Shown here one piece after another: positions 1 to 64,000 of a stretch of 64,000 nt of DNA (position 1 is its first letter; each line of letters starts with the position of its first letter). The stretch lies in contig CAUJDF010000014.1 of assembly GCA_963169045.1 (NCBI GenBank), forward strand, positions 124,001 to 188,000, read 5' to 3'. This DNA comes from Myxococcota bacterium (GTDB lineage: Bacteria; Myxococcota_A; Bradymonadia; UBA7976; UBA1532). The translations under genes were made by a program, and so were the position numbers. The notes beneath the pieces were generated by a model. The model ran no database searches and was not told where the DNA came from. It was given only the letters and a program-made list of their open reading frames with translations.

Positions 1-384
1 GCGCCGGCCGCCCCGATTGCGGCGGCGTCGGCCGAGCCCGACGGCGGGCCCGCCGAGCCCCAAGGGCCCTTCGAGGTGGAGCTCGGCCGGCACGTCATCC
101 ACCTGAAGGATCCCGAGCGCGGCCGCGTCCTGCGCGTCAGCCCCAAGCTCGTCGTCGACAAGCAGGTCACGGCGAAGGAGGTCCGGCGTCGCAAGGAGGA
201 GCTCGTGCGGATGATGTTCTTCCTCGGCAGCCACCGTGTCGCCGACGGGGCCGAGGGCACCGACGGCGAGGCCCGCTTCAAGGCCGACCTCATCGAGCGG
301 TTCCGCAACCTCGTACGCACCGGCCAGGTGCAGGACCTCGTCTTCGTCGAATACGAGGTCGCCGAAGCCCCGCCCGAGAACTGA
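1..384 (+). CDS. FliL-like flagellar basal-body protein, C-terminal part
   Basis: The reading frame is open from the window edge, so the true start lies upstream; the GTG at 76 falls inside the domain and is not the start. An Ala/Pro/Glu-rich linker (codons 1-22) leads into a fold that matches the FliL C-terminal domain: a strand of the type FEVELGRHVIHLKD, then LRVSPKLVVDK, a long helix, and the closing strand QDLVFVEYEV. FliL is a single-pass inner-membrane protein at the flagellar stator and affects motor torque. The N-terminal membrane helix expected for the family would be outside the window. No other flagellar gene is visible here, so the assignment rests on domain shape alone. A distant FliL-like protein with another role is possible. 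Confidence 0.6.
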   Translation, partial: APAAPIAAASAEPDGGPAEPQGPFEVELGRHVIHLKDPERGRVLRVSPKLVVDKQVTAKEVRRRKEELVRMMFFLGSHRVADGAEGTDGEARFKADLIERFRNLVRTGQVQDLVFVEYEVAEAPPEN

Positions 385-385
385 C

Positions 386-970
386 CTATTCGCGGCAGAG
401 GACGAAGAAGTTCGGGGTCTCCCGGTCCTCGCGGAAGGCGCGGCCGATGGTGACGCCGGCGCCGAGGCGGCGCATGAAGTCCTGCATGAAGCCATAGACG
501 AGGCGCTGGCGGGGTACGGTGTTCGGCACGACCTTCGGCCAGCCGGCGGGGGCGCGCGGCGGCACGAGGTTGTAGTCGATCACCGCGTCGCCGCGCGGAT
601 CGCCGGGCGTCTGCCGCACGATGAAGTAGCCGGGGCCGACGAGGTAGCGCGTGGGGCCCTCGTTGTAGCCCCAGAGCACCTGGCCCTCGCCCTCGGGCCG
701 GACGAAGCGCTTCTCGAAGCGCTTGAACGCCGGCAGCGTGTTGCGGCCGTAGTGGCGAACCGGCTGCATCGCGCCGACGTCGGACGGGACGAAGTCGTCG
801 AGCGTCGCCGCGCGGCCGCGACAGAGCGTCCACAGCCGCCGCTGCGCCTCGGCGTCGAGCGCGCGCGCCTCATCGATGCGGCGCGGGGGATCGAGCGTCT
901 CGAGCCAGGCGGCGAGCGCGTCAGGGTCGGCTCCCGGCGCCAGGATGCGGTCGCGCAGGGTCTGGGACAT
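386..970 (-). CDS. conserved hypothetical protein, 194 aa
   Basis: ATG at 970 is chosen because GAGGAGG lies 5 nt upstream on the minus strand; frames open further upstream belong to the preceding WD40 gene, whose last 50 bp overlap this start. The protein is soluble, with no signal peptide or membrane segment. It has an acidic helical N-terminus and a mixed alpha/beta body with conserved-looking blocks (RHYGRNTLPAFKRFEKRF, VLWGYNEGPTRYLVGPGYF, NFFVLCRE at the end). I do not recognise a named family. The overlap suggests it is cotranslated with the WD40 protein and the lysozyme lipoprotein, as the last gene of that minus-strand unit. It converges with the FliL-like gene 1 nt away, with no visible terminator between them. 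Confidence 0.75.
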   Translation of the reverse strand: MSQTLRDRILAPGADPDALAAWLETLDPPRRIDEARALDAEAQRRLWTLCRGRAATLDDFVPSDVGAMQPVRHYGRNTLPAFKRFEKRFVRPEGEGQVLWGYNEGPTRYLVGPGYFIVRQTPGDPRGDAVIDYNLVPPRAPAGWPKVVPNTVPRQRLVYGFMQDFMRRLGAGVTIGRAFREDRETPNFFVLCRE

Positions 971-1898
971 CGGGCCCTCCTCGTTCGGAGCGGACTCTAT
1001 CGATTCGGGCGCCCGTACGCACGTCCCAGATGGTGACGGCACCGTCCACGCCGCCGGCGAACGCGCGCTCGCCGGCGAGGGCGACGCCGAGGTGGCGTTC
1101 GCCGGGCGGGGCGAGCGCGCGCGCATCGAGGTGGACCGCGCCGTCATCGGTCGCGAAGAGGACGCGGCCGTCGGCGGCGGCGACGTCGATCACCGCCGGG
1201 CCCGCCGCGACGAGGACCGGTCCCGGCGCCAGATCGGCGGCCCAGCGCTTCACCGCCCCGTCGGCGCCGCCGCTGACGATGCCCGCCGCGTCCCAGGCGA
1301 GGGCGAGCACCCAGCCGGCGTGGGCCTCGACCTCGCCACGACTTGCGCCGTCGGCCGCGTCGCGGAGCACGATCCGCCCGTCGGCCCCCCCCGAGGCGAC
1401 CACCCGCCCGTCGGGGGACACGGCGAGCGCGAACGCCGGTCCCCGGTGGGCCGCGGGATCGCGCCAGACGGCGCCCGCCGCGCCGAGCCGCGCCACCGTG
1501 CCCTTGACGCCGGCGACCACCGCATCGTCCCCGAGCGGGCGGCCGTCGTTGAGGCGCTCGCTCTCGAGGCGGCGGCGCCACCGCTGCTCGCCGGCCAGGC
1601 TCCAGCGCGCCACGGTCCCCTCGCCGCCGGCGGTGAGCAGGTCGCCGTCGACCGCCGTCAGCGCGCGGACGGGCTCAGGGTGCGCGAACCAGCGCGCGCC
1701 GCCGATCACCGCGACGTCTCCCGACGCGTTGCCGATGGCCGGCCCCCCGCCGACGAGCGCGAGCGCGGTCACCGCGCCGCCGGTCGGAGGCGCGTCCGCC
1801 GGCGGCGGCGGCGCTTCGGTGCGCTGCAGCACGAGCGGCAGGATCACGACGGCGGCGACGCCGACGACGATCAGCAGCAGGCCGAGGCGGCGTCGCAC
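921..1898 (-). CDS. membrane-anchored WD40-repeat protein
   Basis: 325 residues from a GTG at 1898, four nucleotides after the stop of the lysozyme gene. No convincing Shine-Dalgarno is visible, so translational coupling is likely. Residues 3-23 are a hydrophobic anchor (LGLLLIVVGVAAVVILPLVL) followed by a Pro-rich linker. The rest is a beta-propeller of WD40-like blades, best seen in SVSPDGRVVASGGADG, GIVSGGADGAVKRW and AFAGGVDGAVTIWDVRTG. WD40 propellers are protein-interaction platforms; the single N-terminal helix would tether this one to the inner membrane. An earlier start is unlikely because the upstream frame is an Arg/Ser/Pro-rich shadow of the neighbouring gene. The partner is unknown. 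Confidence 0.75.
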   Translation of the reverse strand: MRRRLGLLLIVVGVAAVVILPLVLQRTEAPPPPADAPPTGGAVTALALVGGGPAIGNASGDVAVIGGARWFAHPEPVRALTAVDGDLLTAGGEGTVARWSLAGEQRWRRRLESERLNDGRPLGDDAVVAGVKGTVARLGAAGAVWRDPAAHRGPAFALAVSPDGRVVASGGADGRIVLRDAADGASRGEVEAHAGWVLALAWDAAGIVSGGADGAVKRWAADLAPGPVLVAAGPAVIDVAAADGRVLFATDDGAVHLDARALAPPGERHLGVALAGERAFAGGVDGAVTIWDVRTGARIDRVRSERGGPDVPDPARPHPGAGSRP

Positions 1899-1902
1899 CG
1901 GG

Positions 1903-3645
1903 TCAGCGACGGCGGCGGCGGGCGGCGAGGCCGGCCAGGGCGAACAGCGTGAAGATCGGAGCGCCGGGGGCCGCGGCGCAGCCGCCCTCGTACGCCGCCT
2001 CGCGGGTCGCCAGCGCGCCGGGCGGGAGGATGAGGCCGCCGTCGCTCTCGTCGGGCGCGGCGTCGGGCTCGAGCGGCTCCTCGCCGGCGTCGGGCACGGC
2101 GGCGTCGACCTCGATCGCGGCGGCGTCGGCGTCGATCGCGGCGTCGACCTCGCCCCCGGCGTCGGGGACCGCCGCGGGCTCGCAGCGCACCGACTTCGGC
2201 GATCCTTCGAGCGCCACGTCGCCGACGAAGGCGCGCACCGCGTGCGCCGCGCCATCGCGGAGGGCCTCGGGCCACGGCGCCGAGAAGCCATGGTCGCACG
2301 CGTCGCCGCATGGATCGGGGCGGCGCGCGTTCGCGGTCAGCGTGAGCGTCTCGGCGCCGTCATCGAAGTCGAGCCGCACCTCGAGCGCCTCGGCGGGAGC
2401 GTCGGGATCCTGCGCCCAGCCGGTGACCGCCTCGCAGCTCGCCTCCTCGAGCGCGCCCGCCGGCGGGCGGTCGCAGTCGCGCACCTCGGCCTTGAGCTCG
2501 AGGTAGTCGTCGCGCGGCCCGCCGGCGTCGGCGAACCACGAGACGCCCTCGGCGACGAGCCCGAAGGTCTGGTTGACCAGGCCCGGCCGGTTGCCGCGGA
2601 TGGTGAAGGTGAAGCGTGCTTCGGCGCCGGGAGCGGTGTTCGCCTCGGCCGCGGTGACGCGCGTGTCGCTGATCCAGCTCGGGTCGTGCAGGGCCGAGGC
2701 GCGGTCGCGCGGCGTCGGCGCGAGGCGCACGTTGGCGTCCCAGGCGTTCGAGCCGGTGTTGCGCACGCGGATCGTGCCCTCCATCGTCTCGCCGACGCAG
2801 AGCTCGATCGGCGGCTGCGCGGCGAGCGGGAAGGTCTGGCCGAGCGGCTGCCCGGCCCACTCGACGCCGACGCGCAGGCGGCCGAGCGCCTCTTCGGTGC
2901 CGTTGAAGCGGTTGACGTCGACGTTGCCCGAGATGCCGGCGACGCGGCCGCTGCTCGTGAACTGCCAGAAGGCCCAGTCGGCCCAGGCGTCGGCGATGTT
3001 GGGGCAGCGCGCGTTCGTGTACTGCGGGTGCCAGAGCAGGTAGTCGCGGAAGGCGCGGCTGTTGCCGACGTTGTCCTGCCAGAAGTACTTGCCGGAGTAG
3101 ATGATCGGCCGCACGCCGAGCTCGGCCTCGACGCGGCGGATCCAGCGCCCGACGCGGTCGACGATCGTCTGCGCGTTCTGGCCGTCGGTGGCCTCGACGT
3201 CGATGACCGGCGGCAGATCCATCTCGCCGTGCTCGCGGATGCGGGCGATCAGCAGGTCGGCCTGGTCTTCGGGGTCCTGGCCGGGGCGGAAGAACTGGTA
3301 GGCGCCGCGCAGGACGCGGTTGCTGCGCGCGCCGGCCCAGTTCCGCGCGAACTTCTCGTCGTGGTAGCGCAGGCCGTCGGAGACACGGATGAAGGCGTAC
3401 TTGACGCCGTCGCCGGCCACCGCGGCCCAGTTGATGTCGCCCTGCCACTTCGAGACGTCGATGCCGCGGACCGTCGCCCCGTCGGCGCAGACCTCGAGCG
3501 CCTGTTCGAGGACGCCGTCGTCGGGGCGGTCCCTGGTGCCGCGCAGGCCGTCGCCCATCGCGAGGTCCTCTCCGGGCGGCGGCGCGCCCTCACAGGCGGC
3601 CAGCACGAGCAACAGCAAGCAGGCTACGTGGCGGGTCGGCCTCAT
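1903..3645 (-). CDS. GH25-type lysozyme lipoprotein with MYXO-CTERM-like tail
   Basis: 580 residues. ATG at 3645 is preceded by AGGAGG; an in-frame ATG 21 nt upstream would disrupt the signal peptide. Residues 1-18 form a lipoprotein signal (LVLAAC, Cys18). Residues about 60-250 match GH25 muramidases, with the first active-site block GIDVSKWQGDINW (Asp63) and the catalytic DVE (Asp149, Glu151), followed by a WQFTSSG end block. A beta-sandwich with an NBR1-type Ig look follows (TGSNAWDANVRL), then a Cys-containing domain, a long Asp/Ala-rich linker, and a C-terminal Cys, hydrophobic helix and RRRRR. Family knowledge says it cleaves peptidoglycan glycan chains. Having both a lipobox and a C-terminal sorting-like tail is unusual. 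First gene of the unit with the WD40 and 194-aa proteins. Confidence 0.85.
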   Translation of the reverse strand: MRPTRHVACLLLLVLAACEGAPPPGEDLAMGDGLRGTRDRPDDGVLEQALEVCADGATVRGIDVSKWQGDINWAAVAGDGVKYAFIRVSDGLRYHDEKFARNWAGARSNRVLRGAYQFFRPGQDPEDQADLLIARIREHGEMDLPPVIDVEATDGQNAQTIVDRVGRWIRRVEAELGVRPIIYSGKYFWQDNVGNSRAFRDYLLWHPQYTNARCPNIADAWADWAFWQFTSSGRVAGISGNVDVNRFNGTEEALGRLRVGVEWAGQPLGQTFPLAAQPPIELCVGETMEGTIRVRNTGSNAWDANVRLAPTPRDRASALHDPSWISDTRVTAAEANTAPGAEARFTFTIRGNRPGLVNQTFGLVAEGVSWFADAGGPRDDYLELKAEVRDCDRPPAGALEEASCEAVTGWAQDPDAPAEALEVRLDFDDGAETLTLTANARRPDPCGDACDHGFSAPWPEALRDGAAHAVRAFVGDVALEGSPKSVRCEPAAVPDAGGEVDAAIDADAAAIEVDAAVPDAGEEPLEPDAAPDESDGGLILPPGALATREAAYEGGCAAAPGAPIFTLFALAGLAARRRRR

Positions 3646-3772
3646 CCCCCCCTCCTGGCGCTGCATTCTAGCGACATCGGAGATCCGTCACGGAAATCCA
3701 TCGCCGAGATGTCTCGGGCCGCGTCACGCCGGGCCAGGCGCGGCGGCATGCGCCTTGCGAACGTGCGGCCGC

Positions 3773-4729
3773 ATGAAATTCGAACCCCGCATCGTCACCG
3801 CCGCCCCCGAAACCGCAACCGCGCTCGTCCGCGACGTCGGCGCCCTCGAAGAGAAGGGCGTGCTGCGCAGCCGCTGGCCCTTCTGGAGGGCGTGGCGCGA
3901 GAAGGAATGGTTCTTCTCGTGCCTGCACGATCCGCAGGCCGGCGTCTACTGTAGCTGGACGTTCGCGCGGACGTTCTATGCGGAGACCTTCCGCTTCTGG
4001 CTGTGCGACCTGCGCACGGACCGATCGTGGCACCTCGACCGACGGATCTTGTTCGACCGTCAGCAGACGCCCGGGCACCTCGACCTGCGTTGGGCGAAGC
4101 GCGGCGCCCTCATCGAGTACCAGGGCGCCGGCGACGAGGCCGCCTTCTCGATGCGCGACGAGCGTTTCCGCGTCGACCTGGAGCTCGTGCGCCGATGGCC
4201 GTCCTTCGTGCGCCGCGAGAACCAGTTCGTATGTGATTACACGCTGTTGCACGACTTCGGAAACGAGGTGCGCGGCGCGATCGAGGTCGAGGGCGAGCGG
4301 TTCGCGGTCGACACGCGCCGCTGTTATACCGACCACTGCTTCGGGCGCGTCCCCTCGCGAACCGGCTGGCACTGGCTCGCGGTGCAGGACGAGCAGCTCG
4401 CGCTCGCGTCCCTCGTGAACTACGGGCCGTACGCGCAGCGATACACCCAGATGTTCGCCGGCGGGGAGTGGGTCCGCCTCGCGCCGGACGTGAACTTCGA
4501 CTACGACCCGCGGCGGCCGCTCGAACCCTGGCGTGTCACGTCGGTGGACCTGGACCTCGTCGCGCGCCCGGTGCGCCTGCATCCGGACCGCGTGCGCGTG
4601 CCGCCGTTCGTCGACATCCGGCACGACGAGCTCCACGTCGAGGTCGAGGGCCGCGTGCGCGTGGAGGGCCGCTGGCGCGCCGTCGGCGGCCTCACCGGCG
4701 TGATGGAGTCCCACCACGGCCGCTGGTGA
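3773..4729 (+). CDS. DUF2804 family protein
   Basis: 318 residues. The ATG at 3773 starts the recognisable homologous region; the ribosome site is weak. The sequence is rich in aromatic residues and predicted beta strands, with blocks WPFWRAWREKEWFF, CYTDHCFGRVPSRTGWHWLAV and GVMESHHGRW. These fit DUF2804, proteins of about 320-350 residues related in fold to the lipocalin-like AttH/CrtC group. Molecular role unknown. No signal peptide or membrane segment is seen. It is divergent from the lysozyme gene, with a 127-bp spacer, and its stop directly abuts the stop of the transporter on the other strand. Confidence 0.8.
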   Translation: MKFEPRIVTAAPETATALVRDVGALEEKGVLRSRWPFWRAWREKEWFFSCLHDPQAGVYCSWTFARTFYAETFRFWLCDLRTDRSWHLDRRILFDRQQTPGHLDLRWAKRGALIEYQGAGDEAAFSMRDERFRVDLELVRRWPSFVRRENQFVCDYTLLHDFGNEVRGAIEVEGERFAVDTRRCYTDHCFGRVPSRTGWHWLAVQDEQLALASLVNYGPYAQRYTQMFAGGEWVRLAPDVNFDYDPRRPLEPWRVTSVDLDLVARPVRLHPDRVRVPPFVDIRHDELHVEVEGRVRVEGRWRAVGGLTGVMESHHGRW

Positions 4730-6040
4730 TCACGGCACGCCGAAGAGGCGCAGCACCAGGGGGCCGGTCCATGTCACGAGCGCGGCGCCGGCGAGCATCA
4801 CCACGAGGCCGGGCACCAGCAGGTCCCGCGAGGTCACGCCGCCCTCGCCGTAGACCATCGCGTTGGGCGGCGTGCTGACCACGAAGGGCGCGCCGAGCGA
4901 GGTCGCCACCGCCACGAGGACCGCCGTGGACGGCGCGGGATCGATCTGCAGCGCGAGCGGGATCAGCATCGTCGCGGTGCCGGTGTTGCTCATCAGCGCG
5001 CTCATCGTCGCCGCCGCGAGCACGAAGACGAGCAGGCGGAGCGTCGCCGGCGCGGCCTCGAGGCCGAGGCGGGCGGTCACGGCGTCGACGAGCCCGGCGT
5101 GTTCGATGAGGCGGCCGAGGCCGATGCCGCCGGCGATGAGCAGCAGCGTGCCCCAGTCGATCTTCGCGAGGTCGTCGCGGGCGAGCAGGCCGGCGCCGAA
5201 CAGCAGGACGACCGCGGCGAGCGCGACGAGGGCCGCCGCGACGCCGTGGAGGGGCTCGGTGAGCCACGCGACGACCGTGACGCCGAAGACCACGAGCAGC
5301 CCACGGCCGGCCGGCGAGAGGCGCGCCGCGGGCGCGGCGGGCGCCTCGAACGCGCCGCGGACGCGGTGGCGCCGGACGAGGACGACGTAGGCGACCGCGA
5401 TCAGGCCGATCGCGAGCGGCACGCCGAAGAGCATCCAGGCGGCGAAGGTGATGTGGTGCTGCGCCTCGGCGGCGGCGATGGCGATGCCGTTGGGTCCCGT
5501 GCCGACGGGCGTGGCGAGGCCGCCGAAGTTGCCGCCCATCGCGATGGCGACGAGGACGGCGCGGCGGAAGGCGTCGTCCGGTGGGAGCGCGGCGAGCACC
5601 GGGCGCGACGCCGCGATCATCATCGCCGCGGCGGCCACGTTCGACATCCACATGGACAGCACGGCCGTCCCGCCCATCAGGAGGCCGAGGAGCCGCGCCC
5701 GCCGGCCCCGCGAGGCGCGCACGAGGCGCTGCGCCAGCGCCGCGTCGAGGCCGTGCCGGCGCGCGGCCACGCCGAGCGCGAAGCCGCCGAAGAACAGCGT
5801 CAGGACGGGGTCCGCCGACCAGGCGAGCGCCTTCGGCAGCGAGACGTCGGACAGGAGAAGGGGGCTCGCGAGCCACAGGATGACCGTGGGCAGGAACGCG
5901 GGCACCGCCTCGGTGAGCCAGAGCACGAGGCACACGGTGACGATGGCCGTGGCGCGGCCGAGGCGCGGCTCCGGCACGAGCGCGAGCGCGGCGGCGCCGG
6001 CGGCGAGGCTGAGGGCGACGGCGATCGGCGGGCGTCTCAC
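4730..6040 (-). CDS. SLC13/DASS-type sodium:anion symporter
   Basis: 436 residues and about eleven hydrophobic helices. Two inverted-repeat signature regions are visible: SNVAAAAMM followed by GGNFGGLATPVGTGPNGIAI, and SNTGTATMLIP followed by SLGAPFVVSTPPNAMVYG. In SLC13/CitT transporters these SNT-type motifs bind sodium and the carboxylate or sulfate substrate. The first motif reads SNV rather than SNT. The protein should import a di- or tricarboxylate or an oxyanion across the inner membrane; the substrate cannot be told from sequence. Length is normal for the family. It stands alone between the DUF2804 gene (stops adjoin) and the histidine kinase operon. Confidence 0.85.
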   Translation of the reverse strand: MRRPPIAVALSLAAGAAALALVPEPRLGRATAIVTVCLVLWLTEAVPAFLPTVILWLASPLLLSDVSLPKALAWSADPVLTLFFGGFALGVAARRHGLDAALAQRLVRASRGRRARLLGLLMGGTAVLSMWMSNVAAAAMMIAASRPVLAALPPDDAFRRAVLVAIAMGGNFGGLATPVGTGPNGIAIAAAEAQHHITFAAWMLFGVPLAIGLIAVAYVVLVRRHRVRGAFEAPAAPAARLSPAGRGLLVVFGVTVVAWLTEPLHGVAAALVALAAVVLLFGAGLLARDDLAKIDWGTLLLIAGGIGLGRLIEHAGLVDAVTARLGLEAAPATLRLLVFVLAAATMSALMSNTGTATMLIPLALQIDPAPSTAVLVAVATSLGAPFVVSTPPNAMVYGEGGVTSRDLLVPGLVVMLAGAALVTWTGPLVLRLFGVP

Positions 6041-6098
6041 GCGGCGCGGCTCCGGCGGTCGCCGGCGACCATAGCACCGGCGCGCCCGGCCGCGCGCG

Positions 6099-7253
6099 TC
6101 ACTCCTTGGGCGCGGGGGCGGGCAGCGCGAGGTAGACGGCGGCGCCCTGTCCGGGCATCGACTCGGCCCACGCGCGGCCGCGGTGGCGCTCGGCGATGGT
6201 GCGCACGGTGAAGAGGCCGAGGCCGTGACCGGGGAACTCGCCGGGGCGGTGGGCCTGGCGGAAGGCCTCGAAGACCTGCACCGCGTACCCCGGCGGGAAG
6301 CCGACGCCGTTGTCGCGCACGCAGCAGACGATCTCGCGATCGCGGGCCTGGCTGTGGACCTCGATGCGCGCTCCGGCGCGGCCGCGCGTGAACTTGAAGG
6401 CGTTGTCGATCAAGGCCGAGAGGGCGATGCGCAGCAGCGCGGGGTGACCTTCGACCTCATGCGGCGCGTCGACGACGACGGCGATCTCGCGCTCGGGCTC
6501 GGCCGCTCGGGCGGCGGCGATCGCCTCCCAGGCGAGCGCGTCGAGACGCACGCGCTCGCGGTGGAGCGGCGCGCGGCGGACCTCCGTGAACTCGAGCATC
6601 GCGTCGAGGATGCCGCTCATGCGATCCGCGGCCCGGATGACGCGCTCGAGGACGTCGGTGCCCGGCGCCCCGAGCGCGGGGGCGTGGTCCTCGAGCAGCA
6701 CGCCGGTCAGGCCGCCGATCGTGCGCAGCGCCGCCCGCAGGTTGTGGGAGGCGGAGTAGGTGAAGACCTCGAGCTCGCGGTGCGCCGTCTCGAGCTCCTC
6801 GAACTTCTGGGCGAGCTGGTCGGCGACGAGGCGCCGGTACTCGCGGTCGAAGCCCTCGCCGAGCGGCGCGGGGGCCGCGCGGCGGTCCTCGCCGAGGATG
6901 TCGGCCACGGTGCGCAAGAGCTCGGCGGGCTCGGTGGGCGACTTGAGCACGTTCACCGCGCCGCCGGCGACCGCCAGGGCGCGCACGCGCTCGTCGTCGT
7001 AGGTGCTCGTGCGGAAGACCACGGGCGTCGCGGCCACCTCGGGATCGGCGCGCAGCTGCCGCAGGAACTCGAACCCGTCCATCGTCGGCATCACGAGGTC
7101 GGAGATGATCAGATCGGGGCGCTCCTTGCGCACGCACTCGAGCGCCTCGGCGCCATCGGTCGCTTCGATCACGCGGTGGCCGGCGTAACCGAGCAGCGTC
7201 CGCAGGAACTGCCGGTTCGAGGCCCGGTCGTCGACGACGAGGATGGTCGCCAT
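6099..7253 (-). CDS. receiver domain-histidine kinase fusion protein
   Basis: 384 residues; ATG at 7253, two nucleotides after the stop of the upstream receiver gene. Residues 3-122 are a complete receiver: acidic pair at 8-9, phospho-acceptor Asp52 (SDLVMPTMDG), Lys104 (LKSP). A short coiled linker (140-165) leads to a HisKA-type helix with His170 in ASHNLRAALRTI, then an HATPase with N box DNAFKF, G1 DNGVGFPPG and G2 GHGLGLFTV. There is no membrane segment. This layout, a soluble kinase controlled by its own N-terminal receiver, is typical of relay or phytochrome-like kinases. It is the last gene of the phosphorelay operon and may act as the output or a feedback kinase. No DNA-binding output is encoded in the four-gene signalling block. 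Confidence 0.9.
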   Translation of the reverse strand: MATILVVDDRASNRQFLRTLLGYAGHRVIEATDGAEALECVRKERPDLIISDLVMPTMDGFEFLRQLRADPEVAATPVVFRTSTYDDERVRALAVAGGAVNVLKSPTEPAELLRTVADILGEDRRAAPAPLGEGFDREYRRLVADQLAQKFEELETAHRELEVFTYSASHNLRAALRTIGGLTGVLLEDHAPALGAPGTDVLERVIRAADRMSGILDAMLEFTEVRRAPLHRERVRLDALAWEAIAAARAAEPEREIAVVVDAPHEVEGHPALLRIALSALIDNAFKFTRGRAGARIEVHSQARDREIVCCVRDNGVGFPPGYAVQVFEAFRQAHRPGEFPGHGLGLFTVRTIAERHRGRAWAESMPGQGAAVYLALPAPAPKE

Positions 7254-7255
7254 CG

Positions 7256-7621
7256 TCAGCGCAGGAAGCCGTCGACGTCGGCCCCGAGCGTCTCGATCCG
7301 CAGAGGCTTGTCGAGGCGGCCGTCGAAGCCCGCGGCGTCGATGCGCGCGCGCTCGGCGTCGGTGGCGGCGGCGCTGAGCGCCACGACGCGGATGCCGGCG
7401 GTGCGCGCGTCGGCCCGCAGGCGGCGCAGCACCTCGCAGCCGTCGATGTCGGGGAGCTGCACGTCGCACAGCACGAGATCGGGCACGTCGCGGCGCGCGA
7501 GGGCGAGGCCGCCCTCGCCGTCGGACGCGGCGGAGGCCACGTGACCGAGCGACTCGAGGAGGTAGGTCACGAGGCGGCGCCCGACGGGGTCGTCGTCGAT
7601 GACAAGGATGCGCGCGCCCAT
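7256..7621 (-). CDS. single-domain response regulator (CheY/DivK type)
   Basis: 121 residues that form only a receiver fold: acidic cluster DDD at 9-11, phospho-acceptor Asp53 in CDVQLPDIDG, Ser83 (ALSAAA) and Lys105 (LDKP). There is no output domain, so it probably carries phosphate between the HPt of the hybrid kinase and another component, or acts by protein contact. It begins 3 nt after the small histidine kinase ends and stops 2 nt before the receiver-kinase fusion starts, so the three should be made together. Confidence 0.92.
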   Translation of the reverse strand: MGARILVIDDDPVGRRLVTYLLESLGHVASAASDGEGGLALARRDVPDLVLCDVQLPDIDGCEVLRRLRADARTAGIRVVALSAAATDAERARIDAAGFDGRLDKPLRIETLGADVDGFLR

Positions 7622-7624
7622 GGG

Positions 7625-8304
7625 TCAGCCCTCCGGCAGCGCGAGGGTGAAGACGGTTCCACCAGACGGCCCGCCGCCGACCTCGATCGTGCCACCGATC
7701 AGGTCGGCGAGTCGCGCCGCGACGTACAGCCCGACGCCGGGTCCCTCGCGATCACGGGTGGCGCGGACGCCGAGCGGCCCGAACGGCCGGAACAGGCGCC
7801 TGCGATCCGCCGGCGCGATGCCGGGACCGTCGTCGGCCACCGTCACGCCGCGGCCCTCGATCGAGAGTCGGACCGAGCCGCCGAAGCGCACCGCGTTGTC
7901 GGTCAGCTCTTCCACGATGCGCCGCACGAGGCGGGCGTCGGTCGCGACGGTCCCGGAACCCTGCACGTCGATGGGGACGCCACGATCGGCCGCCGCGTCG
8001 CGCGCTTTCGCCGCGACGTCCTCGAGCAACGCGCGCAGATCGACGGGGGCGCGCCGGTGGTGGAGCTCGCCGGCCTCGATCTGCGCGACCTCCACCAGCC
8101 GATCGATCAGGCGCAGCAGGTCGCGGGCGCTGCCGCGGATCGCGCCGAGGTGCTGCTCCTGGTCGGGTGTCAGCGGGCCGGGCAGTCGCAGCAGGAGGGT
8201 GCCGGAGAAGCCGAGGATGGCGTTCAGCGGCCCGCGCAGGTCGTGGGCGGCGCGGGCGAGCAGGCGCGACCGCTCGTCGGCGGACAGGTCGGCGAGGCGC
8301 TGGC

Positions 8305-8308
<4 letters not shown>
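7625..8308 (-). CDS. small soluble sensor histidine kinase
   Basis: 227 residues from ATG at 8308, with AGGAGG 5 nt upstream and an ATGA overlap with the end of the hybrid kinase. A HisKA helix with His22 ([14 protein letters not shown]) is followed by an HATPase domain: N box [12 protein letters not shown]1 DDGPGIAP, G2 [16 protein letters not shown]. There is no sensor or membrane region, so input must come from a partner. Being encoded between a hybrid kinase and a lone receiver suggests a fixed place in one relay. The frame stays open far upstream, but that stretch is the shadow of the hybrid kinase gene. Confidence 0.9.
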
Positions 8309-10767
<2,459 letters not shown>

Positions 10768-10771
10768 GGCG

Positions 10772-11716
10772 TCACTCCACCCGCGTCGCGATCCGCAGGA
10801 GGCTGGCGCTCAGGCGTACACCCTCGCGCTCGCAGGCGCGCGGGTTGACGACGAGGCGGGAGCGCAGGCCCTCGAGGTAGACGCCGGCGCACAGGCCGCG
10901 CTCCACGAGCTCGCGCCGGCCGGCGACGGTGAACACGCCCGCGCCGCGTGTGACGGCGGTGATGGCGGGGACGCGGTCGAGCAGCTCGGGCGAGACGAAG
11001 AGCACGGTGGCGCGCAGGCGGGCGACGAGGTCCTCGAGGCGCTCCGGGCTGCTGTAGGCGGCGGCGGTCGCGCGCACGGGCAGCGGGGCATCCGCGCGCG
11101 CGAGCGCGTCGACGAGCTCGAGGGCGCGACGCTCCGCCCCAGGCACAGCGCCGTCGAAGAGCACCGTGATGCGCAGCTCGGCCTCGTCGCGGTTGCGGTC
11201 GTAGAGGACGGCGCGCACGAGGACGGCGGCCTGGCGCTCCGGCGACAGCGCCCCGCCCTCCGGCGCCTCGATGCCGGTGACGACGGCACTGGCGCTGGCG
11301 CCGACGACGGTGACGACGCGGAGGCCGCCGGTGGACCCCTCGGGCACGTAGCCGATGGCGGACGTCGACGACTGCACGGTGTCGCGCATGAGCGAGGCGG
11401 ACGCCACCTGCCGCGGCGCGAGCGGCGCGCCGCGGATGCGCTGCTGCACCCAGTAGTTGGTGAACTGCTCCGGCGTCATGCCGAGCACGCTGCGGTCGAA
11501 GCGCTCGCGCGTCGGGTGGTCGGCGGGCAGCACGAGCGGCTGCCACTGGCCGGCGAGCGACGTCGGGCGACCGAGGTACAGATCGCGCAGGTCGTCGACG
11601 CCGACGCGTGACAGGCGTGCCTCCTCGGCGACCACGACGGCCACCCGATCGTCGGCGGCGGCGGTGGCGGCGCACAGCGCGAGCGCGAGCGCGAGGAGGG
11701 GGACGCTGGCGCGCAT
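10772..11716 (-). CDS. periplasmic PBP-like/YfiR-like (DUF4154) fusion protein
   Basis: 314 residues; ATG at 11716 overlaps the porin stop as TGATG. Residues 1-20 are a signal peptide. About 20-155 resemble the phosphate-binding PBP-like family ([27 protein letters not shown]). About 165-314 resemble DUF4154/YfiR, with [32 protein letters not shown], and the usual ending [23 protein letters not shown]. YfiR proteins are periplasmic and regulate inner-membrane signalling partners; PstS-like proteins bind small anions. The fusion is encoded just before the hybrid kinase, whose periplasmic domain is a natural partner. The ligand is unknown. Domain calls are by eye and moderately sure. Confidence 0.75.
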
Positions 11717-13149
11717 CAGAAGGCCACCGCCAACTGCAGGTCGAAGTAGTGGGCGTCGCCGAGCGCGAAACCGAGCGGCTCGCGGCCGGTGATGTCCCAG
11801 AGGCGCGTGTAGGAGCCCTTGAGCACGGTGTGCGGCGTCGGCCGCCAGTTCAGGCCGCCCTGCCCCGAGAGCAGCCGGCCGAACACGCCCGTGCCGCCGC
11901 CGCCGCCGCCGCCGACGTCGACGATGTCGATCGCCGCGAAGGGTCGCAGGTCGATCGGTTCGAGTGGCAGCCGGTACGCGCCGAGCAGGTAACCGCCGAA
12001 GGTCTCGCTGTCCGGCTGCGTGCCGCCGAGCAGCGGCTGGCGAGTGCGCTTGCCGTCCTCGAAGACGGTCAGGCCGTAGAAGCCCTCGAGGTACACCTGC
12101 CAGCGCGCCCACTCGCCGCGGAGATCGATGCCGAGCGCCGTCTGGTCCGCGGAGATCGTCTGCCGGCGGTCGAAGCGGAGCGGCGTCAGCTCGAGGCTGC
12201 GCTCCGTGTCCGACAGCGTGCCGCGCCAGGCCGCGGCGCCGAGCTCCCAGTTCGTCGTGCGCTCACGGCGGCTGAGAGAGAGACGCGCGCCGAGCGCCTT
12301 GTCCGCGTCGAGGTCCCCCTGAAGCTCCACCGGGCTGCGACCGTTCGTCACGTACAGGGCGTACTCCACCGAATGCCAGCCGAGCGGGAGCGCGCCGAAG
12401 ACCTGCACGCCGAGCTGCTGCGTGGGAAACGGCGCGGAGAGCACGGCGAGCGGCGGGCGCGCCGCGATGAGCACGGGCGTGCCGTGATCGACGTTCCAGA
12501 CGCCGAACGGGGTCAGGAACACCCCCACGCGCAATCCGAGGCGCTCCGAGGGCGTCCAGTCGACGTGGGCGCGCTCGATGCCCACACCGCCCCAGAAGAA
12601 GCTGCTGCCGGAGACGGGATCGCCGACGCGCGTGCTCGTCCGCGCGAACTGCGTGCCGAGCTGCTCGCTCGTGAAGGCGTTCACCTGCCCGTTGGGCTGG
12701 AAGGTGAAGCGCAGCTCGGTCAGCACGCGCCAGTCGTCCTCGGGACGGAAGTCGAAGTAGAGGTTGAGGTGGCCGAAGTACAGCGCGGGCGGGTTCTCGG
12801 AGCCGGCGAGGATCGACGACTCGCTGAACGCCTCGACGTAGAAGACGGTGAAGTCGGTGAAGCCGTAGACGTCGAAGCGCGACGCCTTCGTGTCCTCGCC
12901 GTTCTCGACGATGAGCGACGAGAGGCGGCGGTTCTCGGCCTCGATGGCAGCCAGGCGCGCTTCGAGATCGGCGAGCCGCAGGTCGACGTCGGGATCGCCC
13001 GGCGGGAGGGGGTCATCGTCGTCGGGGGTGGGCGCGGCATCGGGCGCAGGCGGTCCGGCGTCGGGCGCAGGCGATCCGGCGTCCGGCGGAGCGTCCTGGG
13101 CGCGCGCCGTCCACGGCGCGAGGCAGAGCAGCAGCAGGAGCGCGCGCAT
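11716..13149 (-). CDS. outer-membrane beta-barrel porin with coiled-coil N-terminus
   Basis: 477 residues. ATG at 13149 gives a signal peptide ending near TARAQ18. Residues 20-55 are Asp/Pro-rich. Residues 55-80 form a short coiled coil (DLRLADLEARLAAIEAENRR) of the type seen in trimeric porins. The remainder alternates polar and hydrophobic residues with aromatic girdles and ends in Phe (LQLAVAF), the signal recognised by BAM. This is an outer-membrane barrel, probably anion- or phosphate-selective given its neighbours, though selectivity cannot be read from sequence. It is coupled to the PBP/YfiR gene by TGATG and to the upstream lipoprotein in the same way. Porin, periplasmic protein and kinase together suggest a nutrient-sensing route through the envelope. 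Confidence 0.82.
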   Translation of the reverse strand: MRALLLLLCLAPWTARAQDAPPDAGSPAPDAGPPAPDAAPTPDDDDPLPPGDPDVDLRLADLEARLAAIEAENRRLSSLIVENGEDTKASRFDVYGFTDFTVFYVEAFSESSILAGSENPPALYFGHLNLYFDFRPEDDWRVLTELRFTFQPNGQVNAFTSEQLGTQFARTSTRVGDPVSGSSFFWGGVGIERAHVDWTPSERLGLRVGVFLTPFGVWNVDHGTPVLIAARPPLAVLSAPFPTQQLGVQVFGALPLGWHSVEYALYVTNGRSPVELQGDLDADKALGARLSLSRRERTTNWELGAAAWRGTLSDTERSLELTPLRFDRRQTISADQTALGIDLRGEWARWQVYLEGFYGLTVFEDGKRTRQPLLGGTQPDSETFGGYLLGAYRLPLEPIDLRPFAAIDIVDVGGGGGGGTGVFGRLLSGQGGLNWRPTPHTVLKGSYTRLWDITGREPLGFALGDAHYFDLQLAVAF

Positions 13150-13463
13150 CAGCCGCCCTCCGCCGGGAGGCAGGCGGTGGCCCCGGACACGGGCGCGCAG
13201 GCGAAACCGGCGGGGCAGACCCCGCCGTCGCCGCCGCAGCCGGTCGTGGTACAGACGCCGCCGTCGCTGCCCTCGGGCCGCACGCAGGACAGGCCCGCGC
13301 CGGCGCACCCGCCGTCCGGTGCGCAGGCGGCGCCGAGGCCGGCGTCGGGCGTGCGACAGATGAAGTCCTCGACCAGCCGGTCACCGGGATCGCAACGCGG
13401 ATCCTCGAGACACCCGGCGAGCGCCAGCGAGACGAGCAGCGAGATCGGTCGGCAACCCCCCAT
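13149..13463 (-). CDS. small Cys-rich lipoprotein, 104 aa
   Basis: The signal peptide has lipobox ALAGC at Cys18. The mature part has ten further cysteines spread through Gly/Asp-rich sequence (CDPGDRLVEDFICRTPDAG, CAPDGGCAGAGLSC, CPAGFACAPVSGATAC), so disulfide-bonded and surface-exposed is the likely state. No family recognised. The ATG at 13463 is the only start that gives a signal peptide. The stop overlaps the porin start. The 60-bp gap behind it separates it from the FHA regulator and carries an 11-bp palindrome (GGGGATTCCCC, 13500-13510), so a promoter could lie there. Confidence 0.75.
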   Translation of the reverse strand: MGGCRPISLLVSLALAGCLEDPRCDPGDRLVEDFICRTPDAGLGAACAPDGGCAGAGLSCVRPEGSDGGVCTTTGCGGDGGVCPAGFACAPVSGATACLPAEGG

Positions 13464-13523
13464 GTCGCGACAGACGATCGGCCCGGAGGTGGGGTTGCGG
13501 GGGATTCCCCGAATCGGTGCGCT

Positions 13524-15029
<1,506 letters not shown>

Positions 15030-15048
15030 CGGGCGAAGCATAGACGCA

Positions 15049-15074
15049 TCACGCGCCCGATCACACGCGGTCAC
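15049..15074 (+). promoter_or_regulatory. phased TCAC repeats, probable upstream activator site A
   Basis: Three direct copies of TCAC begin at 15049, 15061 and 15071 (ATCACGC, GATCACAC, GTCACGTCC), spaced 12 and 10 bp. The last two lie exactly 68 and 58 bp before the sigma-54 promoter at 15129, the same distances as in the second copy at 17179-17206. They also sit just upstream of the divergent FHA-AAA+ gene start, so binding there could regulate that gene too. Confidence 0.65.
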
Positions 15075-15128
15075 GTCCCCACACGCCGCCGGAGGACCGC
15101 GCCCCACGCGGCGCTGGGGCCGCGACGG

Positions 15129-15143
15129 TGGCACGACGGTTGC
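15129..15143 (+). promoter_or_regulatory. sigma-54 promoter (-24/-12)
   Basis: TGGCACGACGGTTGC matches the sigma-54 consensus TGGCACG-N4-TTGC with GG and GC exactly 10 nt apart. It lies 35 nt before the lipoprotein start at 15179, which has GGGGAGG before it. Transcription would start near 15155. Confidence 0.85.
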
Positions 15144-15178
15144 GATTGGGGTCCGCCCGAACCGATGGGGAGGCGAAC

Positions 15179-17167
15179 ATGAAGCGCGCGATGGTCAAGG
15201 TGCAGTGGGTGGTGCTGGCGGCGGCGCTGGGGGCGTGCGGCGAGGCGGCGCCGGGCGACGAGGCGTGGGCGACCGACGAAGCGGCGATCGTCGAGGGCAG
15301 CGCGGAGGCGGCCGGCGTTCTGCGCGTCGCCAACACGCTCGACTTCGCCACGCTCGACGTGGACGTGGGCCTCGACGCCCGCGCCGCGCGCAACATCGTC
15401 GAGCGGCGCGGCGCCGGCTACCCGACGCTCGCCGCGCTCGAGGCGGTGCCGTACGTCGGCGACATCGCGATCGGCCGGATGCAGACCTACGCCGAGCGCC
15501 AGGGCTGGATCGAGGCCGCCCCGCCGCCGCCGGAGGGCGCCGTCATCGTGAACGGTGTCGCCGAGGGCAGCGCGGAGGCGCGGGCCATCCTCGGGCTCGC
15601 CAACACGGCGCCCGCGGCGGTGCTCGACGTCGACGCCGGCCTCGACATCCGCGCGGTGAGCCACATCGTCGCCCGTCGGCCCTTCGCGGACCTCGCCGCG
15701 CTCGACGCCGTCCCGTACGTCACGGCGACGGCCTTCCAGCGGCTGCTGGCCTACGCCGGCACGGCGGCGGCGCCGCCCGCGCCGCCGGCGCCGCCCGCCG
15801 GGCCGCCGTACCAGGACACGCCGGTCGTCCTCGGCGTGCGCGAGGGCAGCTACGAGGGCCTCGCCCTCTTGCGCGTCGCCAACGAGGCGACGCTGGCCCA
15901 GCTCGACGACGACGCGGGCCTCGACGCCCGCGCGGCGAAGGCGATCTTCCACACGCGCGCCGCGAACGGCGCCTACCGCACCCTCGGCGCGCTCGACGCG
16001 GTGCCGAACGTCGGCCAGGCGGCCTTCGACCGCATGCTCGCCTACGCCCGGCAGCACAACCTGCTGACGCGCTGCGGCGACCGCGTCGTGCAGCCGGTCA
16101 TGGAGCAGTGCGACGGCGGCGTCGGCTGCGACGCGCAGTGCCGCTTCACGTACCACTGCGGCGACGGCGCGCTCGAGGTGGGCGAGCAGTGCGACGACGG
16201 GAACGCCGCGAGCCGCGACGGCTGCAGCGCCCAGTGCCGGACCGAGCTCCTGTACGAGAGCGCCGACAACCGCAGCATCGACACCGCCGACGACCTGCGC
16301 ACCTTCCGCGAGGTCGCCGGCCGGCTCGACGGCGAGGGCGACCGCGCCTACATCCGCTTCACGCTCGACCGCCCGACGCGGGTGCGCATCGACGTGGCCG
16401 GCGGCGACACCGACCGCTGCGTGTGGTTCGGATTCCTGAGCCCGGTCGGCGTCTACCACAGCGACCTGTTCGACCCGGACGCGCAGATCCGCGACGCGAA
16501 CGACCGTCCCATCGCCTCGTTCGACACCAACTGCGGCCGGCGCGCGCCCGACCTCGCCGGCTACGACATGAACCAGCTGCTGCAGCCGGGCACCTACTAC
16601 CTGCGCCTCGAAGGTCAGGACGTCGGCGGCGGCTGGGACTCCGAGTACCGGATCGGCTACAACGCGCGGTTCGCGTTCGAGGCCGCCGGGCCCGTGTGCG
16701 GCAACGGCCGCGTCGAGGCGCCCGAGGCGTGCGACGACGGCAACCCCGCGAGCGGCGACGGATGCAGCCAGCAGTGCGCGGTCGAGACGCTGGCCGAGGT
16801 GGAGCCGAACGACGCGCCGCAGGGCGCGCGGGCGCTCGGGACGTACGTGTTCGCGAGCGGCGACATCCACCGCGCGGGCGACGAGGACTGGTGGGCGGTG
16901 CACGTGCCGGCGGGCGGCGGCCTGCTCGCCGAGGTGAGCGACGGCGCGGGCGGCTGCGACTTCGACGCGCGCCTGGAGGTGTTCGACGCGGCGGGCGTCC
17001 AGATCGCCTGGGACGACGACGACGGCCCCGGCTACTGCCCGCGGCTCGACTCCGCCCGCGACCCCGCCGTGCGTGCGCTCCCCGGCGGCGTGTACACGCT
17101 GCGCGTGCGGCATGCCGACGCGCGCCTCGTCGGCGCCCCGTACCGGCTCGAGGTGCGCGTCCGCTGA
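15179..17167 (+). CDS. surface lipoprotein with three HhH-like (ComEA-like) repeats and CDDGN cysteine repeats
   Basis: 662 residues. ATG at 15179 has GGGGAGG upstream and gives a lipoprotein signal (AALGAC, Cys20). Three repeats of about 60 residues follow (about 40-300), each with EGSAEA..LRVAN, LD.DVGLDARAA..I, and LDAVPYVG. They look like the helix-hairpin-helix units of ComEA-type proteins, which bind DNA. Next come two CDDGN repeats of the Myxococcus Cys-rich type (CGDGALEVGEQCDDGN and CGNGRVEAPEACDDGN) alternating with two beta-rich domains similar to pre-peptidase C-terminal modules, the last with DDDDGPGYCPRLD. A Pro/Ala linker separates repeats 2 and 3. It is driven by a sigma-54 promoter. 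A DNA-binding role at the cell surface is an inference from the repeats only. Confidence 0.8.
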   Translation: MKRAMVKVQWVVLAAALGACGEAAPGDEAWATDEAAIVEGSAEAAGVLRVANTLDFATLDVDVGLDARAARNIVERRGAGYPTLAALEAVPYVGDIAIGRMQTYAERQGWIEAAPPPPEGAVIVNGVAEGSAEARAILGLANTAPAAVLDVDAGLDIRAVSHIVARRPFADLAALDAVPYVTATAFQRLLAYAGTAAAPPAPPAPPAGPPYQDTPVVLGVREGSYEGLALLRVANEATLAQLDDDAGLDARAAKAIFHTRAANGAYRTLGALDAVPNVGQAAFDRMLAYARQHNLLTRCGDRVVQPVMEQCDGGVGCDAQCRFTYHCGDGALEVGEQCDDGNAASRDGCSAQCRTELLYESADNRSIDTADDLRTFREVAGRLDGEGDRAYIRFTLDRPTRVRIDVAGGDTDRCVWFGFLSPVGVYHSDLFDPDAQIRDANDRPIASFDTNCGRRAPDLAGYDMNQLLQPGTYYLRLEGQDVGGGWDSEYRIGYNARFAFEAAGPVCGNGRVEAPEACDDGNPASGDGCSQQCAVETLAEVEPNDAPQGARALGTYVFASGDIHRAGDEDWWAVHVPAGGGLLAEVSDGAGGCDFDARLEVFDAAGVQIAWDDDDGPGYCPRLDSARDPAVRALPGGVYTLRVRHADARLVGAPYRLEVRVR

Positions 17168-17178
17168 GCGCGCCGCGA

Positions 17179-17206
17179 TCACGCGCGATCACGCCCGCTC
17201 ACGTCC
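17179..17206 (+). promoter_or_regulatory. phased TCAC repeats, probable upstream activator site B
   Basis: Three TCAC units begin at 17179, 17189 and 17199, exactly 10 bp apart (GATCACGCGC, GATCACGCCC, GCTCACGTCC), so all face the same side of the helix. The third is 58 bp before the sigma-54 promoter, identical to site A. It begins 11 nt after the stop of the preceding lipoprotein. Confidence 0.68.
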
Positions 17207-17256
17207 GACGCGGTGCGACCGCCCTCGCCGGCCGCACCGCCGCTGCCTCGTCCCGC

Positions 17257-17271
17257 TGGCACGCCTGTTGC
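17257..17271 (+). promoter_or_regulatory. sigma-54 promoter (-24/-12)
   Basis: TGGCACGCCTGTTGC is a perfect fit to TGGCACG-N4-TTGC. It lies 35 nt before the ATG at 17307, the same spacing as for the promoter at 15129, so the two genes should be coregulated. Confidence 0.87.
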
Positions 17272-17306
17272 GATGATGCCCCCGTCCCCAGCACCCGGAG
17301 GAACCC

Positions 17307-20138
17307 ATGCGTTACGTCGTCGCCTGTCTCGCCGCTGTCGCCCTCGGCGCCTGCGAATCGTCCAACAGCCAGTTCGCGCCGCTCGCGGACGCCGCGCCCG
17401 CCGGCGATGCGGCCCCGGCGCCCGACGCGGGCGGCGCCGGCGGTCAGGGGGGCGCCGGCGGAGAAGGGGGCGCCGGCGGCATGGGCGGCGAGGGCGGCGC
17501 CGGCGGCATGGGCGGCGAGGGCGGCGCCGGCGGCATGGGCGGCGAGGGCGGCGCCGGCGGCATGGGCGGCGGCGACCCCCCCGAGTGCGCCGAGGGCGCC
17601 GAGAGCCGCGTGCCCTGCGGGGTGAACGACCGCGGGACGCGCCGCCGCTTCTGCCGCGACGGCGCCTGGGTCCTCGACGGCGCCTGCGAGGACGTCGACA
17701 CCTGCGCCGAGGGCGCCACCGAGACCGAGGCGTGCGGCGAGCAGGGCAACGGCACGCGCAGCCGCCTCTGTCGCGACGGCCGCTTCAGCGCGTGGAGCGC
17801 CTGCGACGACCCCGACCGCGTCTGCGAGGACGGCGCGGTCGAGCAGGTCCCGTGCGGCCTGAACCGCCGCGGCACGACCACCCACGGCTGCGTCGACGGC
17901 CGCTTCGGGCCGTTCGGCGAGTGCGCGGATCCCGACGTGTGCGTCGACGACGCGGTCGGCCGCGAGGCCTGCGGCCTGAACGAGCGCGGCGCCCGCAGCC
18001 GCACCTGCGTGGAGGGCGTCTGGGGCGACCTCGGCGCCTGCGACGACCCCGACGCCTGCGTCGACGGCGCCGCCGAGGCGGTGCCCTGCGGCCGCAACGA
18101 GAACGGCCGCAGCACCCGCACCTGCGTCGAGGGCCAGTGGGGGGGGTTCGGCGCCTGCGTCGATCCCGACGAGTGCACGAACGGCACGACCGAGGCCGAT
18201 CCCGAGCCGTGCGGCATCGAGGGGCGCGGCGAGCGCGCCCGGACGTGCGCCGACGGCCGGTGGAGCCCGTACGGCGCCTGCGACGACCCCGATCGCGTGT
18301 GCGCCGACGGCGAGCGCGAGTCGGTGCCCTGCGGCGTCAACGGGCGCGGCGAGCAGGTCCGCGAGTGCGTCGACGGCCGCTGGGGACCCCTCGGCGAGTG
18401 CGCGGACGACGACGTCTGCGTCGACCGCGCCGAGCAGTCCGAGCCGTGCGGCCGCAACGACCGCGGCCGCCGCGTGCGCACCTGCGCCGACGGCGCCTGG
18501 GGGGCGTGGAGCGCCTGCGACGATCCCGACGCCTGCGTCGACGGCGACACCGAGGACCACGCCTGCGGCCGCAACGGGCGCGGCACCCGCACGCGCGCCT
18601 GCCAGGACGGCCAGTGGTCGGCGTTCGGCGCGTGCGCCGATCCCGACGTCTGCGTCGACGGCGCCCGGCAGGAGGAGGCCTGCGGCGCGGGCGGCGCCGG
18701 CACGCGGGCCCGCGCCTGCGTCCAGGGGCGCTGGGCGGCGTGGGGGGCCTGCGTCGAGCCGGACGGGCGCTGCGATCCCGCGCTCGACGCGCACTGCCGC
18801 ACGTGCACCGACGCCCACGAGGTCAACGACCGCCCCGACGACGCGCGCCAGGTCCAGGCGGGCCAGGTCCGCAACCTGACCGCCTGCAACGACGTCGACC
18901 CGCGCGACTACTACCTGCTCGTCATCGACCGCCCGCAGTACATCGCCGTCCGCGCCGTCTGGACGGAGCGCCCGTCGGACCGCCGCCTGGGCATCGACCT
19001 GCTCGACGCCCGCGGCCTCGCGATCCTGCCGTCCTACGGCAGCGCCACGAACCTCGAGGGCGACGCCCGCGTGAACGGCTACCTGCCCGTCGGCCGCTAC
19101 CACGTCCGCGTGACCGCGCTCGAACGCGAGGTGCCGTACCGTCTCGAGGTGACGTTCGAGCCCATCCCGCTGTGCCCCTTCGAACCGGTGGACTGCGTCG
19201 ACTGCAGCGACGCCTTCGACGGGAACGACCGCCTCGCCGCCGCCGTGCCAATCGAGGCCGGCCAGCGCTACACCGACCTCGAGGTCTGCCAGGGGGCGGA
19301 CGACTGGTTCCGCTTCGACATCGACGGGCCGTCCCACGTGCGCGCCGAGATCACGACGACGCGGCGCGGCGGGACGCAGTCGGTGTGGGTGTTCGACGGG
19401 GACGGGCAGCGGCCGTTCCACATCGGCGGCTTCGACGGGGCGGGCCGGCACTGGATCCAGGGCGAGATCAACCGGCGGATGACGGTGTACGTCCAGGTGG
19501 ATGCCGGGACGGGCGCCGCGCGCTACGACCTGCAGGTCACCGTCACGCCGCTCGCGCCGGCGGCCTGCGCCAACGGTGTCGACGACGACCGCGACGGGCG
19601 CGTCGACCTCGCCGACCGCGGCTGCCTGAACGCGCTCGACGACAGCGAGGTCGATCCGGCGATGCGCCCCGAGTGCGGCAACGGCGTCGACGACGACGAG
19701 GACGGCCGACCCGACTACCCGCAGGACCCGGACTGCGTCTCCGCCGGCCATCCGGTCGAGGAGCGTCCCTGCGTCGCCGACGTCGAGGTCGTGCCGGTCG
19801 ACGAGAGCGGCCGCTTCGAGGTCGACACGAGCGGCGCCCCCGACCTGCTCGGCGCGAGCTGCGGCAACCCCACCGGCGGCGAAGTGGTCTTCGCGGTGCG
19901 CCTCGACGCGCCGGGCGAGGTCGTGGCCGAGGTCGTCGAGGCCTCGTTCGACACCATCCTGTCCGTCCGCAGCATCTGCGACGTGACGGCGTCGAGCCTC
20001 TCCTGCAACGACGACCTGGCCCCCGGCAACCTGCGCTCCCGCCTCGCCCTCGAGCTGCCCGCCGGGCTCAGCCTCGTCGTGCTCGACGGCTTCGGCGGCG
20101 GCCGCGGCCGCGCCGTCGTCGACTTCACGCTGCCCTGA
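17307..20138 (+). CDS. large surface lipoprotein with ten TSP1-like Cys repeats
   Basis: 943 residues; ATG at 17307 follows GGAGG. Lipobox LGAC at Cys16, then an Asp/Ala/Pro linker and a Gly-rich stalk of GGAGGMGGE units (54-89). Residues about 93-488 hold ten tandem repeats of 39-42 residues with four cysteines each, pattern C-x-x-G, CGxNxRGT, CxDGxW, CxDPD; these resemble thrombospondin type-1 like repeats. Two pre-peptidase-C-like beta domains follow (about 495-760), each introduced by a short Cys cluster. Then come two CxNGVDDDxDG calcium-type motifs and a final beta domain. This is an adhesin- or matrix-like surface protein by architecture; the ligand is unknown. Paired by its sigma-54 promoter with the upstream HhH lipoprotein. 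Confidence 0.82.
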   Translation: MRYVVACLAAVALGACESSNSQFAPLADAAPAGDAAPAPDAGGAGGQGGAGGEGGAGGMGGEGGAGGMGGEGGAGGMGGEGGAGGMGGGDPPECAEGAESRVPCGVNDRGTRRRFCRDGAWVLDGACEDVDTCAEGATETEACGEQGNGTRSRLCRDGRFSAWSACDDPDRVCEDGAVEQVPCGLNRRGTTTHGCVDGRFGPFGECADPDVCVDDAVGREACGLNERGARSRTCVEGVWGDLGACDDPDACVDGAAEAVPCGRNENGRSTRTCVEGQWGGFGACVDPDECTNGTTEADPEPCGIEGRGERARTCADGRWSPYGACDDPDRVCADGERESVPCGVNGRGEQVRECVDGRWGPLGECADDDVCVDRAEQSEPCGRNDRGRRVRTCADGAWGAWSACDDPDACVDGDTEDHACGRNGRGTRTRACQDGQWSAFGACADPDVCVDGARQEEACGAGGAGTRARACVQGRWAAWGACVEPDGRCDPALDAHCRTCTDAHEVNDRPDDARQVQAGQVRNLTACNDVDPRDYYLLVIDRPQYIAVRAVWTERPSDRRLGIDLLDARGLAILPSYGSATNLEGDARVNGYLPVGRYHVRVTALEREVPYRLEVTFEPIPLCPFEPVDCVDCSDAFDGNDRLAAAVPIEAGQRYTDLEVCQGADDWFRFDIDGPSHVRAEITTTRRGGTQSVWVFDGDGQRPFHIGGFDGAGRHWIQGEINRRMTVYVQVDAGTGAARYDLQVTVTPLAPAACANGVDDDRDGRVDLADRGCLNALDDSEVDPAMRPECGNGVDDDEDGRPDYPQDPDCVSAGHPVEERPCVADVEVVPVDESGRFEVDTSGAPDLLGASCGNPTGGEVVFAVRLDAPGEVVAEVVEASFDTILSVRSICDVTASSLSCNDDLAPGNLRSRLALELPAGLSLVVLDGFGGGRGRAVVDFTLP
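17466..17573 (+). repeat. 27-bp tandem repeat encoding GGAGGMGGE
   Basis: Four nearly identical 27-bp units lie inside the lipoprotein gene and encode the Gly-rich stalk. In-frame copy-number change by slippage would alter stalk length without breaking the gene. Confidence 0.85.
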
Positions 20139-20152
20139 TCACGCGCTGTCAC
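20137..20152 (+). promoter_or_regulatory. orphan pair of phased TCAC repeats
   Basis: GATCACGCGCTGTCAC overlaps the stop of the lipoprotein gene. Two TCAC units (20139, 20149) are 10 bp apart and the first decamer is identical to the first unit of site B. No sigma-54 promoter follows; the next gene is convergent and ends at 20155. It may be a remnant of a third regulated unit. Confidence 0.4.
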
Positions 20153-20154
20153 AG

Positions 20155-22848
20155 TCAGTGCCCCTGCACGCGCAGGCGGATGACGCCGTGGTGCTTGTCG
20201 CCGCCGATCGTGATCGGCAGCTCCGCGTCGAACGGCGTCGCCGCCATCTCGCAGTTCAGGTCGATCTGCGTCGTGATCCAGCCGTGGTCGTCCCCCCAGA
20301 AGTCGAGCTCGTCCACGTCGACGCGCACGCCAATCGGCACCGTCTGCCCCACCGGGATCCGGAAGAAGTCGCCGAAGGACGCGCCCACCTCGTTCACCGC
20401 GTTGTGCTTCACGAGGTAGGCCATCGTCTTCGTGTAGCCGCGGTACACGTCGAAGAGTCCGACCTCTCGGAACGAGTTCCCGTGGGCGCTCGCCAGGTAG
20501 TCGGTCGTGAACGCGAAGACGAAGCGCCCGTCCTTGTCGCCCGTCGAGCTCGACAGGTGCGCGAAGCTCCAGAAGTCGAGCTCGAGGTCGCAGGTGGCCG
20601 GCGGGGGCGGCTCGGGGATGACCGCGCACGCCTCCTCCGGGTTGGCGAGCGTCCGGCGGAACACCACGTCGACGTCGTGCTGCCTGTTCCCCTTGGCGTT
20701 GCGCAGCTCGATGCTCGTGCTGAAGGCCGCCGCCGCCTCGTCGGGCGGGCAAGTCAGCGTCAGCGGCACCGTTGTACCGCCGTACTCGTGCGCGGTCGTG
20801 ATCGTCCAGCTCGTCGGCCAGAGCGTGACGATGTCGAGCTCCGTGGCCGTGATCTGCATCGTGGGCTCGACGGTCTCGCCGCATGGCACCTCGACGGTGC
20901 CGAGGCCGTAGGTGCGCGCCTCGGTGTCGTCGAGCTCGACCCACATGGAGCCGTCCGCCGAGGGCAGCACCGTCGACCCGTTGCCGTGCCCGAGGTCGGT
21001 CGTGAAGCGGAACTCGCCGCGTTCGTCGGCGCCCGGCGCCGCGGTGTGCGTGACGTCGAGGCCGTCGAACGCGAAGCGGCACGCGTACTCGGCGGGCGCC
21101 GGGGCGCAGAAGTCGGCGTTCGTCGAGCGCACGCGCGCGTTCACGCCGACGCGGTGCTTCACGACGCCGTTGTCCTGCGCGAGGTCGAGCTCCATCCCGA
21201 CGTCCTGGTAGCCGAGCGCCTGCGCCGGCGGGCACGTCAGGGTGACCGTCTTCGTGAGGGCGCCGAACTCCGAGCCCACCGAGTCGCGCTCGAGCACCTG
21301 GACGGTCAGCGGCACCTCGTACACCGCGCCGCACGGCACGGTGAAGCTCTCGAGGTCGAGGTCGAGCGACCCGCGCTCGCCACGCTTCACCCGCGCGGAG
21401 TCGCTCACGTTCACCGGGTACTTGCGGCCGAGCCCCTCGGGCACCTTCGCGACGACCTCGAACTCGCCGCGCTTGTCGGTGCCCGGGCCGTCGATGTGCT
21501 TCAGCGAGTCGACCGACAGGTGGAACGTGCACGGCGACAGCGCGCCCTCGGCCGGGATCTCGTCGCAGGCCAGCGCCTGGTTGTACGGCCGGAAGAGGAT
21601 CACCACGTCGACCGCGTGCTTCACCGTCCCCGCGGGGTTGGCGAGCTGCAGCGTGAAGGTGCGCACGACGTCGCCCGCGTCGGGCTGGCACTCGAGCCCG
21701 ACCGACGTGTGCAGCGTCGCCTTCTCGTCGGGCTGGGCGAACCCGAAGATCCACCAGTCGTCGATCTCCCGGGCTCCGAGCTCGAGCGCCGCCTCGATCG
21801 GCTCGCCGCACGGCGCGAGGAGCGTGCCCATCGCGCCGTGCACGGACATCGTCTGGTCGACCGCGACCTCGCTCGACGAGAAATCGAATCGTTCCGCGGG
21901 GTTGCCCTCGACGCCGAAGGTGAACGAGAACTCGCCGCGCGCGTCGCCGGCGGGGGCCTTGCGCGGGGTGAACGACACGAACCGCACGTCATACGCGCAC
22001 GGGATCTCGCTGCTGCGGAGCGTCGGCGGCACCTCGTCGTCCGGCAGGCGGCGCGCGACGGGGAGACGCTCCCGGCGCGCCACGTCGAAGGCCGGCAGGT
22101 CGTGGCCGCGCGACAGCGCCCACGCGTAGCTCTCGTGGTCCGTGGCCGGCGCGTCGACCGGCGGCGCGAGCGCGGCGGGCGCGGCGGGCAGCGCCACCGG
22201 CGGCGGCGGCGGCGGCAGGTGCATCGCGACCACGCCGGCGCTCGTCGGTTGGCCGGCGACACGCAAGTGCAGCCGGTACGCGCCCGGCTCCAGGTGGGCC
22301 AGCGCCACCGTCTTCACCTGGCTGCAGAGGCGGTCGTCGCTCTCCGGGTCCGTGAACGCGTCGAACGGGACGAGCGCGCCCCCCTCGTCCTCGATGGTGA
22401 GGACCGCCGCGCGGTCGACGGCGATGACGAGCGGCCGCGCCAGCTCGACGGTCAGCAGGACCGTCGCGCCGCGGCCGCCGCCCTCCGGCTGTAGCGCCAC
22501 GTCGACGCGCGCCTCGCCCGGCTCGACGAGCGCCATCAGGAGCTGCGGCTCGCTCGACTTGGCGACCGGCGCGTCGCGGTCGACGCCGATCCACGCGCCG
22601 GGGGCCTTCGTGCGGACCTGCCGGTCGGGCGAGACCGGGCGGATCGGCTGGTACAGGAGGTCGCAGAGCCGCTCGCCGAGCGTCGGCGCCGGCGGAAGCA
22701 CCGCCACGGCGGGCGCGGCAGCCATCGTCTCGGCGCGGCGGTAGGCGAAGTTCTTGTCGGCCACCCGGTCGAGCGGCCGCGCCTCGATGCGGGACTGCGC
22801 GAGCGCGGGCGAGGCGGCGAGCGCCAACGCCAGAAAGAGCAGCTTCAT
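20155..22848 (-). CDS. secreted protein with four ~140-residue beta-rich repeats
   Basis: 897 residues from ATG at 22848, with AGGAG upstream. Signal peptide 1-18 (ALAQS). Residues 100-210 form a beta-rich domain, then a Pro-rich linker. Four tandem domains follow at about 284-421, 440-572, 590-731 and 753-895. Each starts with a Cys and contains D-x-R-G-E-F or D-G-R-F, a central PCG (absent from the fourth), a late Cys (CPP in copies 2 and 3) and, in the first three, a closing K/R-H-x-V-x-V block. I do not recognise this repeat. It has no lipobox and no membrane anchor, so it is periplasmic or secreted. It lies 35 nt behind the 2115-residue lipoprotein on the same strand and is probably cotranscribed with it. 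Confidence 0.8.
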   Translation of the reverse strand: MKLLFLALALAASPALAQSRIEARPLDRVADKNFAYRRAETMAAAPAVAVLPPAPTLGERLCDLLYQPIRPVSPDRQVRTKAPGAWIGVDRDAPVAKSSEPQLLMALVEPGEARVDVALQPEGGGRGATVLLTVELARPLVIAVDRAAVLTIEDEGGALVPFDAFTDPESDDRLCSQVKTVALAHLEPGAYRLHLRVAGQPTSAGVVAMHLPPPPPPVALPAAPAALAPPVDAPATDHESYAWALSRGHDLPAFDVARRERLPVARRLPDDEVPPTLRSSEIPCAYDVRFVSFTPRKAPAGDARGEFSFTFGVEGNPAERFDFSSSEVAVDQTMSVHGAMGTLLAPCGEPIEAALELGAREIDDWWIFGFAQPDEKATLHTSVGLECQPDAGDVVRTFTLQLANPAGTVKHAVDVVILFRPYNQALACDEIPAEGALSPCTFHLSVDSLKHIDGPGTDKRGEFEVVAKVPEGLGRKYPVNVSDSARVKRGERGSLDLDLESFTVPCGAVYEVPLTVQVLERDSVGSEFGALTKTVTLTCPPAQALGYQDVGMELDLAQDNGVVKHRVGVNARVRSTNADFCAPAPAEYACRFAFDGLDVTHTAAPGADERGEFRFTTDLGHGNGSTVLPSADGSMWVELDDTEARTYGLGTVEVPCGETVEPTMQITATELDIVTLWPTSWTITTAHEYGGTTVPLTLTCPPDEAAAAFSTSIELRNAKGNRQHDVDVVFRRTLANPEEACAVIPEPPPPATCDLELDFWSFAHLSSSTGDKDGRFVFAFTTDYLASAHGNSFREVGLFDVYRGYTKTMAYLVKHNAVNEVGASFGDFFRIPVGQTVPIGVRVDVDELDFWGDDHGWITTQIDLNCEMAATPFDAELPITIGGDKHHGVIRLRVQGH

Positions 22849-22883
22849 CGGATCTCCTGCAAACTCTCGGAACGATTCACGTT

Positions 22884-25800
22884 TCACGGAAGGCAGCCCG
22901 GACGGCACTCGCGGATCGCGTCCTCGGCGAGCGCGTCGCACTGCGCCGGATCGCGGCCCTCGTCGTGGCACCGGATCCACACGGCCTGGCCCCGGCGGTG
23001 GCAGTCGCGCTCGCACGCGGAGTCGCCGCACGGACGGCGGCAGACCGCGTAGCTCGCGAGCGCGGCCTCGGCGCAGCGCTGCGGATCGTCGCCGTGCGCC
23101 ACACACGCGGCGAGCGCGTCGATCGCGCCGCGGTGGCACGCGGCGCCGCAGTCCTCGATCGCCGCGCACGCGCCGCACTCGGCGTCGCACGCCTGCCCGT
23201 CGGGGCACGCGTCGAGGCACACCCCCGCCGCGTCGCGCCGGCAGGCCGCCGGCGCCGGCTCCACGCACCGGCGGCAGCCGTCGTCGCACACCTGGCCGCC
23301 CGGACACTTGCCGAAGCACACCCCGTCGCGCTGCTGGCACGGGTAGATCGCGCCGGCGTCCACGCACGAGGCGCACCGCGCGTCGCACACCCGGCCGTCG
23401 GGGCACCCGTTCAGGCAGACGCCGTCCTCGAAGCCGCACGGCGCGTCGACGCACCGGCCGCAGTCGGCGTCGCACACCTGGCCCGCGGGGCACGCGTCGT
23501 GACACACCCCCGCCGCATCGCGCCGGCACCCCGGCGCCGGCGCGTCCGGGACGCAACCGAGACACGTTTCGTCGCAGTGCCGGCCGTCGGGACACGCGTC
23601 GAGGCAGCGGCCGTCGCGGCTCTGGCAGGGCAGCGTCGCACCATCGGCGACGCACCCGCGGCACTCGTAGTCGCACGAGAAGCCGACGGGACACTCGTTG
23701 AGACACACGCCGCTCTCGCGGTCCCGCCGGCAGCGTGGCGCCGGCTCCACCGGCTCGACGCAAACCGTGCAGCTCTCGTCGCAGCGTTGCCCGCGCGGAC
23801 ACCGGTCCAGGCAGCGGTCGCCGTCGGCGCGGCAGGCCGCCGGCGGTCCGCCCGCCTCGACCTGGCACGTCGACGAGCAGCCGTCGCCATCCACCGTGTT
23901 GCCGTCGTCGCAGCCCTCGACGTAGCGCGGGCTCTCGCTCTGCTGCACGACGCCGTCGCCGCAGCACGGTCCGGCCTCGACCACCATCTGCACCGGCGGG
24001 CACTCCTTGCGGAAGTACTCGACGCGCGGGGCGCACACCCCGCCGGCGCAATCCTCGCCGACGACGCGCCGCGCCCGGCAGGCGCCGTCGACGCAGCGGT
24101 CGCCGGCGTCGAGATCGCAGTCGGCGTCGGCCGCGCACTCGCAGCGCGTCTCCGCCGGGTCCTCGAAGCGCGCCTGGAAGCACGCGTCCACCCGCTCGAG
24201 CCACCGACGGCCGACGTCGAACAGGAAGAACGGCACGCCGCTGTCGTAGTCGCGCAGGTACGGCCGCATCGAGGCCAGCGTGTACTGCAGCTCCGCCTCC
24301 ATGGTGACGCTGCCATCCGGGTGCTGCACCGGCACCGTCACCGGATCGAACATCTGGTCCAGGTCGAAGATCGGTCCGTGCGCCGGGTGGTCGAACACGA
24401 GGTACGGGAACGCCGCGGCGAGCCGCTGCGCGTACACGTCGGCGCCCGCGTCGAGGCAGCCCCACACCGCCAGCATCTCGTCGTTCATCTCGCCGCACGG
24501 GAAGGTGTGTTCCTGCCCGGTCCGCGGGTCGGTGTAGCGGCAGTCATACGTCTCGAAGGTGCCTTCGAGGCCGCCGAGCCATGTGTTCCAGAGCTTGCCG
24601 TCGACGCAGAGCTGCTGCTGGGCCCAGATCTCGAGGCCCACGTCGTAGCCCCACTGCACGGTGTCGGTGACGCCGCTGATCAGATCGTCCGGGGTGTTCG
24701 GCGCAGGGTCCTCGACGTACGCCGGCATGTCGTCCTTGCACCAAGCGATGAAGGTCGCGAGGTCGCCGGCGTTCGGCGCCGCCCAGTCGTCCGGATCGCG
24801 CACCGCGGGCGGCAGGGCGTCCCAGGCGGGCGACGGGTTCTCCGGGTACCGACAGACGCCGCTGCTCAACAGACCGCACGCCGCGCGCGGCGACACACCG
24901 CCCGCCTGCAACGACGCCGGGGCCTCGGTCGGCGAGATCGGGAAGCGGTTCGTCACGCCCGCCCCCGGGTCGGAGGCGCCGCACATGTGGTGGTAGCGCG
25001 CCTCGAGGCCCGGCTGGTACCAGGACTTGTAGGTCGAGCCGAGGTCCCACACGTCGGCGAGGTCCAGCAGGCGCCACTTGCGCTCCTTGCCGAACAGCTT
25101 GAACGAGGCCTCGACGTAGAGCGCCGCCTTGAAGCGCGCGAGGAACAGGATGTTCGACAAGGCATACGACGAGATGGCGTGCATGGGCGCCATCACGTTG
25201 CCCATGCCCCAGACGATGGTCTCCGCCGTCGGGATGCCGTGCGGCGGCACGCACTTGCCGGCGTCGCACACCCGGTCGCCGGCGCAATCGGCGTCGTCGG
25301 CGCAGGCGGTGACGCACGCGCCCTGGTGGCACACGCGGCCCGCGGGGCACGCGCCGCCGGCGCCGCACACGCACGACTCGACGCTGCACCGGCCGTCGTC
25401 GCATGTCTCGCCCGGAGCGCAGTGGTCGTCGGTGACACACCCGCACGCGCTCGGGAAGCCATGGGTGAGCGGGCTGCAGCCATCGCCTTCCCAGCCGCTC
25501 ACCTGCTCGTCGATCTCGGTCCGGCAGCCATAGGGCACGAAGCGGCCGGGGACGGCGCCCTCGCGCCACGCGAACGGCACGTGCAGCGAAGGCGTCGAGC
25601 CGACCTCGCCGCCGCCGTCGAGCGATCCGATCGGCTGCCCCTGCGCGTCGGCGCCGCGCGGACACGCGCCGGGGCCGGCGGCGCCCACCACCATCAGCGG
25701 GTAGTCGGCCCAGGGCGCGTCGGCCCACGGCCCCTGCCCGGCGAACCCGAGCGCCTGGTTGTCCGCCGCCGGCAGGTAGCCGAAGTTGAGGCACCAGCCG

Positions 25801-28800
25801 TTGCCGACGCACTTCTCGCGGTCGCGGAACTGCGCCGCCTGGCTCTCGGCCTGCTCGAGCACCCACGCCGTCCACGCCGGCGCGTGCGGCCCCTGGGCGT
25901 CGACGAGCAGCGCAGGCACCATCTGCGACTCGGCGCCGAGCCGCAGTCCGCCGCGCGGCGCCTCCCGCGGCAGCGCCGCGTGGCATCCGGTCGCCTCTTC
26001 CGGGCGCTCGCAGCCGGCCTCCGTGAGGTCGTGCACGACGCGCCCGTCGGGATACACGCAGTACCCGTGCTGCTCGCACTCCGACAGGCCGGTCACGTTC
26101 AGGATCTCGGTGCTGAACCGCGCTTCGCACTGGCTCTCGGCGCAGCCCAGGCCCTCGTTCCACTGCGATTCGAGCTGGAATCCGGCCACTTCCGGATCGG
26201 AGAGCAGGTCGCGGATGCGTCCGACGAGCCCCGGGGCGATGCCTGCGGGGATCTGGTCGAGCGCCTCGAGGGCGTCCTCCCGCGTCTCATGCGGCAGGTT
26301 GAAGTAACCGCAGTGCTCCTCGGTGATCCCCGTCCAGTCGTCGATGCAGAACCCGACGCCGTTCACGTGGATGCAGCACGAGTTGCGCGTCTCGGCCGGC
26401 TCGCAGGCGTACGTCCCGCTCGACGCGGGCGCGCCGTCCTTGCCGACGAACGTCGTGTTGCCGCAGACCTTGCGGTGCACCTGCGCCCAGACCGGCTCGC
26501 AGGGCGCGTCGCGCGGCGGGTTGCTCTGCGTCAACAGATCCGAGAGCGCCGCGTTCAGATCGACGATGCCGCCGAAGCCTCCGGGCTCGATCTTCACCGA
26601 CAGGCCGAGATCCGCGCCGGCGCCGATGCGCAGCTTCCAGAGCTTGAAGCCGAGGAAGGCGGTCACGCCCACCTCGGGCTCGACGTAGGCGGTCGCGCCG
26701 TCGTCGGCGCTCAGGTCGTCCGCCTGGAACGGGTGCATGTCGCGCCGGAAGTCCTCGGGGCCGAGCTGGTCGGCCGGCGCGAGACGGGCGTTGATCTTGT
26801 CCTGGATCTCCTGCCGGAACTTGTTCGTGTCGTGCAGCCACGCCACGCCGGCGGCGAGCCCGAAGTACGGCGTCGCCGTCAGCACGCCGGGGATGATCGG
26901 GATGGTCGGCAGGTCCCAGCGCCGGGGCTCCATGTCGAAGTTCAGGTTGAGGCCGGCGCTCATCACCGCCGTCGACCGCCCCTCCCACGGCGCCGCCGCC
27001 GCGTCCGGCCGCGGCCACGTCGCCGGGCTCGCCGGATCGCCGTACGACGCCGGGAACAGATCGCGCAGGATGAAGTTGCCCCACCCGATCTGCCCGCCGC
27101 TCGCGAGGCTCGCGAGCTCCGACTGGTCCACGAGGTGGAACACATCGTACTGCTCGACGTCCGACAGCGGGATGGTGGGCGAGTCGATGCCGAAGGGCTT
27201 CTGCGCGTTCCAGAAGCGCCACCCATCGATCTGTTTGTTGATCTCGATGGTCGGCGCGAGGCTCAGCGCGCGTCCGAACGCCTGCACCGCGAAGCCGCCG
27301 CTGCGGAACTGGGCGCGGTGCTTCTCGCTGACGTTGTGCGAACCATAGCGCGCGCCGATGCTCACCCGGCCGTTGCCGAGGTTGCCCATCTGCGCGAACA
27401 CACCGTGGCCGGCGTATCCGACGCACATGTGCAGGTCCGGACGCAGCGTGTCATAGCCGCCGAGGTGGTAGCCCTCGGTGAACAGATCCACGTAGGCGAA
27501 CAGCTCCTCGAGCAGCTCGTTGAGATTGGCCAGCGCGGTCGCGGCGTCGCCGAGGGCGCCGAGGGCGGCGTCGATCGCGTCGAGGAACGGGCTGTCGCCC
27601 ATGTTCAGCTGCGCGATCTGGTCGAGGAAGCCGATCTGTTTCAGGACGAAGAGCGCCGCGGCGCCCGCCGCCTTCGGATCGCGCAGGAAGTCCACCGGAA
27701 ACCACAAGAAGACGTCGCCGTGGTCTTCGCAGTAGTCGGTACAGGCGTTGCGGCGCACGCGCGCGTAGCAGCCGTCGAGCGCGCCCTCGATCAGCTGCTG
27801 CACGGGCGCGAGCAGCTGGGCCTGCACCGCCGCGAGATCGAGATCGCCGAACTGGTCGCCGAGTCCGGTGCCCGCCTCCACGAGCGCGCCGCCGTCCGCC
27901 GCCGACTGCAGCGCGCCGAGGATGTCGTCGACACCCCCCAGCACGATCCCCTGGATGGCCGCCGGCAGGGCGTCCAGCAGGTCGAGCGCCGCCTGCAGGT
28001 CGGCCAGGTCGACGGCGGTCCCGGCGATGGCAACCTGCAGGTCCGCCTCGAGATCGGCGCGCAGCTGCGCGGTGAGGGACTGCGCCATCGCGAGCGCCTC
28101 GCTCGCGGCGTCGTAGCTGCTCGTCACCGCGTCGATCACCGTCTCCGCCGAGTCGATCACCGCCTGGACCTCGGTGGTCAGGCTGGCGACGAGCGCCTTC
28201 ACCTGCGCGAAGTCCACGCAGTCGTCGGCGGGCTGCGTCTCGGGGCAGGTCAGGTCGTCGATGTCGTCGACCTCGCGGAAGATCTGCCAGAGCGCCTTCA
28301 CGTCCTGCCAGATGCGGCGCAGGCTCGGCGAGGCGGTCGGGTCGAGCAGCGTCGCGATCTCCTGCCGGACCGTGGCGAAGTCCATCGCGATCTGCGCGCG
28401 CAGGTCGTCGTAGGCGGCCTGCATCGCGGCGACGTAGTCGGCGACGTTTGTCGAGATGGCGGCGGCCGCGTCGATGCCGGCGGCGGTCGCCGCGGCGGCG
28501 TTCACCACCTGCTGCACGTGCGCCTCGACGATGGCCTCGAGCCCGCCGACCACCCCGTCGGGGGCGCCGTCGACGGCGGCCACCGCGTCCTCGAAGCGGT
28601 CGAGCAGGAGCTGCAGTCGCGTGGTCAGGATCTCTTCGAGGATGTCGGCGAACGGGCCGGCGAGGCCGCCCGACGCGTTGCCCGCGAGCTCGGCCACCGA
28701 CGCTTTGGCGTTCTCCCAGATCTGCTCGGGCTGAAGGCTGCCGCAGGCGTTGCAGATGCAGTGACCGAAGACCTGCCCCGGGTCGAGCAGGTCCTCGGTG

Positions 28801-29231
28801 GCGGCACCGAGATCCGCGGAGCGCACGGCCTCGAGCTTCTCGGTCGCCTTGCCGACGATCGAGATCAGGAGCTTCATGCTCTTCAAGACGTTGAAATTGT
28901 TGGAGATCGTCTCGTAGTCCGGGTAGCCGCTCTCGCCGTCGGGCGCCGGCAGCACCTGCGACCAGAGGGGGCGCGCCGGGGCGTACGGATCGGGATCGCA
29001 CGCGCCGGGCACGCCGGGCGCGCCGCCGCCGCCTTCGCCGCCCGCCCCGCCGGCGCCGCCCGCCCCGCCGGCGCCGCCCATGCCACCGCCAGCCGCGGCG
29101 TCCGGGCCCATGTCGGGCGTCGACGGCGCCGCGTCCGCGGCGGGATCCCCGCCGGCGCCGTCGTCACACCCCGACGCGAACACCAACGCGAAACACAACG
29201 ACGTGGCGAGGCGCCACTTCGCGATACACAT
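22884..29231 (-). CDS. giant lipoprotein, 2115 aa, with Cys-rich C-terminal repeats
   Basis: ATG at 29231 gives a lipoprotein signal (FASGC, Cys22), then an Asp/Pro stretch and a GGAGG linker (about 45-75). Residues 100-520 are long Ala/Asp/Leu-rich helices of coiled-coil character. About 520-950 are beta-rich (YAGHGVFAQMGNLGNGRVSIG, VEPEVGVTAFLGFKLWKLRIG). A long middle part has scattered Cys pairs and EGF-like cysteine clusters (CVCGAGGACPAGRVCHQGAC). The C-terminus holds a CDDGNTVDGDGC repeat and seven tandem repeats of about 32 residues with six cysteines (C..G.C...CP.G..CD..C..C), then two CHRRG-type pairs. No enzyme motif recognised. Its promoter region carries a palindrome shared with a divergent TetR gene. 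A large surface scaffold or adhesin is the best guess. Confidence 0.85.
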   Translation of the reverse strand: MCIAKWRLATSLCFALVFASGCDDGAGGDPAADAAPSTPDMGPDAAAGGGMGGAGGAGGAGGAGGEGGGGAPGVPGACDPDPYAPARPLWSQVLPAPDGESGYPDYETISNNFNVLKSMKLLISIVGKATEKLEAVRSADLGAATEDLLDPGQVFGHCICNACGSLQPEQIWENAKASVAELAGNASGGLAGPFADILEEILTTRLQLLLDRFEDAVAAVDGAPDGVVGGLEAIVEAHVQQVVNAAAATAAGIDAAAAISTNVADYVAAMQAAYDDLRAQIAMDFATVRQEIATLLDPTASPSLRRIWQDVKALWQIFREVDDIDDLTCPETQPADDCVDFAQVKALVASLTTEVQAVIDSAETVIDAVTSSYDAASEALAMAQSLTAQLRADLEADLQVAIAGTAVDLADLQAALDLLDALPAAIQGIVLGGVDDILGALQSAADGGALVEAGTGLGDQFGDLDLAAVQAQLLAPVQQLIEGALDGCYARVRRNACTDYCEDHGDVFLWFPVDFLRDPKAAGAAALFVLKQIGFLDQIAQLNMGDSPFLDAIDAALGALGDAATALANLNELLEELFAYVDLFTEGYHLGGYDTLRPDLHMCVGYAGHGVFAQMGNLGNGRVSIGARYGSHNVSEKHRAQFRSGGFAVQAFGRALSLAPTIEINKQIDGWRFWNAQKPFGIDSPTIPLSDVEQYDVFHLVDQSELASLASGGQIGWGNFILRDLFPASYGDPASPATWPRPDAAAAPWEGRSTAVMSAGLNLNFDMEPRRWDLPTIPIIPGVLTATPYFGLAAGVAWLHDTNKFRQEIQDKINARLAPADQLGPEDFRRDMHPFQADDLSADDGATAYVEPEVGVTAFLGFKLWKLRIGAGADLGLSVKIEPGGFGGIVDLNAALSDLLTQSNPPRDAPCEPVWAQVHRKVCGNTTFVGKDGAPASSGTYACEPAETRNSCCIHVNGVGFCIDDWTGITEEHCGYFNLPHETREDALEALDQIPAGIAPGLVGRIRDLLSDPEVAGFQLESQWNEGLGCAESQCEARFSTEILNVTGLSECEQHGYCVYPDGRVVHDLTEAGCERPEEATGCHAALPREAPRGGLRLGAESQMVPALLVDAQGPHAPAWTAWVLEQAESQAAQFRDREKCVGNGWCLNFGYLPAADNQALGFAGQGPWADAPWADYPLMVVGAAGPGACPRGADAQGQPIGSLDGGGEVGSTPSLHVPFAWREGAVPGRFVPYGCRTEIDEQVSGWEGDGCSPLTHGFPSACGCVTDDHCAPGETCDDGRCSVESCVCGAGGACPAGRVCHQGACVTACADDADCAGDRVCDAGKCVPPHGIPTAETIVWGMGNVMAPMHAISSYALSNILFLARFKAALYVEASFKLFGKERKWRLLDLADVWDLGSTYKSWYQPGLEARYHHMCGASDPGAGVTNRFPISPTEAPASLQAGGVSPRAACGLLSSGVCRYPENPSPAWDALPPAVRDPDDWAAPNAGDLATFIAWCKDDMPAYVEDPAPNTPDDLISGVTDTVQWGYDVGLEIWAQQQLCVDGKLWNTWLGGLEGTFETYDCRYTDPRTGQEHTFPCGEMNDEMLAVWGCLDAGADVYAQRLAAAFPYLVFDHPAHGPIFDLDQMFDPVTVPVQHPDGSVTMEAELQYTLASMRPYLRDYDSGVPFFLFDVGRRWLERVDACFQARFEDPAETRCECAADADCDLDAGDRCVDGACRARRVVGEDCAGGVCAPRVEYFRKECPPVQMVVEAGPCCGDGVVQQSESPRYVEGCDDGNTVDGDGCSSTCQVEAGGPPAACRADGDRCLDRCPRGQRCDESCTVCVEPVEPAPRCRRDRESGVCLNECPVGFSCDYECRGCVADGATLPCQSRDGRCLDACPDGRHCDETCLGCVPDAPAPGCRRDAAGVCHDACPAGQVCDADCGRCVDAPCGFEDGVCLNGCPDGRVCDARCASCVDAGAIYPCQQRDGVCFGKCPGGQVCDDGCRRCVEPAPAACRRDAAGVCLDACPDGQACDAECGACAAIEDCGAACHRGAIDALAACVAHGDDPQRCAEAALASYAVCRRPCGDSACERDCHRRGQAVWIRCHDEGRDPAQCDALAEDAIRECRPGCLP

Positions 29232-29252
29232 CTGACCCCCCGGTCCCCGTTC

Positions 29253-29268
29253 CTAAACGATCGTTTAG
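29253..29268. promoter_or_regulatory. 16-bp perfect palindrome, probable TetR operator
   Basis: CTAAACGATCGTTTAG is fully self-complementary and much more AT-rich than its surroundings. It lies 22 nt upstream of the giant lipoprotein start and 75 nt upstream of the TetR start, in the divergent spacer. AAACG-N2-CGTTT palindromes of this kind are typical TetR-family operators. Confidence 0.78.
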
Positions 29269-29343
29269 AAACCTATCAGACCTCCCCGTATCCGCCGCAA
29301 GGCGGGCTTGACGGGGCGGAGACCGGGGCGCACGGTGCGCACC

Positions 29344-29916
29344 ATGCCGCGCGACGCGACGGACACCCGGGAGCGCATCCTCGAGGCCGCGACGCAGGCG
29401 TTCGCCGCCGCCGGCTTCGCGGGCGCCTCGGTCCGCACCATCGCCACCGCCGCCGGCGTCAATGTCGCCACCCTCGGCTACCACTTCACCGACAAGCGCG
29501 GTCTCTACGCGGCGGTCGTCGCCCGCTACTTCGAGCGCATCGCCGAGACAGCGCGTCCCGCGCCCGACGACCCGGACTGGGTACGCACGCTGATCGTCGC
29601 CCTGTGGCGCAGCATCCGCGCCGAGCGCGAGGGCCTGCGCGTCCTGCTGCGACACGCGCTCGACACCGGCGCCCTCGACGCGGCGGCCCCACGCGCGGGC
29701 ACCGCCCTCTTCGCCGAGGAGGTCGTCCGCCGCACCGGCATGCCCGCCGCGCGCGCGCACCTGCTCGTCACCTCGTTCGGCTACCTGCTGAGCCGCTTCG
29801 CGGTGAACACCGACGCCGAGCTGCGGCGCGTCACCGCGAGCGACGACGCGGAGCGCGTCCTGCTCGAGCACCTCGTCGAGCTGGCGACACGGGCGATCGA
29901 AGGGCGCGCGTCGTAG
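29344..29916 (+). CDS. TetR-family transcriptional repressor
   Basis: 190 residues from ATG at 29344; a TTG 36 nt earlier is less likely. The N-terminal helix-turn-helix is classical (TRERILEAATQAFAAAGFAGAS, VRTIATAAGVNVATLGYHF, DKRGLYAAVVARYF). The C-terminal ligand-binding half is all-helical and has no recognisable signature. It is divergent from the 2115-residue lipoprotein with a perfect palindrome between them, so it most likely represses itself and the lipoprotein until an inducer binds. The inducer is unknown. The Ser/Thr kinase gene begins 14 nt after the stop, so the kinase may share this promoter. Confidence 0.93.
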   Translation: MPRDATDTRERILEAATQAFAAAGFAGASVRTIATAAGVNVATLGYHFTDKRGLYAAVVARYFERIAETARPAPDDPDWVRTLIVALWRSIRAEREGLRVLLRHALDTGALDAAAPRAGTALFAEEVVRRTGMPAARAHLLVTSFGYLLSRFAVNTDAELRRVTASDDAERVLLEHLVELATRAIEGRAS

Positions 29917-29930
29917 TACGCTGCGCGGCG

Positions 29931-31795
<1,865 letters not shown>

Positions 31796-31799
<4 letters not shown>

Positions 31800-32110
31800 C
31801 CGCCGGCGCGGCCCTGGCGCTGACGCTCGCCATCGAGGTGCCGATCGCCGTCCTCGCCGGCGGGCGGCCGCGGACGCGCGTCGTCTTCGCCGCGCTCGCC
31901 GCCTCGCTCTTGACGCACCCGCTGGCGTGGTGGGCCAACACCGCGATTCCACTGACATTTCCGGTGCGCGCGGCACTGATCGAGGTCGCGGTCGCGCTCG
32001 TCGAGGCCGCGCTCTACCGGACGCTCGTGCCACTGCCGGCGTGGCGGGCGCTGCTCACGTCGTGCCTCGCCAACGGGGCGTCGTTCGGCCTCGGGCTGTG
32101 GCTGGCGTGA
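31796..32110 (+). CDS. small integral membrane protein, 104 aa
   Basis: GTG at 31796 overlaps the kinase stop as GTGA, so translational coupling is expected. Almost the entire protein is hydrophobic: three or four helices (LALTLAIEVPIAVLAG, VVFAALAASLLTHPLAWW, AALIEVAVALVEAALY, LLTSCLANGASFGLGLWL). It has no recognisable family. A helper of the membrane kinase is the natural inference from the coupling. Its last 56 bp overlap the 3' end of a convergent gene. Confidence 0.65.
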
Positions 32111-32984
32111 GGACCGCCAGCAGGATGGGGAGCTCGACCCAGGCGTGCACCGCCGCGAGCGCGCCGTAAGCGCGGCGCGCCCCGGCGAAGTCGTGCGCGA
32201 AGGCCGCGAGGCCGCCGGCGCCCGCCAGCGCGATGCCGGCGACGAGCCAGCGCGGCCACGCGCCCGGCTGGTAGCGCGGCAGGACGCGGATCACCGCCGC
32301 GTGGTGCATCCCCTGGGCGAAGGCGATCGCGGCGAAGGCGTGGAGCGCCCACGGCCGGTCGTGCAGCGCCGCCGGCAGGAACGCGCCGAGGTGCGCCGCC
32401 AGCGGGCCGGCGCCGAGCGGATCCAGCTCGGGCGCCGCCGGCAGCGCCGCCGTCCACAGTCGCCACGGCAGCCCGCTCGCGATCAGCAGCGGCAGCGCGA
32501 CGAACACCGCCAGGCCGAGCGCGAGGACGCGGCGCCGCCCGTCGGCCTCGGCGAGGAAGCCGAGCGGCGTGAGGTTGTGCAACACCGCGAAACACAAGAG
32601 GGTTTCGAGCGGGGCCAGCGCGGCGCCGCCGGCGACCGCCCCGACGAGCGCGAGGCCGACGACGACCGCCCCGGCGCCGCGCCGCGCGAGCGCCGGCAGC
32701 GCGACGGCCGCGAGGGCGCCCGCGAGCAGCAGCTCGGCCGCGGGCGGCGGGGACACGAGCCCGGCCGCCTGTGCGCCCCGCAGGCCGAGGACCGCGAACA
32801 GCAGGGCCGCGACCGCCGCGCGCGCGGCGGGCGCCGCCTGCGGCGCGAAGCGGGCGCCGACGTAGCGGAGCTCGGCGAGGACGTGCGGCAGGCCGAACAG
32901 CGCCAGCGTGCCGGTGTAGGTCGCGAGCGGCGCGGCGACGGCGGCGACGAACAGCGCCGCCACGAGGAGCGCGCCCGGGATCAC
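32055..32984 (-). CDS. multi-pass membrane protein, possibly Brp/Blh-like
   Basis: 309 residues from GTG at 32984, in GTGA overlap with the upstream gene. About eight hydrophobic helices. Histidines sit in positions that recall Brp/Blh carotene dioxygenases (LFGLPHVLAELRYV, CFAVLHNLTPLGFL, FAQGMHHAAVIRVLPR, AVHAWVEL). In that family His residues bind iron and cleave beta-carotene to retinal. The match is by motif spacing only and no carotenoid or rhodopsin gene is in the window, so an unrelated membrane protein is equally possible. The last 18 residues are encoded over the 3' end of the convergent gene. Confidence 0.6.
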   Translation of the reverse strand: MIPGALLVAALFVAAVAAPLATYTGTLALFGLPHVLAELRYVGARFAPQAAPAARAAVAALLFAVLGLRGAQAAGLVSPPPAAELLLAGALAAVALPALARRGAGAVVVGLALVGAVAGGAALAPLETLLCFAVLHNLTPLGFLAEADGRRRVLALGLAVFVALPLLIASGLPWRLWTAALPAAPELDPLGAGPLAAHLGAFLPAALHDRPWALHAFAAIAFAQGMHHAAVIRVLPRYQPGAWPRWLVAGIALAGAGGLAAFAHDFAGARRAYGALAAVHAWVELPILLAVLTPATARGRTTPRWRGTT

Positions 32985-33433
32985 CTGCGGCGGCGGCTGC
33001 GCGCGAGGCCGAAGGCGAGGAGGCCGCCGCCGAGGAGCGCACCGAGGCCGAGGCCGCCGGGCGCGCCGGGCGCGGCGAGGCAGCCGGTCTTCGTCGGCGG
33101 CGCGGTGGTGCCGGGGGCGGGCGCGGCGCTGCCGGGGGCGGGCGCGGCGCTGCCCGGCGGGGGCGGCGCGAACTGCCGCTGTTGGCTCGGCGGCGGCGGC
33201 GGCTCGCTCGGTGGCGGCGGCGCGCCGCCCTTGCAGCGCAGGCACGGGCTGCACACCGACCGCGGCGGCACGCCCTGGCTGTAGTCGTTGCGGCAGCACT
33301 CGGCGTCCTGGCAGGTGCCGCCGCTGCAGGCCGCGCCGCGCGCCTTGCCGTCACACTCGGCCTCGTCGGGCGCGATCACGTCGGCGAACGCCGCCGCCGG
33401 GAAGAGCCACATCAGCGTGAGGAGCTTGCGCAT
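32981..33433 (-). CDS. exported Cys-rich protein with MYXO-CTERM-like tail, 150 aa
   Basis: ATG at 33433 gives a signal peptide (LLTLMWLFPAAAFA). The mature part has a compact Cys cluster (about ten cysteines, CSGGTCQDAECCRNDYS, CSPCLRC), then a long Pro/Ala/Ser-rich stalk. The C-terminus is a Cys (TGC), a Gly/Leu helix and RSRRRR. This matches the MYXO-CTERM plan, in which a rhomboid/CAAX-like protease trims the tail and the Cys is lipidated for surface display. A short Cys-rich head on a Pro stalk suggests a surface presentation module. Coupled to the downstream membrane protein by GTGA. Confidence 0.75.
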   Translation of the reverse strand: MRKLLTLMWLFPAAAFADVIAPDEAECDGKARGAACSGGTCQDAECCRNDYSQGVPPRSVCSPCLRCKGGAPPPPSEPPPPPSQQRQFAPPPPGSAAPAPGSAAPAPGTTAPPTKTGCLAAPGAPGGLGLGALLGGGLLAFGLARSRRRR

Positions 33434-33522
33434 CCGCCGAGACTGCCCCACCGCCCCAGCCCTGACAATGATCCTGCGGGGCGGGCTGCCCCGGCGCGCT
33501 CCGCCCGGCAGCGCGCCGGGGT

Positions 33523-33537
33523 TGGCACGGCGGATGC
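33523..33537 (+). promoter_or_regulatory. sigma-54-like promoter for the hemerythrin gene
   Basis: TGGCACGGCGGATGC keeps GG and GC at the correct 10-nt spacing and the whole TGGCACG block; only one T of TTGC is replaced (ATGC). It lies 32 nt before the ATG at 33570. No TCAC repeats are seen at the 58-bp distance, so another activator would be needed. Confidence 0.6.
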
Positions 33538-33569
33538 CTCACGTCGCCGAAGACATCGGGAGGCGCCCC

Positions 33570-34031
33570 ATGCTCAACCCCATCGAGCTCCTCAAGGACG
33601 ATCACGAGAAGGTGAAGAAGCTCTTCGAGCAGATCGCCGACACGAGCAACCAGGCCGAAAAGACTCGGGAAAAGCTGTTCCTGACCATCGAGAGGGAGCT
33701 GCGCGTCCACACCACGATCGAAGAGGAGATCCTCTATCCGGCGCTGCGCCAGGCCGCGAAGAACGACGAGCAGCGCCGCCTCTACTTCGAGGCCGTCGAG
33801 GAGCACAAGGCCGTCGACCTGCTCCTCCCGAGCGTGCGCGAGGCCGCCTTCGGCACGAACGAGTTCGCGGCGAAGGTGAAGGTCCTCAAGGAGATCGTGG
33901 AACATCACGTCGAGGAGGAGGAGGGCGAGATGTTCCCGCTCGTGAAGAAGCTCTTCTCCCGCGAGCAGCTCGCGGAGCTCGGCGAGCGTCTCGACGCGCG
34001 CAAGAAGGAGCTCATGGCCGAAGGGAGCTGA
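33570..34031 (+). CDS. hemerythrin-like di-iron protein
   Basis: 153 residues from ATG at 33570, after GGGAGG. Four-helix HHE-type protein with the metal-ligand pattern DDHEKVKKLF (His12), RVHTTIEEEILYP (His47, Glu51), EEHKAVD and EHHVEEEEGEMFP. Hemerythrin-like proteins bind a di-iron centre and sense or carry oxygen or nitric oxide, or help iron-sulfur repair. No extra output domain. A sigma-54-like promoter precedes it, which would fit stress- or nitrogen-linked control. The metalloprotease gene starts 3 nt after its stop. Confidence 0.92.
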   Translation: MLNPIELLKDDHEKVKKLFEQIADTSNQAEKTREKLFLTIERELRVHTTIEEEILYPALRQAAKNDEQRRLYFEAVEEHKAVDLLLPSVREAAFGTNEFAAKVKVLKEIVEHHVEEEEGEMFPLVKKLFSREQLAELGERLDARKKELMAEGS

Positions 34032-34034
34032 GCG

Positions 34035-34859
34035 ATGCGGTGGCGCGGGCGCGCGCAGAGCCGGAACGTCGTCGACCGTCGCGGCAGGCGCGCGGCCGGC
34101 GCCATCGGCGGCGGGAGCATCCTGCTCGTGTTGCTGTACATGCTGCTCGGCGGCGATCCGACGGCGCTACTCGGCGGCGGCGGCCCCTCCGCGCCCCCCA
34201 CCGGGCAGCACGCCGCCGATCAGCGCGAGTTCGTGGGCGTCGTCCTCGCCGACACCGAGGACGTCTGGCACGCGCTCTTCCGCCAGTCGGGCGCCACCTA
34301 TCGCGAGCCGAAGCTGGTGCTCTTCACCGGCAGCGTCGCCTCCGCGTGCGGCTCGGCCTCGAGCGCCGTCGGCCCCTTCTACTGCCCCGCCGACGAGCAG
34401 GTGTACATCGACATGGACTTCTTCGAGGACCTGCAGCGCCGGCTCGACGCGGGCGGCGACTTCACGCAGGCCTACGTGATCGCGCACGAGGTCGGCCACC
34501 ACGTGCAGCACCTGCTCGGCACGAGCGGCCGGGTACAGGCGCAGCGGCAGCGGCTGAGCGAGACGGAGGGCAACCGCCTCTCGGTGCGCCTCGAGCTCCA
34601 GGCCGACTGCTTCGCCGGCGTCTGGGCGCACCAGACGCAGCGCCAGAAGCAGGTCCTCGAGGCCGGCGACATCGAGGAGGCGCTCAACGCCGCCGCCGCC
34701 ATCGGCGACGACCGCCTGCAGCGGCGCAGCGGCGGCCAGGTCGTGCCCGACTCGTTCACCCACGGCACCTCGGCGCAGCGGGCGGAGTGGTTCCGGCGCG
34801 GCTACGAGAGCGGCAACCCCGCCGCCTGCGACACCTTCGAGTCGCTCGGGCTCAGATGA
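34035..34859 (+). CDS. ypfJ: YpfJ/KPN_02809-type membrane zinc metallopeptidase
   Basis: 274 residues. One membrane helix at about 22-38 follows a basic N-terminus typical of this family ([17 protein letters not shown]). The zinc site is HEVGH at 151-155 in [18 protein letters not shown], with the downstream [12 protein letters not shown] block that supplies the third ligand. Cys pair [15 protein letters not shown] at 104-118. Members of this neutral zinc metallopeptidase family are usually 280-300 residues, so length is normal. Catalytic part predicted periplasmic. Substrate unknown. Probably cotranscribed with the hemerythrin gene, 3 nt upstream. Confidence 0.92.
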
Positions 34860-35418
34860 GGGGCGGCAGGTCGAGGCCGACGTAGATCTCGTCGAGCGGC
34901 AGCGCGATGCCGAGCGCCGAGAGCTGCACGTCGCCGGCGTCGGCGTGGACGGTGAGGATCCACTGTCCGCTGTCGAGCCGGCGGAAGTGCTCCACGAGGC
35001 GCCGCGTCTGCGCGACGAGGACGTACTCGGCGAGGTCCGGCAGACGGCGGTACTGGGCGAACTTCGCCCCGCGATCGAACGCCTCGGTCGACCCGGAGAG
35101 CACCTCGAACACGACCGTGGGGTTGAGCGCCGAGCGCCCGTCCTTGAGGTGCAGCCGGATGGGGCCCGAGACGACCGTCACGTCGGGACACGCGAAGAAC
35201 CCGGTCTCGGCCACGTGCACGCGCAGGTCGTGCTGGTACACGCGGCAGGGCTTGCCCTTGAGGCGGCTGCGGAGCTCGCCGCCGATGTTGGTGGCGATGA
35301 GGGCGTGCTCCGGCGACTCGGCGGCGATCGCGCGTCGCTCCTCGTGCTCGAGCTGCGCCGCCCGCTCGAAGGCCAGGTACTCCTCCTCGCTGAAGTTCGG
35401 GAAGTCCGCCCTGTTCAT
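34852..35418 (-). CDS. Uma2-family putative endonuclease (DUF820)
   Basis: 188 residues, ATG at 35418 with GGAGG upstream. The start [21 protein letters not shown] is typical of Uma2 proteins. The PD-(D/E)xK-like core is visible: [16 protein letters not shown] and [15 protein letters not shown]. These proteins share the restriction-endonuclease fold and are abundant in cyanobacteria and myxobacteria, often in paralog families; their biological role is not settled. Its last 8 bp overlap the end of the convergent metallopeptidase gene. Confidence 0.88.
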
Positions 35419-35479
35419 CACCGCCTCCGTCGTCGGATCATGGCCGAGCGCGCCCCCGGCGGTAAAGCGGCATCGGTGT

Positions 35480-36619
35480 TCACCTGAGGACGTCGCACAG
35501 CACGGCGATCTCGGCGGCGACACAAGCGTGCAGGTCGCCGCCCTCGAGCGCGGCGCGCTCCCGCTCGGGGATGACGCCCCAGGTGTACGTCTCGACCTCG
35601 AGGTGGGCCGAGGGCGCGGCGCGGACGGCGGCCTCCCACTCGGCGCGGGTCGTGCCGAGGCGCCCGTCGCCGCGCCACCAGATCGGCACGTGGAAGTGGC
35701 AGCGCCACGCCTCGGCGTCGAGCCACTCCGGCGCCGGGTCGCGCAGGTCGGGCAGGTCGAGCGCGCGCAGCAGCGAGCCGTCGCGGCGGCGGGCGACGAC
35801 CTGGTGCAGGTAGCGCGGCTCGTCGAAGCGCAACAGCGCGGCGCGGGCCTCGGGGTCGCCCGGGGTCGCGAGGTGCAGCGCGCTCGACACCTGGACCTTG
35901 CCGACGACGACGCCGGCGTCGGCGAGGCGCGCGAGGCTGTCGGCGGCGTCCTCGAAGTGGAGCGCCTGGTGGCAGCAGTCGTAGCAGAGGCCGAGGAAGT
36001 CGCGCTCGGCCGCCGTGCTCTGCAGGCGGCGCCCGAAGAAGCGGAGCGCGTCGTCGGTGGTCTCGAGCGTCGTCCACGGCTCGGGCTCCAGGCACAGCCG
36101 GACGCGCACGCCGGTCGCGGCGGCGATGTCGGCCAGCCCCTCGGCGGCCTGCCGCAGGTGCCCCGCCATGCGCGCCTCCGCCTCGTCGCCCGTCGCCACG
36201 CCGCGGAAGCAGCCCGACACGGTGCTGATCGTGCGCTCCGCCGGACCCGGCAGCGCCGCCAGCGCCCGCGCGAGCCGCAGCGTGTAGGCCACGCGCTCCG
36301 CCTCGAGCCACGACGGCGCGTACACCGCGGCCTTCACCGCGTCGGCGGCGAAGTCCCCGTACGGGAAGCCGTTCACCGTGAAGACGTAGAAGCCCTCGCG
36401 CTCGCACAGCACCGCCAGCGCACGGACGCGTGCCGGATCGGCGTCGAGCGTCGCCGCCGCTTCGTTGCCGAGGCGCAGTCCGAGCCCGAACGGCGCGTCC
36501 GGCGACACGCGCCGCTTCACCTCGGCCACGTGCCGCACGAGCGTGCCCTCGATCGCGTCGAGACCCTCGCCGGGGTGGACGTTCGTGCAGTAACCGACGT
36601 GCAGGTCACCGAGTCGCAT
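35480..36619 (-). CDS. eboE: EboE-like TIM-barrel metabolite-traffic protein
   Basis: 379 residues. The N-terminus GYCTNVHPGEG and PDAPFGLGLRLGNEAA match the EboE family, sugar-phosphate-isomerase-like TIM barrels encoded in eboABCDEF clusters that serve transport of specialised metabolites to the periplasm. Candidate metal or acid residues occur in VRLCLEPEPW, GLCYDCCHQALHF and HFHVPIWW. No other ebo gene is visible nearby, so this copy is separate from its usual cluster or the rest has been lost. ATG at 36619 is the only start that keeps the conserved N-terminus. It diverges from a small gene upstream of mutY with a 44-bp spacer. Confidence 0.75.
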   Translation of the reverse strand: MRLGDLHVGYCTNVHPGEGLDAIEGTLVRHVAEVKRRVSPDAPFGLGLRLGNEAAATLDADPARVRALAVLCEREGFYVFTVNGFPYGDFAADAVKAAVYAPSWLEAERVAYTLRLARALAALPGPAERTISTVSGCFRGVATGDEAEARMAGHLRQAAEGLADIAAATGVRVRLCLEPEPWTTLETTDDALRFFGRRLQSTAAERDFLGLCYDCCHQALHFEDAADSLARLADAGVVVGKVQVSSALHLATPGDPEARAALLRFDEPRYLHQVVARRRDGSLLRALDLPDLRDPAPEWLDAEAWRCHFHVPIWWRGDGRLGTTRAEWEAAVRAAPSAHLEVETYTWGVIPERERAALEGGDLHACVAAEIAVLCDVLR

Positions 36620-36663
36620 CGTTTTCCGTGCAGCCGTGGTTCACGTGCACAGTGTACCGGTTC

Positions 36664-37305
36664 ATGAACTTGCGACCTCAAGCGCCCACCCTGCCGGTGG
36701 TCCTCGGCCCCGAAGCCATCCAGCGCATCGCCGCCACCCTCGAGACGGTGGCGCCGGTGCTGCAGCACACCCAGTACCGCGTGCGGTCCGACGGCGGCAT
36801 CGACCTGTCCGACGGCGCCGGCGCAGAAGCGCTCGCCGCGCTGCGCGGCGCCGTCGAGCACGGGCTGCCGCCGCCGGTACGCGAGCAGATCGGGCGCCAC
36901 AGCGGCCTCGGCTGGGACGTGTTCTTCGGGCACGTCGTCGGCTTCTGGTTGCCGCAGCAGGGCACGCTCGGCTTCCTGCGCGCGCTCGTCGACCGCGCCG
37001 CGCTCCACGGCGTCGTGCTGGCGCTGCACTGGAACCGCGACCGCGTCGTGCCGGCCCAGCGCCTCCCCGCCGGCCTGGGGCCGCTCCTCTGGGGCGGCCT
37101 CGTCGGCGTGGCGCTCGGCGTGCTGCTCGTCCGCTGGCGGCCCTCCGACTCCATCCTCGGCCTGCTCGCGGTCGCCGCGGGCCTCGCCGTCGGTCGCGCG
37201 CTGCAGCGCACCACGACGCGGCGCCGCTGCGGCGACCGCCTGTGCCGCGCGCCCATCCCCGGCCGCGCCGCCGAGTGCCCGTCCTGCGGAGCGCGCGCCG
37301 CGTGA
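36664..37305 (+). CDS. hypothetical protein with membrane segment and C-terminal zinc ribbon
   Basis: 213 residues from ATG at 36664. N-terminal half soluble and helical/beta (HGLPPPVREQIGRH, WDVFFGHVVGFWLPQQG). Hydrophobic residues at about 139-181 form one or two membrane helices (LLWGGLVGVALGVLLV, ILGLLAVAAGLAVG). The last 26 residues hold two Cys pairs (CGDRLC, CPSCG) that look like a zinc ribbon. No family recognised. Stop overlaps mutY as GTGA, so it is probably translated together with mutY; a functional link to DNA repair is not implied. Confidence 0.7.
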   Translation: MNLRPQAPTLPVVLGPEAIQRIAATLETVAPVLQHTQYRVRSDGGIDLSDGAGAEALAALRGAVEHGLPPPVREQIGRHSGLGWDVFFGHVVGFWLPQQGTLGFLRALVDRAALHGVVLALHWNRDRVVPAQRLPAGLGPLLWGGLVGVALGVLLVRWRPSDSILGLLAVAAGLAVGRALQRTTTRRRCGDRLCRAPIPGRAAECPSCGARAA

Positions 37306-38309
37306 GGGACGCGCTGCTCGCCTGGTACGACACCCACCGCCGCGACCTGCCCTGGCGCCACACGCACGATCCGTGGGCCGTCTGGGTCTCGGAGGTCATG
37401 CTGCAGCAGACGCGCGTCGAGTCGGTGATCGGGTACTGGCAGCGCTTCCTCGCGCGCTTCCCGACGCCCGCGGCGCTCGCGGCGGCCCCGCTCGACGACC
37501 TGCTCGCGCTGTGGGCCGGCCTCGGCTACTACGCGCGCGCCCGCCACCTGCACCGCGCCGCGCAGCAGGTGGTCGAGCGGCACGGCGGCGAGATTCCCAA
37601 TGATCCCGAGGCCTTCGGCGCGCTCGCCGGCGTCGGTCGGTACACGTGCGGGGCGGTCCTCTCGATCGCGTTCGGGCGCGCGCTGCCGGTGGTCGACGGC
37701 AACGTGGAGCGCGTGCTCTGCCGCGTCGACCGCATCGAGGAGGACCCGCGCGCGCCCGCCGTCTCCCGCCGCCTGTGGGCGCAGGCGGCCGCCCTCGCGG
37801 ACGGGGAGCGGCCCGGCGACCTCAACCAGGCGCTCATGGAGCTTGGGGCCACCGTGTGCACGCCGCGCGCGCCGCGCTGCCTGCTCTGCCCCATCCGGTC
37901 GGCGTGTGGAGGCGCCGACGTCGCGGAGCGCCTGCCGCTCAAGGCGAAACGCGCCGCCCGGCGGACGGAGCACCGCGTCGCCGCCCTCGTCCGCGACGCG
38001 CGCGGCGTCTGGCTCGCGCGCCGCCCCGACGCCGGTCTGCTCGCCGGCCTGTGGGAGCTGCCCTCGGCCGACGGCCTCGACCCCGCCGCGCTCGGCCTGT
38101 TCGTGACCGGCGAGGCGCGTATCGTCGAGCACGCCTTCACGCACCGCCACTGGACGCTGCACGTCTACCCGGCCGAGGGCGTCCCCGCCGGCGCCGTCCA
38201 CGTGCCCTACGGCGCGCTTGCCGACGTCGCCCTGTGCGGCCCCGCGCTCAAGGCGCTGCGGGCGTTCGACGTGCCCGGCGCGCCCCGCCGTCGCGGCGCC
38301 GGCCGGTGA
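37302..38309 (+). CDS. mutY: A/G-specific adenine DNA glycosylase MutY
   Basis: 335 residues from a GTG that overlaps the upstream stop. Catalytic Glu31 in SEVMLQQT, helix-hairpin-helix around ALAGVGRYTCGAVLSIAFG with the catalytic Asp132 in VVDGNVERVLCR, and a complete [4Fe-4S] loop C186-x6-C193-x2-C196-x5-C202. The C-terminal NUDIX-like domain (about 220-325) contains the 8-oxoG recognition region (HRVAALVRDARGVWLARRP, FTHRHWTLHVYPAEG). It removes adenine mispaired with 8-oxoguanine in base-excision repair. Length is normal for a MutY. Flanked by unrelated small membrane-protein genes in a coupled trio. Confidence 0.96.
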   Translation: MRDALLAWYDTHRRDLPWRHTHDPWAVWVSEVMLQQTRVESVIGYWQRFLARFPTPAALAAAPLDDLLALWAGLGYYARARHLHRAAQQVVERHGGEIPNDPEAFGALAGVGRYTCGAVLSIAFGRALPVVDGNVERVLCRVDRIEEDPRAPAVSRRLWAQAAALADGERPGDLNQALMELGATVCTPRAPRCLLCPIRSACGGADVAERLPLKAKRAARRTEHRVAALVRDARGVWLARRPDAGLLAGLWELPSADGLDPAALGLFVTGEARIVEHAFTHRHWTLHVYPAEGVPAGAVHVPYGALADVALCGPALKALRAFDVPGAPRRRGAGR

Positions 38310-38788
38310 TCCGCTTCGTCGCCGGCGGCCTCGCGGCGCTCACCGTCACCGTGCTCGGCAAGTACATCCCGTTCTGCCCGCTCGGCCTGCCGCCGACCGC
38401 CGCGTTCGGCGTCGGCGTCGGCGTCGCGATCGCCGCCGGCGTCTGGGCGGCGGTCCGCCTCGGGTGGCGCGCCCTGCTCGTCGTCGCCGCGCTCGCCGCC
38501 GCGCTGCCCGGCCTGCACGCCGCCCGTCCGCGCGTCGAGCGCCTCGCGCACGCGCTGCTGATCGCCCTCAACGACGACCCGCTCGCTGATCCGACGAACC
38601 CGTTCCTCACCGTCGCCGTCGAGCGCCACCCCGACCGCACGCGGTTCGTGTTCTTCGACGAGCCGCTCGCCGGCGCCTCGTCGCTCGTCTACAGCGCCGA
38701 ATCGACGGCGGGGTTGCCGGAGGGCTCGGTCGACGTGCCGATCGTCTACGACGCGCACTGGTCCTGGCAGCAGGCCGAGCGGCTTTAG
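38306..38788 (+). CDS. hypothetical membrane protein, 160 aa
   Basis: GTG at 38306 overlaps the mutY stop (GTGA). Two or three hydrophobic helices in residues 1-72 (VAGGLAALTVTVLGKYIPFC, AAFGVGVGVAIAAGVWAAV, ALLVVAALAAALPGL), then a soluble C-terminal half with FLTVAVERHPDRTRFVFFDEPL and a Trp-rich end. No family recognised. It converges with the ABC ATPase gene, leaving 3 nt between stops. Confidence 0.65.
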   Translation: MIRFVAGGLAALTVTVLGKYIPFCPLGLPPTAAFGVGVGVAIAAGVWAAVRLGWRALLVVAALAAALPGLHAARPRVERLAHALLIALNDDPLADPTNPFLTVAVERHPDRTRFVFFDEPLAGASSLVYSAESTAGLPEGSVDVPIVYDAHWSWQQAERL

Positions 38789-38791
38789 TGC

Positions 38792-39799
38792 CTAGTTCGC
38801 GACGGCGGGCCGCTCCGCCTCTTCGATGGCCTCGACGCGGTCGCACGCCACCTGGTGCCGCCCGCCGAAGTCGCGCAGCTTCGGCACGTCGCGTTTGCAG
38901 GCCTCGGTCGCGTAGCGGCACCGCGTGTGGAAACGGCAGCCGGGGGGCGGGTCGATCGGCGTCGGCACGTCGCCCTCGAGCACGATGCGCGGCTTGCGGC
39001 GCCCCGGGTGGTCCGCCGGCACCGCGCTCAGCAGCGCGCGTGTGTACGGGTGCTTCGGATCGCGGAAGATCTCCTCGCGCGTCCCGATCTCGACGATCTG
39101 GCCGAGGTACATCACCGCCACGCGGTCGCAGAGGTGCTTCACCACCCCGAGGCCGTGCGAGATGAAGAGATACGAGAGCGAGAGGTCCTTCTGCAGGTCC
39201 TTGAGAAGATTGAGGATCTGGGCCTGCACCGACACGTCGAGCGCCGAGACCGGCTCGTCGCAGACGATGAACTTCGGCCGCGGGGCGAGCGCGCGCGCGA
39301 TGCCGATGCGCTGCCGCTGGCCGCCGGAGAACTCGTGCGGGTAGCGGTTGACGTAGTCGGGGTCGAGGCCGACGCGGTCGAGCAGGCGCTGGACCTCGCG
39401 GCGCACGGCGTCCTTGCCGCTGACCACGTTGTGGAGCTCGAGGGCCTCGCCGATGGTCTCGTGGACGGTGCGGCGCGGGTTCAGGCTGCTGGCCGGGTCC
39501 TGGAAGATGATCTGCATGTGCTGGCGCCATGGCCGGAGCTGGCGCCGCGTCAGGCCGCGGAGGTCGTGGCCCTCGAAGCGGATCTCGCCGCGCGTCGGCT
39601 CGATGAGGCGCAGGATGCAGCGGCCCGCCGTCGTTTTGCCGCAGCCGCTCTCGCCCACGAGGCCGAGCGCCTCGCCCGCCGCGACGTCGAGATCGACGCC
39701 GTCGACCGCCTGCACGTGTCCGACGACGCGCGGGATGACCCCGCGGCGAATCGGAAAGTGCTTGACCAGGCCGCGGACGCTCAGCAGCGGCTCGCTCAT
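38792..39799 (-). CDS. oligopeptide/dipeptide-type ABC transporter ATPase (OppF/DppF-like)
   Basis: 335 residues; ATG at 39799 follows GGAGG. Walker [10 protein letters not shown] (from 49), Q-loop [15 protein letters not shown], signature [15 protein letters not shown], Walker [14 protein letters not shown], switch His in [10 protein letters not shown]. The C-terminal oligopeptide-transporter extension is present, with cysteines of the type [14 protein letters not shown] that can bind a cluster in this family. It would energise peptide import as the F-type subunit together with a D-type ATPase, two permeases and a binding protein; none of these is in the window. Its partners must be encoded elsewhere. 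Confidence 0.92.
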
Positions 39800-39851
39800 C
39801 GGGCCTCCGGAACCGAGAAGGGTCCCGGAGCATAGCAGAACCGCAGGGAAA

Positions 39852-40442
39852 TCAGCGTTCGGCGGGCGGGCGGCTCACCTGGACCCTCGCGCCGTCCTCG
39901 CCGGCGGCGCAGCGCAGGAGGACCGGTCTGTCCGCGCCCTCGTCGAGGGCGAGGCGCAGGACGAGCAGTCCGTCCTCGCGCGGCACGGCGCGCGCCAGCA
40001 GGCGCCCGTCGGCGTCGAAGGCGGCGAGCGTCGCCGATCCCGTCTCGACCTGCGCCAGGCCGACCATCGACTCGCCGGTGGTGCCGAGGAACCACCAGGC
40101 CTCTTCGTGGCGCTCGACGGTGGCCGCGACCGGCGTCCCAGTGAGCGCCCCGAGCCCGGCGGCATCGGGCGGGCGCCGCTGATCCGGCGGCACGAGGTTC
40201 CGGATCTCGCAGTCGGGATCGAAGTCCGGGGCGACGCAGTCGTCGCTGCAGGTCAGGTCGAGGTCGCAGCCCTGGTAGTCCTCGATCTCGGCCCACGCCG
40301 GGACGACGTGCCCCGTGGAAGGCCCGCCGGCGTCCGGGGCGCCGAACACGGCGCTGTCGACGTCGCCCGTGATCGGGTCGGAGCTGATGCCGCAGCCGGC
40401 GAACGCGAGCGCGACGATCGTCCCGATCCTGTGCATCCCCAT
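39852..40442 (-). CDS. hypothetical lipoprotein, 196 aa
   Basis: ATG at 40442 has GAGGTGG upstream; a second ATG 6 nt later is possible. Lipobox AFAGC at Cys17. A Cys-containing segment follows ([25 protein letters not shown]), similar to acidic calcium-type loops, and then a single beta-rich domain (about 100-190) with the pattern of pre-peptidase-C-like modules ([27 protein letters not shown]). No enzyme motif. Divergent from the kinase-FGE gene; 52 nt upstream of the ABC ATPase but not obviously linked to it. Confidence 0.7.
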
Positions 40443-40505
40443 GCCGGCCCACCTCGAAATACGGCATGCTGACCGTACTTTCACCGGCCGGATCCCCGCA
40501 AACCG

Positions 40506-43124
40506 TTGAGCATCGCCGAAGACGACCTGAAGATCGGCCTCGCGGCGCTCGAGCGCGGCCTGCTGACGGCGGCGGAGCTGCTCGATCTGGCGTGGCACCT
40601 CGGGCGCGCGCGCCCCGGCAGCGCCGACATGGCGGCGCTGCTCCTCGAGGGCGGCTTCGTCACGCACGCCGAGCTGCCGGCGCTCTGCGTCGGGGCCACG
40701 GGGCAGAGCACGCTCGCCACGCTGGCGACGCTCGGCGCCCTGGCGCCCACGCAGCATTCGCTGCCGCCGCTGATGACGCCCTCGCCGGGCGACGGCGAGC
40801 GGCAGGCGCTGGTGGATCCGATTGGCGAGTACGGGCTCGACGGCGATCGTTTCCGGCGGCGCTATGTGCAGGGCGAGGAGATCGGCCGCGGCGGCGTGGG
40901 GCGCGTGACGAGCTTCCGCGATCTGCTGATGGGGCGCACCGTGGCGATCAAGGCGCTGCACGACCCGCGGGCCGGCGGCACCGCGCTCGCGCGCTTCCTC
41001 GCCGAGGCGCGCACGACGGCGCGCCTCGAGCACCCCAACGTGGTGCCGGTGCACGATCTCGGCGTGGGCCCCGACGGCGCGCCGTACTTCACGATGAAGC
41101 GGGTGCGCGGCCGCTCGCTGCGCCAGGTCCTCGACGGCCTCGAGCGCGGCGAGGAGGCCGAGCGCTTCTCGCGCTACCGCCTGCTCGGCCTCTTCGCGCA
41201 GGTGTGCATGGCGGTCGACTACGCGCACTCGCTCGGTGTCATCCACCGCGACCTCAAGCCCGAGAACCTGATGGTCGGCGACTTCGGCGAGGTCTTCGTC
41301 ATGGACTGGGGCATCGCCCGGGTCCGCGGCGCCGCGCCCGAGCCCGAGCCCGCGTCGGGGACGCTGTCCTTCGACAGCACGCCGGTGACGCTCGCGGGCA
41401 CGATCTTCGGCACGCCGGGGTACATGGCGCCGGAGCAGGCCGCCGGGCAGACCGACGCGCTCGGCCCGCAGACCGACGTCTGGGCGCTCGGCGCCATCCT
41501 GTACGAGCTGCTGACGGGCCGCCGCACGCACGAGGCGCCCTCGCCGCTCGCGGTGCTCGTCGCCACCGTGCGCGAGGACGTCGTCCCCCCGCGTCAGCGG
41601 TCGCCGCGACGCGACATCCCCCCGGACCTCGAGGAGATCTGCCTGCGCGCGCTCGCCCGCGATCCGGCGGGGCGCTATCCGACCGCGCGCGCGCTCCACG
41701 AGGAGCTCGAGCGGTACCTCGAGGGTACGCGCGAGCGCGAGCGGCGCGAGGCCGAGGCGACGCTGCTCGTCGAGGAGGGCCGCGAGGTCCGCTGGTACAT
41801 GCGCACGCTCGCCGAGGAGCTCGTCGCCGTGCGCGAGCGCCTGCGCCAGATGCCGCCGCTGTCTGGCAACGACCCGGTGGAAGTCAAGCGCGAACGGTGG
41901 TCGCTCGAGGACCGCGGCGAGGACCTCGAGCGCGAGCGGCAGCGCGCCTTCCGCTGGGCCGAGGCGAAGCTCGTGCGCGCCACGGAGCTCGTCCCCGGCC
42001 GCGCCGACGCGCGCCTCGAGCTCGCCGAGATGCACTGGCAGCGCTATCGCCAGGCCCGCGACGCCTTCGACCACCGCGCCGCCGAGGAGCACCTCGAGGC
42101 GGTGGCGCGCTACGACGACGGCGCCTTCGCGACGCTGCTCGCGCCCACCGTGCCGCTCGATCTCGAGACCGATCCGCCGGGCGCCGAGGTGGTGCTCTTC
42201 CGCTACGAGGCGCGCGACCGGGTGCTGGTGCCGGTGGCCGAGCGCGTGCTCGGCAGGACGCCACTGCGGGGCGTGCCCGTGCCCACCGGCCGGCGGCTGC
42301 TCGAGATCCGGCACGCCGGGCGCCGGGCGGTCCGGCTGCCGGTGCTGACGGACCAGGGCGACGCGCTGACGTTCCGCGTGCCGCTGCCGACCGACGCCGC
42401 GCTCGGCGAGGGCTTCGTGTACGTGCCGGCGGGGCCGTTCCTGCGCGGCAACGACCGCGAGGCGCTCATGCCGGCGCCGGCGGCGCGCACCCGGCTCGAG
42501 GCGTTCGCCATCGCGCGGTATCCGGTCACCGTGGCCGAGTACTTCGAGTTCCTCGCCGATCTGTCATCCGACGAGGCCCGCCGGCGGGCCCCCCGCGAGG
42601 AGACGGGCAAGGCGCTGCTCGGCCCCGACGCGGGCGGCCGCTGGACGACGCCCGCCCGCGACGCGGACGGCGACCTGTGGCATGGCGACTGGCCCGTGGT
42701 GCACGTCCACTTCGACGACGCGCGCACCTACGCTGCCTGGAGGAGCGCGCGCGACGGCGCCCGCTACCGCCTGCCCACCGAGGACGAGTGGGAGAAGGCG
42801 GCGCGCGGCACCGACGGACGCTTCTTCCCGTGGGGCGACCACTTCGACCCCGCGTGCTGCCTGATGCGCGACACGGTGCCCGGGCGGCCCAGCCTGCACC
42901 CGGTCGGATCGCGGCCCGCCGACGAGTCGCCCTACGGCGTGCGTGACATGGCCGGCGGCGCCCGCGCCTGGACGGACTCCTGGTACGAGCCGGGCCAGCG
43001 CGCGCTGCGCGGCGGCGCGTGGAACCTCTACGCCAACTTCTGCCGCGCCGCGAGCCGCTGGGGCATGAGCCCCAACCGCCCGCTCGCGAACACCGGCATC
43101 CGCCTCGTCAAGCAGATCGAGTAG
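40506..43124 (+). CDS. Ser/Thr kinase fused to formylglycine-generating-enzyme-like domain
   Basis: 872 residues from a TTG at 40506, the first plausible start after the divergent spacer. A small helical domain (1-100) precedes a kinase (about 120-405): Gly loop GRGGVGRV, Lys149, HRDLKPEN with Asp249, DWG at 267-269, MAPEQ. A basic coiled region (415-540) follows, then a PEGA-like beta unit (about 555-605, LETDPPGAEVVL), and an FGE-sulfatase domain from about 640 (GEGFVYVPAGPFLRGND, FAIARYPVTVAEYFEFL, RLPTEDEWEKAARG, LRGGAW). In true FGE enzymes a Cys pair oxidises sulfatase cysteine; here the fold may only bind a ligand. The kinase site looks intact. Confidence 0.9.
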   Translation: MSIAEDDLKIGLAALERGLLTAAELLDLAWHLGRARPGSADMAALLLEGGFVTHAELPALCVGATGQSTLATLATLGALAPTQHSLPPLMTPSPGDGERQALVDPIGEYGLDGDRFRRRYVQGEEIGRGGVGRVTSFRDLLMGRTVAIKALHDPRAGGTALARFLAEARTTARLEHPNVVPVHDLGVGPDGAPYFTMKRVRGRSLRQVLDGLERGEEAERFSRYRLLGLFAQVCMAVDYAHSLGVIHRDLKPENLMVGDFGEVFVMDWGIARVRGAAPEPEPASGTLSFDSTPVTLAGTIFGTPGYMAPEQAAGQTDALGPQTDVWALGAILYELLTGRRTHEAPSPLAVLVATVREDVVPPRQRSPRRDIPPDLEEICLRALARDPAGRYPTARALHEELERYLEGTRERERREAEATLLVEEGREVRWYMRTLAEELVAVRERLRQMPPLSGNDPVEVKRERWSLEDRGEDLERERQRAFRWAEAKLVRATELVPGRADARLELAEMHWQRYRQARDAFDHRAAEEHLEAVARYDDGAFATLLAPTVPLDLETDPPGAEVVLFRYEARDRVLVPVAERVLGRTPLRGVPVPTGRRLLEIRHAGRRAVRLPVLTDQGDALTFRVPLPTDAALGEGFVYVPAGPFLRGNDREALMPAPAARTRLEAFAIARYPVTVAEYFEFLADLSSDEARRRAPREETGKALLGPDAGGRWTTPARDADGDLWHGDWPVVHVHFDDARTYAAWRSARDGARYRLPTEDEWEKAARGTDGRFFPWGDHFDPACCLMRDTVPGRPSLHPVGSRPADESPYGVRDMAGGARAWTDSWYEPGQRALRGGAWNLYANFCRAASRWGMSPNRPLANTGIRLVKQIE

Positions 43125-43189
43125 GCATCCTCGGATTGCGGGGCGCGCCGACCCGTCGCATGCTGCGGCCGCGCGTGGCGAGGGCTGGG

Positions 43190-45169
43190 ATGCGATACGA
43201 ATGCTTGTGGGCGGTGGTGTGTCTGCTGGCCGGGTGCGAGGGCGGCATGGGCCGCGGCGGCGACGCCGGCCTCTCGCCGGACGCCGGGCTCGGCGGTCCC
43301 GACGGCGGCGGCCTGGTGGTGCGCCCCGACGACGGCCCGCCTCGGCGGCCGGCGGCCTGCCCCGGCGACCGGCAGATCGCGCTCGTCGTGGGACGCGCCT
43401 GCCCGATCGACCGGAGGGCTCCTTGGTTCACCAGCCAGATCCTGCAGATCGGCGACGCCCGCTTCTGCGCCTACACCTGGACGGACGGCGGCGCGAACCC
43501 CGACCCGGACCTGTTGCCGTTGCGGGGCGCACAGCCGGACTGCCACGTCGTGGCGGCGCAAGCCTCGCCGGAGGACGTCCGCGCGTCGCTGGCGCCGGCG
43601 TTCCACGCCGCCTTCCTGCAGGCCGCCGACGCGATGACCGAGCTGCCGCCGGCCTCCGGCGCGCTCGGCGGGACGGTGACCGTCGCGGTCATCGACACGT
43701 GGGCCGACGAAGAGGCGCCCGGCGCGACGAACCCCGTGCGGACGTTCCATGGCCAGGCCATGGCCCACTTCATCGGCGGCCTCACCGGCGCGCGGTCGGG
43801 CGCGGGCCTGGGTGCCGACAACGGCCTCCGCCTCGACGCACGCCGCGCCCTCGACCTCTTCGTCCCGGAGGACGGAGAGCGGCCGGTCGTGGTCGGCGAG
43901 GGCGACGGCCACTTCGGCTATCAGGGTCGCCTCGCCGAGGAGATCGCGCGCGCGGTCGCCGAGGCGCCCGCCGGGCCGCGACAGCGCCTCGTGATCAACC
44001 TGGCCGTCGGCTGGAACCCGCACTGGGGCGGCCTCGACGAAGGGATGCCCCTCTCGTCGGCCGTGGTCCTCGCCGCGCTCGTGCAAGCGCGCTGCGCCGG
44101 CGCGGCGATCTTCGCGGCGGCGGGCAACAGCAGCGGCGGCCAGGCGGGCACGACGGGGCCGATTCTGCCGGCGGCGTGGGAGCAGTGGACCGTCGACGCC
44201 GCCATCGAGGCGCTCGGGATCGAAGACGTGGCCTGCCCGCTGTCGGCGGACGAGCGCCGGACGTCGCTCGTGTTCGCCGTCGGCGGGCTCGACTACGACG
44301 ACCAGCCGCTCGCCAACGCCCGGCCCCAGGGCCTCCCGCGCCTCGGCGCGACGGCGTTCTACGCGTCGGCGGACGTGAGCGGGCGGCTGTTCGCGGGGCC
44401 CGCGCCCGTCGCCACGGACTTCTTCACCGGCAGCTCGGTGTCCACGGCGGTCGCCTCCGCGGCGGCGGCCCTGTCGTGGCGCTATCGCCCGGCGCTGTCG
44501 GCCTCGGCGCTCCACACGCTCGTCCTGCGCGCCGCGATGCCCGTCGGCCCGCGCGCCGACTTCTGCCTCCGTCCGCCCTGCGGCGAAGTGCGCCGCGTCT
44601 CGGTGTGCCGCGCCGTGGAGAGCGCGGTGGAGCGCAGCCTGCCGTGCCGGGACCTCGGCAACGGACGGGCCGTGCCGCCGCCGCTGACGGCGAACCTCGG
44701 CGCGAACGTCCGGCCGCCCGACCGCCGGACGGAGTCGAGCTGGGCGGCGGCGCGGCGGGTCTGCGACGTGCGCTGGCTCAGGGCCGGCGTCGGACAGACG
44801 GTGGGCCAGCCCTGCCCGGACCTGCGGCACTACGACGGTCACATGGTGCCCTGGGCGGTGTCGCCGCAACCGCAGATCAACGGGTGCGACGTCTGCAGCC
44901 TGCAGCGCGCGAGCAGTGGCGGGTGGACGTTGTTCGTCGGCGTCAGCGCCAAGGTGTCGTCGCTCGACGGGCCGATGCTCGTCCTGCCGGGTGGCCAGAC
45001 CATTGACATCGGCAAGACCTACCGCACCTCCTCGCTGACAGGCGGAAAGTTCTATCAATTCAACGGCTTGCCCATCTCGAGCGCCCCCTCTTCGGCGTCG
45101 CTCGTGTACCGCGTCTCGGCAAGCACGGGCACGTGGTCGGCCAAGGCCCCCCTCTACATCAAGTTCTGA
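43190..45169 (+). CDS. subtilisin-like (S8) peptidase lipoprotein
   Basis: 659 residues; ATG at 43190 is preceded by GAGGG, and gives lipobox LLAGC (Cys16) followed by an Asp/Gly linker. The S8 catalytic set is recognisable: Asp169 (VTVAVIDTW), His187 (FHGQAMAHFIGG), Asn313 of the oxyanion hole (AAAGNSSG) and Ser416 (TGSSVSTAVASAAAAL). Residues about 500-659 form a Cys-containing beta-rich domain. An active surface or periplasmic serine protease is the expected product, though Ala/Pro replacements in the Ser motif (STAV for ATPH-like) could lower activity. It lies between the kinase-FGE gene and the sigma factor operon. Confidence 0.8.
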   Translation: MRYECLWAVVCLLAGCEGGMGRGGDAGLSPDAGLGGPDGGGLVVRPDDGPPRRPAACPGDRQIALVVGRACPIDRRAPWFTSQILQIGDARFCAYTWTDGGANPDPDLLPLRGAQPDCHVVAAQASPEDVRASLAPAFHAAFLQAADAMTELPPASGALGGTVTVAVIDTWADEEAPGATNPVRTFHGQAMAHFIGGLTGARSGAGLGADNGLRLDARRALDLFVPEDGERPVVVGEGDGHFGYQGRLAEEIARAVAEAPAGPRQRLVINLAVGWNPHWGGLDEGMPLSSAVVLAALVQARCAGAAIFAAAGNSSGGQAGTTGPILPAAWEQWTVDAAIEALGIEDVACPLSADERRTSLVFAVGGLDYDDQPLANARPQGLPRLGATAFYASADVSGRLFAGPAPVATDFFTGSSVSTAVASAAAALSWRYRPALSASALHTLVLRAAMPVGPRADFCLRPPCGEVRRVSVCRAVESAVERSLPCRDLGNGRAVPPPLTANLGANVRPPDRRTESSWAAARRVCDVRWLRAGVGQTVGQPCPDLRHYDGHMVPWAVSPQPQINGCDVCSLQRASSGGWTLFVGVSAKVSSLDGPMLVLPGGQTIDIGKTYRTSSLTGGKFYQFNGLPISSAPSSASLVYRVSASTGTWSAKAPLYIKF

Positions 45170-45253
45170 ATTCGGCGGCCCCGTGTCGGAATCCGGCGCG
45201 GGCGAGCGCCGCACGGGCGGAGCACGCGCCATGGACCGAGCGACGTCGCGAAG

Positions 45254-45283
45254 TTGTCCGCCGCCCGAGCCCGCGACTAGGCT
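45254..45283 (+). promoter_or_regulatory. possible promoter of the ECF sigma operon
   Basis: TTGTCC (45254-45259) and TAGGCT (45278-45283) are separated by 18 nt and end 30 nt before the GTG. They resemble a weak sigma-70 promoter. An ECF-specific promoter in the same place cannot be excluded. Confidence 0.3.
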
Positions 45284-45313
45284 CTCGGGGCGGCGGGGTC
45301 AGGAGGCGGGCGG

Positions 45314-45901
45314 GTGCGGGCGAACTACGCGCGAGACGACCAGGACGCCGAGCGCGAGGCGCGCGAGGCGCTCGGTCGCGGCGACCACCGCGCCGCGCTG
45401 GCGATGCTCATGCGCGTCCACGGCGAAGCGATCTATCGCCACTGCCGCGTCGTGCTCCAGGACGACGACCTCGCCCACGACGTGCTGCAGACCGTCTTTG
45501 TCCAGGCCCACCGCGATCTCGGTTCGTTCGGCGGTCGCTCGAACCTGCGCGGGTGGCTGTTCGGCATCGCGCGCCACCGCTGCCTCGACGCGCTGCGCAG
45601 CCGGCAGCGGCAGCGGCAGCGGCACGTGTCCGATGAGGGCGCGCTCGATGTGGCGGCGGACCCCCGCGCGGGTGTCGAGGCGCTCCTGGCGGCGGGCGAC
45701 GACGCCGAGCAGCTCGAGCGCTGCCTGCGCGAGCTGCGCCCCGACATCCGCATCGCGGTGCTGCTCCGCTTCCAGGAAGGCATGTCCTACGAGGAGATGG
45801 AGCGCGTGTGCCGCGAGCGCTCCGACACGCTGCGCGCGCGTGTCGTGCGCTCGCTGCCGTTCTTGCGGCGCTGTCTCGAGCAGCGGGAGGCGGCGACATG
45901 A
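45314..45901 (+). CDS. ECF-type RNA polymerase sigma factor
   Basis: 195 residues from GTG at 45314, with AGGAGG 8 nt upstream. Region 2 is clear (YRHCRVVLQDDDLAHDVLQTVFVQAHRDLGSF, then SNLRGWLFGIARHRCLDALR) and region 4 follows (LRPDIRIAVLLRFQEGMSYEEMERVC, LRARVVRSLPFLRRCL); there are no regions 1 or 3. It should direct a small regulon in response to an envelope signal. Its stop overlaps the anti-sigma start as ATGA, the normal arrangement for a sigma/anti-sigma pair. Which promoters it reads cannot be told from one gene. Confidence 0.92.
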   Translation: MRANYARDDQDAEREAREALGRGDHRAALAMLMRVHGEAIYRHCRVVLQDDDLAHDVLQTVFVQAHRDLGSFGGRSNLRGWLFGIARHRCLDALRSRQRQRQRHVSDEGALDVAADPRAGVEALLAAGDDAEQLERCLRELRPDIRIAVLLRFQEGMSYEEMERVCRERSDTLRARVVRSLPFLRRCLEQREAAT

Positions 45902-46596
45902 GCGCGTGTGAACGCTTCGAGCGCGAGGGCCTCGCCGCCCTCGACGCCGGCGAGGCGCTCGATCCCCACTTCGACGACTGCGCCGAGTGCCGCGCCGCCC
46001 GCGCGGCCCACGCGCGGCTCGCGGCGGCCCTGCCGCGTGTCGGCGCGCGCTACACGCCCCGCGGCGACTGGGAGGCGCGCGTCCTCGCCGCCGTGGCCCG
46101 CGAGCGGCCGTCGCGCGGTCGTCTGGTGGCCTGGCTGGCGGCGGCGCTGGTGGCCGTCGCGGCGGCGGTCCTGCTCTTCCCGCGCGGCGCGGCGGAGCTG
46201 CCGGTCTACGGCCTGTCGGTCTCCGCGGGCGAGTCGCCCGTGCGCAGCGGCGACACCGTCCAGGACGCGCCGGTGCTTGGTCCGGGCTCGGCGCTGACGG
46301 TCGTGCTGCAGCCCGAAGGCGCGGTGACCGGACCGGTCGCCGTCGGCGCCTGGGCGCTCGGACCGGCGGGCCTGCGCGCGCTGGCCGCGGCGCCCGAGGT
46401 GGCGGCGTCGGGTGGGGCGCGGGTGCGCGTCGAGGCCGGCGATCCGGCCCTCGTCGCCGGGCCGATCACGCTCGTCTTCGCCGTCGCGCCCGCCGGCGCG
46501 CAGCCCGACGCGGCGGCGGTGCAACGCGCGCTCGACACCGGCACGACGGACGGATGGCGCCTGCTCCGCCAGCCGGTGGTGGTCCGCGGCCCGTGA
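45898..46596 (+). CDS. membrane anti-sigma factor with zinc motif
   Basis: 232 residues. The cytoplasmic N-terminus has the ZAS signature His24-x3-Cys28-x2-Cys31 (HFDDCAEC). A single membrane helix at 76-94 (VAWLAAALVAVAAAVLLF) is followed by about 135 periplasmic residues of beta-rich, Gly/Pro/Ala-rich sequence. In such factors the N-terminus holds the sigma factor and the periplasmic part receives the signal, usually through proteolysis. Start ATGA-coupled to the sigma factor. Because the CHAT-protease lipoprotein is made from the same operon and sits on the periplasmic side, the C-terminal domain here is a candidate substrate. Confidence 0.88.
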   Translation: MSACERFEREGLAALDAGEALDPHFDDCAECRAARAAHARLAAALPRVGARYTPRGDWEARVLAAVARERPSRGRLVAWLAAALVAVAAAVLLFPRGAAELPVYGLSVSAGESPVRSGDTVQDAPVLGPGSALTVVLQPEGAVTGPVAVGAWALGPAGLRALAAAPEVAASGGARVRVEAGDPALVAGPITLVFAVAPAGAQPDAAAVQRALDTGTTDGWRLLRQPVVVRGP

Positions 46597-46769
46597 GCGC
46601 CCGCCCCCTCGGGACGCCCGCGCTGTTCGGCGAAGCGCCGGTCCGTCGCCCGCGGTGTGGTGCCGCCGCACGCGGGGCCTCTGCCCGAGCCGCGACACGA
46701 GGCGCCCGTTCGTCGATGGCGCGCCCGCGGCGTGGTGGGCCGCCCCGCCGGCCCGCGCGCGCGCCGTGA
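46593..46769 (+). CDS. possible 58-aa basic peptide between anti-sigma and CHAT genes
   Basis: GTG at 46593 overlaps the anti-sigma stop (GTGA) and the TGA at 46767 overlaps the CHAT start (GTGA), so the frame bridges the gap exactly. It encodes an Arg/Ala/Pro-rich peptide with no recognisable motif. The composition is what random high-GC sequence would give, so coding is doubtful. Its value may be to carry ribosomes across the gap between the two larger genes. Confidence 0.25.
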   Translation: MSARPLGTPALFGEAPVRRPRCGAAARGASARAATRGARSSMARPRRGGPPRRPARAP

Positions 46770-49405
46770 GCCTGCGCCCCGCCGTCGCGCTGTCGATCGC
46801 GGCGCTGGGGTGCGCCGCCCCCGACCCCGGGCCGCCGCCGCTCCCCCTCGCCGTGGAGTTCGCGGGCTGCGCCGCCGTCACGCGCGGGCCGGTGTGCGTC
46901 CCGGCACCGGACCGTCCGGTGGTGCTGTGGGTGTCCGCGCCGCCGGGGGCGACGTTGGAGGTGGCCCCCGGCGCACCGCCTTCGGAGTCGGTGGCGGACG
47001 GCGCGCGCTTCCGGGTCGCGGTGCCCGACGGAACCGCGGCGGTGACCGTGCGCGCGACCGCCGGTGCCGCGCGGGGCGAGTGGCGCCTGCCCCTGGCCAC
47101 GACGACCCCGCACGCCGAGGTGGCTGCCGCCCGCGCCCTTCGGGCCGGCGGCAAGGCCGCGGAGGCCGCGGAGCGCCTCGCCGCGGCGCTCCCCGCGCTC
47201 CCGCTCCCGGCGCGCGCCGAGGCGCTCGGCCTGCTCGGCCGGCTCGAGCACGGGCGCGGCCGCCCCGAGGCCGCCTACGCGCACCTGCGCGAGGCGATCC
47301 GCGCCGGCGTCGAGGCGGGGCACGTCTCGCAGCCGGCCGACGACGCGTTCGCGCTGGCCTACTTCCTCGTCCACGACGCCCGCCGGCTGGACGAAGCGCG
47401 GGCCGCGCTCGACGAGGTGGAGCCGCTCGTCGCCGCCTACCCCGAGGGCGCGTCACGCCTGCCCTACTACCGCGCGGTCGTCTCCCAGGAGGCCTGGGAC
47501 CTGCGCGCCGCCCTGGCGCAGGCCGACGAGGCGGAGGCGCGCGCGACGCGACTCGACGTCCGACGGATCCGCGACTTTGCGCGGCAGACGCGCGCCGGCG
47601 TCTTTCGGCAGCTGGGGCGCCACACCGAGGCCGTCGCCGTGCTCGAGTCGCTGCGCGCCGACGCCCCCGCCGCGCCGCCGTGCGACCGCGCGCAGCTGCT
47701 CAACAACCTCGGTTGGGCGTACACGCTGGCGGGCGGCGGCGATCCCATCCCCCTGCTCGAGGCGGCGGTGGCGCTCTACGGCGGCGAGTGCGGGCGCCCC
47801 GCCGACGAGGCCAACGCGCGCGTCTCGCTGGCCACCGCGCAGCTCCGCGCCGGCCGACCCGCGGCGGCGCGCGCGCAGATCGAGGCCGTGCGCGCGAGTC
47901 CGCGCCTCGACGCGTTCGTGGCGCCCTGGCTCGAGGACCTCGAGGGCGAGTTGGCGCTCGCCGAGGGCCACCCCGAGGCGGCGATCGAGCGCTTCGGGCG
48001 CCGGCTCGCCGATCCGGCGACGCCGCCGGAGCTCGTGTGGCGGGCGCACGTGGGGCTCGGCCGCGCCCACCGCGCCCGCGGCTCGCTCGCCGAGGCGGCG
48101 GCGGTGCTCGGCCGGGCCGAGGCGCTCGTCGAGGCGCTGCTGCTGCGCGCGCCGCTGGCGGAGGGGCGCGGCGCTGCGGTGTCCGAGCTCGAGGCGGGCA
48201 CACGGCTGTACCTCGACGCTCTCCTTGCGCTCGACCGGCCCGCGGAGGCGCTGGCGGTGGCGCGGCGCGCGAGCGCGCGGTTGCTGCGTCACGCACAGCG
48301 CATCGACCGCATGCGCGCACTGCCCGAGGGCGATCGTCGGCGGTGGGAGCGCGCGATCGGCGAGTACCGGCGGCGCCGCGCCGCCCTCGAGCAGGCGGCC
48401 ACCGAGGACTGGCAGCACCCCGCCCCGGTGGCGGCGCGGCGCCGGGCCGAGCGCGCCGCCGACGAGGCCACGCTGCGGCGCGCGCTCGACGAGGCCCTGT
48501 CCACGCTGCCGCGCGAGCCGGCGGACGCGGCGCTCTCGGTGCCCGCGCCCGGCGAGCTGCTGCTCGCCTACGCCGCCCTTCCGGAGGGCTGGGTCGGTTT
48601 CGCCGCCGACGAGCGCGGGGTCGTGGCGCGGCGGCTGCCCGCCGTGGATCCGCGCGCCCCGGCCGACACGCTCCTCGCGCCGTTCGCCACGCAGATCGCG
48701 CGCGCCGCCCGCCTGCGCGTCCTCGCGCCGGCGGCGCTGCGCGACGTCGACTTCCACGCGCTGCCCTGGGGCGACGGCCCGCTGCTCGCGCGGCTGCCAG
48801 TGGCCTACGGCGCCGACCTGCCACCGTTGACCGCGGGCGCGCCCCACGGGCCGGCGCTCGTGGTGGCGGATCCGCAGGACAACCTGCCGGGCGCGCGCGC
48901 GGAGGCCGAGGCCGTCGCCCAAGCGCTGCGCGCCCGCGCGCACGGGGTCGTGGTGCTCGCCGGGGCCGCGGCCTCGGGCGAGGCGGTGCGTGCCCACGCC
49001 GCGCGCGCTGCGGTGCTGCACTTCGCCGGGCACGCGGTGTTCGCCGGCCGCGAGGGCTGGGACAGCGCCCTGCCCCTGGCCGATGGCGCGCGGCTCGGCC
49101 TCGGCGACATCCTCGCGCTGCCCGCCGTGCCGCCGCGGGTCGTGCTCGCCGGCTGCGAGACCGCCCGCACCGACGGCGGCGGACGCGGCGAGGGCATCGG
49201 CCTCGCCCACGCCTTCCTGAGCGCCGGCGCCCGCGAGGTGCTCGCCGCACCGCGCCCCGTCCCCGACGCGCTCGCCGCCCGCCTCGCCGGCGCTCTGCAC
49301 GCGCGCGCCGACGCCGACCTCGCGACGGCCCTGCGCGCCGTCCAACTCGAGCTGCGTGCCGCCGGGGAGCCGGAGTGGGCCGTCTTCCGCGTGCTCGTGC
49401 GCTGA
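46766..49405 (+). CDS. CHAT-domain protease lipoprotein with TPR-like repeats
   Basis: 879 residues from GTG at 46766, where the lipoprotein signal begins (LSIAALGC, Cys16). A beta-rich segment (25-110) is followed by TPR-like helical repeats over about 115-520 (AEALGLLGRLEHGRGRPEAA, NNLGWAYTLAGG, ANARVSLATAQLRAGRPAAA). A helical stretch leads to the C-terminal CHAT domain (about 600-879) with the caspase-like dyad His756 in VLHFAGHAV and Cys797 in VVLAGCETA. CHAT proteases are cysteine peptidases of the caspase/separase clan and usually need an activation signal. Encoded in one operon with a sigma factor and its membrane anti-sigma, which suggests that it cleaves a regulator. The catalytic pair is intact. 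Confidence 0.85.
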   Translation: MSLRPAVALSIAALGCAAPDPGPPPLPLAVEFAGCAAVTRGPVCVPAPDRPVVLWVSAPPGATLEVAPGAPPSESVADGARFRVAVPDGTAAVTVRATAGAARGEWRLPLATTTPHAEVAAARALRAGGKAAEAAERLAAALPALPLPARAEALGLLGRLEHGRGRPEAAYAHLREAIRAGVEAGHVSQPADDAFALAYFLVHDARRLDEARAALDEVEPLVAAYPEGASRLPYYRAVVSQEAWDLRAALAQADEAEARATRLDVRRIRDFARQTRAGVFRQLGRHTEAVAVLESLRADAPAAPPCDRAQLLNNLGWAYTLAGGGDPIPLLEAAVALYGGECGRPADEANARVSLATAQLRAGRPAAARAQIEAVRASPRLDAFVAPWLEDLEGELALAEGHPEAAIERFGRRLADPATPPELVWRAHVGLGRAHRARGSLAEAAAVLGRAEALVEALLLRAPLAEGRGAAVSELEAGTRLYLDALLALDRPAEALAVARRASARLLRHAQRIDRMRALPEGDRRRWERAIGEYRRRRAALEQAATEDWQHPAPVAARRRAERAADEATLRRALDEALSTLPREPADAALSVPAPGELLLAYAALPEGWVGFAADERGVVARRLPAVDPRAPADTLLAPFATQIARAARLRVLAPAALRDVDFHALPWGDGPLLARLPVAYGADLPPLTAGAPHGPALVVADPQDNLPGARAEAEAVAQALRARAHGVVVLAGAAASGEAVRAHAARAAVLHFAGHAVFAGREGWDSALPLADGARLGLGDILALPAVPPRVVLAGCETARTDGGGRGEGIGLAHAFLSAGAREVLAAPRPVPDALAARLAGALHARADADLATALRAVQLELRAAGEPEWAVFRVLVR

Positions 49406-49520
49406 AAGGCGGCGACGCCGACGCCCGTCGCGCACGGCGGCGCCAACACATTGAAATCACTGAAATTTCCGGCAAGGGGCGAACGCGCCGGAGGTCGGAA
49501 GGAAGCCGACGCGCGGGGGA

Positions 49521-52500
49521 TCAGGCGCGCCGGCGGCGCCGCACCACCACCAGGCCGGCGGCGACGAGGGCGAAGGCCCAGGGCGCGGCGGCGCCGTCGA
49601 CCGCGCGGCAGCCGCCGCCGCCACCGCCGCCACCGCCCTTCACGCTGAAGCGACGCGTCGCGGAGTGACCGCTGGCGGTGCCCTTCTCGTCGTAGGCCAC
49701 CACGTACCAGGTGTACGTCGCGCCGGCCTCGAGGCCCTCGGGGATGGCGTTGCGGCTGCTGCTCCGGGGCGTCTTGCCGCACGTCGTGCCGCCTTCGATG
49801 CAGAAGCTCGCCTCGTAGCTCACCTTGGTGCGCTCGGGATCGTCGACCTGCGTCCAGACGAGCGCCACGTCGGCGTCGACGTCGGCCCCGTCCGCGGGTG
49901 CGATGAGCGCCGGCGCCGGCGGGGGCTCCTCGGTCGCCGAGACGAAGAACGTCGCCGAGGCCACGTCCGAGTTGACCTCGCCGTCGGTGGCGAAGACCTC
50001 GAGCGTGTACCGCGCGTTCTCGGCGAGGCCCGCCTCCGGCTGCCAGCCGGCCTCGTCGCCGTCGGGCGCCAGCGGCTCGGACTTCGCGGTCTCCTGGCCT
50101 GCCTCGTCGCGCAGCGTGAACACGTACTGCACCGTGGGGCTGTCGAGGTCGACGCTGCCGCCGGCGATGAACGTCGGGCGCAGCTCGGTGACGGTCGCCT
50201 CGTTCGTCGGGAACCGGATCTGCGGCGTCGAGGGCTCCTGGTTCGAGGTGTTCACGGTGAAGGTGCGCCGCTCGCTCGGCGCCGACGCCTCGCCCTGCTC
50301 GTCGCGGGCGACCACCTCCCACGCGTACACGACGTTCTCGATGAGCACCGCCCGCGGCACGAACTGCACGACGTCCTCGGTCAGCGTCCCGCGTTCGCTC
50401 GACTCCGGCGTCGCCGTCCCGTTCTCGTCCAGCCGGAACAGGTTGAACGTGTAGACGAGCTCGTCGCCGTCCGGATCCTCGGAGGGCAGCGCCTCGAGCG
50501 CCGGCTGCAGCTCGGAGACGACCGCGCCGTCTTCGGGCGAGCGCAGCACCGGCGTCGTCGGCTGCTGGTTGGTGGCGTTCGTCCGGAAGCTGCGCGGCAG
50601 CGACCATTCGCTGTGCGCCGTCGGGGTCGTCGCCCTCGCCCGCCACCAGTACCACGTGTCCTCGAGCAGCAAGCCCGCCGCCGGCTGCCACACCGTCGGC
50701 GCCTCGCCCGCCGCCTGCGGCACCGGATCGCTCGTCACGAACGCCGTCCCCGCCTGGAGCGCCTCGAGGCTCTCGTACAGCTCGAACACCAGCGACACCT
50801 GGTCGCCGCCGCCCACGTTGGTGACGGTCAGCATCGGCTCGAGCGTGCGGACGCGTTCCCCGTCGTCGGGCGCGAGCGCCTCCGGCGTCGACGGCCCCTC
50901 GTAGGTGAAGGGATCGGTGCCGTCGCGGAACTCGGTCGCGTTGTCGCGGCCGTCGCCGTCGATGTCGCTGGTGGCGTCGTTCGGATCGGTCGGATCGAGG
51001 CACACGCCCTGCGCGTTGCACGTGCGCCGCTCGTACGTGTCGGGCAGGCCGTCGCCGTCCTCGTCGAGCGGCAGGACCATGACGCGCAGCTCGCTCGTAT
51101 CGCGGCCGCCGTCGCCGTCGTCGGCGCGCACGCGCAGCGTGAGCGGGCTCGACAGCGCGTCCTGGTAGGTGGGCGTCCACACGAACCGGCCGGCCTGGGG
51201 ATCGATCTCGACGCCCGGCGGCGGGTCGATCAGCGACCAGGTGATGCGGTCGTTCGCGAGCGCCGGATCGTCGGCCACCATGATCAGCCCGTACGGCGTG
51301 CCCTCGACCGCCGGCGGCGCCTCGGCGATGTCGACGATCGTCGGCGCGACGTTGGTGATGATGACCTGCGCCTCTGCCACGCTCTCGCCGCCGTCCTCGT
51401 CGCGCGCGGTCAGCGTGGCGAGGAAGCGCGCGTCGTCGGGCGCGCGCACCGTCTGCTCCAGCTCGGCGTTGCTCTGGATGTCGGCCTCGCCGTCGCCGTC
51501 GGTGTCCCACAGCAGCGTGACCACGTCGTCGCCGCGCTCGTCGACCGTCGCGCGGAACACCAGGTCCTCGCCCTCGGCCACCGGCGAGTTCACCCGCAGC
51601 GTGATGCGCGGCGCCACGTTGCGCACCTCGACCGGCGCCTCGACGGTCGCCGTGTCGGTGCCGTCGTCGACGAGCACCACCAACGTGTACATGCCCTGGT
51701 CGGCGTACACCGCGTTGATCTCGTCGTGATCGAGGCCCTCGAGCTCGAACACGCCGTCGCCGTCGAAGTCGTACGAGTAGCGCAGCTCATCGCCGCCGGG
51801 ATCCTGCGCATCGACGCGCACCGCGATCTCGGTGCCCTCGTCGCCCGGCGACTCCACCTCCACCGTCGCGGTCGGGGCCACGTTGCGCACGACGACGCGC
51901 GCCTCGAGCGACGCCGCCGCGCCGACGTCGTCGCGCACCCGCACGCGCAGCGTGAAGACGCCCTCCTGCGCCAGCGACACGTCGCGGACGGCGTCGCGGG
52001 AGTTGATGATGTCGAACGCGCCGTCTCCGTCGAGGTCCCAGTCGTACAGCAGCGCATCCGCGCCCGGATCCTGAGCCGTCACGCGCACTTGGAAGACCTG
52101 CCCCTCGTCGACGAACTCCGGGGCCTCGATCGACCCCGTCGGCGGGCCGTTGACGATCTCCACCTCGGCGACGGCCACCGCGAAGAGACCGGCGTCGTCG
52201 CGCACGCGGACGCCGACCGTCTTCAGCCCCTGCTGCATGAAGGTGTGCTCGACGAAGTTCTCCTCGGCGTCGCTGACGTCGTCGGCGAAGTCGCCGTCGT
52301 TGTCGAGGTCGAACGAGTAACGCAGCGGATCGTTGCCCGGATCGTTGGCCACCACCTCGATGCGGATGACCGAGCCCTCCTCGACCGGCCCGGTGTCGCG
52401 CACGGCGACGATCGCCGGCCGGGCGTTGAGGATGGAGAGGTCCTCCTCGCGGGTCACGCGGAGCCCGGCGTCGTCGGTGACGCGCACGCGGATGGTGTAC

Positions 52501-54065
52501 AGGCCGTCGCTCGGGAAACGCGTCTCGACCTGCTCGAGGCCGACGCCGGCCCGCTCGAACACGCCGTCGTCGTCGAGGTCGTACTCGAAGTTCATCGGGT
52601 CGTCGCCCGGATCCTGGGCGACGACGTTGATCGTCACCAGCGCCCCCTCGGGCGCCGGCGTGTTGCTGATGATGTCGAAGACCTGGGGTGCCCCGTTGCG
52701 GACGACGACCTCGAACTGGCGGACCGACGAGCCGCCGTCGTCGTCGTGGGCGCGCACGGCGGCGGTGTAGTCGCCGTCGGCGAGGTAGCGGTGCTGCCAG
52801 CGCGCCACCTGCACGCCGACCTCCTCGAAGGTGCCGTCGCCGTCCCAGTCGAAGTCGAACGCCACCTGGTCGGCGCCGGGCTCGACCGCCTGGACCTCGA
52901 CCTGGAGCTCGCTGCCCTCTTCGATCGGGGAGTCGGTGATGACGCCGTCGATGCGCGGCGCCACGTTGACGACGACCACACGCGCGGCGTCGACGTCGGT
53001 CTTGCCGCCGGCGTCCGTCACCCGGACCCTCACCTCGTAGACGCCGTTGTCGCGGAACGTGGCGAGCGCGTTGGCGCCCGCGGCGTCGTCGAACTCGCCG
53101 TCGGCGTCGAGATCCCAGAGGTACTGCATCGGCTGCGCGTCGGGATCGACGGAGCCGACCGCCGTGAGCGCCACCTGCTGCCCCTCGGGCGCGTTGTAGG
53201 GGCCGCCGGCGTCGGCCACCGGGGCGGCGTTGCCGGGATCGACGTCGAAGTTGAGGATGGCGCGCCGCTCGTCGTCGGTGAGGCCGAAGAGCACATCGGT
53301 GGGCATGCCGAGCAGGTTGCCGACCTCGGCGACCGCCTCGCCGCGGTCGGCTTCGTGGGTCACGGCGGTGAGGAAGGCGACGGTGGCGCCGGCGTTCACC
53401 GTGACCTCGCGGAACTCCCACGCGAAGGCGGCCACGTCGTTGGGATCGGCGAAGCGCAGGGACACGCGCGAGGGCGTCACGCGCGCGCCGGCGCCCTGAA
53501 GGAGGTGGCCGAGCGCGCCCGCGCCGCCGAAGGCGTCGTTGTCGTCGGTCACGACCCAGCGGTCGCTCACCTCGACCTCGGCGTCGTCGTCGCCCGTGCG
53601 TCGCACGGCCGTCTGCGCCGCCGAGCCGAGCCGTCCGATGCCGGCGCCGGTGCTGCCGATGCGCACCGACACGGTCACCGGCGCCGCCCCCGGGTTGGTC
53701 AGCAGGTCGAGGTAGCGCACGAAGCCGTTGGCCTGGGCGGGTCCCGCGCCGGGCACGAACACCTTGCGGCGGACCTGCAGACCCGCGCGGTTCACCGCGG
53801 TGAGCGCGCGCTGCCGGCCGTTGAGCTCCTCGGCGGAGGCCTGCCCGCCGGCATCATAGGTGTCGGCGGCTTCGCAGGCGCCCTCACAGTCCTGGCAGAC
53901 CCGCACGCACAGTCCCGGCCACCCGGCGAACGCCGCGGGCGCGGTGAGCTGTCCGCCGGAGCGGTCCTGTACGGTGAACTGGGTCCCGTTGGCCGCGGTG
54001 AGGACCACCTGCGCCGAGGCAGGGAAAGCCATCAGCCACAGGATGGCCGCGAACGACGCGCGCAT
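49521..54065 (-). CDS. PKD/FN3 multidomain surface protein with MYXO-CTERM-like tail, 1514 aa
   Basis: ATG at 54065 with GGAGGAG before it; signal peptide ends near PASAQ. An N-terminal beta domain (20-310) carries four cysteines (CVRVCQDCEGAC). Seven PKD-like domains follow (about 315-930), each with the YxWDxDGDG core and NVAP boundaries. Then come an Ig-like/He_PIG domain (VAPTIVDIAEAPPAVEGTPY), a calcium-type TSP3 segment (DGDGLPDTYE, DIDGDGRDNATE) and four FN3-like domains. The C-terminus is a Gly stalk, Cys, hydrophobic helix and RRRRR. It should be exported and retained on the surface by the C-terminal signal. Adhesion or matrix function is the family expectation. It follows the kinase operon after a 368-bp spacer with a strong hairpin, so it may have its own promoter. 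Confidence 0.87.
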   Translation of the reverse strand: MRASFAAILWLMAFPASAQVVLTAANGTQFTVQDRSGGQLTAPAAFAGWPGLCVRVCQDCEGACEAADTYDAGGQASAEELNGRQRALTAVNRAGLQVRRKVFVPGAGPAQANGFVRYLDLLTNPGAAPVTVSVRIGSTGAGIGRLGSAAQTAVRRTGDDDAEVEVSDRWVVTDDNDAFGGAGALGHLLQGAGARVTPSRVSLRFADPNDVAAFAWEFREVTVNAGATVAFLTAVTHEADRGEAVAEVGNLLGMPTDVLFGLTDDERRAILNFDVDPGNAAPVADAGGPYNAPEGQQVALTAVGSVDPDAQPMQYLWDLDADGEFDDAAGANALATFRDNGVYEVRVRVTDAGGKTDVDAARVVVVNVAPRIDGVITDSPIEEGSELQVEVQAVEPGADQVAFDFDWDGDGTFEEVGVQVARWQHRYLADGDYTAAVRAHDDDGGSSVRQFEVVVRNGAPQVFDIISNTPAPEGALVTINVVAQDPGDDPMNFEYDLDDDGVFERAGVGLEQVETRFPSDGLYTIRVRVTDDAGLRVTREEDLSILNARPAIVAVRDTGPVEEGSVIRIEVVANDPGNDPLRYSFDLDNDGDFADDVSDAEENFVEHTFMQQGLKTVGVRVRDDAGLFAVAVAEVEIVNGPPTGSIEAPEFVDEGQVFQVRVTAQDPGADALLYDWDLDGDGAFDIINSRDAVRDVSLAQEGVFTLRVRVRDDVGAAASLEARVVVRNVAPTATVEVESPGDEGTEIAVRVDAQDPGGDELRYSYDFDGDGVFELEGLDHDEINAVYADQGMYTLVVLVDDGTDTATVEAPVEVRNVAPRITLRVNSPVAEGEDLVFRATVDERGDDVVTLLWDTDGDGEADIQSNAELEQTVRAPDDARFLATLTARDEDGGESVAEAQVIITNVAPTIVDIAEAPPAVEGTPYGLIMVADDPALANDRITWSLIDPPPGVEIDPQAGRFVWTPTYQDALSSPLTLRVRADDGDGGRDTSELRVMVLPLDEDGDGLPDTYERRTCNAQGVCLDPTDPNDATSDIDGDGRDNATEFRDGTDPFTYEGPSTPEALAPDDGERVRTLEPMLTVTNVGGGDQVSLVFELYESLEALQAGTAFVTSDPVPQAAGEAPTVWQPAAGLLLEDTWYWWRARATTPTAHSEWSLPRSFRTNATNQQPTTPVLRSPEDGAVVSELQPALEALPSEDPDGDELVYTFNLFRLDENGTATPESSERGTLTEDVVQFVPRAVLIENVVYAWEVVARDEQGEASAPSERRTFTVNTSNQEPSTPQIRFPTNEATVTELRPTFIAGGSVDLDSPTVQYVFTLRDEAGQETAKSEPLAPDGDEAGWQPEAGLAENARYTLEVFATDGEVNSDVASATFFVSATEEPPPAPALIAPADGADVDADVALVWTQVDDPERTKVSYEASFCIEGGTTCGKTPRSSSRNAIPEGLEAGATYTWYVVAYDEKGTASGHSATRRFSVKGGGGGGGGGCRAVDGAAAPWAFALVAAGLVVVRRRRRA

Positions 54066-54433
54066 GCTCCTCCCCCATCGAAGGCGTGCCGAACGGCAAT
54101 CTAACACGAGACCCCGAGGCAGATGGAGAAAGCCCGACCCCCTTGGGTCGAGGGGGTCGGGCTCGGGAAGCGTGCGCTGCGGGCTGCCAGACCGGCCGGG
54201 GGTCACGGCCGGGGGGTCTTCCGGCGACCCCGCGCGACTTCATGGAGTACCCAGCACATCGCCCCTCCGGGCCGCAGGGTGAGCGGAAATGTGAGGTGTG
54301 ACGTCGTCGCGTCGCGGGCCCGATGCGTGAAACGCCCGGATTCATTGGGGTTTGCGCCTGGGTCGATCGCGACCCGGAATTTCACGTCGCGCTCAAGTAC
54401 GCGAAATGACGGCCGATGTGCGGATTGCGGGGT
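54066..54433. other. 368-bp intergenic spacer between kinase and PKD genes
   Basis: No open frame with a ribosome site and coding look was found. It holds a 12-bp perfect hairpin (54131-54163), a 6-bp hairpin GGGTCG-ATCG-CGACCC (54360-54375), and a comparatively AT-rich patch (54370-54415) with the inverted pair ATTTC / GAAAT. The leader and promoter of the PKD gene, and the terminator of the kinase gene, should lie here. Confidence 0.6.
54131..54163 (-). terminator. 12-bp GC hairpin, probable terminator or leader structure
   Basis: AGCCCGACCCCC pairs perfectly with GGGGGTCGGGCT across a 9-nt loop. On the minus strand the stem is followed by TTCTCC, a poor T tract. It lies about 270 nt after the kinase stop and about 66 nt before the PKD start, so it may end the kinase transcript or sit in the PKD leader. 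Confidence 0.5.
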
Positions 54434-56074
<1,641 letters not shown>

Positions 56075-56085
56075 CGAGGGCTCCC

Positions 56086-59000
56086 TCAGGGCGTCAGACG
56101 CGCCACGCCATCGTCGCTGCGGACCCAGATCTCGTCGCCCGCGATCTGGATCTCGTGCACGGCGACGCCCGGCAGGCCGTCGACGAGCCCGAGCACCTGG
56201 AACGTCCACTCCGCGCCGCTGCCGGTGCCGACCGCGAGGCCGGCGGGCGTGCCGACGACGATGCGGCCGTCTCCGAGCGGGGCGAGCGCCGTGATGCGGT
56301 TCACCGGCAGGCCGCGGCCGGCGTCGAAGGCGACCGTCGTTCCCTCCGCGTCGCGGCGGAAGAGCCCGTCAGCCGTGCCGATCCACAGCGCGCCCTCCGA
56401 GGCCAGCGCGACGGCGTGGACGTCGGCGTTCGCGAGCCCCTCGGCCGCGGTGATCTTCGTCCAGGCGTTGCCGGCCACGTCGAAGACGCCCACGCCGGCC
56501 GCGGTGGCCGCGTAGAGCTTGCCGCCGGCGTAGAGCACCTGACGCACGTCGTCGTCGGGCACGCCACCGCCGGTGCCGGCGCGGTTGAACGAGCGCACGC
56601 TGCCCATGGCGAGGCGCATCACGCCCTTCGACGTCGCGATCCACACCGAGCTGTCGCTCTCGACGGCGATGTCGCGGAACTCGGCGCCGACGAAGGCCGG
56701 GATGCGGTCCGGTCCGAGCGGCAGCCACTGCCCGCTGGCGATGCGGTGGCCGATGCCGGCGTCCTTCAGCGCGCACCAGAGGTCCGCCTCGGCGGCGTCG
56801 CAGGCCACGGGGAGGGCGGCGAGGTTCGCGCGATCGAAGGGCTCGAGGCCGCCGCCGGCGTTGATGCGGAACATCTCGGGACCGCCGGCGCGCGGCGAGA
56901 CGAAGAGCGGCCGCCCGTCGAGGTCCCGCGTGAGGTGCGCGTCGGTGCCGTCGCCGGGCAGGCCGCGGACGACGTCGCGCGTGATCGTCGAGGCCCCGTC
57001 GAGGACCGTGAGGCCGCCGGGCTCGTCCTGGCTGCCGCAGACCGCGAGGAACATCTCGCGGCCGGCGATCTCGAGCCGGACCTCGCCGATGCCCGCCGTG
57101 GAGATGAGGCCGGCGCTGCCGGCGTTGTACAGGCGCGCGCGGGCCGCGATGTCGGCGGCGTCGCGCAGCGGGTCGTCGCCGGTGCGGCGCACGAGGACGC
57201 CGTCCATCTGCTGGCGCCCGGCGAGCAGCACCCAGAGGTAGGTGCCATCGTGGGCGACCGCGCGGACCACGTCGGTGCCCGCGGCCTCGGGCCACCCGCC
57301 GTTGACGCGCCGCAGCGTCGACCACTGGCCGCCGCCGTCGGGCGAGCGCACGGCCACGCCGCCGCTCGTCCCCGCGTAGACCTTGCCGTTGGCGACGACG
57401 ACGTCCTGCACGCGCGGCTCGGGCAGCCGCCCCCCCTGCGTCGTGGTGGGCGCGATGAACGCCCGCGCGTCGTCGCTGTAGGTGGTCAGGCCGAGCGGCG
57501 TTGCCGCCCACAGGAGCGTCCCGTCGTAGGCGAGCGCGCGAATCTCGTTGTGCAGGAAGTTCGCGCCCACCACCTCGGCGGTGAACGTCGTCCAGTTGCG
57601 CTCGATGTCGCGGCGGGCGAGGCCCGCGCCCTGGCTCGACACCCAGATCTCGCCGGCGCGGCCGACCGCGATGTCGGTGATCGGCGCCCCGGGCAGGCCG
57701 TCCGCAGCGACGAGACGCTGCACGAACGTGCCGTCGGGGCCGAGGATGCCGATGCCGCCGGTGGTACCGACCCACACCTGGTCTTCGCCGACGGCGCGGA
57801 TGACCGACACCTGTCCTGCGGGCAGCTGGCCGCCGCCGAGCGGCTCGAGCGTGCCGTCGGGCCGGTGGCGCAGGAGGCCGGTGTCGGTGCCGATCCACAG
57901 GTCGTCGCCGACGCGGGTCGAGGTGGTGACGCAGTGCGGCGCGAAGTCGGGGCCGGGGGTGAACGACGCGAAGTAGCCGTCGACGCCGACGATGCCGCCG
58001 GCGGTCGCGGCCCACGTCGCCGCCTCGGCCGTGCCGGCGAGGGCGCGCACGTCGTCGGACGGCAGCAGCGCCGCCCCCGCGGGGAAGAGCCGGCCGGCGT
58101 CGTCGACGCGGCGCAGGCCCTCGTCGGTGGCGAGGTAGCGGCTGCCGGGGTGCGCAGCGAGGTCGCGCGCCTCGAAGCCGGGGTACGAACCGCCGGGCAG
58201 GGCCGCGCCGTTCGCGTCGACCGCCACCGCGCCGCCGGCGCCGAGCAGCCAGATCGTGCCCGCGGCGTCCTCGGAGACATTCAGGAACTCGTCGCCGACG
58301 GCGAAACCCGCCAGCTTCGCCTCCACCGCGCCCGCCGCGACGCGGGCCACGCCGGCGGCGGTCGCCGCCCAGACGCGCCCCATGCCGTCGACGTGCAGCC
58401 CGCGGACGTCGGCCGAGCCGAGCGCGTCGGCGCCGAGCTGCCGCCACCCCTGGGCGTCGAGCACGTTCAGGCCCTCGTCGGACGAGACGAAGACCGTCCC
58501 GCCGGCGTCGACGGCTACGTCGCGCAGCGACCCGCGCGGACCGCCGCCGACGTCGCCGGCGCGCATCGAGAAGACGAAGCCATCGGGCCGCTGGACGACG
58601 AGCCCGCGGTCGGTGGCGAACCAGCGCCGCCCGTCGGCGTCGATCGCGGCGCCGCGCACGCGATTGCCGGCCAGCCCGGCGGCGGTCGTGAGCACGTCGA
58701 CCTGCTCGCCCTGGACGACGACGGCGCCGCCGCTCGTGCCCGCGGCGAGCACGCCGTCCCGCAGCGCGAGCGCGTGGGCGTCGCGGGCGTAGGTGATCGA
58801 CTCGAAGCGGCTGCGGCACGGCGTGACCGCCTGGTCGGGGTTCGCGACGAGCGGGCAGCTGTCCCCCTCGTTCGGCACGCCGTCGCCGTCGAGGTCCGCG
58901 GCGCAGGCGGCCGCGTCGCCGCCGGGGTTCGCCGTGCCGGGGCAGCTGTCGCGCCAGTCGGCGACCGTGTCGCCGTCGTCGTCTGGATCGCAGGCGTCGC

Positions 59001-59574
59001 CGAGGCCGTCCGCGTCGCCGTCGCGGTTCACGCGGTCGGGGTGCAGCGGGCAGGTGTCGGCACCGTCGGCGAGGGCGTCGCCGTCGCTGTCGCTGCGCAG
59101 CGGGTCGGTGCCCTTCTGCATCTCGGCGGCGGCGTCGAGGCCGTCGCCGTCGGCGTCGGTGTCGCACTCGTCGCCCTCGCCGTCGCGGTCGAGGTCGAGC
59201 TGGCCGGGGTTGGCCACCGTCGGGCAGTTGTCGTCGGCGTCGGGCACCGTGTCGCCGTCGCCGTCGCCGTCGCACGCGTCGCCCTCGCCGTCCCCGTCGC
59301 CGTCGGCCTGGTCGGGGTTGGCCACCGCCGGGCAGTTGTCGCGATCGTCGGGCACTCCGTCGCCGTCGGCGTCGGGACCGGTCGCCGCGTCGGGCTCGAC
59401 GCCGCCGTCGCCGCCGGGCACGAACGAGTCGCCGCCGGGCGGGCCGCCGTCGGTGGCGGCGTCGCCCGTCACGAACTGCACGTCGGGCCCGCCGTTGTCT
59501 TCGAGGTACTGGTCGAAGTCGAGCGAGCACCCCGCCATCAGCGGGACCAGCACGACGAGGTTGCGGGCCTTCAT
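56086..59574 (-). CDS. lipoprotein with TSP3 calcium repeats and beta-propeller
   Basis: 1162 residues; ATG at 59574 overlaps the upstream stop as TGATG. Lipobox LMAGC (Cys16), Asp/Gly linker, then about seven thrombospondin type-3 repeats (about 60-255; DADGDGVPDDRDNCP, ANPDQADGDGDGEGDAC). From about 270 to the end come many blades of the Reg_prop type (NRVRGAAIDADGRRWFATDRG, GLPGAPITDIAVGRAGEIWVSS, ADVHAVALASEGALWIGT), enough for two propellers. Such propellers form the periplasmic sensors of hybrid two-component systems; here they are on a lipoprotein without a kinase domain. It could be the sensing arm for the coencoded Ser/Thr kinase, although a transmembrane link is missing in this protein. 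Confidence 0.85.
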   Translation of the reverse strand: MKARNLVVLVPLMAGCSLDFDQYLEDNGGPDVQFVTGDAATDGGPPGGDSFVPGGDGGVEPDAATGPDADGDGVPDDRDNCPAVANPDQADGDGDGEGDACDGDGDGDTVPDADDNCPTVANPGQLDLDRDGEGDECDTDADGDGLDAAAEMQKGTDPLRSDSDGDALADGADTCPLHPDRVNRDGDADGLGDACDPDDDGDTVADWRDSCPGTANPGGDAAACAADLDGDGVPNEGDSCPLVANPDQAVTPCRSRFESITYARDAHALALRDGVLAAGTSGGAVVVQGEQVDVLTTAAGLAGNRVRGAAIDADGRRWFATDRGLVVQRPDGFVFSMRAGDVGGGPRGSLRDVAVDAGGTVFVSSDEGLNVLDAQGWRQLGADALGSADVRGLHVDGMGRVWAATAAGVARVAAGAVEAKLAGFAVGDEFLNVSEDAAGTIWLLGAGGAVAVDANGAALPGGSYPGFEARDLAAHPGSRYLATDEGLRRVDDAGRLFPAGAALLPSDDVRALAGTAEAATWAATAGGIVGVDGYFASFTPGPDFAPHCVTTSTRVGDDLWIGTDTGLLRHRPDGTLEPLGGGQLPAGQVSVIRAVGEDQVWVGTTGGIGILGPDGTFVQRLVAADGLPGAPITDIAVGRAGEIWVSSQGAGLARRDIERNWTTFTAEVVGANFLHNEIRALAYDGTLLWAATPLGLTTYSDDARAFIAPTTTQGGRLPEPRVQDVVVANGKVYAGTSGGVAVRSPDGGGQWSTLRRVNGGWPEAAGTDVVRAVAHDGTYLWVLLAGRQQMDGVLVRRTGDDPLRDAADIAARARLYNAGSAGLISTAGIGEVRLEIAGREMFLAVCGSQDEPGGLTVLDGASTITRDVVRGLPGDGTDAHLTRDLDGRPLFVSPRAGGPEMFRINAGGGLEPFDRANLAALPVACDAAEADLWCALKDAGIGHRIASGQWLPLGPDRIPAFVGAEFRDIAVESDSSVWIATSKGVMRLAMGSVRSFNRAGTGGGVPDDDVRQVLYAGGKLYAATAAGVGVFDVAGNAWTKITAAEGLANADVHAVALASEGALWIGTADGLFRRDAEGTTVAFDAGRGLPVNRITALAPLGDGRIVVGTPAGLAVGTGSGAEWTFQVLGLVDGLPGVAVHEIQIAGDEIWVRSDDGVARLTP

Positions 59575-60743
59575 CAGAACGTTCCCCCGAGCTGGACGGC
59601 CGAGCCGCCCTCGGTCGGCGCGATGCCACCGGTCATGCCGCCGCCGCTGCCGCCGCTGTCGTCGAGCAGCCACCACACGAGCCCGCCGACGATGGCCGCC
59701 CCGCCGACGCCGTAGAGCACGTTGGTCGTCATCACCAGGCTGTTGCCCGTGTCGACGTCGCTCGGGTGGATGGCCTCGCCGTCCTTGCGCTTCGTCTCGA
59801 GCTGGTCGTGCAGGCTGGCGGCCGACAAAGCGGTGAAGACGCCGCCGCCGACCGCGGCGACGCCCGCGCCCATCGTCACCCACGGCCAGATGCCGGCGCT
59901 GCCGCCGCCCCCGCCGCCGCCGGCGTAGTCGTCGGGATCGCCGCCCTCGGGGATGAGCGAGACGACGACGTCCTTCGTCTCGCCGCCCCGGACCGAGACC
60001 GTGCCCTTCCAGGTGGCGAAACCCTGCTTCATGACGACCACCTCGTGGTCGCCCGCCGGCAGGCGCAGCGGATCCTCGAGCGGCGTCTTCCCGATGCGCC
60101 GCGAGCCGACCATGATGTCGGCGTCGCGCTCGGGCACACGCAGGTTCACGGTGGCGACCGCCCCCTTCGGCAGCAGCTGCAGGTCGAACATCGCCGGCGT
60201 GCCGGCGATGACCTCGACCTTGCGCTTCGTGGGCTCGAAGCCCTCCTTCTCGGCGATCAGCGTGTAGCTGCCCGGGAAGAGCTTGAAGGTCAGCGGCGCT
60301 TCGCCCATGGCGCCCCGCGCCTTGTCGTCGACGAAGACCAGCGCGCCCGAGGGCTCGGTGTTGACCGTGACGTCCTCGTACTGGCCCTTCAGCGACTCCT
60401 GCAGGTCGGCGACGCGCCGGGCCACCTCGGGCCGCTTCGGCGAGTCGGGGACCGCGTCCATGAAGCGCTGGTACCACGTGACCGCCTCGACCTGGTGGCC
60501 GGCTTTGTCGTGGCACGCCGCGATGTTGTACAGCAGGTTGCCGAGCGGCTGGACGTTGAAGGCCTGCTCGAACAGCCCGGCGGCCTTGTCGTACTCGCCC
60601 GCCTGGTAGGCCCGGACGGCCTCCTGGCGGATACGGTCGTACTCGGGATTGGTCTCGCCGCCCGCATCGTCCTGGGCGCCGGCCCCCGTGGGCACGGCGA
60701 GGAACAACGTAGCCGCGAAGAGGAAGCGCCTCCCCGATCGCAC
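59574..60743 (-). CDS. TPR/PEGA-domain envelope protein with C-terminal membrane helices
   Basis: 389 residues from GTG at 60743, which has GGAGG upstream and begins a signal peptide (FLFAATLFLAVPTGAGA). TPR-like helices at about 35-110 (AYQAGEYDKAAGLFEQAF, NIAACHDKAGHQVEAVTWYQRFMD). Two PEGA domains at about 125-195 and 198-265 (VTVNTEPSGALVFVDD, LFPGSYTLIAEKEGFEP; VNLRVPERDADIMVGSRRIG, LPAGDHEVVVMKQGF). Two hydrophobic helices near the C-terminus (about 285-310 and 335-360) with a Gly-rich linker. PEGA modules bind glycans or act as extracellular spacers. It would present the PEGA part in the periplasm. Confidence 0.85.
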   Translation of the reverse strand: MRSGRRFLFAATLFLAVPTGAGAQDDAGGETNPEYDRIRQEAVRAYQAGEYDKAAGLFEQAFNVQPLGNLLYNIAACHDKAGHQVEAVTWYQRFMDAVPDSPKRPEVARRVADLQESLKGQYEDVTVNTEPSGALVFVDDKARGAMGEAPLTFKLFPGSYTLIAEKEGFEPTKRKVEVIAGTPAMFDLQLLPKGAVATVNLRVPERDADIMVGSRRIGKTPLEDPLRLPAGDHEVVVMKQGFATWKGTVSVRGGETKDVVVSLIPEGGDPDDYAGGGGGGGSAGIWPWVTMGAGVAAVGGGVFTALSAASLHDQLETKRKDGEAIHPSDVDTGNSLVMTTNVLYGVGGAAIVGGLVWWLLDDSGGSGGGMTGGIAPTEGGSAVQLGGTF

Positions 60744-60859
60744 CGCCCGACCTCCGTTCGCGGCCGCCCCCCCCGCCTTCGCGTGGCAGACGACCGACTC
60801 GCTCGGTGAGGGCCCGATCCTACGAGCGTGTGGGAGGGCGTGGCAACAACGCGTACCGA

Positions 60860-62317
60860 CTACTTGAGCGTGAACTCGAGCTCGACGGCGCCGACGGTGA
60901 TCACGTCCTTGTTCTTGAGGAACTGCTTGGTCACGCGCTGGCCGTTGACGAGCACGCCGTTGGTGCTGCCGAAGTCGGCCAGCTCGAAGCGGTTGTCCTG
61001 GATCTTGATGCCGGCGTGCCGCTTGGAGACCGACTTGTCGAACAGGATGATGGTGTTGCCGGTCGCCGAGCCGATGTTGCTCAGGCTCTCCTTCAGGAAG
61101 AAGGTGCGGCCGTTGAGGTCGCCGACGCTGACGACGGTGAGGCGGCCCTTGTGGGGCAGGGCCTCGCAGTACTGACAGACCTTCCACTCCGGCGGGATCA
61201 TGTTGTTGCACTGCGGGCAGGGAGCGAGCTCGGGCCCCTCCTCTTCCTCCTGCTCGTCGTCGCGCCGACGCACGAGGTGCACGGTCAGCCGGACGAGGAA
61301 GTACAGCAGGACCACGCCGACGAGCGCGCCGCCGCCGATGAGCAGCCACTTGAGCAGGTTGCTCTTCTTCTGCGGCACGGGGGCGATGAGGGGCTTGCTC
61401 GCGTAGGGCAGGTTGTCGTGCTTGACCTCGACCTTGAAGCTCGACTCCTTCTCGTCGTCGAAGTCGTCGGGCAAGAACGTGACCACGTGCTGCCCGAGCA
61501 GCTCCGCCTTCGTGTGGTCGAAGAACGTCTCGACGTCGGGCCCCGTCTCGGCGAGGCGGTAGGTGCCTCCGGTCGCGTGCGCCAGGGCCTGCAGGCTCTG
61601 CAGGCTGTCGGGCGTGATGATCTTCGCGGCGATCACGTTGACGCGCACGTTGCGGCTGCGGGCGAGCTGCTGGAGCTTCAGCAGCAGCGCCTTCGTCTTC
61701 GCGGCGTCCGCGGCGTTCTTGTCGCCGCCGTCGCTCACGACGACGAGCACGCGGTTGGGTCCGATCGAGGTGTAGTCGGCCGGGAAGAAGTCGAGCGCCT
61801 TCTCGATCGCCTCGAAGAGCGGGGGCGTCGTCCCGGCGACGGTCCGCTCGCGCAGGAAGCCGACGGCGGCCTCGTGCTGCGGGCTGAGGCCGCCGGTGGC
61901 CTCGACCACGTCGGTGAAGGTGACGAGCGCGGAGTGGTCCCGCGTGCGCAGCCCGTTGATCAGGTCGGCGGCGCCCTTGCGCGTGTGTTCGAACCACCCG
62001 TCGGCGAAGACGGTGTCGGCGGCGGCGACGATGGCGACGGAGACGCCCCGATCGCTGTTGGAGAGGCGCTTGACGGTGAGCTTGCCCGTCTTCTCCTGGC
62101 CGTCGATCTCGACCTTCCAGGCGGCGGCGTCCTCGACGACGATCGGCTTGAGGTACTTGTCGAGCAGGCTCGCGTAGAACGTGAACTCGCCGTCGGGCGC
62201 CTTCGCGGTGTCGACCGCGTCGAGGCGCAGGAGGGTCGCGCCCTGGAGGTTGACGTCCTGGGCGCCGGCCACCGACGCGAGGAGGAGGGCGGCGAGCAGC
62301 AGCGACAGACGACGCAT
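60860..62317 (-). CDS. membrane protein: vWA-like periplasmic domain, zinc ribbon, FHA
   Basis: 485 residues; ATG at 62317 in TGATG overlap with the upstream gene. Signal peptide 1-20. A vWA-like domain covers about 65-250 (LVTFTDVVEATGG, RVLVVVSDGGDKN), but the place of the MIDAS DxSxS reads IVAAADTVFAD, so metal binding looks lost. One membrane helix (about 312-340), then a cytoplasmic zinc ribbon (CPQC and CQYC) and an FHA domain (about 385-480; SNIGSATGN, VSKRHAGI, DFGSTNGVLVNG). The protein joins a periplasmic binding fold to a cytoplasmic phosphothreonine reader, so it can couple kinase output to the envelope. Same operon as the Ser/Thr kinase. Confidence 0.87.
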   Translation of the reverse strand: MRRLSLLLAALLLASVAGAQDVNLQGATLLRLDAVDTAKAPDGEFTFYASLLDKYLKPIVVEDAAAWKVEIDGQEKTGKLTVKRLSNSDRGVSVAIVAAADTVFADGWFEHTRKGAADLINGLRTRDHSALVTFTDVVEATGGLSPQHEAAVGFLRERTVAGTTPPLFEAIEKALDFFPADYTSIGPNRVLVVVSDGGDKNAADAAKTKALLLKLQQLARSRNVRVNVIAAKIITPDSLQSLQALAHATGGTYRLAETGPDVETFFDHTKAELLGQHVVTFLPDDFDDEKESSFKVEVKHDNLPYASKPLIAPVPQKKSNLLKWLLIGGGALVGVVLLYFLVRLTVHLVRRRDDEQEEEEGPELAPCPQCNNMIPPEWKVCQYCEALPHKGRLTVVSVGDLNGRTFFLKESLSNIGSATGNTIILFDKSVSKRHAGIKIQDNRFELADFGSTNGVLVNGQRVTKQFLKNKDVITVGAVELEFTLK

Positions 62318-63042
62318 CAGTACAGTGCCTTGAACCGCAGGTCGGTCCGCCCGAGGCGGAGCGTGTCGTTGTCGACCAGCTCCTCGCGGGTGACCTTCTT
62401 CCCGTTGACGAAGGTGCCGTTGGTCGACTCGCTGTCGACGACCTCGTACTTGCCGTCCTCGAAGCGGACGACCGCGTGGCGAGAGGACAGGTACTCGTCG
62501 GTGATCACGACGTCGTTGTCGGCGGCGGCGCCGAGCGAGTTCTTCCCGGCGAAGATGCGGAAGTCGAGGCCCTTCTGGTTGCCGCTCATGACGACGACCC
62601 AGCCCACGAGCTCGCGCTTGGGGCCCTTGAGCTGCTCGATGTCGATCGCGACGGTCTTGTTGCCCTGGATCATCGGGCCGCCGGACGGCGGCGCGGCGGG
62701 CACGGGCGGGCCGCCCGCCGGCAGCGCCGTCGGTCGAGACGGCGGCGCCGCTCCGGCGCCGAGGGCCGTGCCGCAGTAGGGGCAGACCTCCCAGGAGGCG
62801 TCGACCTCGCGGCCACAGCTGCCGCACGCCGGCGCGGCCTCGGCGGCCTCCTTCTTGCCGAAGGGCCACCAGCCCTTCTTCTCTTTGGGCTTCGCCGCGG
62901 GCTTCGACTTCTGGCCGGACTTGGACACCGCGTTGTTCACCGCCTGACGGGCCTTGGCCTTGGCTTTGTACTCCGCATTGCCGACGCGGCCCTTGACCTC
63001 GCTCTCGATGCGGCCCTGCACCACGTCTCGCGGATCGCGCAT
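62317..63042 (-). CDS. zinc ribbon-FHA protein
   Basis: 241 residues from ATG at 63042. A basic helical N-terminus (1-60, rich in Lys/Ala) precedes a zinc ribbon (C73, C76, C87, C90), a Pro/Ala linker and an FHA domain (about 145-235) with KNSLGAAADNDVVI, LSSRHAVV and DSESTNGTFVNGKK. The ribbon plus FHA order is the same as in the next gene, so the two are probably duplicates that differ in their N-terminus. Cytoplasmic. FHA domains bind phosphothreonine peptides, most likely from the kinase encoded four genes downstream. The unit may start at this gene, behind a 79-bp spacer. Confidence 0.9.
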   Translation of the reverse strand: MRDPRDVVQGRIESEVKGRVGNAEYKAKAKARQAVNNAVSKSGQKSKPAAKPKEKKGWWPFGKKEAAEAAPACGSCGREVDASWEVCPYCGTALGAGAAPPSRPTALPAGGPPVPAAPPSGGPMIQGNKTVAIDIEQLKGPKRELVGWVVVMSGNQKGLDFRIFAGKNSLGAAADNDVVITDEYLSSRHAVVRFEDGKYEVVDSESTNGTFVNGKKVTREELVDNDTLRLGRTDLRFKALY

Positions 63043-63121
63043 GGCTCCCGACCTCGCCCCTGGACGGCGCGATGATCCCCCACGGGGGGCCCGAGTGCAA
63101 GTCCGCGCAGGTCTTGAGAGT

Positions 63122-64000
63122 TCAGGGTGGGTCGACGAGGTACTCGACGGTGACGGTGCCTCCGGGCGGCGGGTGGTCGACCACGACGCCCACCCCGCGT
63201 CCGCACGCGGCGAGGTCCAGCCGCCACTCGTCCGGGTCGAGGCGCCGGCCGCCGGCCAGGGCGCGGCAGCGGCCGCCGGGGGGCGTCTCGCGCGCGCAGC
63301 TCGAGTACGCGCGCACGGCGTAGCGGTCCGGATCTTCGGCCTCGGCCGGCGCGCAGGCGCCCACCGCACCGCTCGCGTCCGCCACCAGGCACGCCGGTGG
63401 GGCCGCGAGGCACGCGACGAGCGGGTCGGTCACCGGGACGGCGGATCCGAAGAAGCTGCGGAAGCCGGCGTCGAACTGCGCGCCGGCGTCCTCGTCGCAG
63501 ATGCGGCAGGGGGAGGGTCCCTCGCCGGGCCTGCGCGGGCCGCAGCCGTGGTCCCCGAAGGTGGCGGCGAGCTCGGCGTAGCGGCGCCCGGAGAAGGCGA
63601 CGCCGGTGGGCGACTCGCAAACGGGGCGGTGCGGGCCGACGCACGTCCCGCCCGGGCAGCAGACGGACGACGACAGGCCGGGGTCGAACTCCGGCGACTC
63701 GGGATCGCAGCGCGGCTCGGCCACGCCGGGTACGTACTCGACGTCCTCGCCCGACGCGGTGACGTCGCGCGGACCGACGTAGGCGAGCACGAACACGTCG
63801 TCGGCCGGGCTGCGCTTGAGGTTGGCGAGGAACGCCTCGTAGTCGGCGACCGGCGTCAGCGCGTCGCGGTGCCAGACGCAGTTGCTGTTGTCGGCGCGGC
63901 TGATGGTGCAGCGCTCGGAGAAGCAGCGCTCCGGCGCCATGCCTTCGCACTCGGTCATCAAGCAGGCGCGCGCATCGCCGCCGGGGCACAGCCGCGCGTC
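63122..64000 (-). CDS. Cys-rich exported protein, C-terminal part (vWA-like)
   Basis: The frame is open past the window edge; the ATG at 63961 lies within the coding frame (LCPGGDARACLMTECEG continues upstream), so the start is outside. The visible 292 residues have more than 20 cysteines (CEGMAPERCFSERC, VCCPGGTCVG, CGPRRPGEGPSPCRIC). The fold hints at the end of a von Willebrand A-like domain (DDVFVLAYVGPRD, GRRYAELAATFGDHG), with a C-terminal small Cys-rich domain. Similar Myxococcota proteins are large outer-membrane lipoproteins, but the signal peptide is not seen here. It precedes the FHA gene on the same strand with a 79-bp gap. Confidence 0.6.
   Translation of the reverse strand, partial: DARLCPGGDARACLMTECEGMAPERCFSERCTISRADNSNCVWHRDALTPVADYEAFLANLKRSPADDVFVLAYVGPRDVTASGEDVEYVPGVAEPRCDPESPEFDPGLSSSVCCPGGTCVGPHRPVCESPTGVAFSGRRYAELAATFGDHGCGPRRPGEGPSPCRICDEDAGAQFDAGFRSFFGSAVPVTDPLVACLAAPPACLVADASGAVGACAPAEAEDPDRYAVRAYSSCARETPPGGRCRALAGGRRLDPDEWRLDLAACGRGVGVVVDHPPPGGTVTVEYLVDPP

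Follow-up and report, generated by a model that had tools for sequence, protein, structure and literature searches.

TCAC arrays upstream of sigma-54 promoters of lipoprotein genes and a co-distributed FHA-AAA+ regulator subfamily lacking GAFTGA

Within a stretch of 64,000 nucleotides from a Myxococcota bacterium (hereafter the window), two successive lipoprotein genes are preceded by sigma-54 promoters and, further upstream, by direct TCAC repeats, and a gene for an FHA-AAA+ regulator lies divergent to the first of them. A sequence-only reading of this DNA had taken the repeats for an enhancer serving an AAA+ activator. The locus raises the question of whether these arrays are the sites of the neighboring regulator, and how a protein without the GAFTGA motif might act at sigma-54 promoters. 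The features concerned are as follows (window coordinates):

13524..15029, minus strand: FHA-AAA+ regulator gene, 501 aa (FHA domain at residues 63-118; sigma-54-activator-type AAA+ domain at 144-306; putative Fis-like HTH at about 407-443; about 55 extra residues)
15049..15074, plus strand: TCAC array 1, units at 15049, 15061 and 15071 (spacing 12 and 10)
15129..15143, plus strand: sigma-54 promoter TGGCACG-ACGG-TTGC, exact pattern match
15179..17167, plus strand: HhH lipoprotein gene, 662 aa (HhH_3, ComEA-like; DUF4215/myxo_disulf_rpt; PPC; lipoprotein signal by eye)
17179..17202, plus strand: TCAC array 2, units at 17179, 17189 and 17199 (spacing 10 and 10)
17257..17271, plus strand: sigma-54 promoter TGGCACG-CCTG-TTGC, exact pattern match
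17307..20138, plus strand: Cys-rich repeat lipoprotein gene, 943 aa (no Pfam match at E 0.001; lipoprotein signal by eye)

Promoters, arrays and lipoprotein genes in the window

The two promoters, TGGCACGACGGTTGC starting at 15129 and TGGCACGCCTGTTGC starting at 17257 on the plus strand, are the only matches to TGGCACN5TTGC on either strand of the window, and each ends 35 nt before the ATG of its lipoprotein gene (15179 and 17307), exactly where the sequence-only reading had placed them. The description of three TCAC units per site, the last two about one helical turn apart, was likewise accurate: the units of array 1 lie 80, 68 and 58 bp upstream of the first promoter and those of array 2 lie 78, 68 and 58 bp upstream of the second, so that only the last two coincide in distance. 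At the TCAC frequency of the window, chance would give about 0.0004 TCACN6TCAC pairs in the 61 positions before a single promoter. Between the two sites, the 54-bp spacers are identical at 19/54 positions (shuffle mean 20.1); as this likeness does not exceed chance, recent copying alone does not account for the shared distance. Elsewhere in the window, at 33523-33537, the sequence TGGCACGGCGGATGC agrees with the sigma-54 consensus at 10/11 positions; an ATG follows about 32 nt further on, and there is no TCAC array.

The first target had been described as a surface HhH-repeat lipoprotein, and its HhH_3 domain and lipoprotein signal bear this out; its match to ComEA repeats (TIGR01259, E 3e-5) lies below the cut-off. 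To judge from domain content, DNA binding at the cell surface is a possible function of the HhH lipoproteins. The label "TSP1-like" given to the second lipoprotein found no support, this protein having no Pfam match at E 0.001.

Further sites and the distribution of the regulator subfamily

We searched 57 genomes of the class with the pattern TCACN6TCACN{30,90}TGGCACN5TTG, which matched in four of them: this genome (G000; contigs C14 twice, C75 and C24), G007 (C543 and C499), G008 (C776) and G002 (C225). The reversed control gave one match in the 57 genomes. We treated the G002 match as chance, since that genome has no member of the regulator subfamily and the surroundings look coding by eye. 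The other seven sites, two of them the original window pair, are S1 to S7; S8 was found only via its gene. The search for additional copies ahead of TGGCACGN4TTGC suggested by the sequence-only reading was thus productive, bringing the total to eight: S1 and S2 in the window, S3 (C75) and S4 (C24) elsewhere in this genome, and four in two genomes of the same family (S5 on C543 and S6 on C499 of G007; S7 on C776 and S8 on C39 of G008). The TCAC-N6-TCAC core is present at all eight sites; because the pattern itself requires a TCAC pair and a promoter, their pairing is partly by construction at seven. In this genome, 3 of 36 strict TGGCACN5TTGC sites bear an array, compared with five matches for the promoter alone and none for the combination in the reversed control. 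Among the six non-window sites, C75 and G008 C776 carry an exact TGGCACG-N4-TTGC, and in the remaining four the -12 part deviates at a single position (TTGT, TTGA, TTGA, TCGC).

The third strict-pattern site, S3, has units 80, 68, 58 and 48 bp upstream of its promoter and is divergent from a paralogous FHA-AAA+ gene whose product shares 77% identity with the window regulator. Site S8, with units at 79, 66 and 56 bp plus a TCAC at 37, precedes the promoter TGGCACG-GTCT-TCGC. The unit consensus is mainly ATCACGC (22 units from seven sites, 40-82 bp upstream). From S1 to S8, the proximal unit lies 58, 58, 48, 47, 46, 47, 44 and 56 bp from the promoter; beyond the core pair, a further distal unit follows at 12 bp in S1, S3, S5 and S7, at 10 bp in S2, at 8 bp in S6 and at 13 bp in S8, and S4 has no extra distal unit nearer than 33 bp. 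The identical distance reported for the window (58 bp at both sites) is therefore a local fact: across genomes the 10-bp core is kept, and the proximal unit ranges over 44-58 bp, so that the conserved spacing expected in relatives holds within the array and not toward the promoter. Helical phasing of the units is only moderate: for periods of 10-11 bp, R is 0.72-0.78 with p 0.016-0.008, and at 10.5 bp R is 0.76 with p about 0.01. The count left out the TCAC at 112 (S1), 102 (S3), 90 (S4), 98 (S6) and 37 (S8), the statistic is not independent because several sites are related, and the largest deviations in phase are those of S7 and S8.

A gene with a lipoprotein-type signal (judged by eye) lies behind each of the eight sites, and at six of them it encodes a ComEA-like HhH lipoprotein. 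At S3, a short ORF comes first and a CotH/C-type-lectin lipoprotein gene second; this short ORF (L008, 9507 onward, G000:C75) begins with ATG directly behind the promoter. A protein search with the first 300 residues of the window HhH lipoprotein (E<=1e-12) retrieved two genes each in G000, G007 and G008, along with a single distant relative in G002 and another in G004. The TCAC-N6-TCAC core and a sigma-54 promoter lie upstream of all six HhH genes in the genomes that have the regulator (five already known from the pattern), the promoter of the G007 C609 gene being located on C499, whose end overlaps the C609 start. Upstream of the two relatives in the regulator-free G002 and G004, the same combination was looked for and not found. 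A KADGFAL motif near the N-terminus was seen by eye in 5/6 HhH lipoproteins, the window protein being the exception.

Among the 57 class genomes, members of the regulator subfamily (matching at E about 1e-281 or better) occur only in G000 (two copies), G007 and G008 (completeness 95%, 75% and 92%); the next match is a GAFTGA-type protein of G002 at 9e-63. Arrays with promoter are thus found in 3/3 subfamily genomes versus 1/54 others (Fisher p 1.4e-4, with the kinship of the three genomes ignored), which strengthens the link to an FHA-AAA+ regulator made in the sequence-only reading. Moreover, the regulator gene is divergent from an array and sigma-54 promoter in 3 of 4 cases (window, C75 and G007); in G008, a methyltransferase-like ORF (by eye) separates it from the HhH lipoprotein gene. 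Among 377 sampled genomes of the phylum (class members included, four candidates scored per genome), further homologues were found in G197 (57%) and G279 (51%), and a separate contig scan yielded one at L069, perhaps the same as that of G279. In the stretches inspected upstream of the G197 and L069 homologues, both outside the class, no arrays were found. Upstream of the former, at about 1290-1540 of L122 (G197:C251), repeated hairpin-like elements with TTCACACTTT occur instead.

Chance, or shared ancestry without function, is on these data a most improbable explanation of the arrays. TCAC is short, and triplets of the form TCACN{6,8}TCACN6TCAC occur in 8/13 family genomes, five of which have no regulator; S1 and S3 are related by descent (spacers identical at 29/54 positions, p 0.007), and S5/S7 and S6/S8 may be as well. 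However, the expectation per promoter and the reversed control already contradict a chance origin, the S1 and S2 spacers are unrelated, and TCAC is kept in differing arrangements. The occurrence of triplets in regulator-free genomes means that the triplet alone is not specific, and that specificity lies in the pair with its promoter. A strict sigma-54 promoter follows 3 of the 5 distinct G000 triplets (C14 twice, C75), and a near-consensus one follows 1 of 2 in G007; the triplets in G004, G007 (C559), G009, G010, G012 and G002 (C131) were counted by pattern alone. The C39 and C102 triplets of G000 were considered as regulon members and set aside, the first having no sigma-54 promoter and the second no -24/-12 by eye. 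At the latter position (L063 6939-6972; G000:C102:52938-52971, minus strand), four TCAC at 10-bp steps stand directly before a Cys-rich lipoprotein gene, which may be an additional target served by a different kind of promoter.

Binding of the arrays by an unrelated protein that assists these sigma-54 promoters also appears improbable, although clearly less so. Its precedent is BosR, which in Borrelia acts at a direct repeat ahead of the rpoS promoter (PMC3037356, available in part). The direct repeats upstream of a sigma-54 promoter are a shared trait; BosR, however, is of the Fur/PerR type and not AAA+. Against such a protein stand the co-distribution of arrays and promoter with the FHA-AAA+ subfamily and the fact that the arrays adjoin the regulator gene, with units also in front of the G008 regulator gene.

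Our preferred reading, to which we give somewhat more credence than to all others, is that the local FHA-AAA+ regulator binds the TCAC arrays and controls a lipoprotein regulon from sigma-54 promoters, and probably also itself. The regulator would recognize TCAC units arranged head to tail, with a TCAC-N6-TCAC core that spans one helical turn from unit to unit, about 45-80 bp upstream and thereby control a small set of surface lipoproteins, mainly ComEA-like HhH proteins together with the Cys-rich repeat and CotH/C-type-lectin lipoproteins.

The regulator, its loop and its own apparent promoter

The AAA+ domain of the regulator matches PF00158 (E 8.6e-42, 143 bits against a cut-off of 20.2). 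The closest PDB entries, whether by sequence or by fold, are proteins of the sigma-54-activator type, for example NifA, NtrC1, PspF and FleQ, with fold matches to NtrC1, NtrX, PspF and FleQ (model mean pLDDT 71). Walker A (GEMGTGKT), Walker B (FLDE) and the RxDLxxR arginines are kept in 4/4 aligned members. No Pfam HTH match was found in the C-terminus; the putative Fis-like HTH corresponds to predicted helices 407-416, 421-427 and 432-443 (block pLDDT 80-88 in the full model; 55 for the C-terminal domain modeled alone). In the L1 loop, GGFIPT stands where GAFTGA is expected; in the alignment it falls opposite the GAFTGA of NifA and NtrC1, with a gap of one residue close by. The loop reads x-F-I-P-x instead in each of the six subfamily members examined (GGFIPT, ANFIPQ, SGFIPS or PGFIPT). 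A pattern-based survey returned 25 distinct loops, three from the subfamily; the other 22 keep G-x-[FYH]-[TS]-G, 11 of them as exact GAFTGA. Such a survey can miss loops, and it missed those of G007 and G008 (taken from the alignment) and L069. In a loop scan of the window, the regulator gene was the only AAA+ gene of its type that was found.

The proposed enhancer for an AAA+ activator consequently stands only in part: recurrence and co-occurrence with the FHA-AAA+ gene agree with it, and the missing GAFTGA puts the regulator's own role as a sigma-54 activator in doubt. As one answer, the conserved x-F-I-P-x-V loop may replace GAFTGA and still remodel the sigma-54 holoenzyme, guided by the helically phased repeats; we regard this as plausible and hold it tentatively. 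Under it, the regulator would open sigma-54 complexes through the x-F-I-P-x loop. We also considered whether an additional rpoN had evolved alongside the unusual loop; none was found, one rpoN match being obtained in each of the 13 family genomes (this one included; several incomplete).

Rather less likely, in our view, is that the regulator binds TCAC and cannot contact sigma-54, serving as a repressor, an anti-activator or a sigma-70-type regulator of its own gene while another GAFTGA activator opens the promoters. Such a role would fit the replacement of GAFTGA in 6/6 members by a loop one residue shorter, as well as the 38 activator-like AAA+ stretches of this genome (E<=1e-30, two of them the subfamily members), which offer many other candidate activators. 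GAFTGA loss mostly means loss of sigma-54 activation or sigma-70 targets, and the known NtrC-like proteins without the motif, namely Caulobacter and Rhodobacter NtrC, TyrR, HupR and VspR, are reported to act at sigma-70 promoters (PMC10274813 and PMC3162934, accessible portions). The regulator resembles these in having a sigma-54-activator-type AAA+ domain without the sigma-54 contact motif; unlike theirs, however, its apparent targets are near-consensus sigma-54 promoters, which the TCAC arrays accompany site by site, including S8, which the pattern did not retrieve. The loop, moreover, is conserved rather than decayed (F-I-P in 6/6), and the ATPase residues are retained. Changes in GAFTGA are mostly severe and the threonine is critical in PspF, yet NorR G266D or G266N is still active (PMC2941729, in part). 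Likewise, DVUA0100 of Desulfovibrio vulgaris, with GVATGV, is predicted to control a sigma-54 regulon of type III secretion targets (PMC4641369, in part); the degenerate loop and the predicted sigma-54 regulon are common to both systems, and the loop and the targets differ.

Autoregulation by the FHA-AAA+ regulator is suggested by the layout of its own start region, where the following element occurs:

15037..15042, minus strand: apparent -10 element TATGCT of the regulator gene, 7 nt before the ATG

In four class members, TATGCT, TATGAT, TAGGAT or TAGGAT is followed by 7 nt and the start codon (6 nt in L069), and under this layout the C75 regulator would start at a GTG 9 nt downstream of the ATG used for translation. 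The regulator genes therefore appear to be leaderless, if these elements are promoters. Array 1 lies just upstream of the -10, across the -35 region, and TCAC units are found upstream of the regulator start at 23-45 bp in the window, at 36, 48 and 58 bp in G007, and at 36 and 49 bp in G008, where they are present despite the separation from the lipoprotein gene. With units across its own -35 region, the regulator probably controls its own synthesis too, as in a divergent activator/target pair. In the XylR-dependent Ps/Pr region, activator sites of a sigma-54 promoter overlap the promoter of the activator itself. The divergent layout and the activator sites across the own promoter are shared with that system; unlike XylR, which has GAFTGA and an effector-binding domain, the present regulator carries an FHA domain.

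The FHA domain suggests a phosphothreonine input, and a phosphoprotein bound by it would be the signal. A speculative source of the phosphorylation is a kinase of the window:

29931..31799, plus strand: Ser/Thr kinase, membrane part at the C-terminus; 48% identical to a G008 kinase over 619 aa

The G008 kinase gene (L042 1869-3770) directly follows an HhH lipoprotein gene, and the kinase is near the regulator in both genomes; other kinases compared reached 30-43% over shorter stretches.

Relation to known systems

In outline, tandem half-sites have precedents among sigma-54 activators, and so does the control of surface proteins by sigma-54. Nla28 of Myxococcus xanthus has tandem half-sites upstream of sigma-54 promoters, that of its own gene included (PMC9765219, in part), and the present arrays resemble them in comprising several tandem short half-sites upstream of TGGCACG-N4-TTGC and also before the regulator's own gene. 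The Nla28 half-site, CT(C/G)CG(C/G)AG, is variably spaced; here the unit is TCAC with a 10-bp core, and the regulator has an FHA domain and the x-F-I-P-x loop. Control of the cell exterior by sigma-54 is also published (PMC3162934, in part). The suggestion that the regulon is undescribed may thus hold for the TCAC arrays, and does not hold for tandem half-sites or exterior control as such. A topic-level literature search, which covered few subscription papers and did not query the letters FIP or TCAC, found nothing on an FIP-type loop or TCAC arrays; nor did such a system appear in literature on FHA, direct repeats and Myxococcus, on ComEA-like lipoproteins, on Bradymonadales sigma-54 or FHA, or on helically phased or PilR-type direct repeats. 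A similar layout with another regulator is present in G002 (C67; L065, about 4060-6894), where the promoter TGGCACGCCCCTTGA lies behind GTGAC/GTCAC repeats and precedes the gene of a secreted protein; next comes an FHA-AAA+ gene whose loop, GAFTGS, is near-normal.

The eight sites amount to a compact regulon with a candidate cognate regulator. They also present a contradiction, in that a GAFTGA-less subfamily accompanies near-consensus sigma-54 promoters, whereas a large survey excluded such proteins as sigma-54 activators (PMC3162934, as far as its accessible text goes). Either outcome would be informative, revealing a novel loop for the contact or an AAA+ protein that has become a repressor at sigma-54 promoters; if the former is true, the x-F-I-P-x-V loop would be a second solution to a sigma-54 contact thought to need GAFTGA.

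Follow-up and report, generated by a model that had tools for sequence, protein, structure and literature searches.

What does a secreted protease have to do with the sigma factor and the membrane anti-sigma factor encoded beside it? An earlier note on the window (the whole 64,000-nt stretch of DNA from a Myxococcota bacterium analysed here) had proposed that a CHAT protease frees a neighbouring ECF sigma factor by cleaving its anti-sigma factor. We find this proposal plausible, given the linkage of the genes, the catalytic dyad, the predicted location of CHAT in the periplasm, natural fusions and the parallel with Csx29, but incomplete, because it missed a second protease, a subtilase, in the same cassette.

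The window cassette consists of four genes, encoding an ECF sigma factor, an anti-sigma factor, a TPR-CHAT protease and an S8 subtilase (Table 1). The first three, and the ATGA coupling of sigma to anti-sigma, had been described before and were recovered as such: the sigma stop and the anti-sigma start overlap by four nucleotides (ATGA, 45898-45901), and 169 nt separate the end of the anti-sigma gene from the start of the CHAT gene. The subtilase gene lies upstream of the sigma gene on the same strand, with a gap of 144 nt. Immediately upstream of the subtilase gene, also on the same strand, is a gene for a Ser/Thr kinase fused to an FGE-sulfatase (formylglycine-generating-enzyme-like) domain (40506-43124, +), which does not recur in other copies of the cassette. 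At 49521-54065 (−), the window encodes a 1514-aa protein with PKD/Ig repeats, whose C-terminus (a Gly-rich stretch, a Cys, a hydrophobic helix and RRRRR) forms a MYXO-CTERM-like sorting signal, a feature that points to Myxococcota as the most likely source phylum.

Table 1. Features of the cassette in the window (positions count from the first nucleotide of the window).
Feature	Position	Strand	Evidence
S8 subtilase lipoprotein	43190..45169	+	Pfam Peptidase_S8 9.4e-8; D169/H187/N313/S416 present; start 43190 or 43214
ECF sigma factor, regions 2 and 4, GTG start	45314..45901	+	Pfam Sigma70_r2 3.4e-13, Sigma70_r4_2 2.4e-6
Membrane anti-sigma factor, 232 aa	45898..46596	+	Sequence; AlphaFold2 pLDDT 85; family profile vs PDB 3hug_B, E 8.5e-4
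Anti-sigma cytoplasmic half, aa 1-72	45898..46113	+	L081 lineage; 57.9 bits to L081, next relative 12.5
Anti-sigma periplasmic half, aa 96-232	46183..46593	+	Ordinary-cassette lineage; L046 48.9 bits, L096 48.3, L081 no match
TPR-CHAT protease, 879 aa, GTG start	46766..49405	+	Pfam CHAT 3.2e-29; AlphaFold2 pLDDT 91.4, pTM 0.90
Catalytic His756 codon of CHAT protease	49031..49033	+	Invariant, 78/78 relatives covering site
Catalytic Cys797 codon of CHAT protease	49154..49156	+	Invariant, 78/78 relatives covering site

As the earlier note had it, residues 756 and 797 of the CHAT protein are exactly His and Cys, the catalytic pair of a CHAT peptidase in an intact CHAT domain, and alignment shows both kept in all 78 relatives that cover the sites. 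The AlphaFold2 model divides the protein into a beta domain (residues 29-110), a TPR solenoid (117-579), which makes up its bulk, and the CHAT domain (597-879). Its N-terminus carries a signal peptide and the lipobox claimed earlier, at A-L-G-C16; the lipobox is weak in the window protein, whereas it is clear in half of the relatives, and others have an N-terminal hydrophobic anchor or a signal peptide. The CHAT protease is predicted to be periplasmic. The window subtilase likewise begins with a signal peptide and a lipobox (LLAGC), and prediction has both proteases secreted. The subtilase also has the Asp/His/Ser triad and the oxyanion Asn of an S8 peptidase; these four residues are invariant in 47 of 47 relatives, and S8 is matched by every one of 25 cassette subtilases (Pfam). 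Because the active sites never vary even though the relatives share just about 20-45% identity with the window proteins overall, the alignments provide strong evidence that catalysis is under selection in both families. The subtilase, conserved equally in the cassette, is as good a candidate for the cutter as CHAT.

The anti-sigma factor is modelled with four N-terminal helices, a transmembrane helix (aa 73-93, within a hydrophobic stretch of the sequence at aa 73-95) and a C-terminal beta sandwich (aa ~100-232), which is predicted confidently (pLDDT mostly >94 past residue 130). By its predicted periplasmic placement, this C-terminal domain probably lies on the same side of the inner membrane as the CHAT protease, as had been supposed. 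In the model, the N-terminal helical domain carries H24-FDD-C28-AE-C31, an HxxxCxxC motif (aa 24-31), ahead of the transmembrane helix, as in ZAS-type anti-sigma factors. The label ‘zinc anti-sigma’ thus suits the window protein, but it does not carry over to the family, which keeps the single transmembrane helix and usually not the motif: HxxxCxxC is present in 10 of 79 relatives, and zf-HC2 (Pfam) matches 4 of 28. Because so few relatives have it, the zinc motif does not, as judged from these alignments, define the cassette anti-sigma factor. In the PDB, the family profile matches 3hug_B, an entry described there as a conserved membrane protein; a weaker match is the anti-sigma factor ChrR. 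We take 3HUG to be the M. tuberculosis SigL-RslA complex. A Foldseek likeness of the ectodomain to nanobodies was set aside, as it means only an Ig-like beta sandwich (the best VIA match, at Z 9.9, is NPC2).

Conservation of the linkage had been proposed as a check, and it held. The CHAT protein was searched against 58 related genomes, and genes were called and profiles run around the matches. Full-length relatives are numerous in the window’s own genome, which has 15 CHAT genes, and in several other genomes of the family, with up to 12 matches per genome; across the phylum, a relative at E <= 1e-40 was found in 57 of 379 genomes and 43 of 236 genera. In all, 73 loci with a CHAT relative were read: 33 came from the family and 40 from other families of the phylum. 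A sigma, an anti-sigma and a CHAT gene are all present in 56 of them, and a subtilase gene joins these three in 38 (21 in the family, 17 elsewhere in the phylum), with order and strand shuffled among loci; no subtilase lies near 18 of the 56 (5 in the family, 13 elsewhere). From the 34 sigma-region-2 matches and 14 S8 matches in the window’s genome (9.0 Mb), chance would place a sigma gene within about 6%, and an S8 gene within about 2.5%, of 15.8-kb intervals. With dozens of loci repeating these partners, the four-gene linkage is confirmed as real and well beyond chance. Of 26 sigma-like partners compared with Pfam, all match Sigma70_r2 and 21 match r4_2, although most partner sigma factors are divergent. 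A search with the window sigma factor gave one close sigma, at L081, and might have been read as non-conservation of the linkage; we rejected this reading, as profiles built from the neighbours show that the remaining sigma factors are present but divergent.

Twenty counter-loci were picked for a strong sigma match and for having no CHAT neighbour already known; being selected against CHAT, they give no rate. Four have a sigma gene only, four have CHAT, and 12 have sigma and anti-sigma only, with CHAT and subtilase absent within about 8 kb. From these 12 we conclude that sigma and anti-sigma can function as a pair where the proteases are missing or encoded elsewhere.

Several loci depart from the common pattern. 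Two CHAT relatives (L061:3894-5789 and L063:3903-5840) have no sigma or anti-sigma gene nearby, and each immediately follows a gene for a C14 caspase lipoprotein (Pfam 4e-21 and 1e-21, respectively); a caspase-like pair there replaces CHAT and subtilase. At L119:9452-10390 (+), a 312-aa protein with a TIR-like start, whose C-terminal half matches CHAT (1.4e-10), adjoins a CHAT cassette. Contig C72 of the window’s genome (G000) carries three RAMP-family genes at 15659-22225, probably a type III CRISPR effector, and no CHAT gene. PADLOC matches (BovA, PD-T4-6 kinases) were judged to be generic domain matches.

Whether the members of a set belong specifically to one another was assessed by correlating pairwise distances over 22-28 loci of the family, against a null in which partners were shuffled within each genome (2000 trials). 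Correlations ranged from 0.63 to 0.90 over the component pairs (CHAT-subtilase 0.90, CHAT-anti-sigma 0.70, anti-sigma/sigma 0.70), compared with shuffle means of 0.01-0.10, and 0 of 2000 shuffles reached the observed value. Because within-genome shuffles never reach the observed correlations, the distances show each gene set behaving as a dedicated unit, inherited together.

By its best matches, the window copy is a natural chimera: the sigma factor and the cytoplasmic half of the anti-sigma factor come from another lineage, and the rest comes from ordinary cassettes. The window sigma factor is by far closest to that of L081 in the same genome (168 bits, 49% identical; next 37 bits), and the anti-sigma factor has L081 as its closest relative in the cytoplasmic half too, whereas the periplasmic half finds no match in L081 and is closest to L046 and L096 (scores in Table 1). 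The CHAT protein is closest to those of L092 (485 bits) and L046 (482), and the subtilase to those of L109, L112, L106 and L046. The break point falls near the membrane helix of the anti-sigma factor. On these affinities, the chimera tells two wirings apart: the cytoplasmic half goes with sigma, and the periplasmic half goes with CHAT and subtilase. Natural fusions occur as well: in L102 and L110, both from one genus, anti-sigma, transmembrane helix, ectodomain and TPR-CHAT follow one another in a single frame.

The L081 sigma/anti-sigma pair (2881-4085), the closest relative of the window pair, lies 2 kb from a gene on the opposite strand for a CHAT lipoprotein of a different type (735 aa; L081:6097-8304). 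L114:9992-14155 (−) reads in one frame through a subtilase, an Asp/Thr-rich acidic linker, a MYXO-CTERM-like helix (CSGC...LLFFLFALLALLRK) and an ECF sigma factor, an order of domains that is also the gene order of the window. It is a possible protease-ectodomain sigma fusion, but a single case in a draft genome, where loss of a stop codon or an error in sequencing would look alike, and it is not taken as proof.

Parts of this arrangement were already known, namely the fused anti-sigma-TPR-CHAT protein DdvA and ECF54 sigma factors beside subtilase and CHAT genes. By model and profile comparison, the closest known relative is M. xanthus DdvA, not a CRISPR system. For the CHAT model, Foldseek ranks DdvA (8rot, E 7.9e-15) first and Csx29 behind it; DdvA is likewise the best PDB match of the CHAT sequence profile (E 4e-13), and its CHAT part retains His and Cys; structural realignment gave Csx29 Z 31.5, separase Z about 27 and DdvA Z 26.4, the DdvA alignment covering residues 327-991 with 612 aligned (rmsd 5.7). 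DdvA is the anti-sigma factor of the ECF factor DdvS, and a 2015 paper reported that its inactivating signal was unknown (PMC4374960). According to PMC12288465, which cites Bernal-Bernal 2018 and 2024, this M. xanthus ECF sigma and transmembrane anti-sigma pair (PDB 8rot, 8rw5) has DdvS controlling an antiphage island of CBASS-type systems and a type III-B CRISPR-Cas system. Like DdvS/DdvA, the window locus joins an ECF sigma factor to a one-TM anti-sigma factor and has a TPR-CHAT of the same fold, periplasmic by prediction. In contrast, the window TPR-CHAT is a separate secreted protein rather than part of the anti-sigma factor, the anti-sigma factor has a beta-sandwich ectodomain of its own, and a subtilase is included. 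The cassette is a split, two-protease relative of DdvS/DdvA.

The ECF54 group, as reviewed in PMC8999054 (citing Casas-Pastor 2021), has carboxypeptidase, subtilase and CHAT proteins in its gene context, and proteolytic control without an anti-sigma factor was proposed for it. The window sigma factor shares the subtilase and CHAT of that context; unlike ECF54 as described, which also has the carboxypeptidase, it comes with a membrane anti-sigma factor, as do most cassettes (56 of 73 loci). Compared by the description of the group, the cassette may overlap ECF54, in which case the ‘no anti-sigma’ description would need revising. Like RseA in RseA/DegS regulated proteolysis, the window anti-sigma factor has one transmembrane helix and a periplasmic domain, where cutting is plausible, but the role of site-1 protease would fall to CHAT or subtilase and not to a PDZ serine protease.

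The composition of the cassette suggests that the brake, the anti-sigma factor, is controlled by protein cutting outside the inner membrane. We lean towards the view that it is a dedicated envelope-signalling cassette, in which one or both secreted proteases act on the periplasmic domain of the anti-sigma factor and free the sigma factor; with the topology predicted, this action, and hence the release, is what we infer. The cytoplasmic half of the anti-sigma factor would hold the sigma factor, and the periplasmic beta sandwich would be where CHAT and subtilase dock or cut. One protease would be activated by a signal from outside, with the TPR solenoid as its probable sensor; one of the two, possibly with one activating the other, would then cut or disable the periplasmic domain, and degradation of the remaining anti-sigma factor would free the sigma factor. 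The whole would be a split, two-protease version of a DdvS/DdvA-type ECF switch. More tentatively, and short of thinking it probable, we consider a modular relay at the inner membrane, in which CHAT and subtilase are a dedicated, exchangeable periplasmic input that switches on whichever ECF sigma factor the cytoplasmic half carries, in several insulated copies per cell.

The proteases could instead be cargo: the sigma/anti-sigma pair would sense alone and induce CHAT and subtilase as secreted effectors, for example against prey or competitors, that never touch the anti-sigma factor. Both proteases are indeed predicted to be secreted, sigma and anti-sigma pairs without them exist, and other secreted proteases lie beside some CHAT genes (the C14 caspases of L061 and L063). 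This account is weakened by the anti-sigma-CHAT fusions, by the precedent of DdvA, which has TPR-CHAT within the anti-sigma factor itself, and by the window chimera, where the part of the anti-sigma factor that travels with CHAT and subtilase is the periplasmic half alone; we regard it as unlikely, if a serious contender. Less likely again is that CHAT serves as a non-proteolytic sensor, its TPR/CHAT body binding a ligand and contacting the anti-sigma factor allosterically, as the DdvA ectodomain may, with catalysis kept for another purpose. The structural match to the DdvA ectodomain and the predominance of the TPR solenoid in the protein would suit such a role, whereas a His and a Cys that never vary in 78 relatives and a second protease so tightly co-inherited (r=0.90) would not.

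The analogy drawn earlier with type III-E CRISPR systems stands as a functional parallel, but DdvA is the closer one. In the type III-E Craspase, Csx29 cleaves Csx30, an inhibitor of CASP-sigma (PMC10028731); as proposed for the window, a TPR-CHAT protease there acts on an inhibitor of an ECF-type sigma factor, and Csx29 gives the highest Z of the structural matches. That the cassette is itself a CRISPR-linked system of this kind, with an RNA-triggered CHAT, we think extremely improbable. Craspase is cytoplasmic and RNA-guided, whereas signal peptides place the window CHAT outside the cytoplasm; Csx30, unlike the window protein, is not a one-TM anti-sigma factor; and the window locus is without Cas7-11 or an array, no CRISPR repeat array being found in window positions 30000-64000 and no RAMP genes on the window’s contig. 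The RAMP genes of this genome are on C72, which holds none of its 15 CHAT genes.

To our knowledge, few substrates of secreted CHAT proteases are known, and the cassette gives a short list of candidate partners for each protease. The natural fusions and the domain swap map which half of the anti-sigma factor goes with which partner, and the many paralogous sets within one genome allow specificity to be compared. Judged from the sequences, the cassette is widespread and of a myxobacterial type, a sigma factor and its membrane brake being passed on along with two secreted proteases that both appear active. If the proposed relay is true, caspase-like and subtilisin-like proteases would join the bacterial ways of releasing sigma factors.
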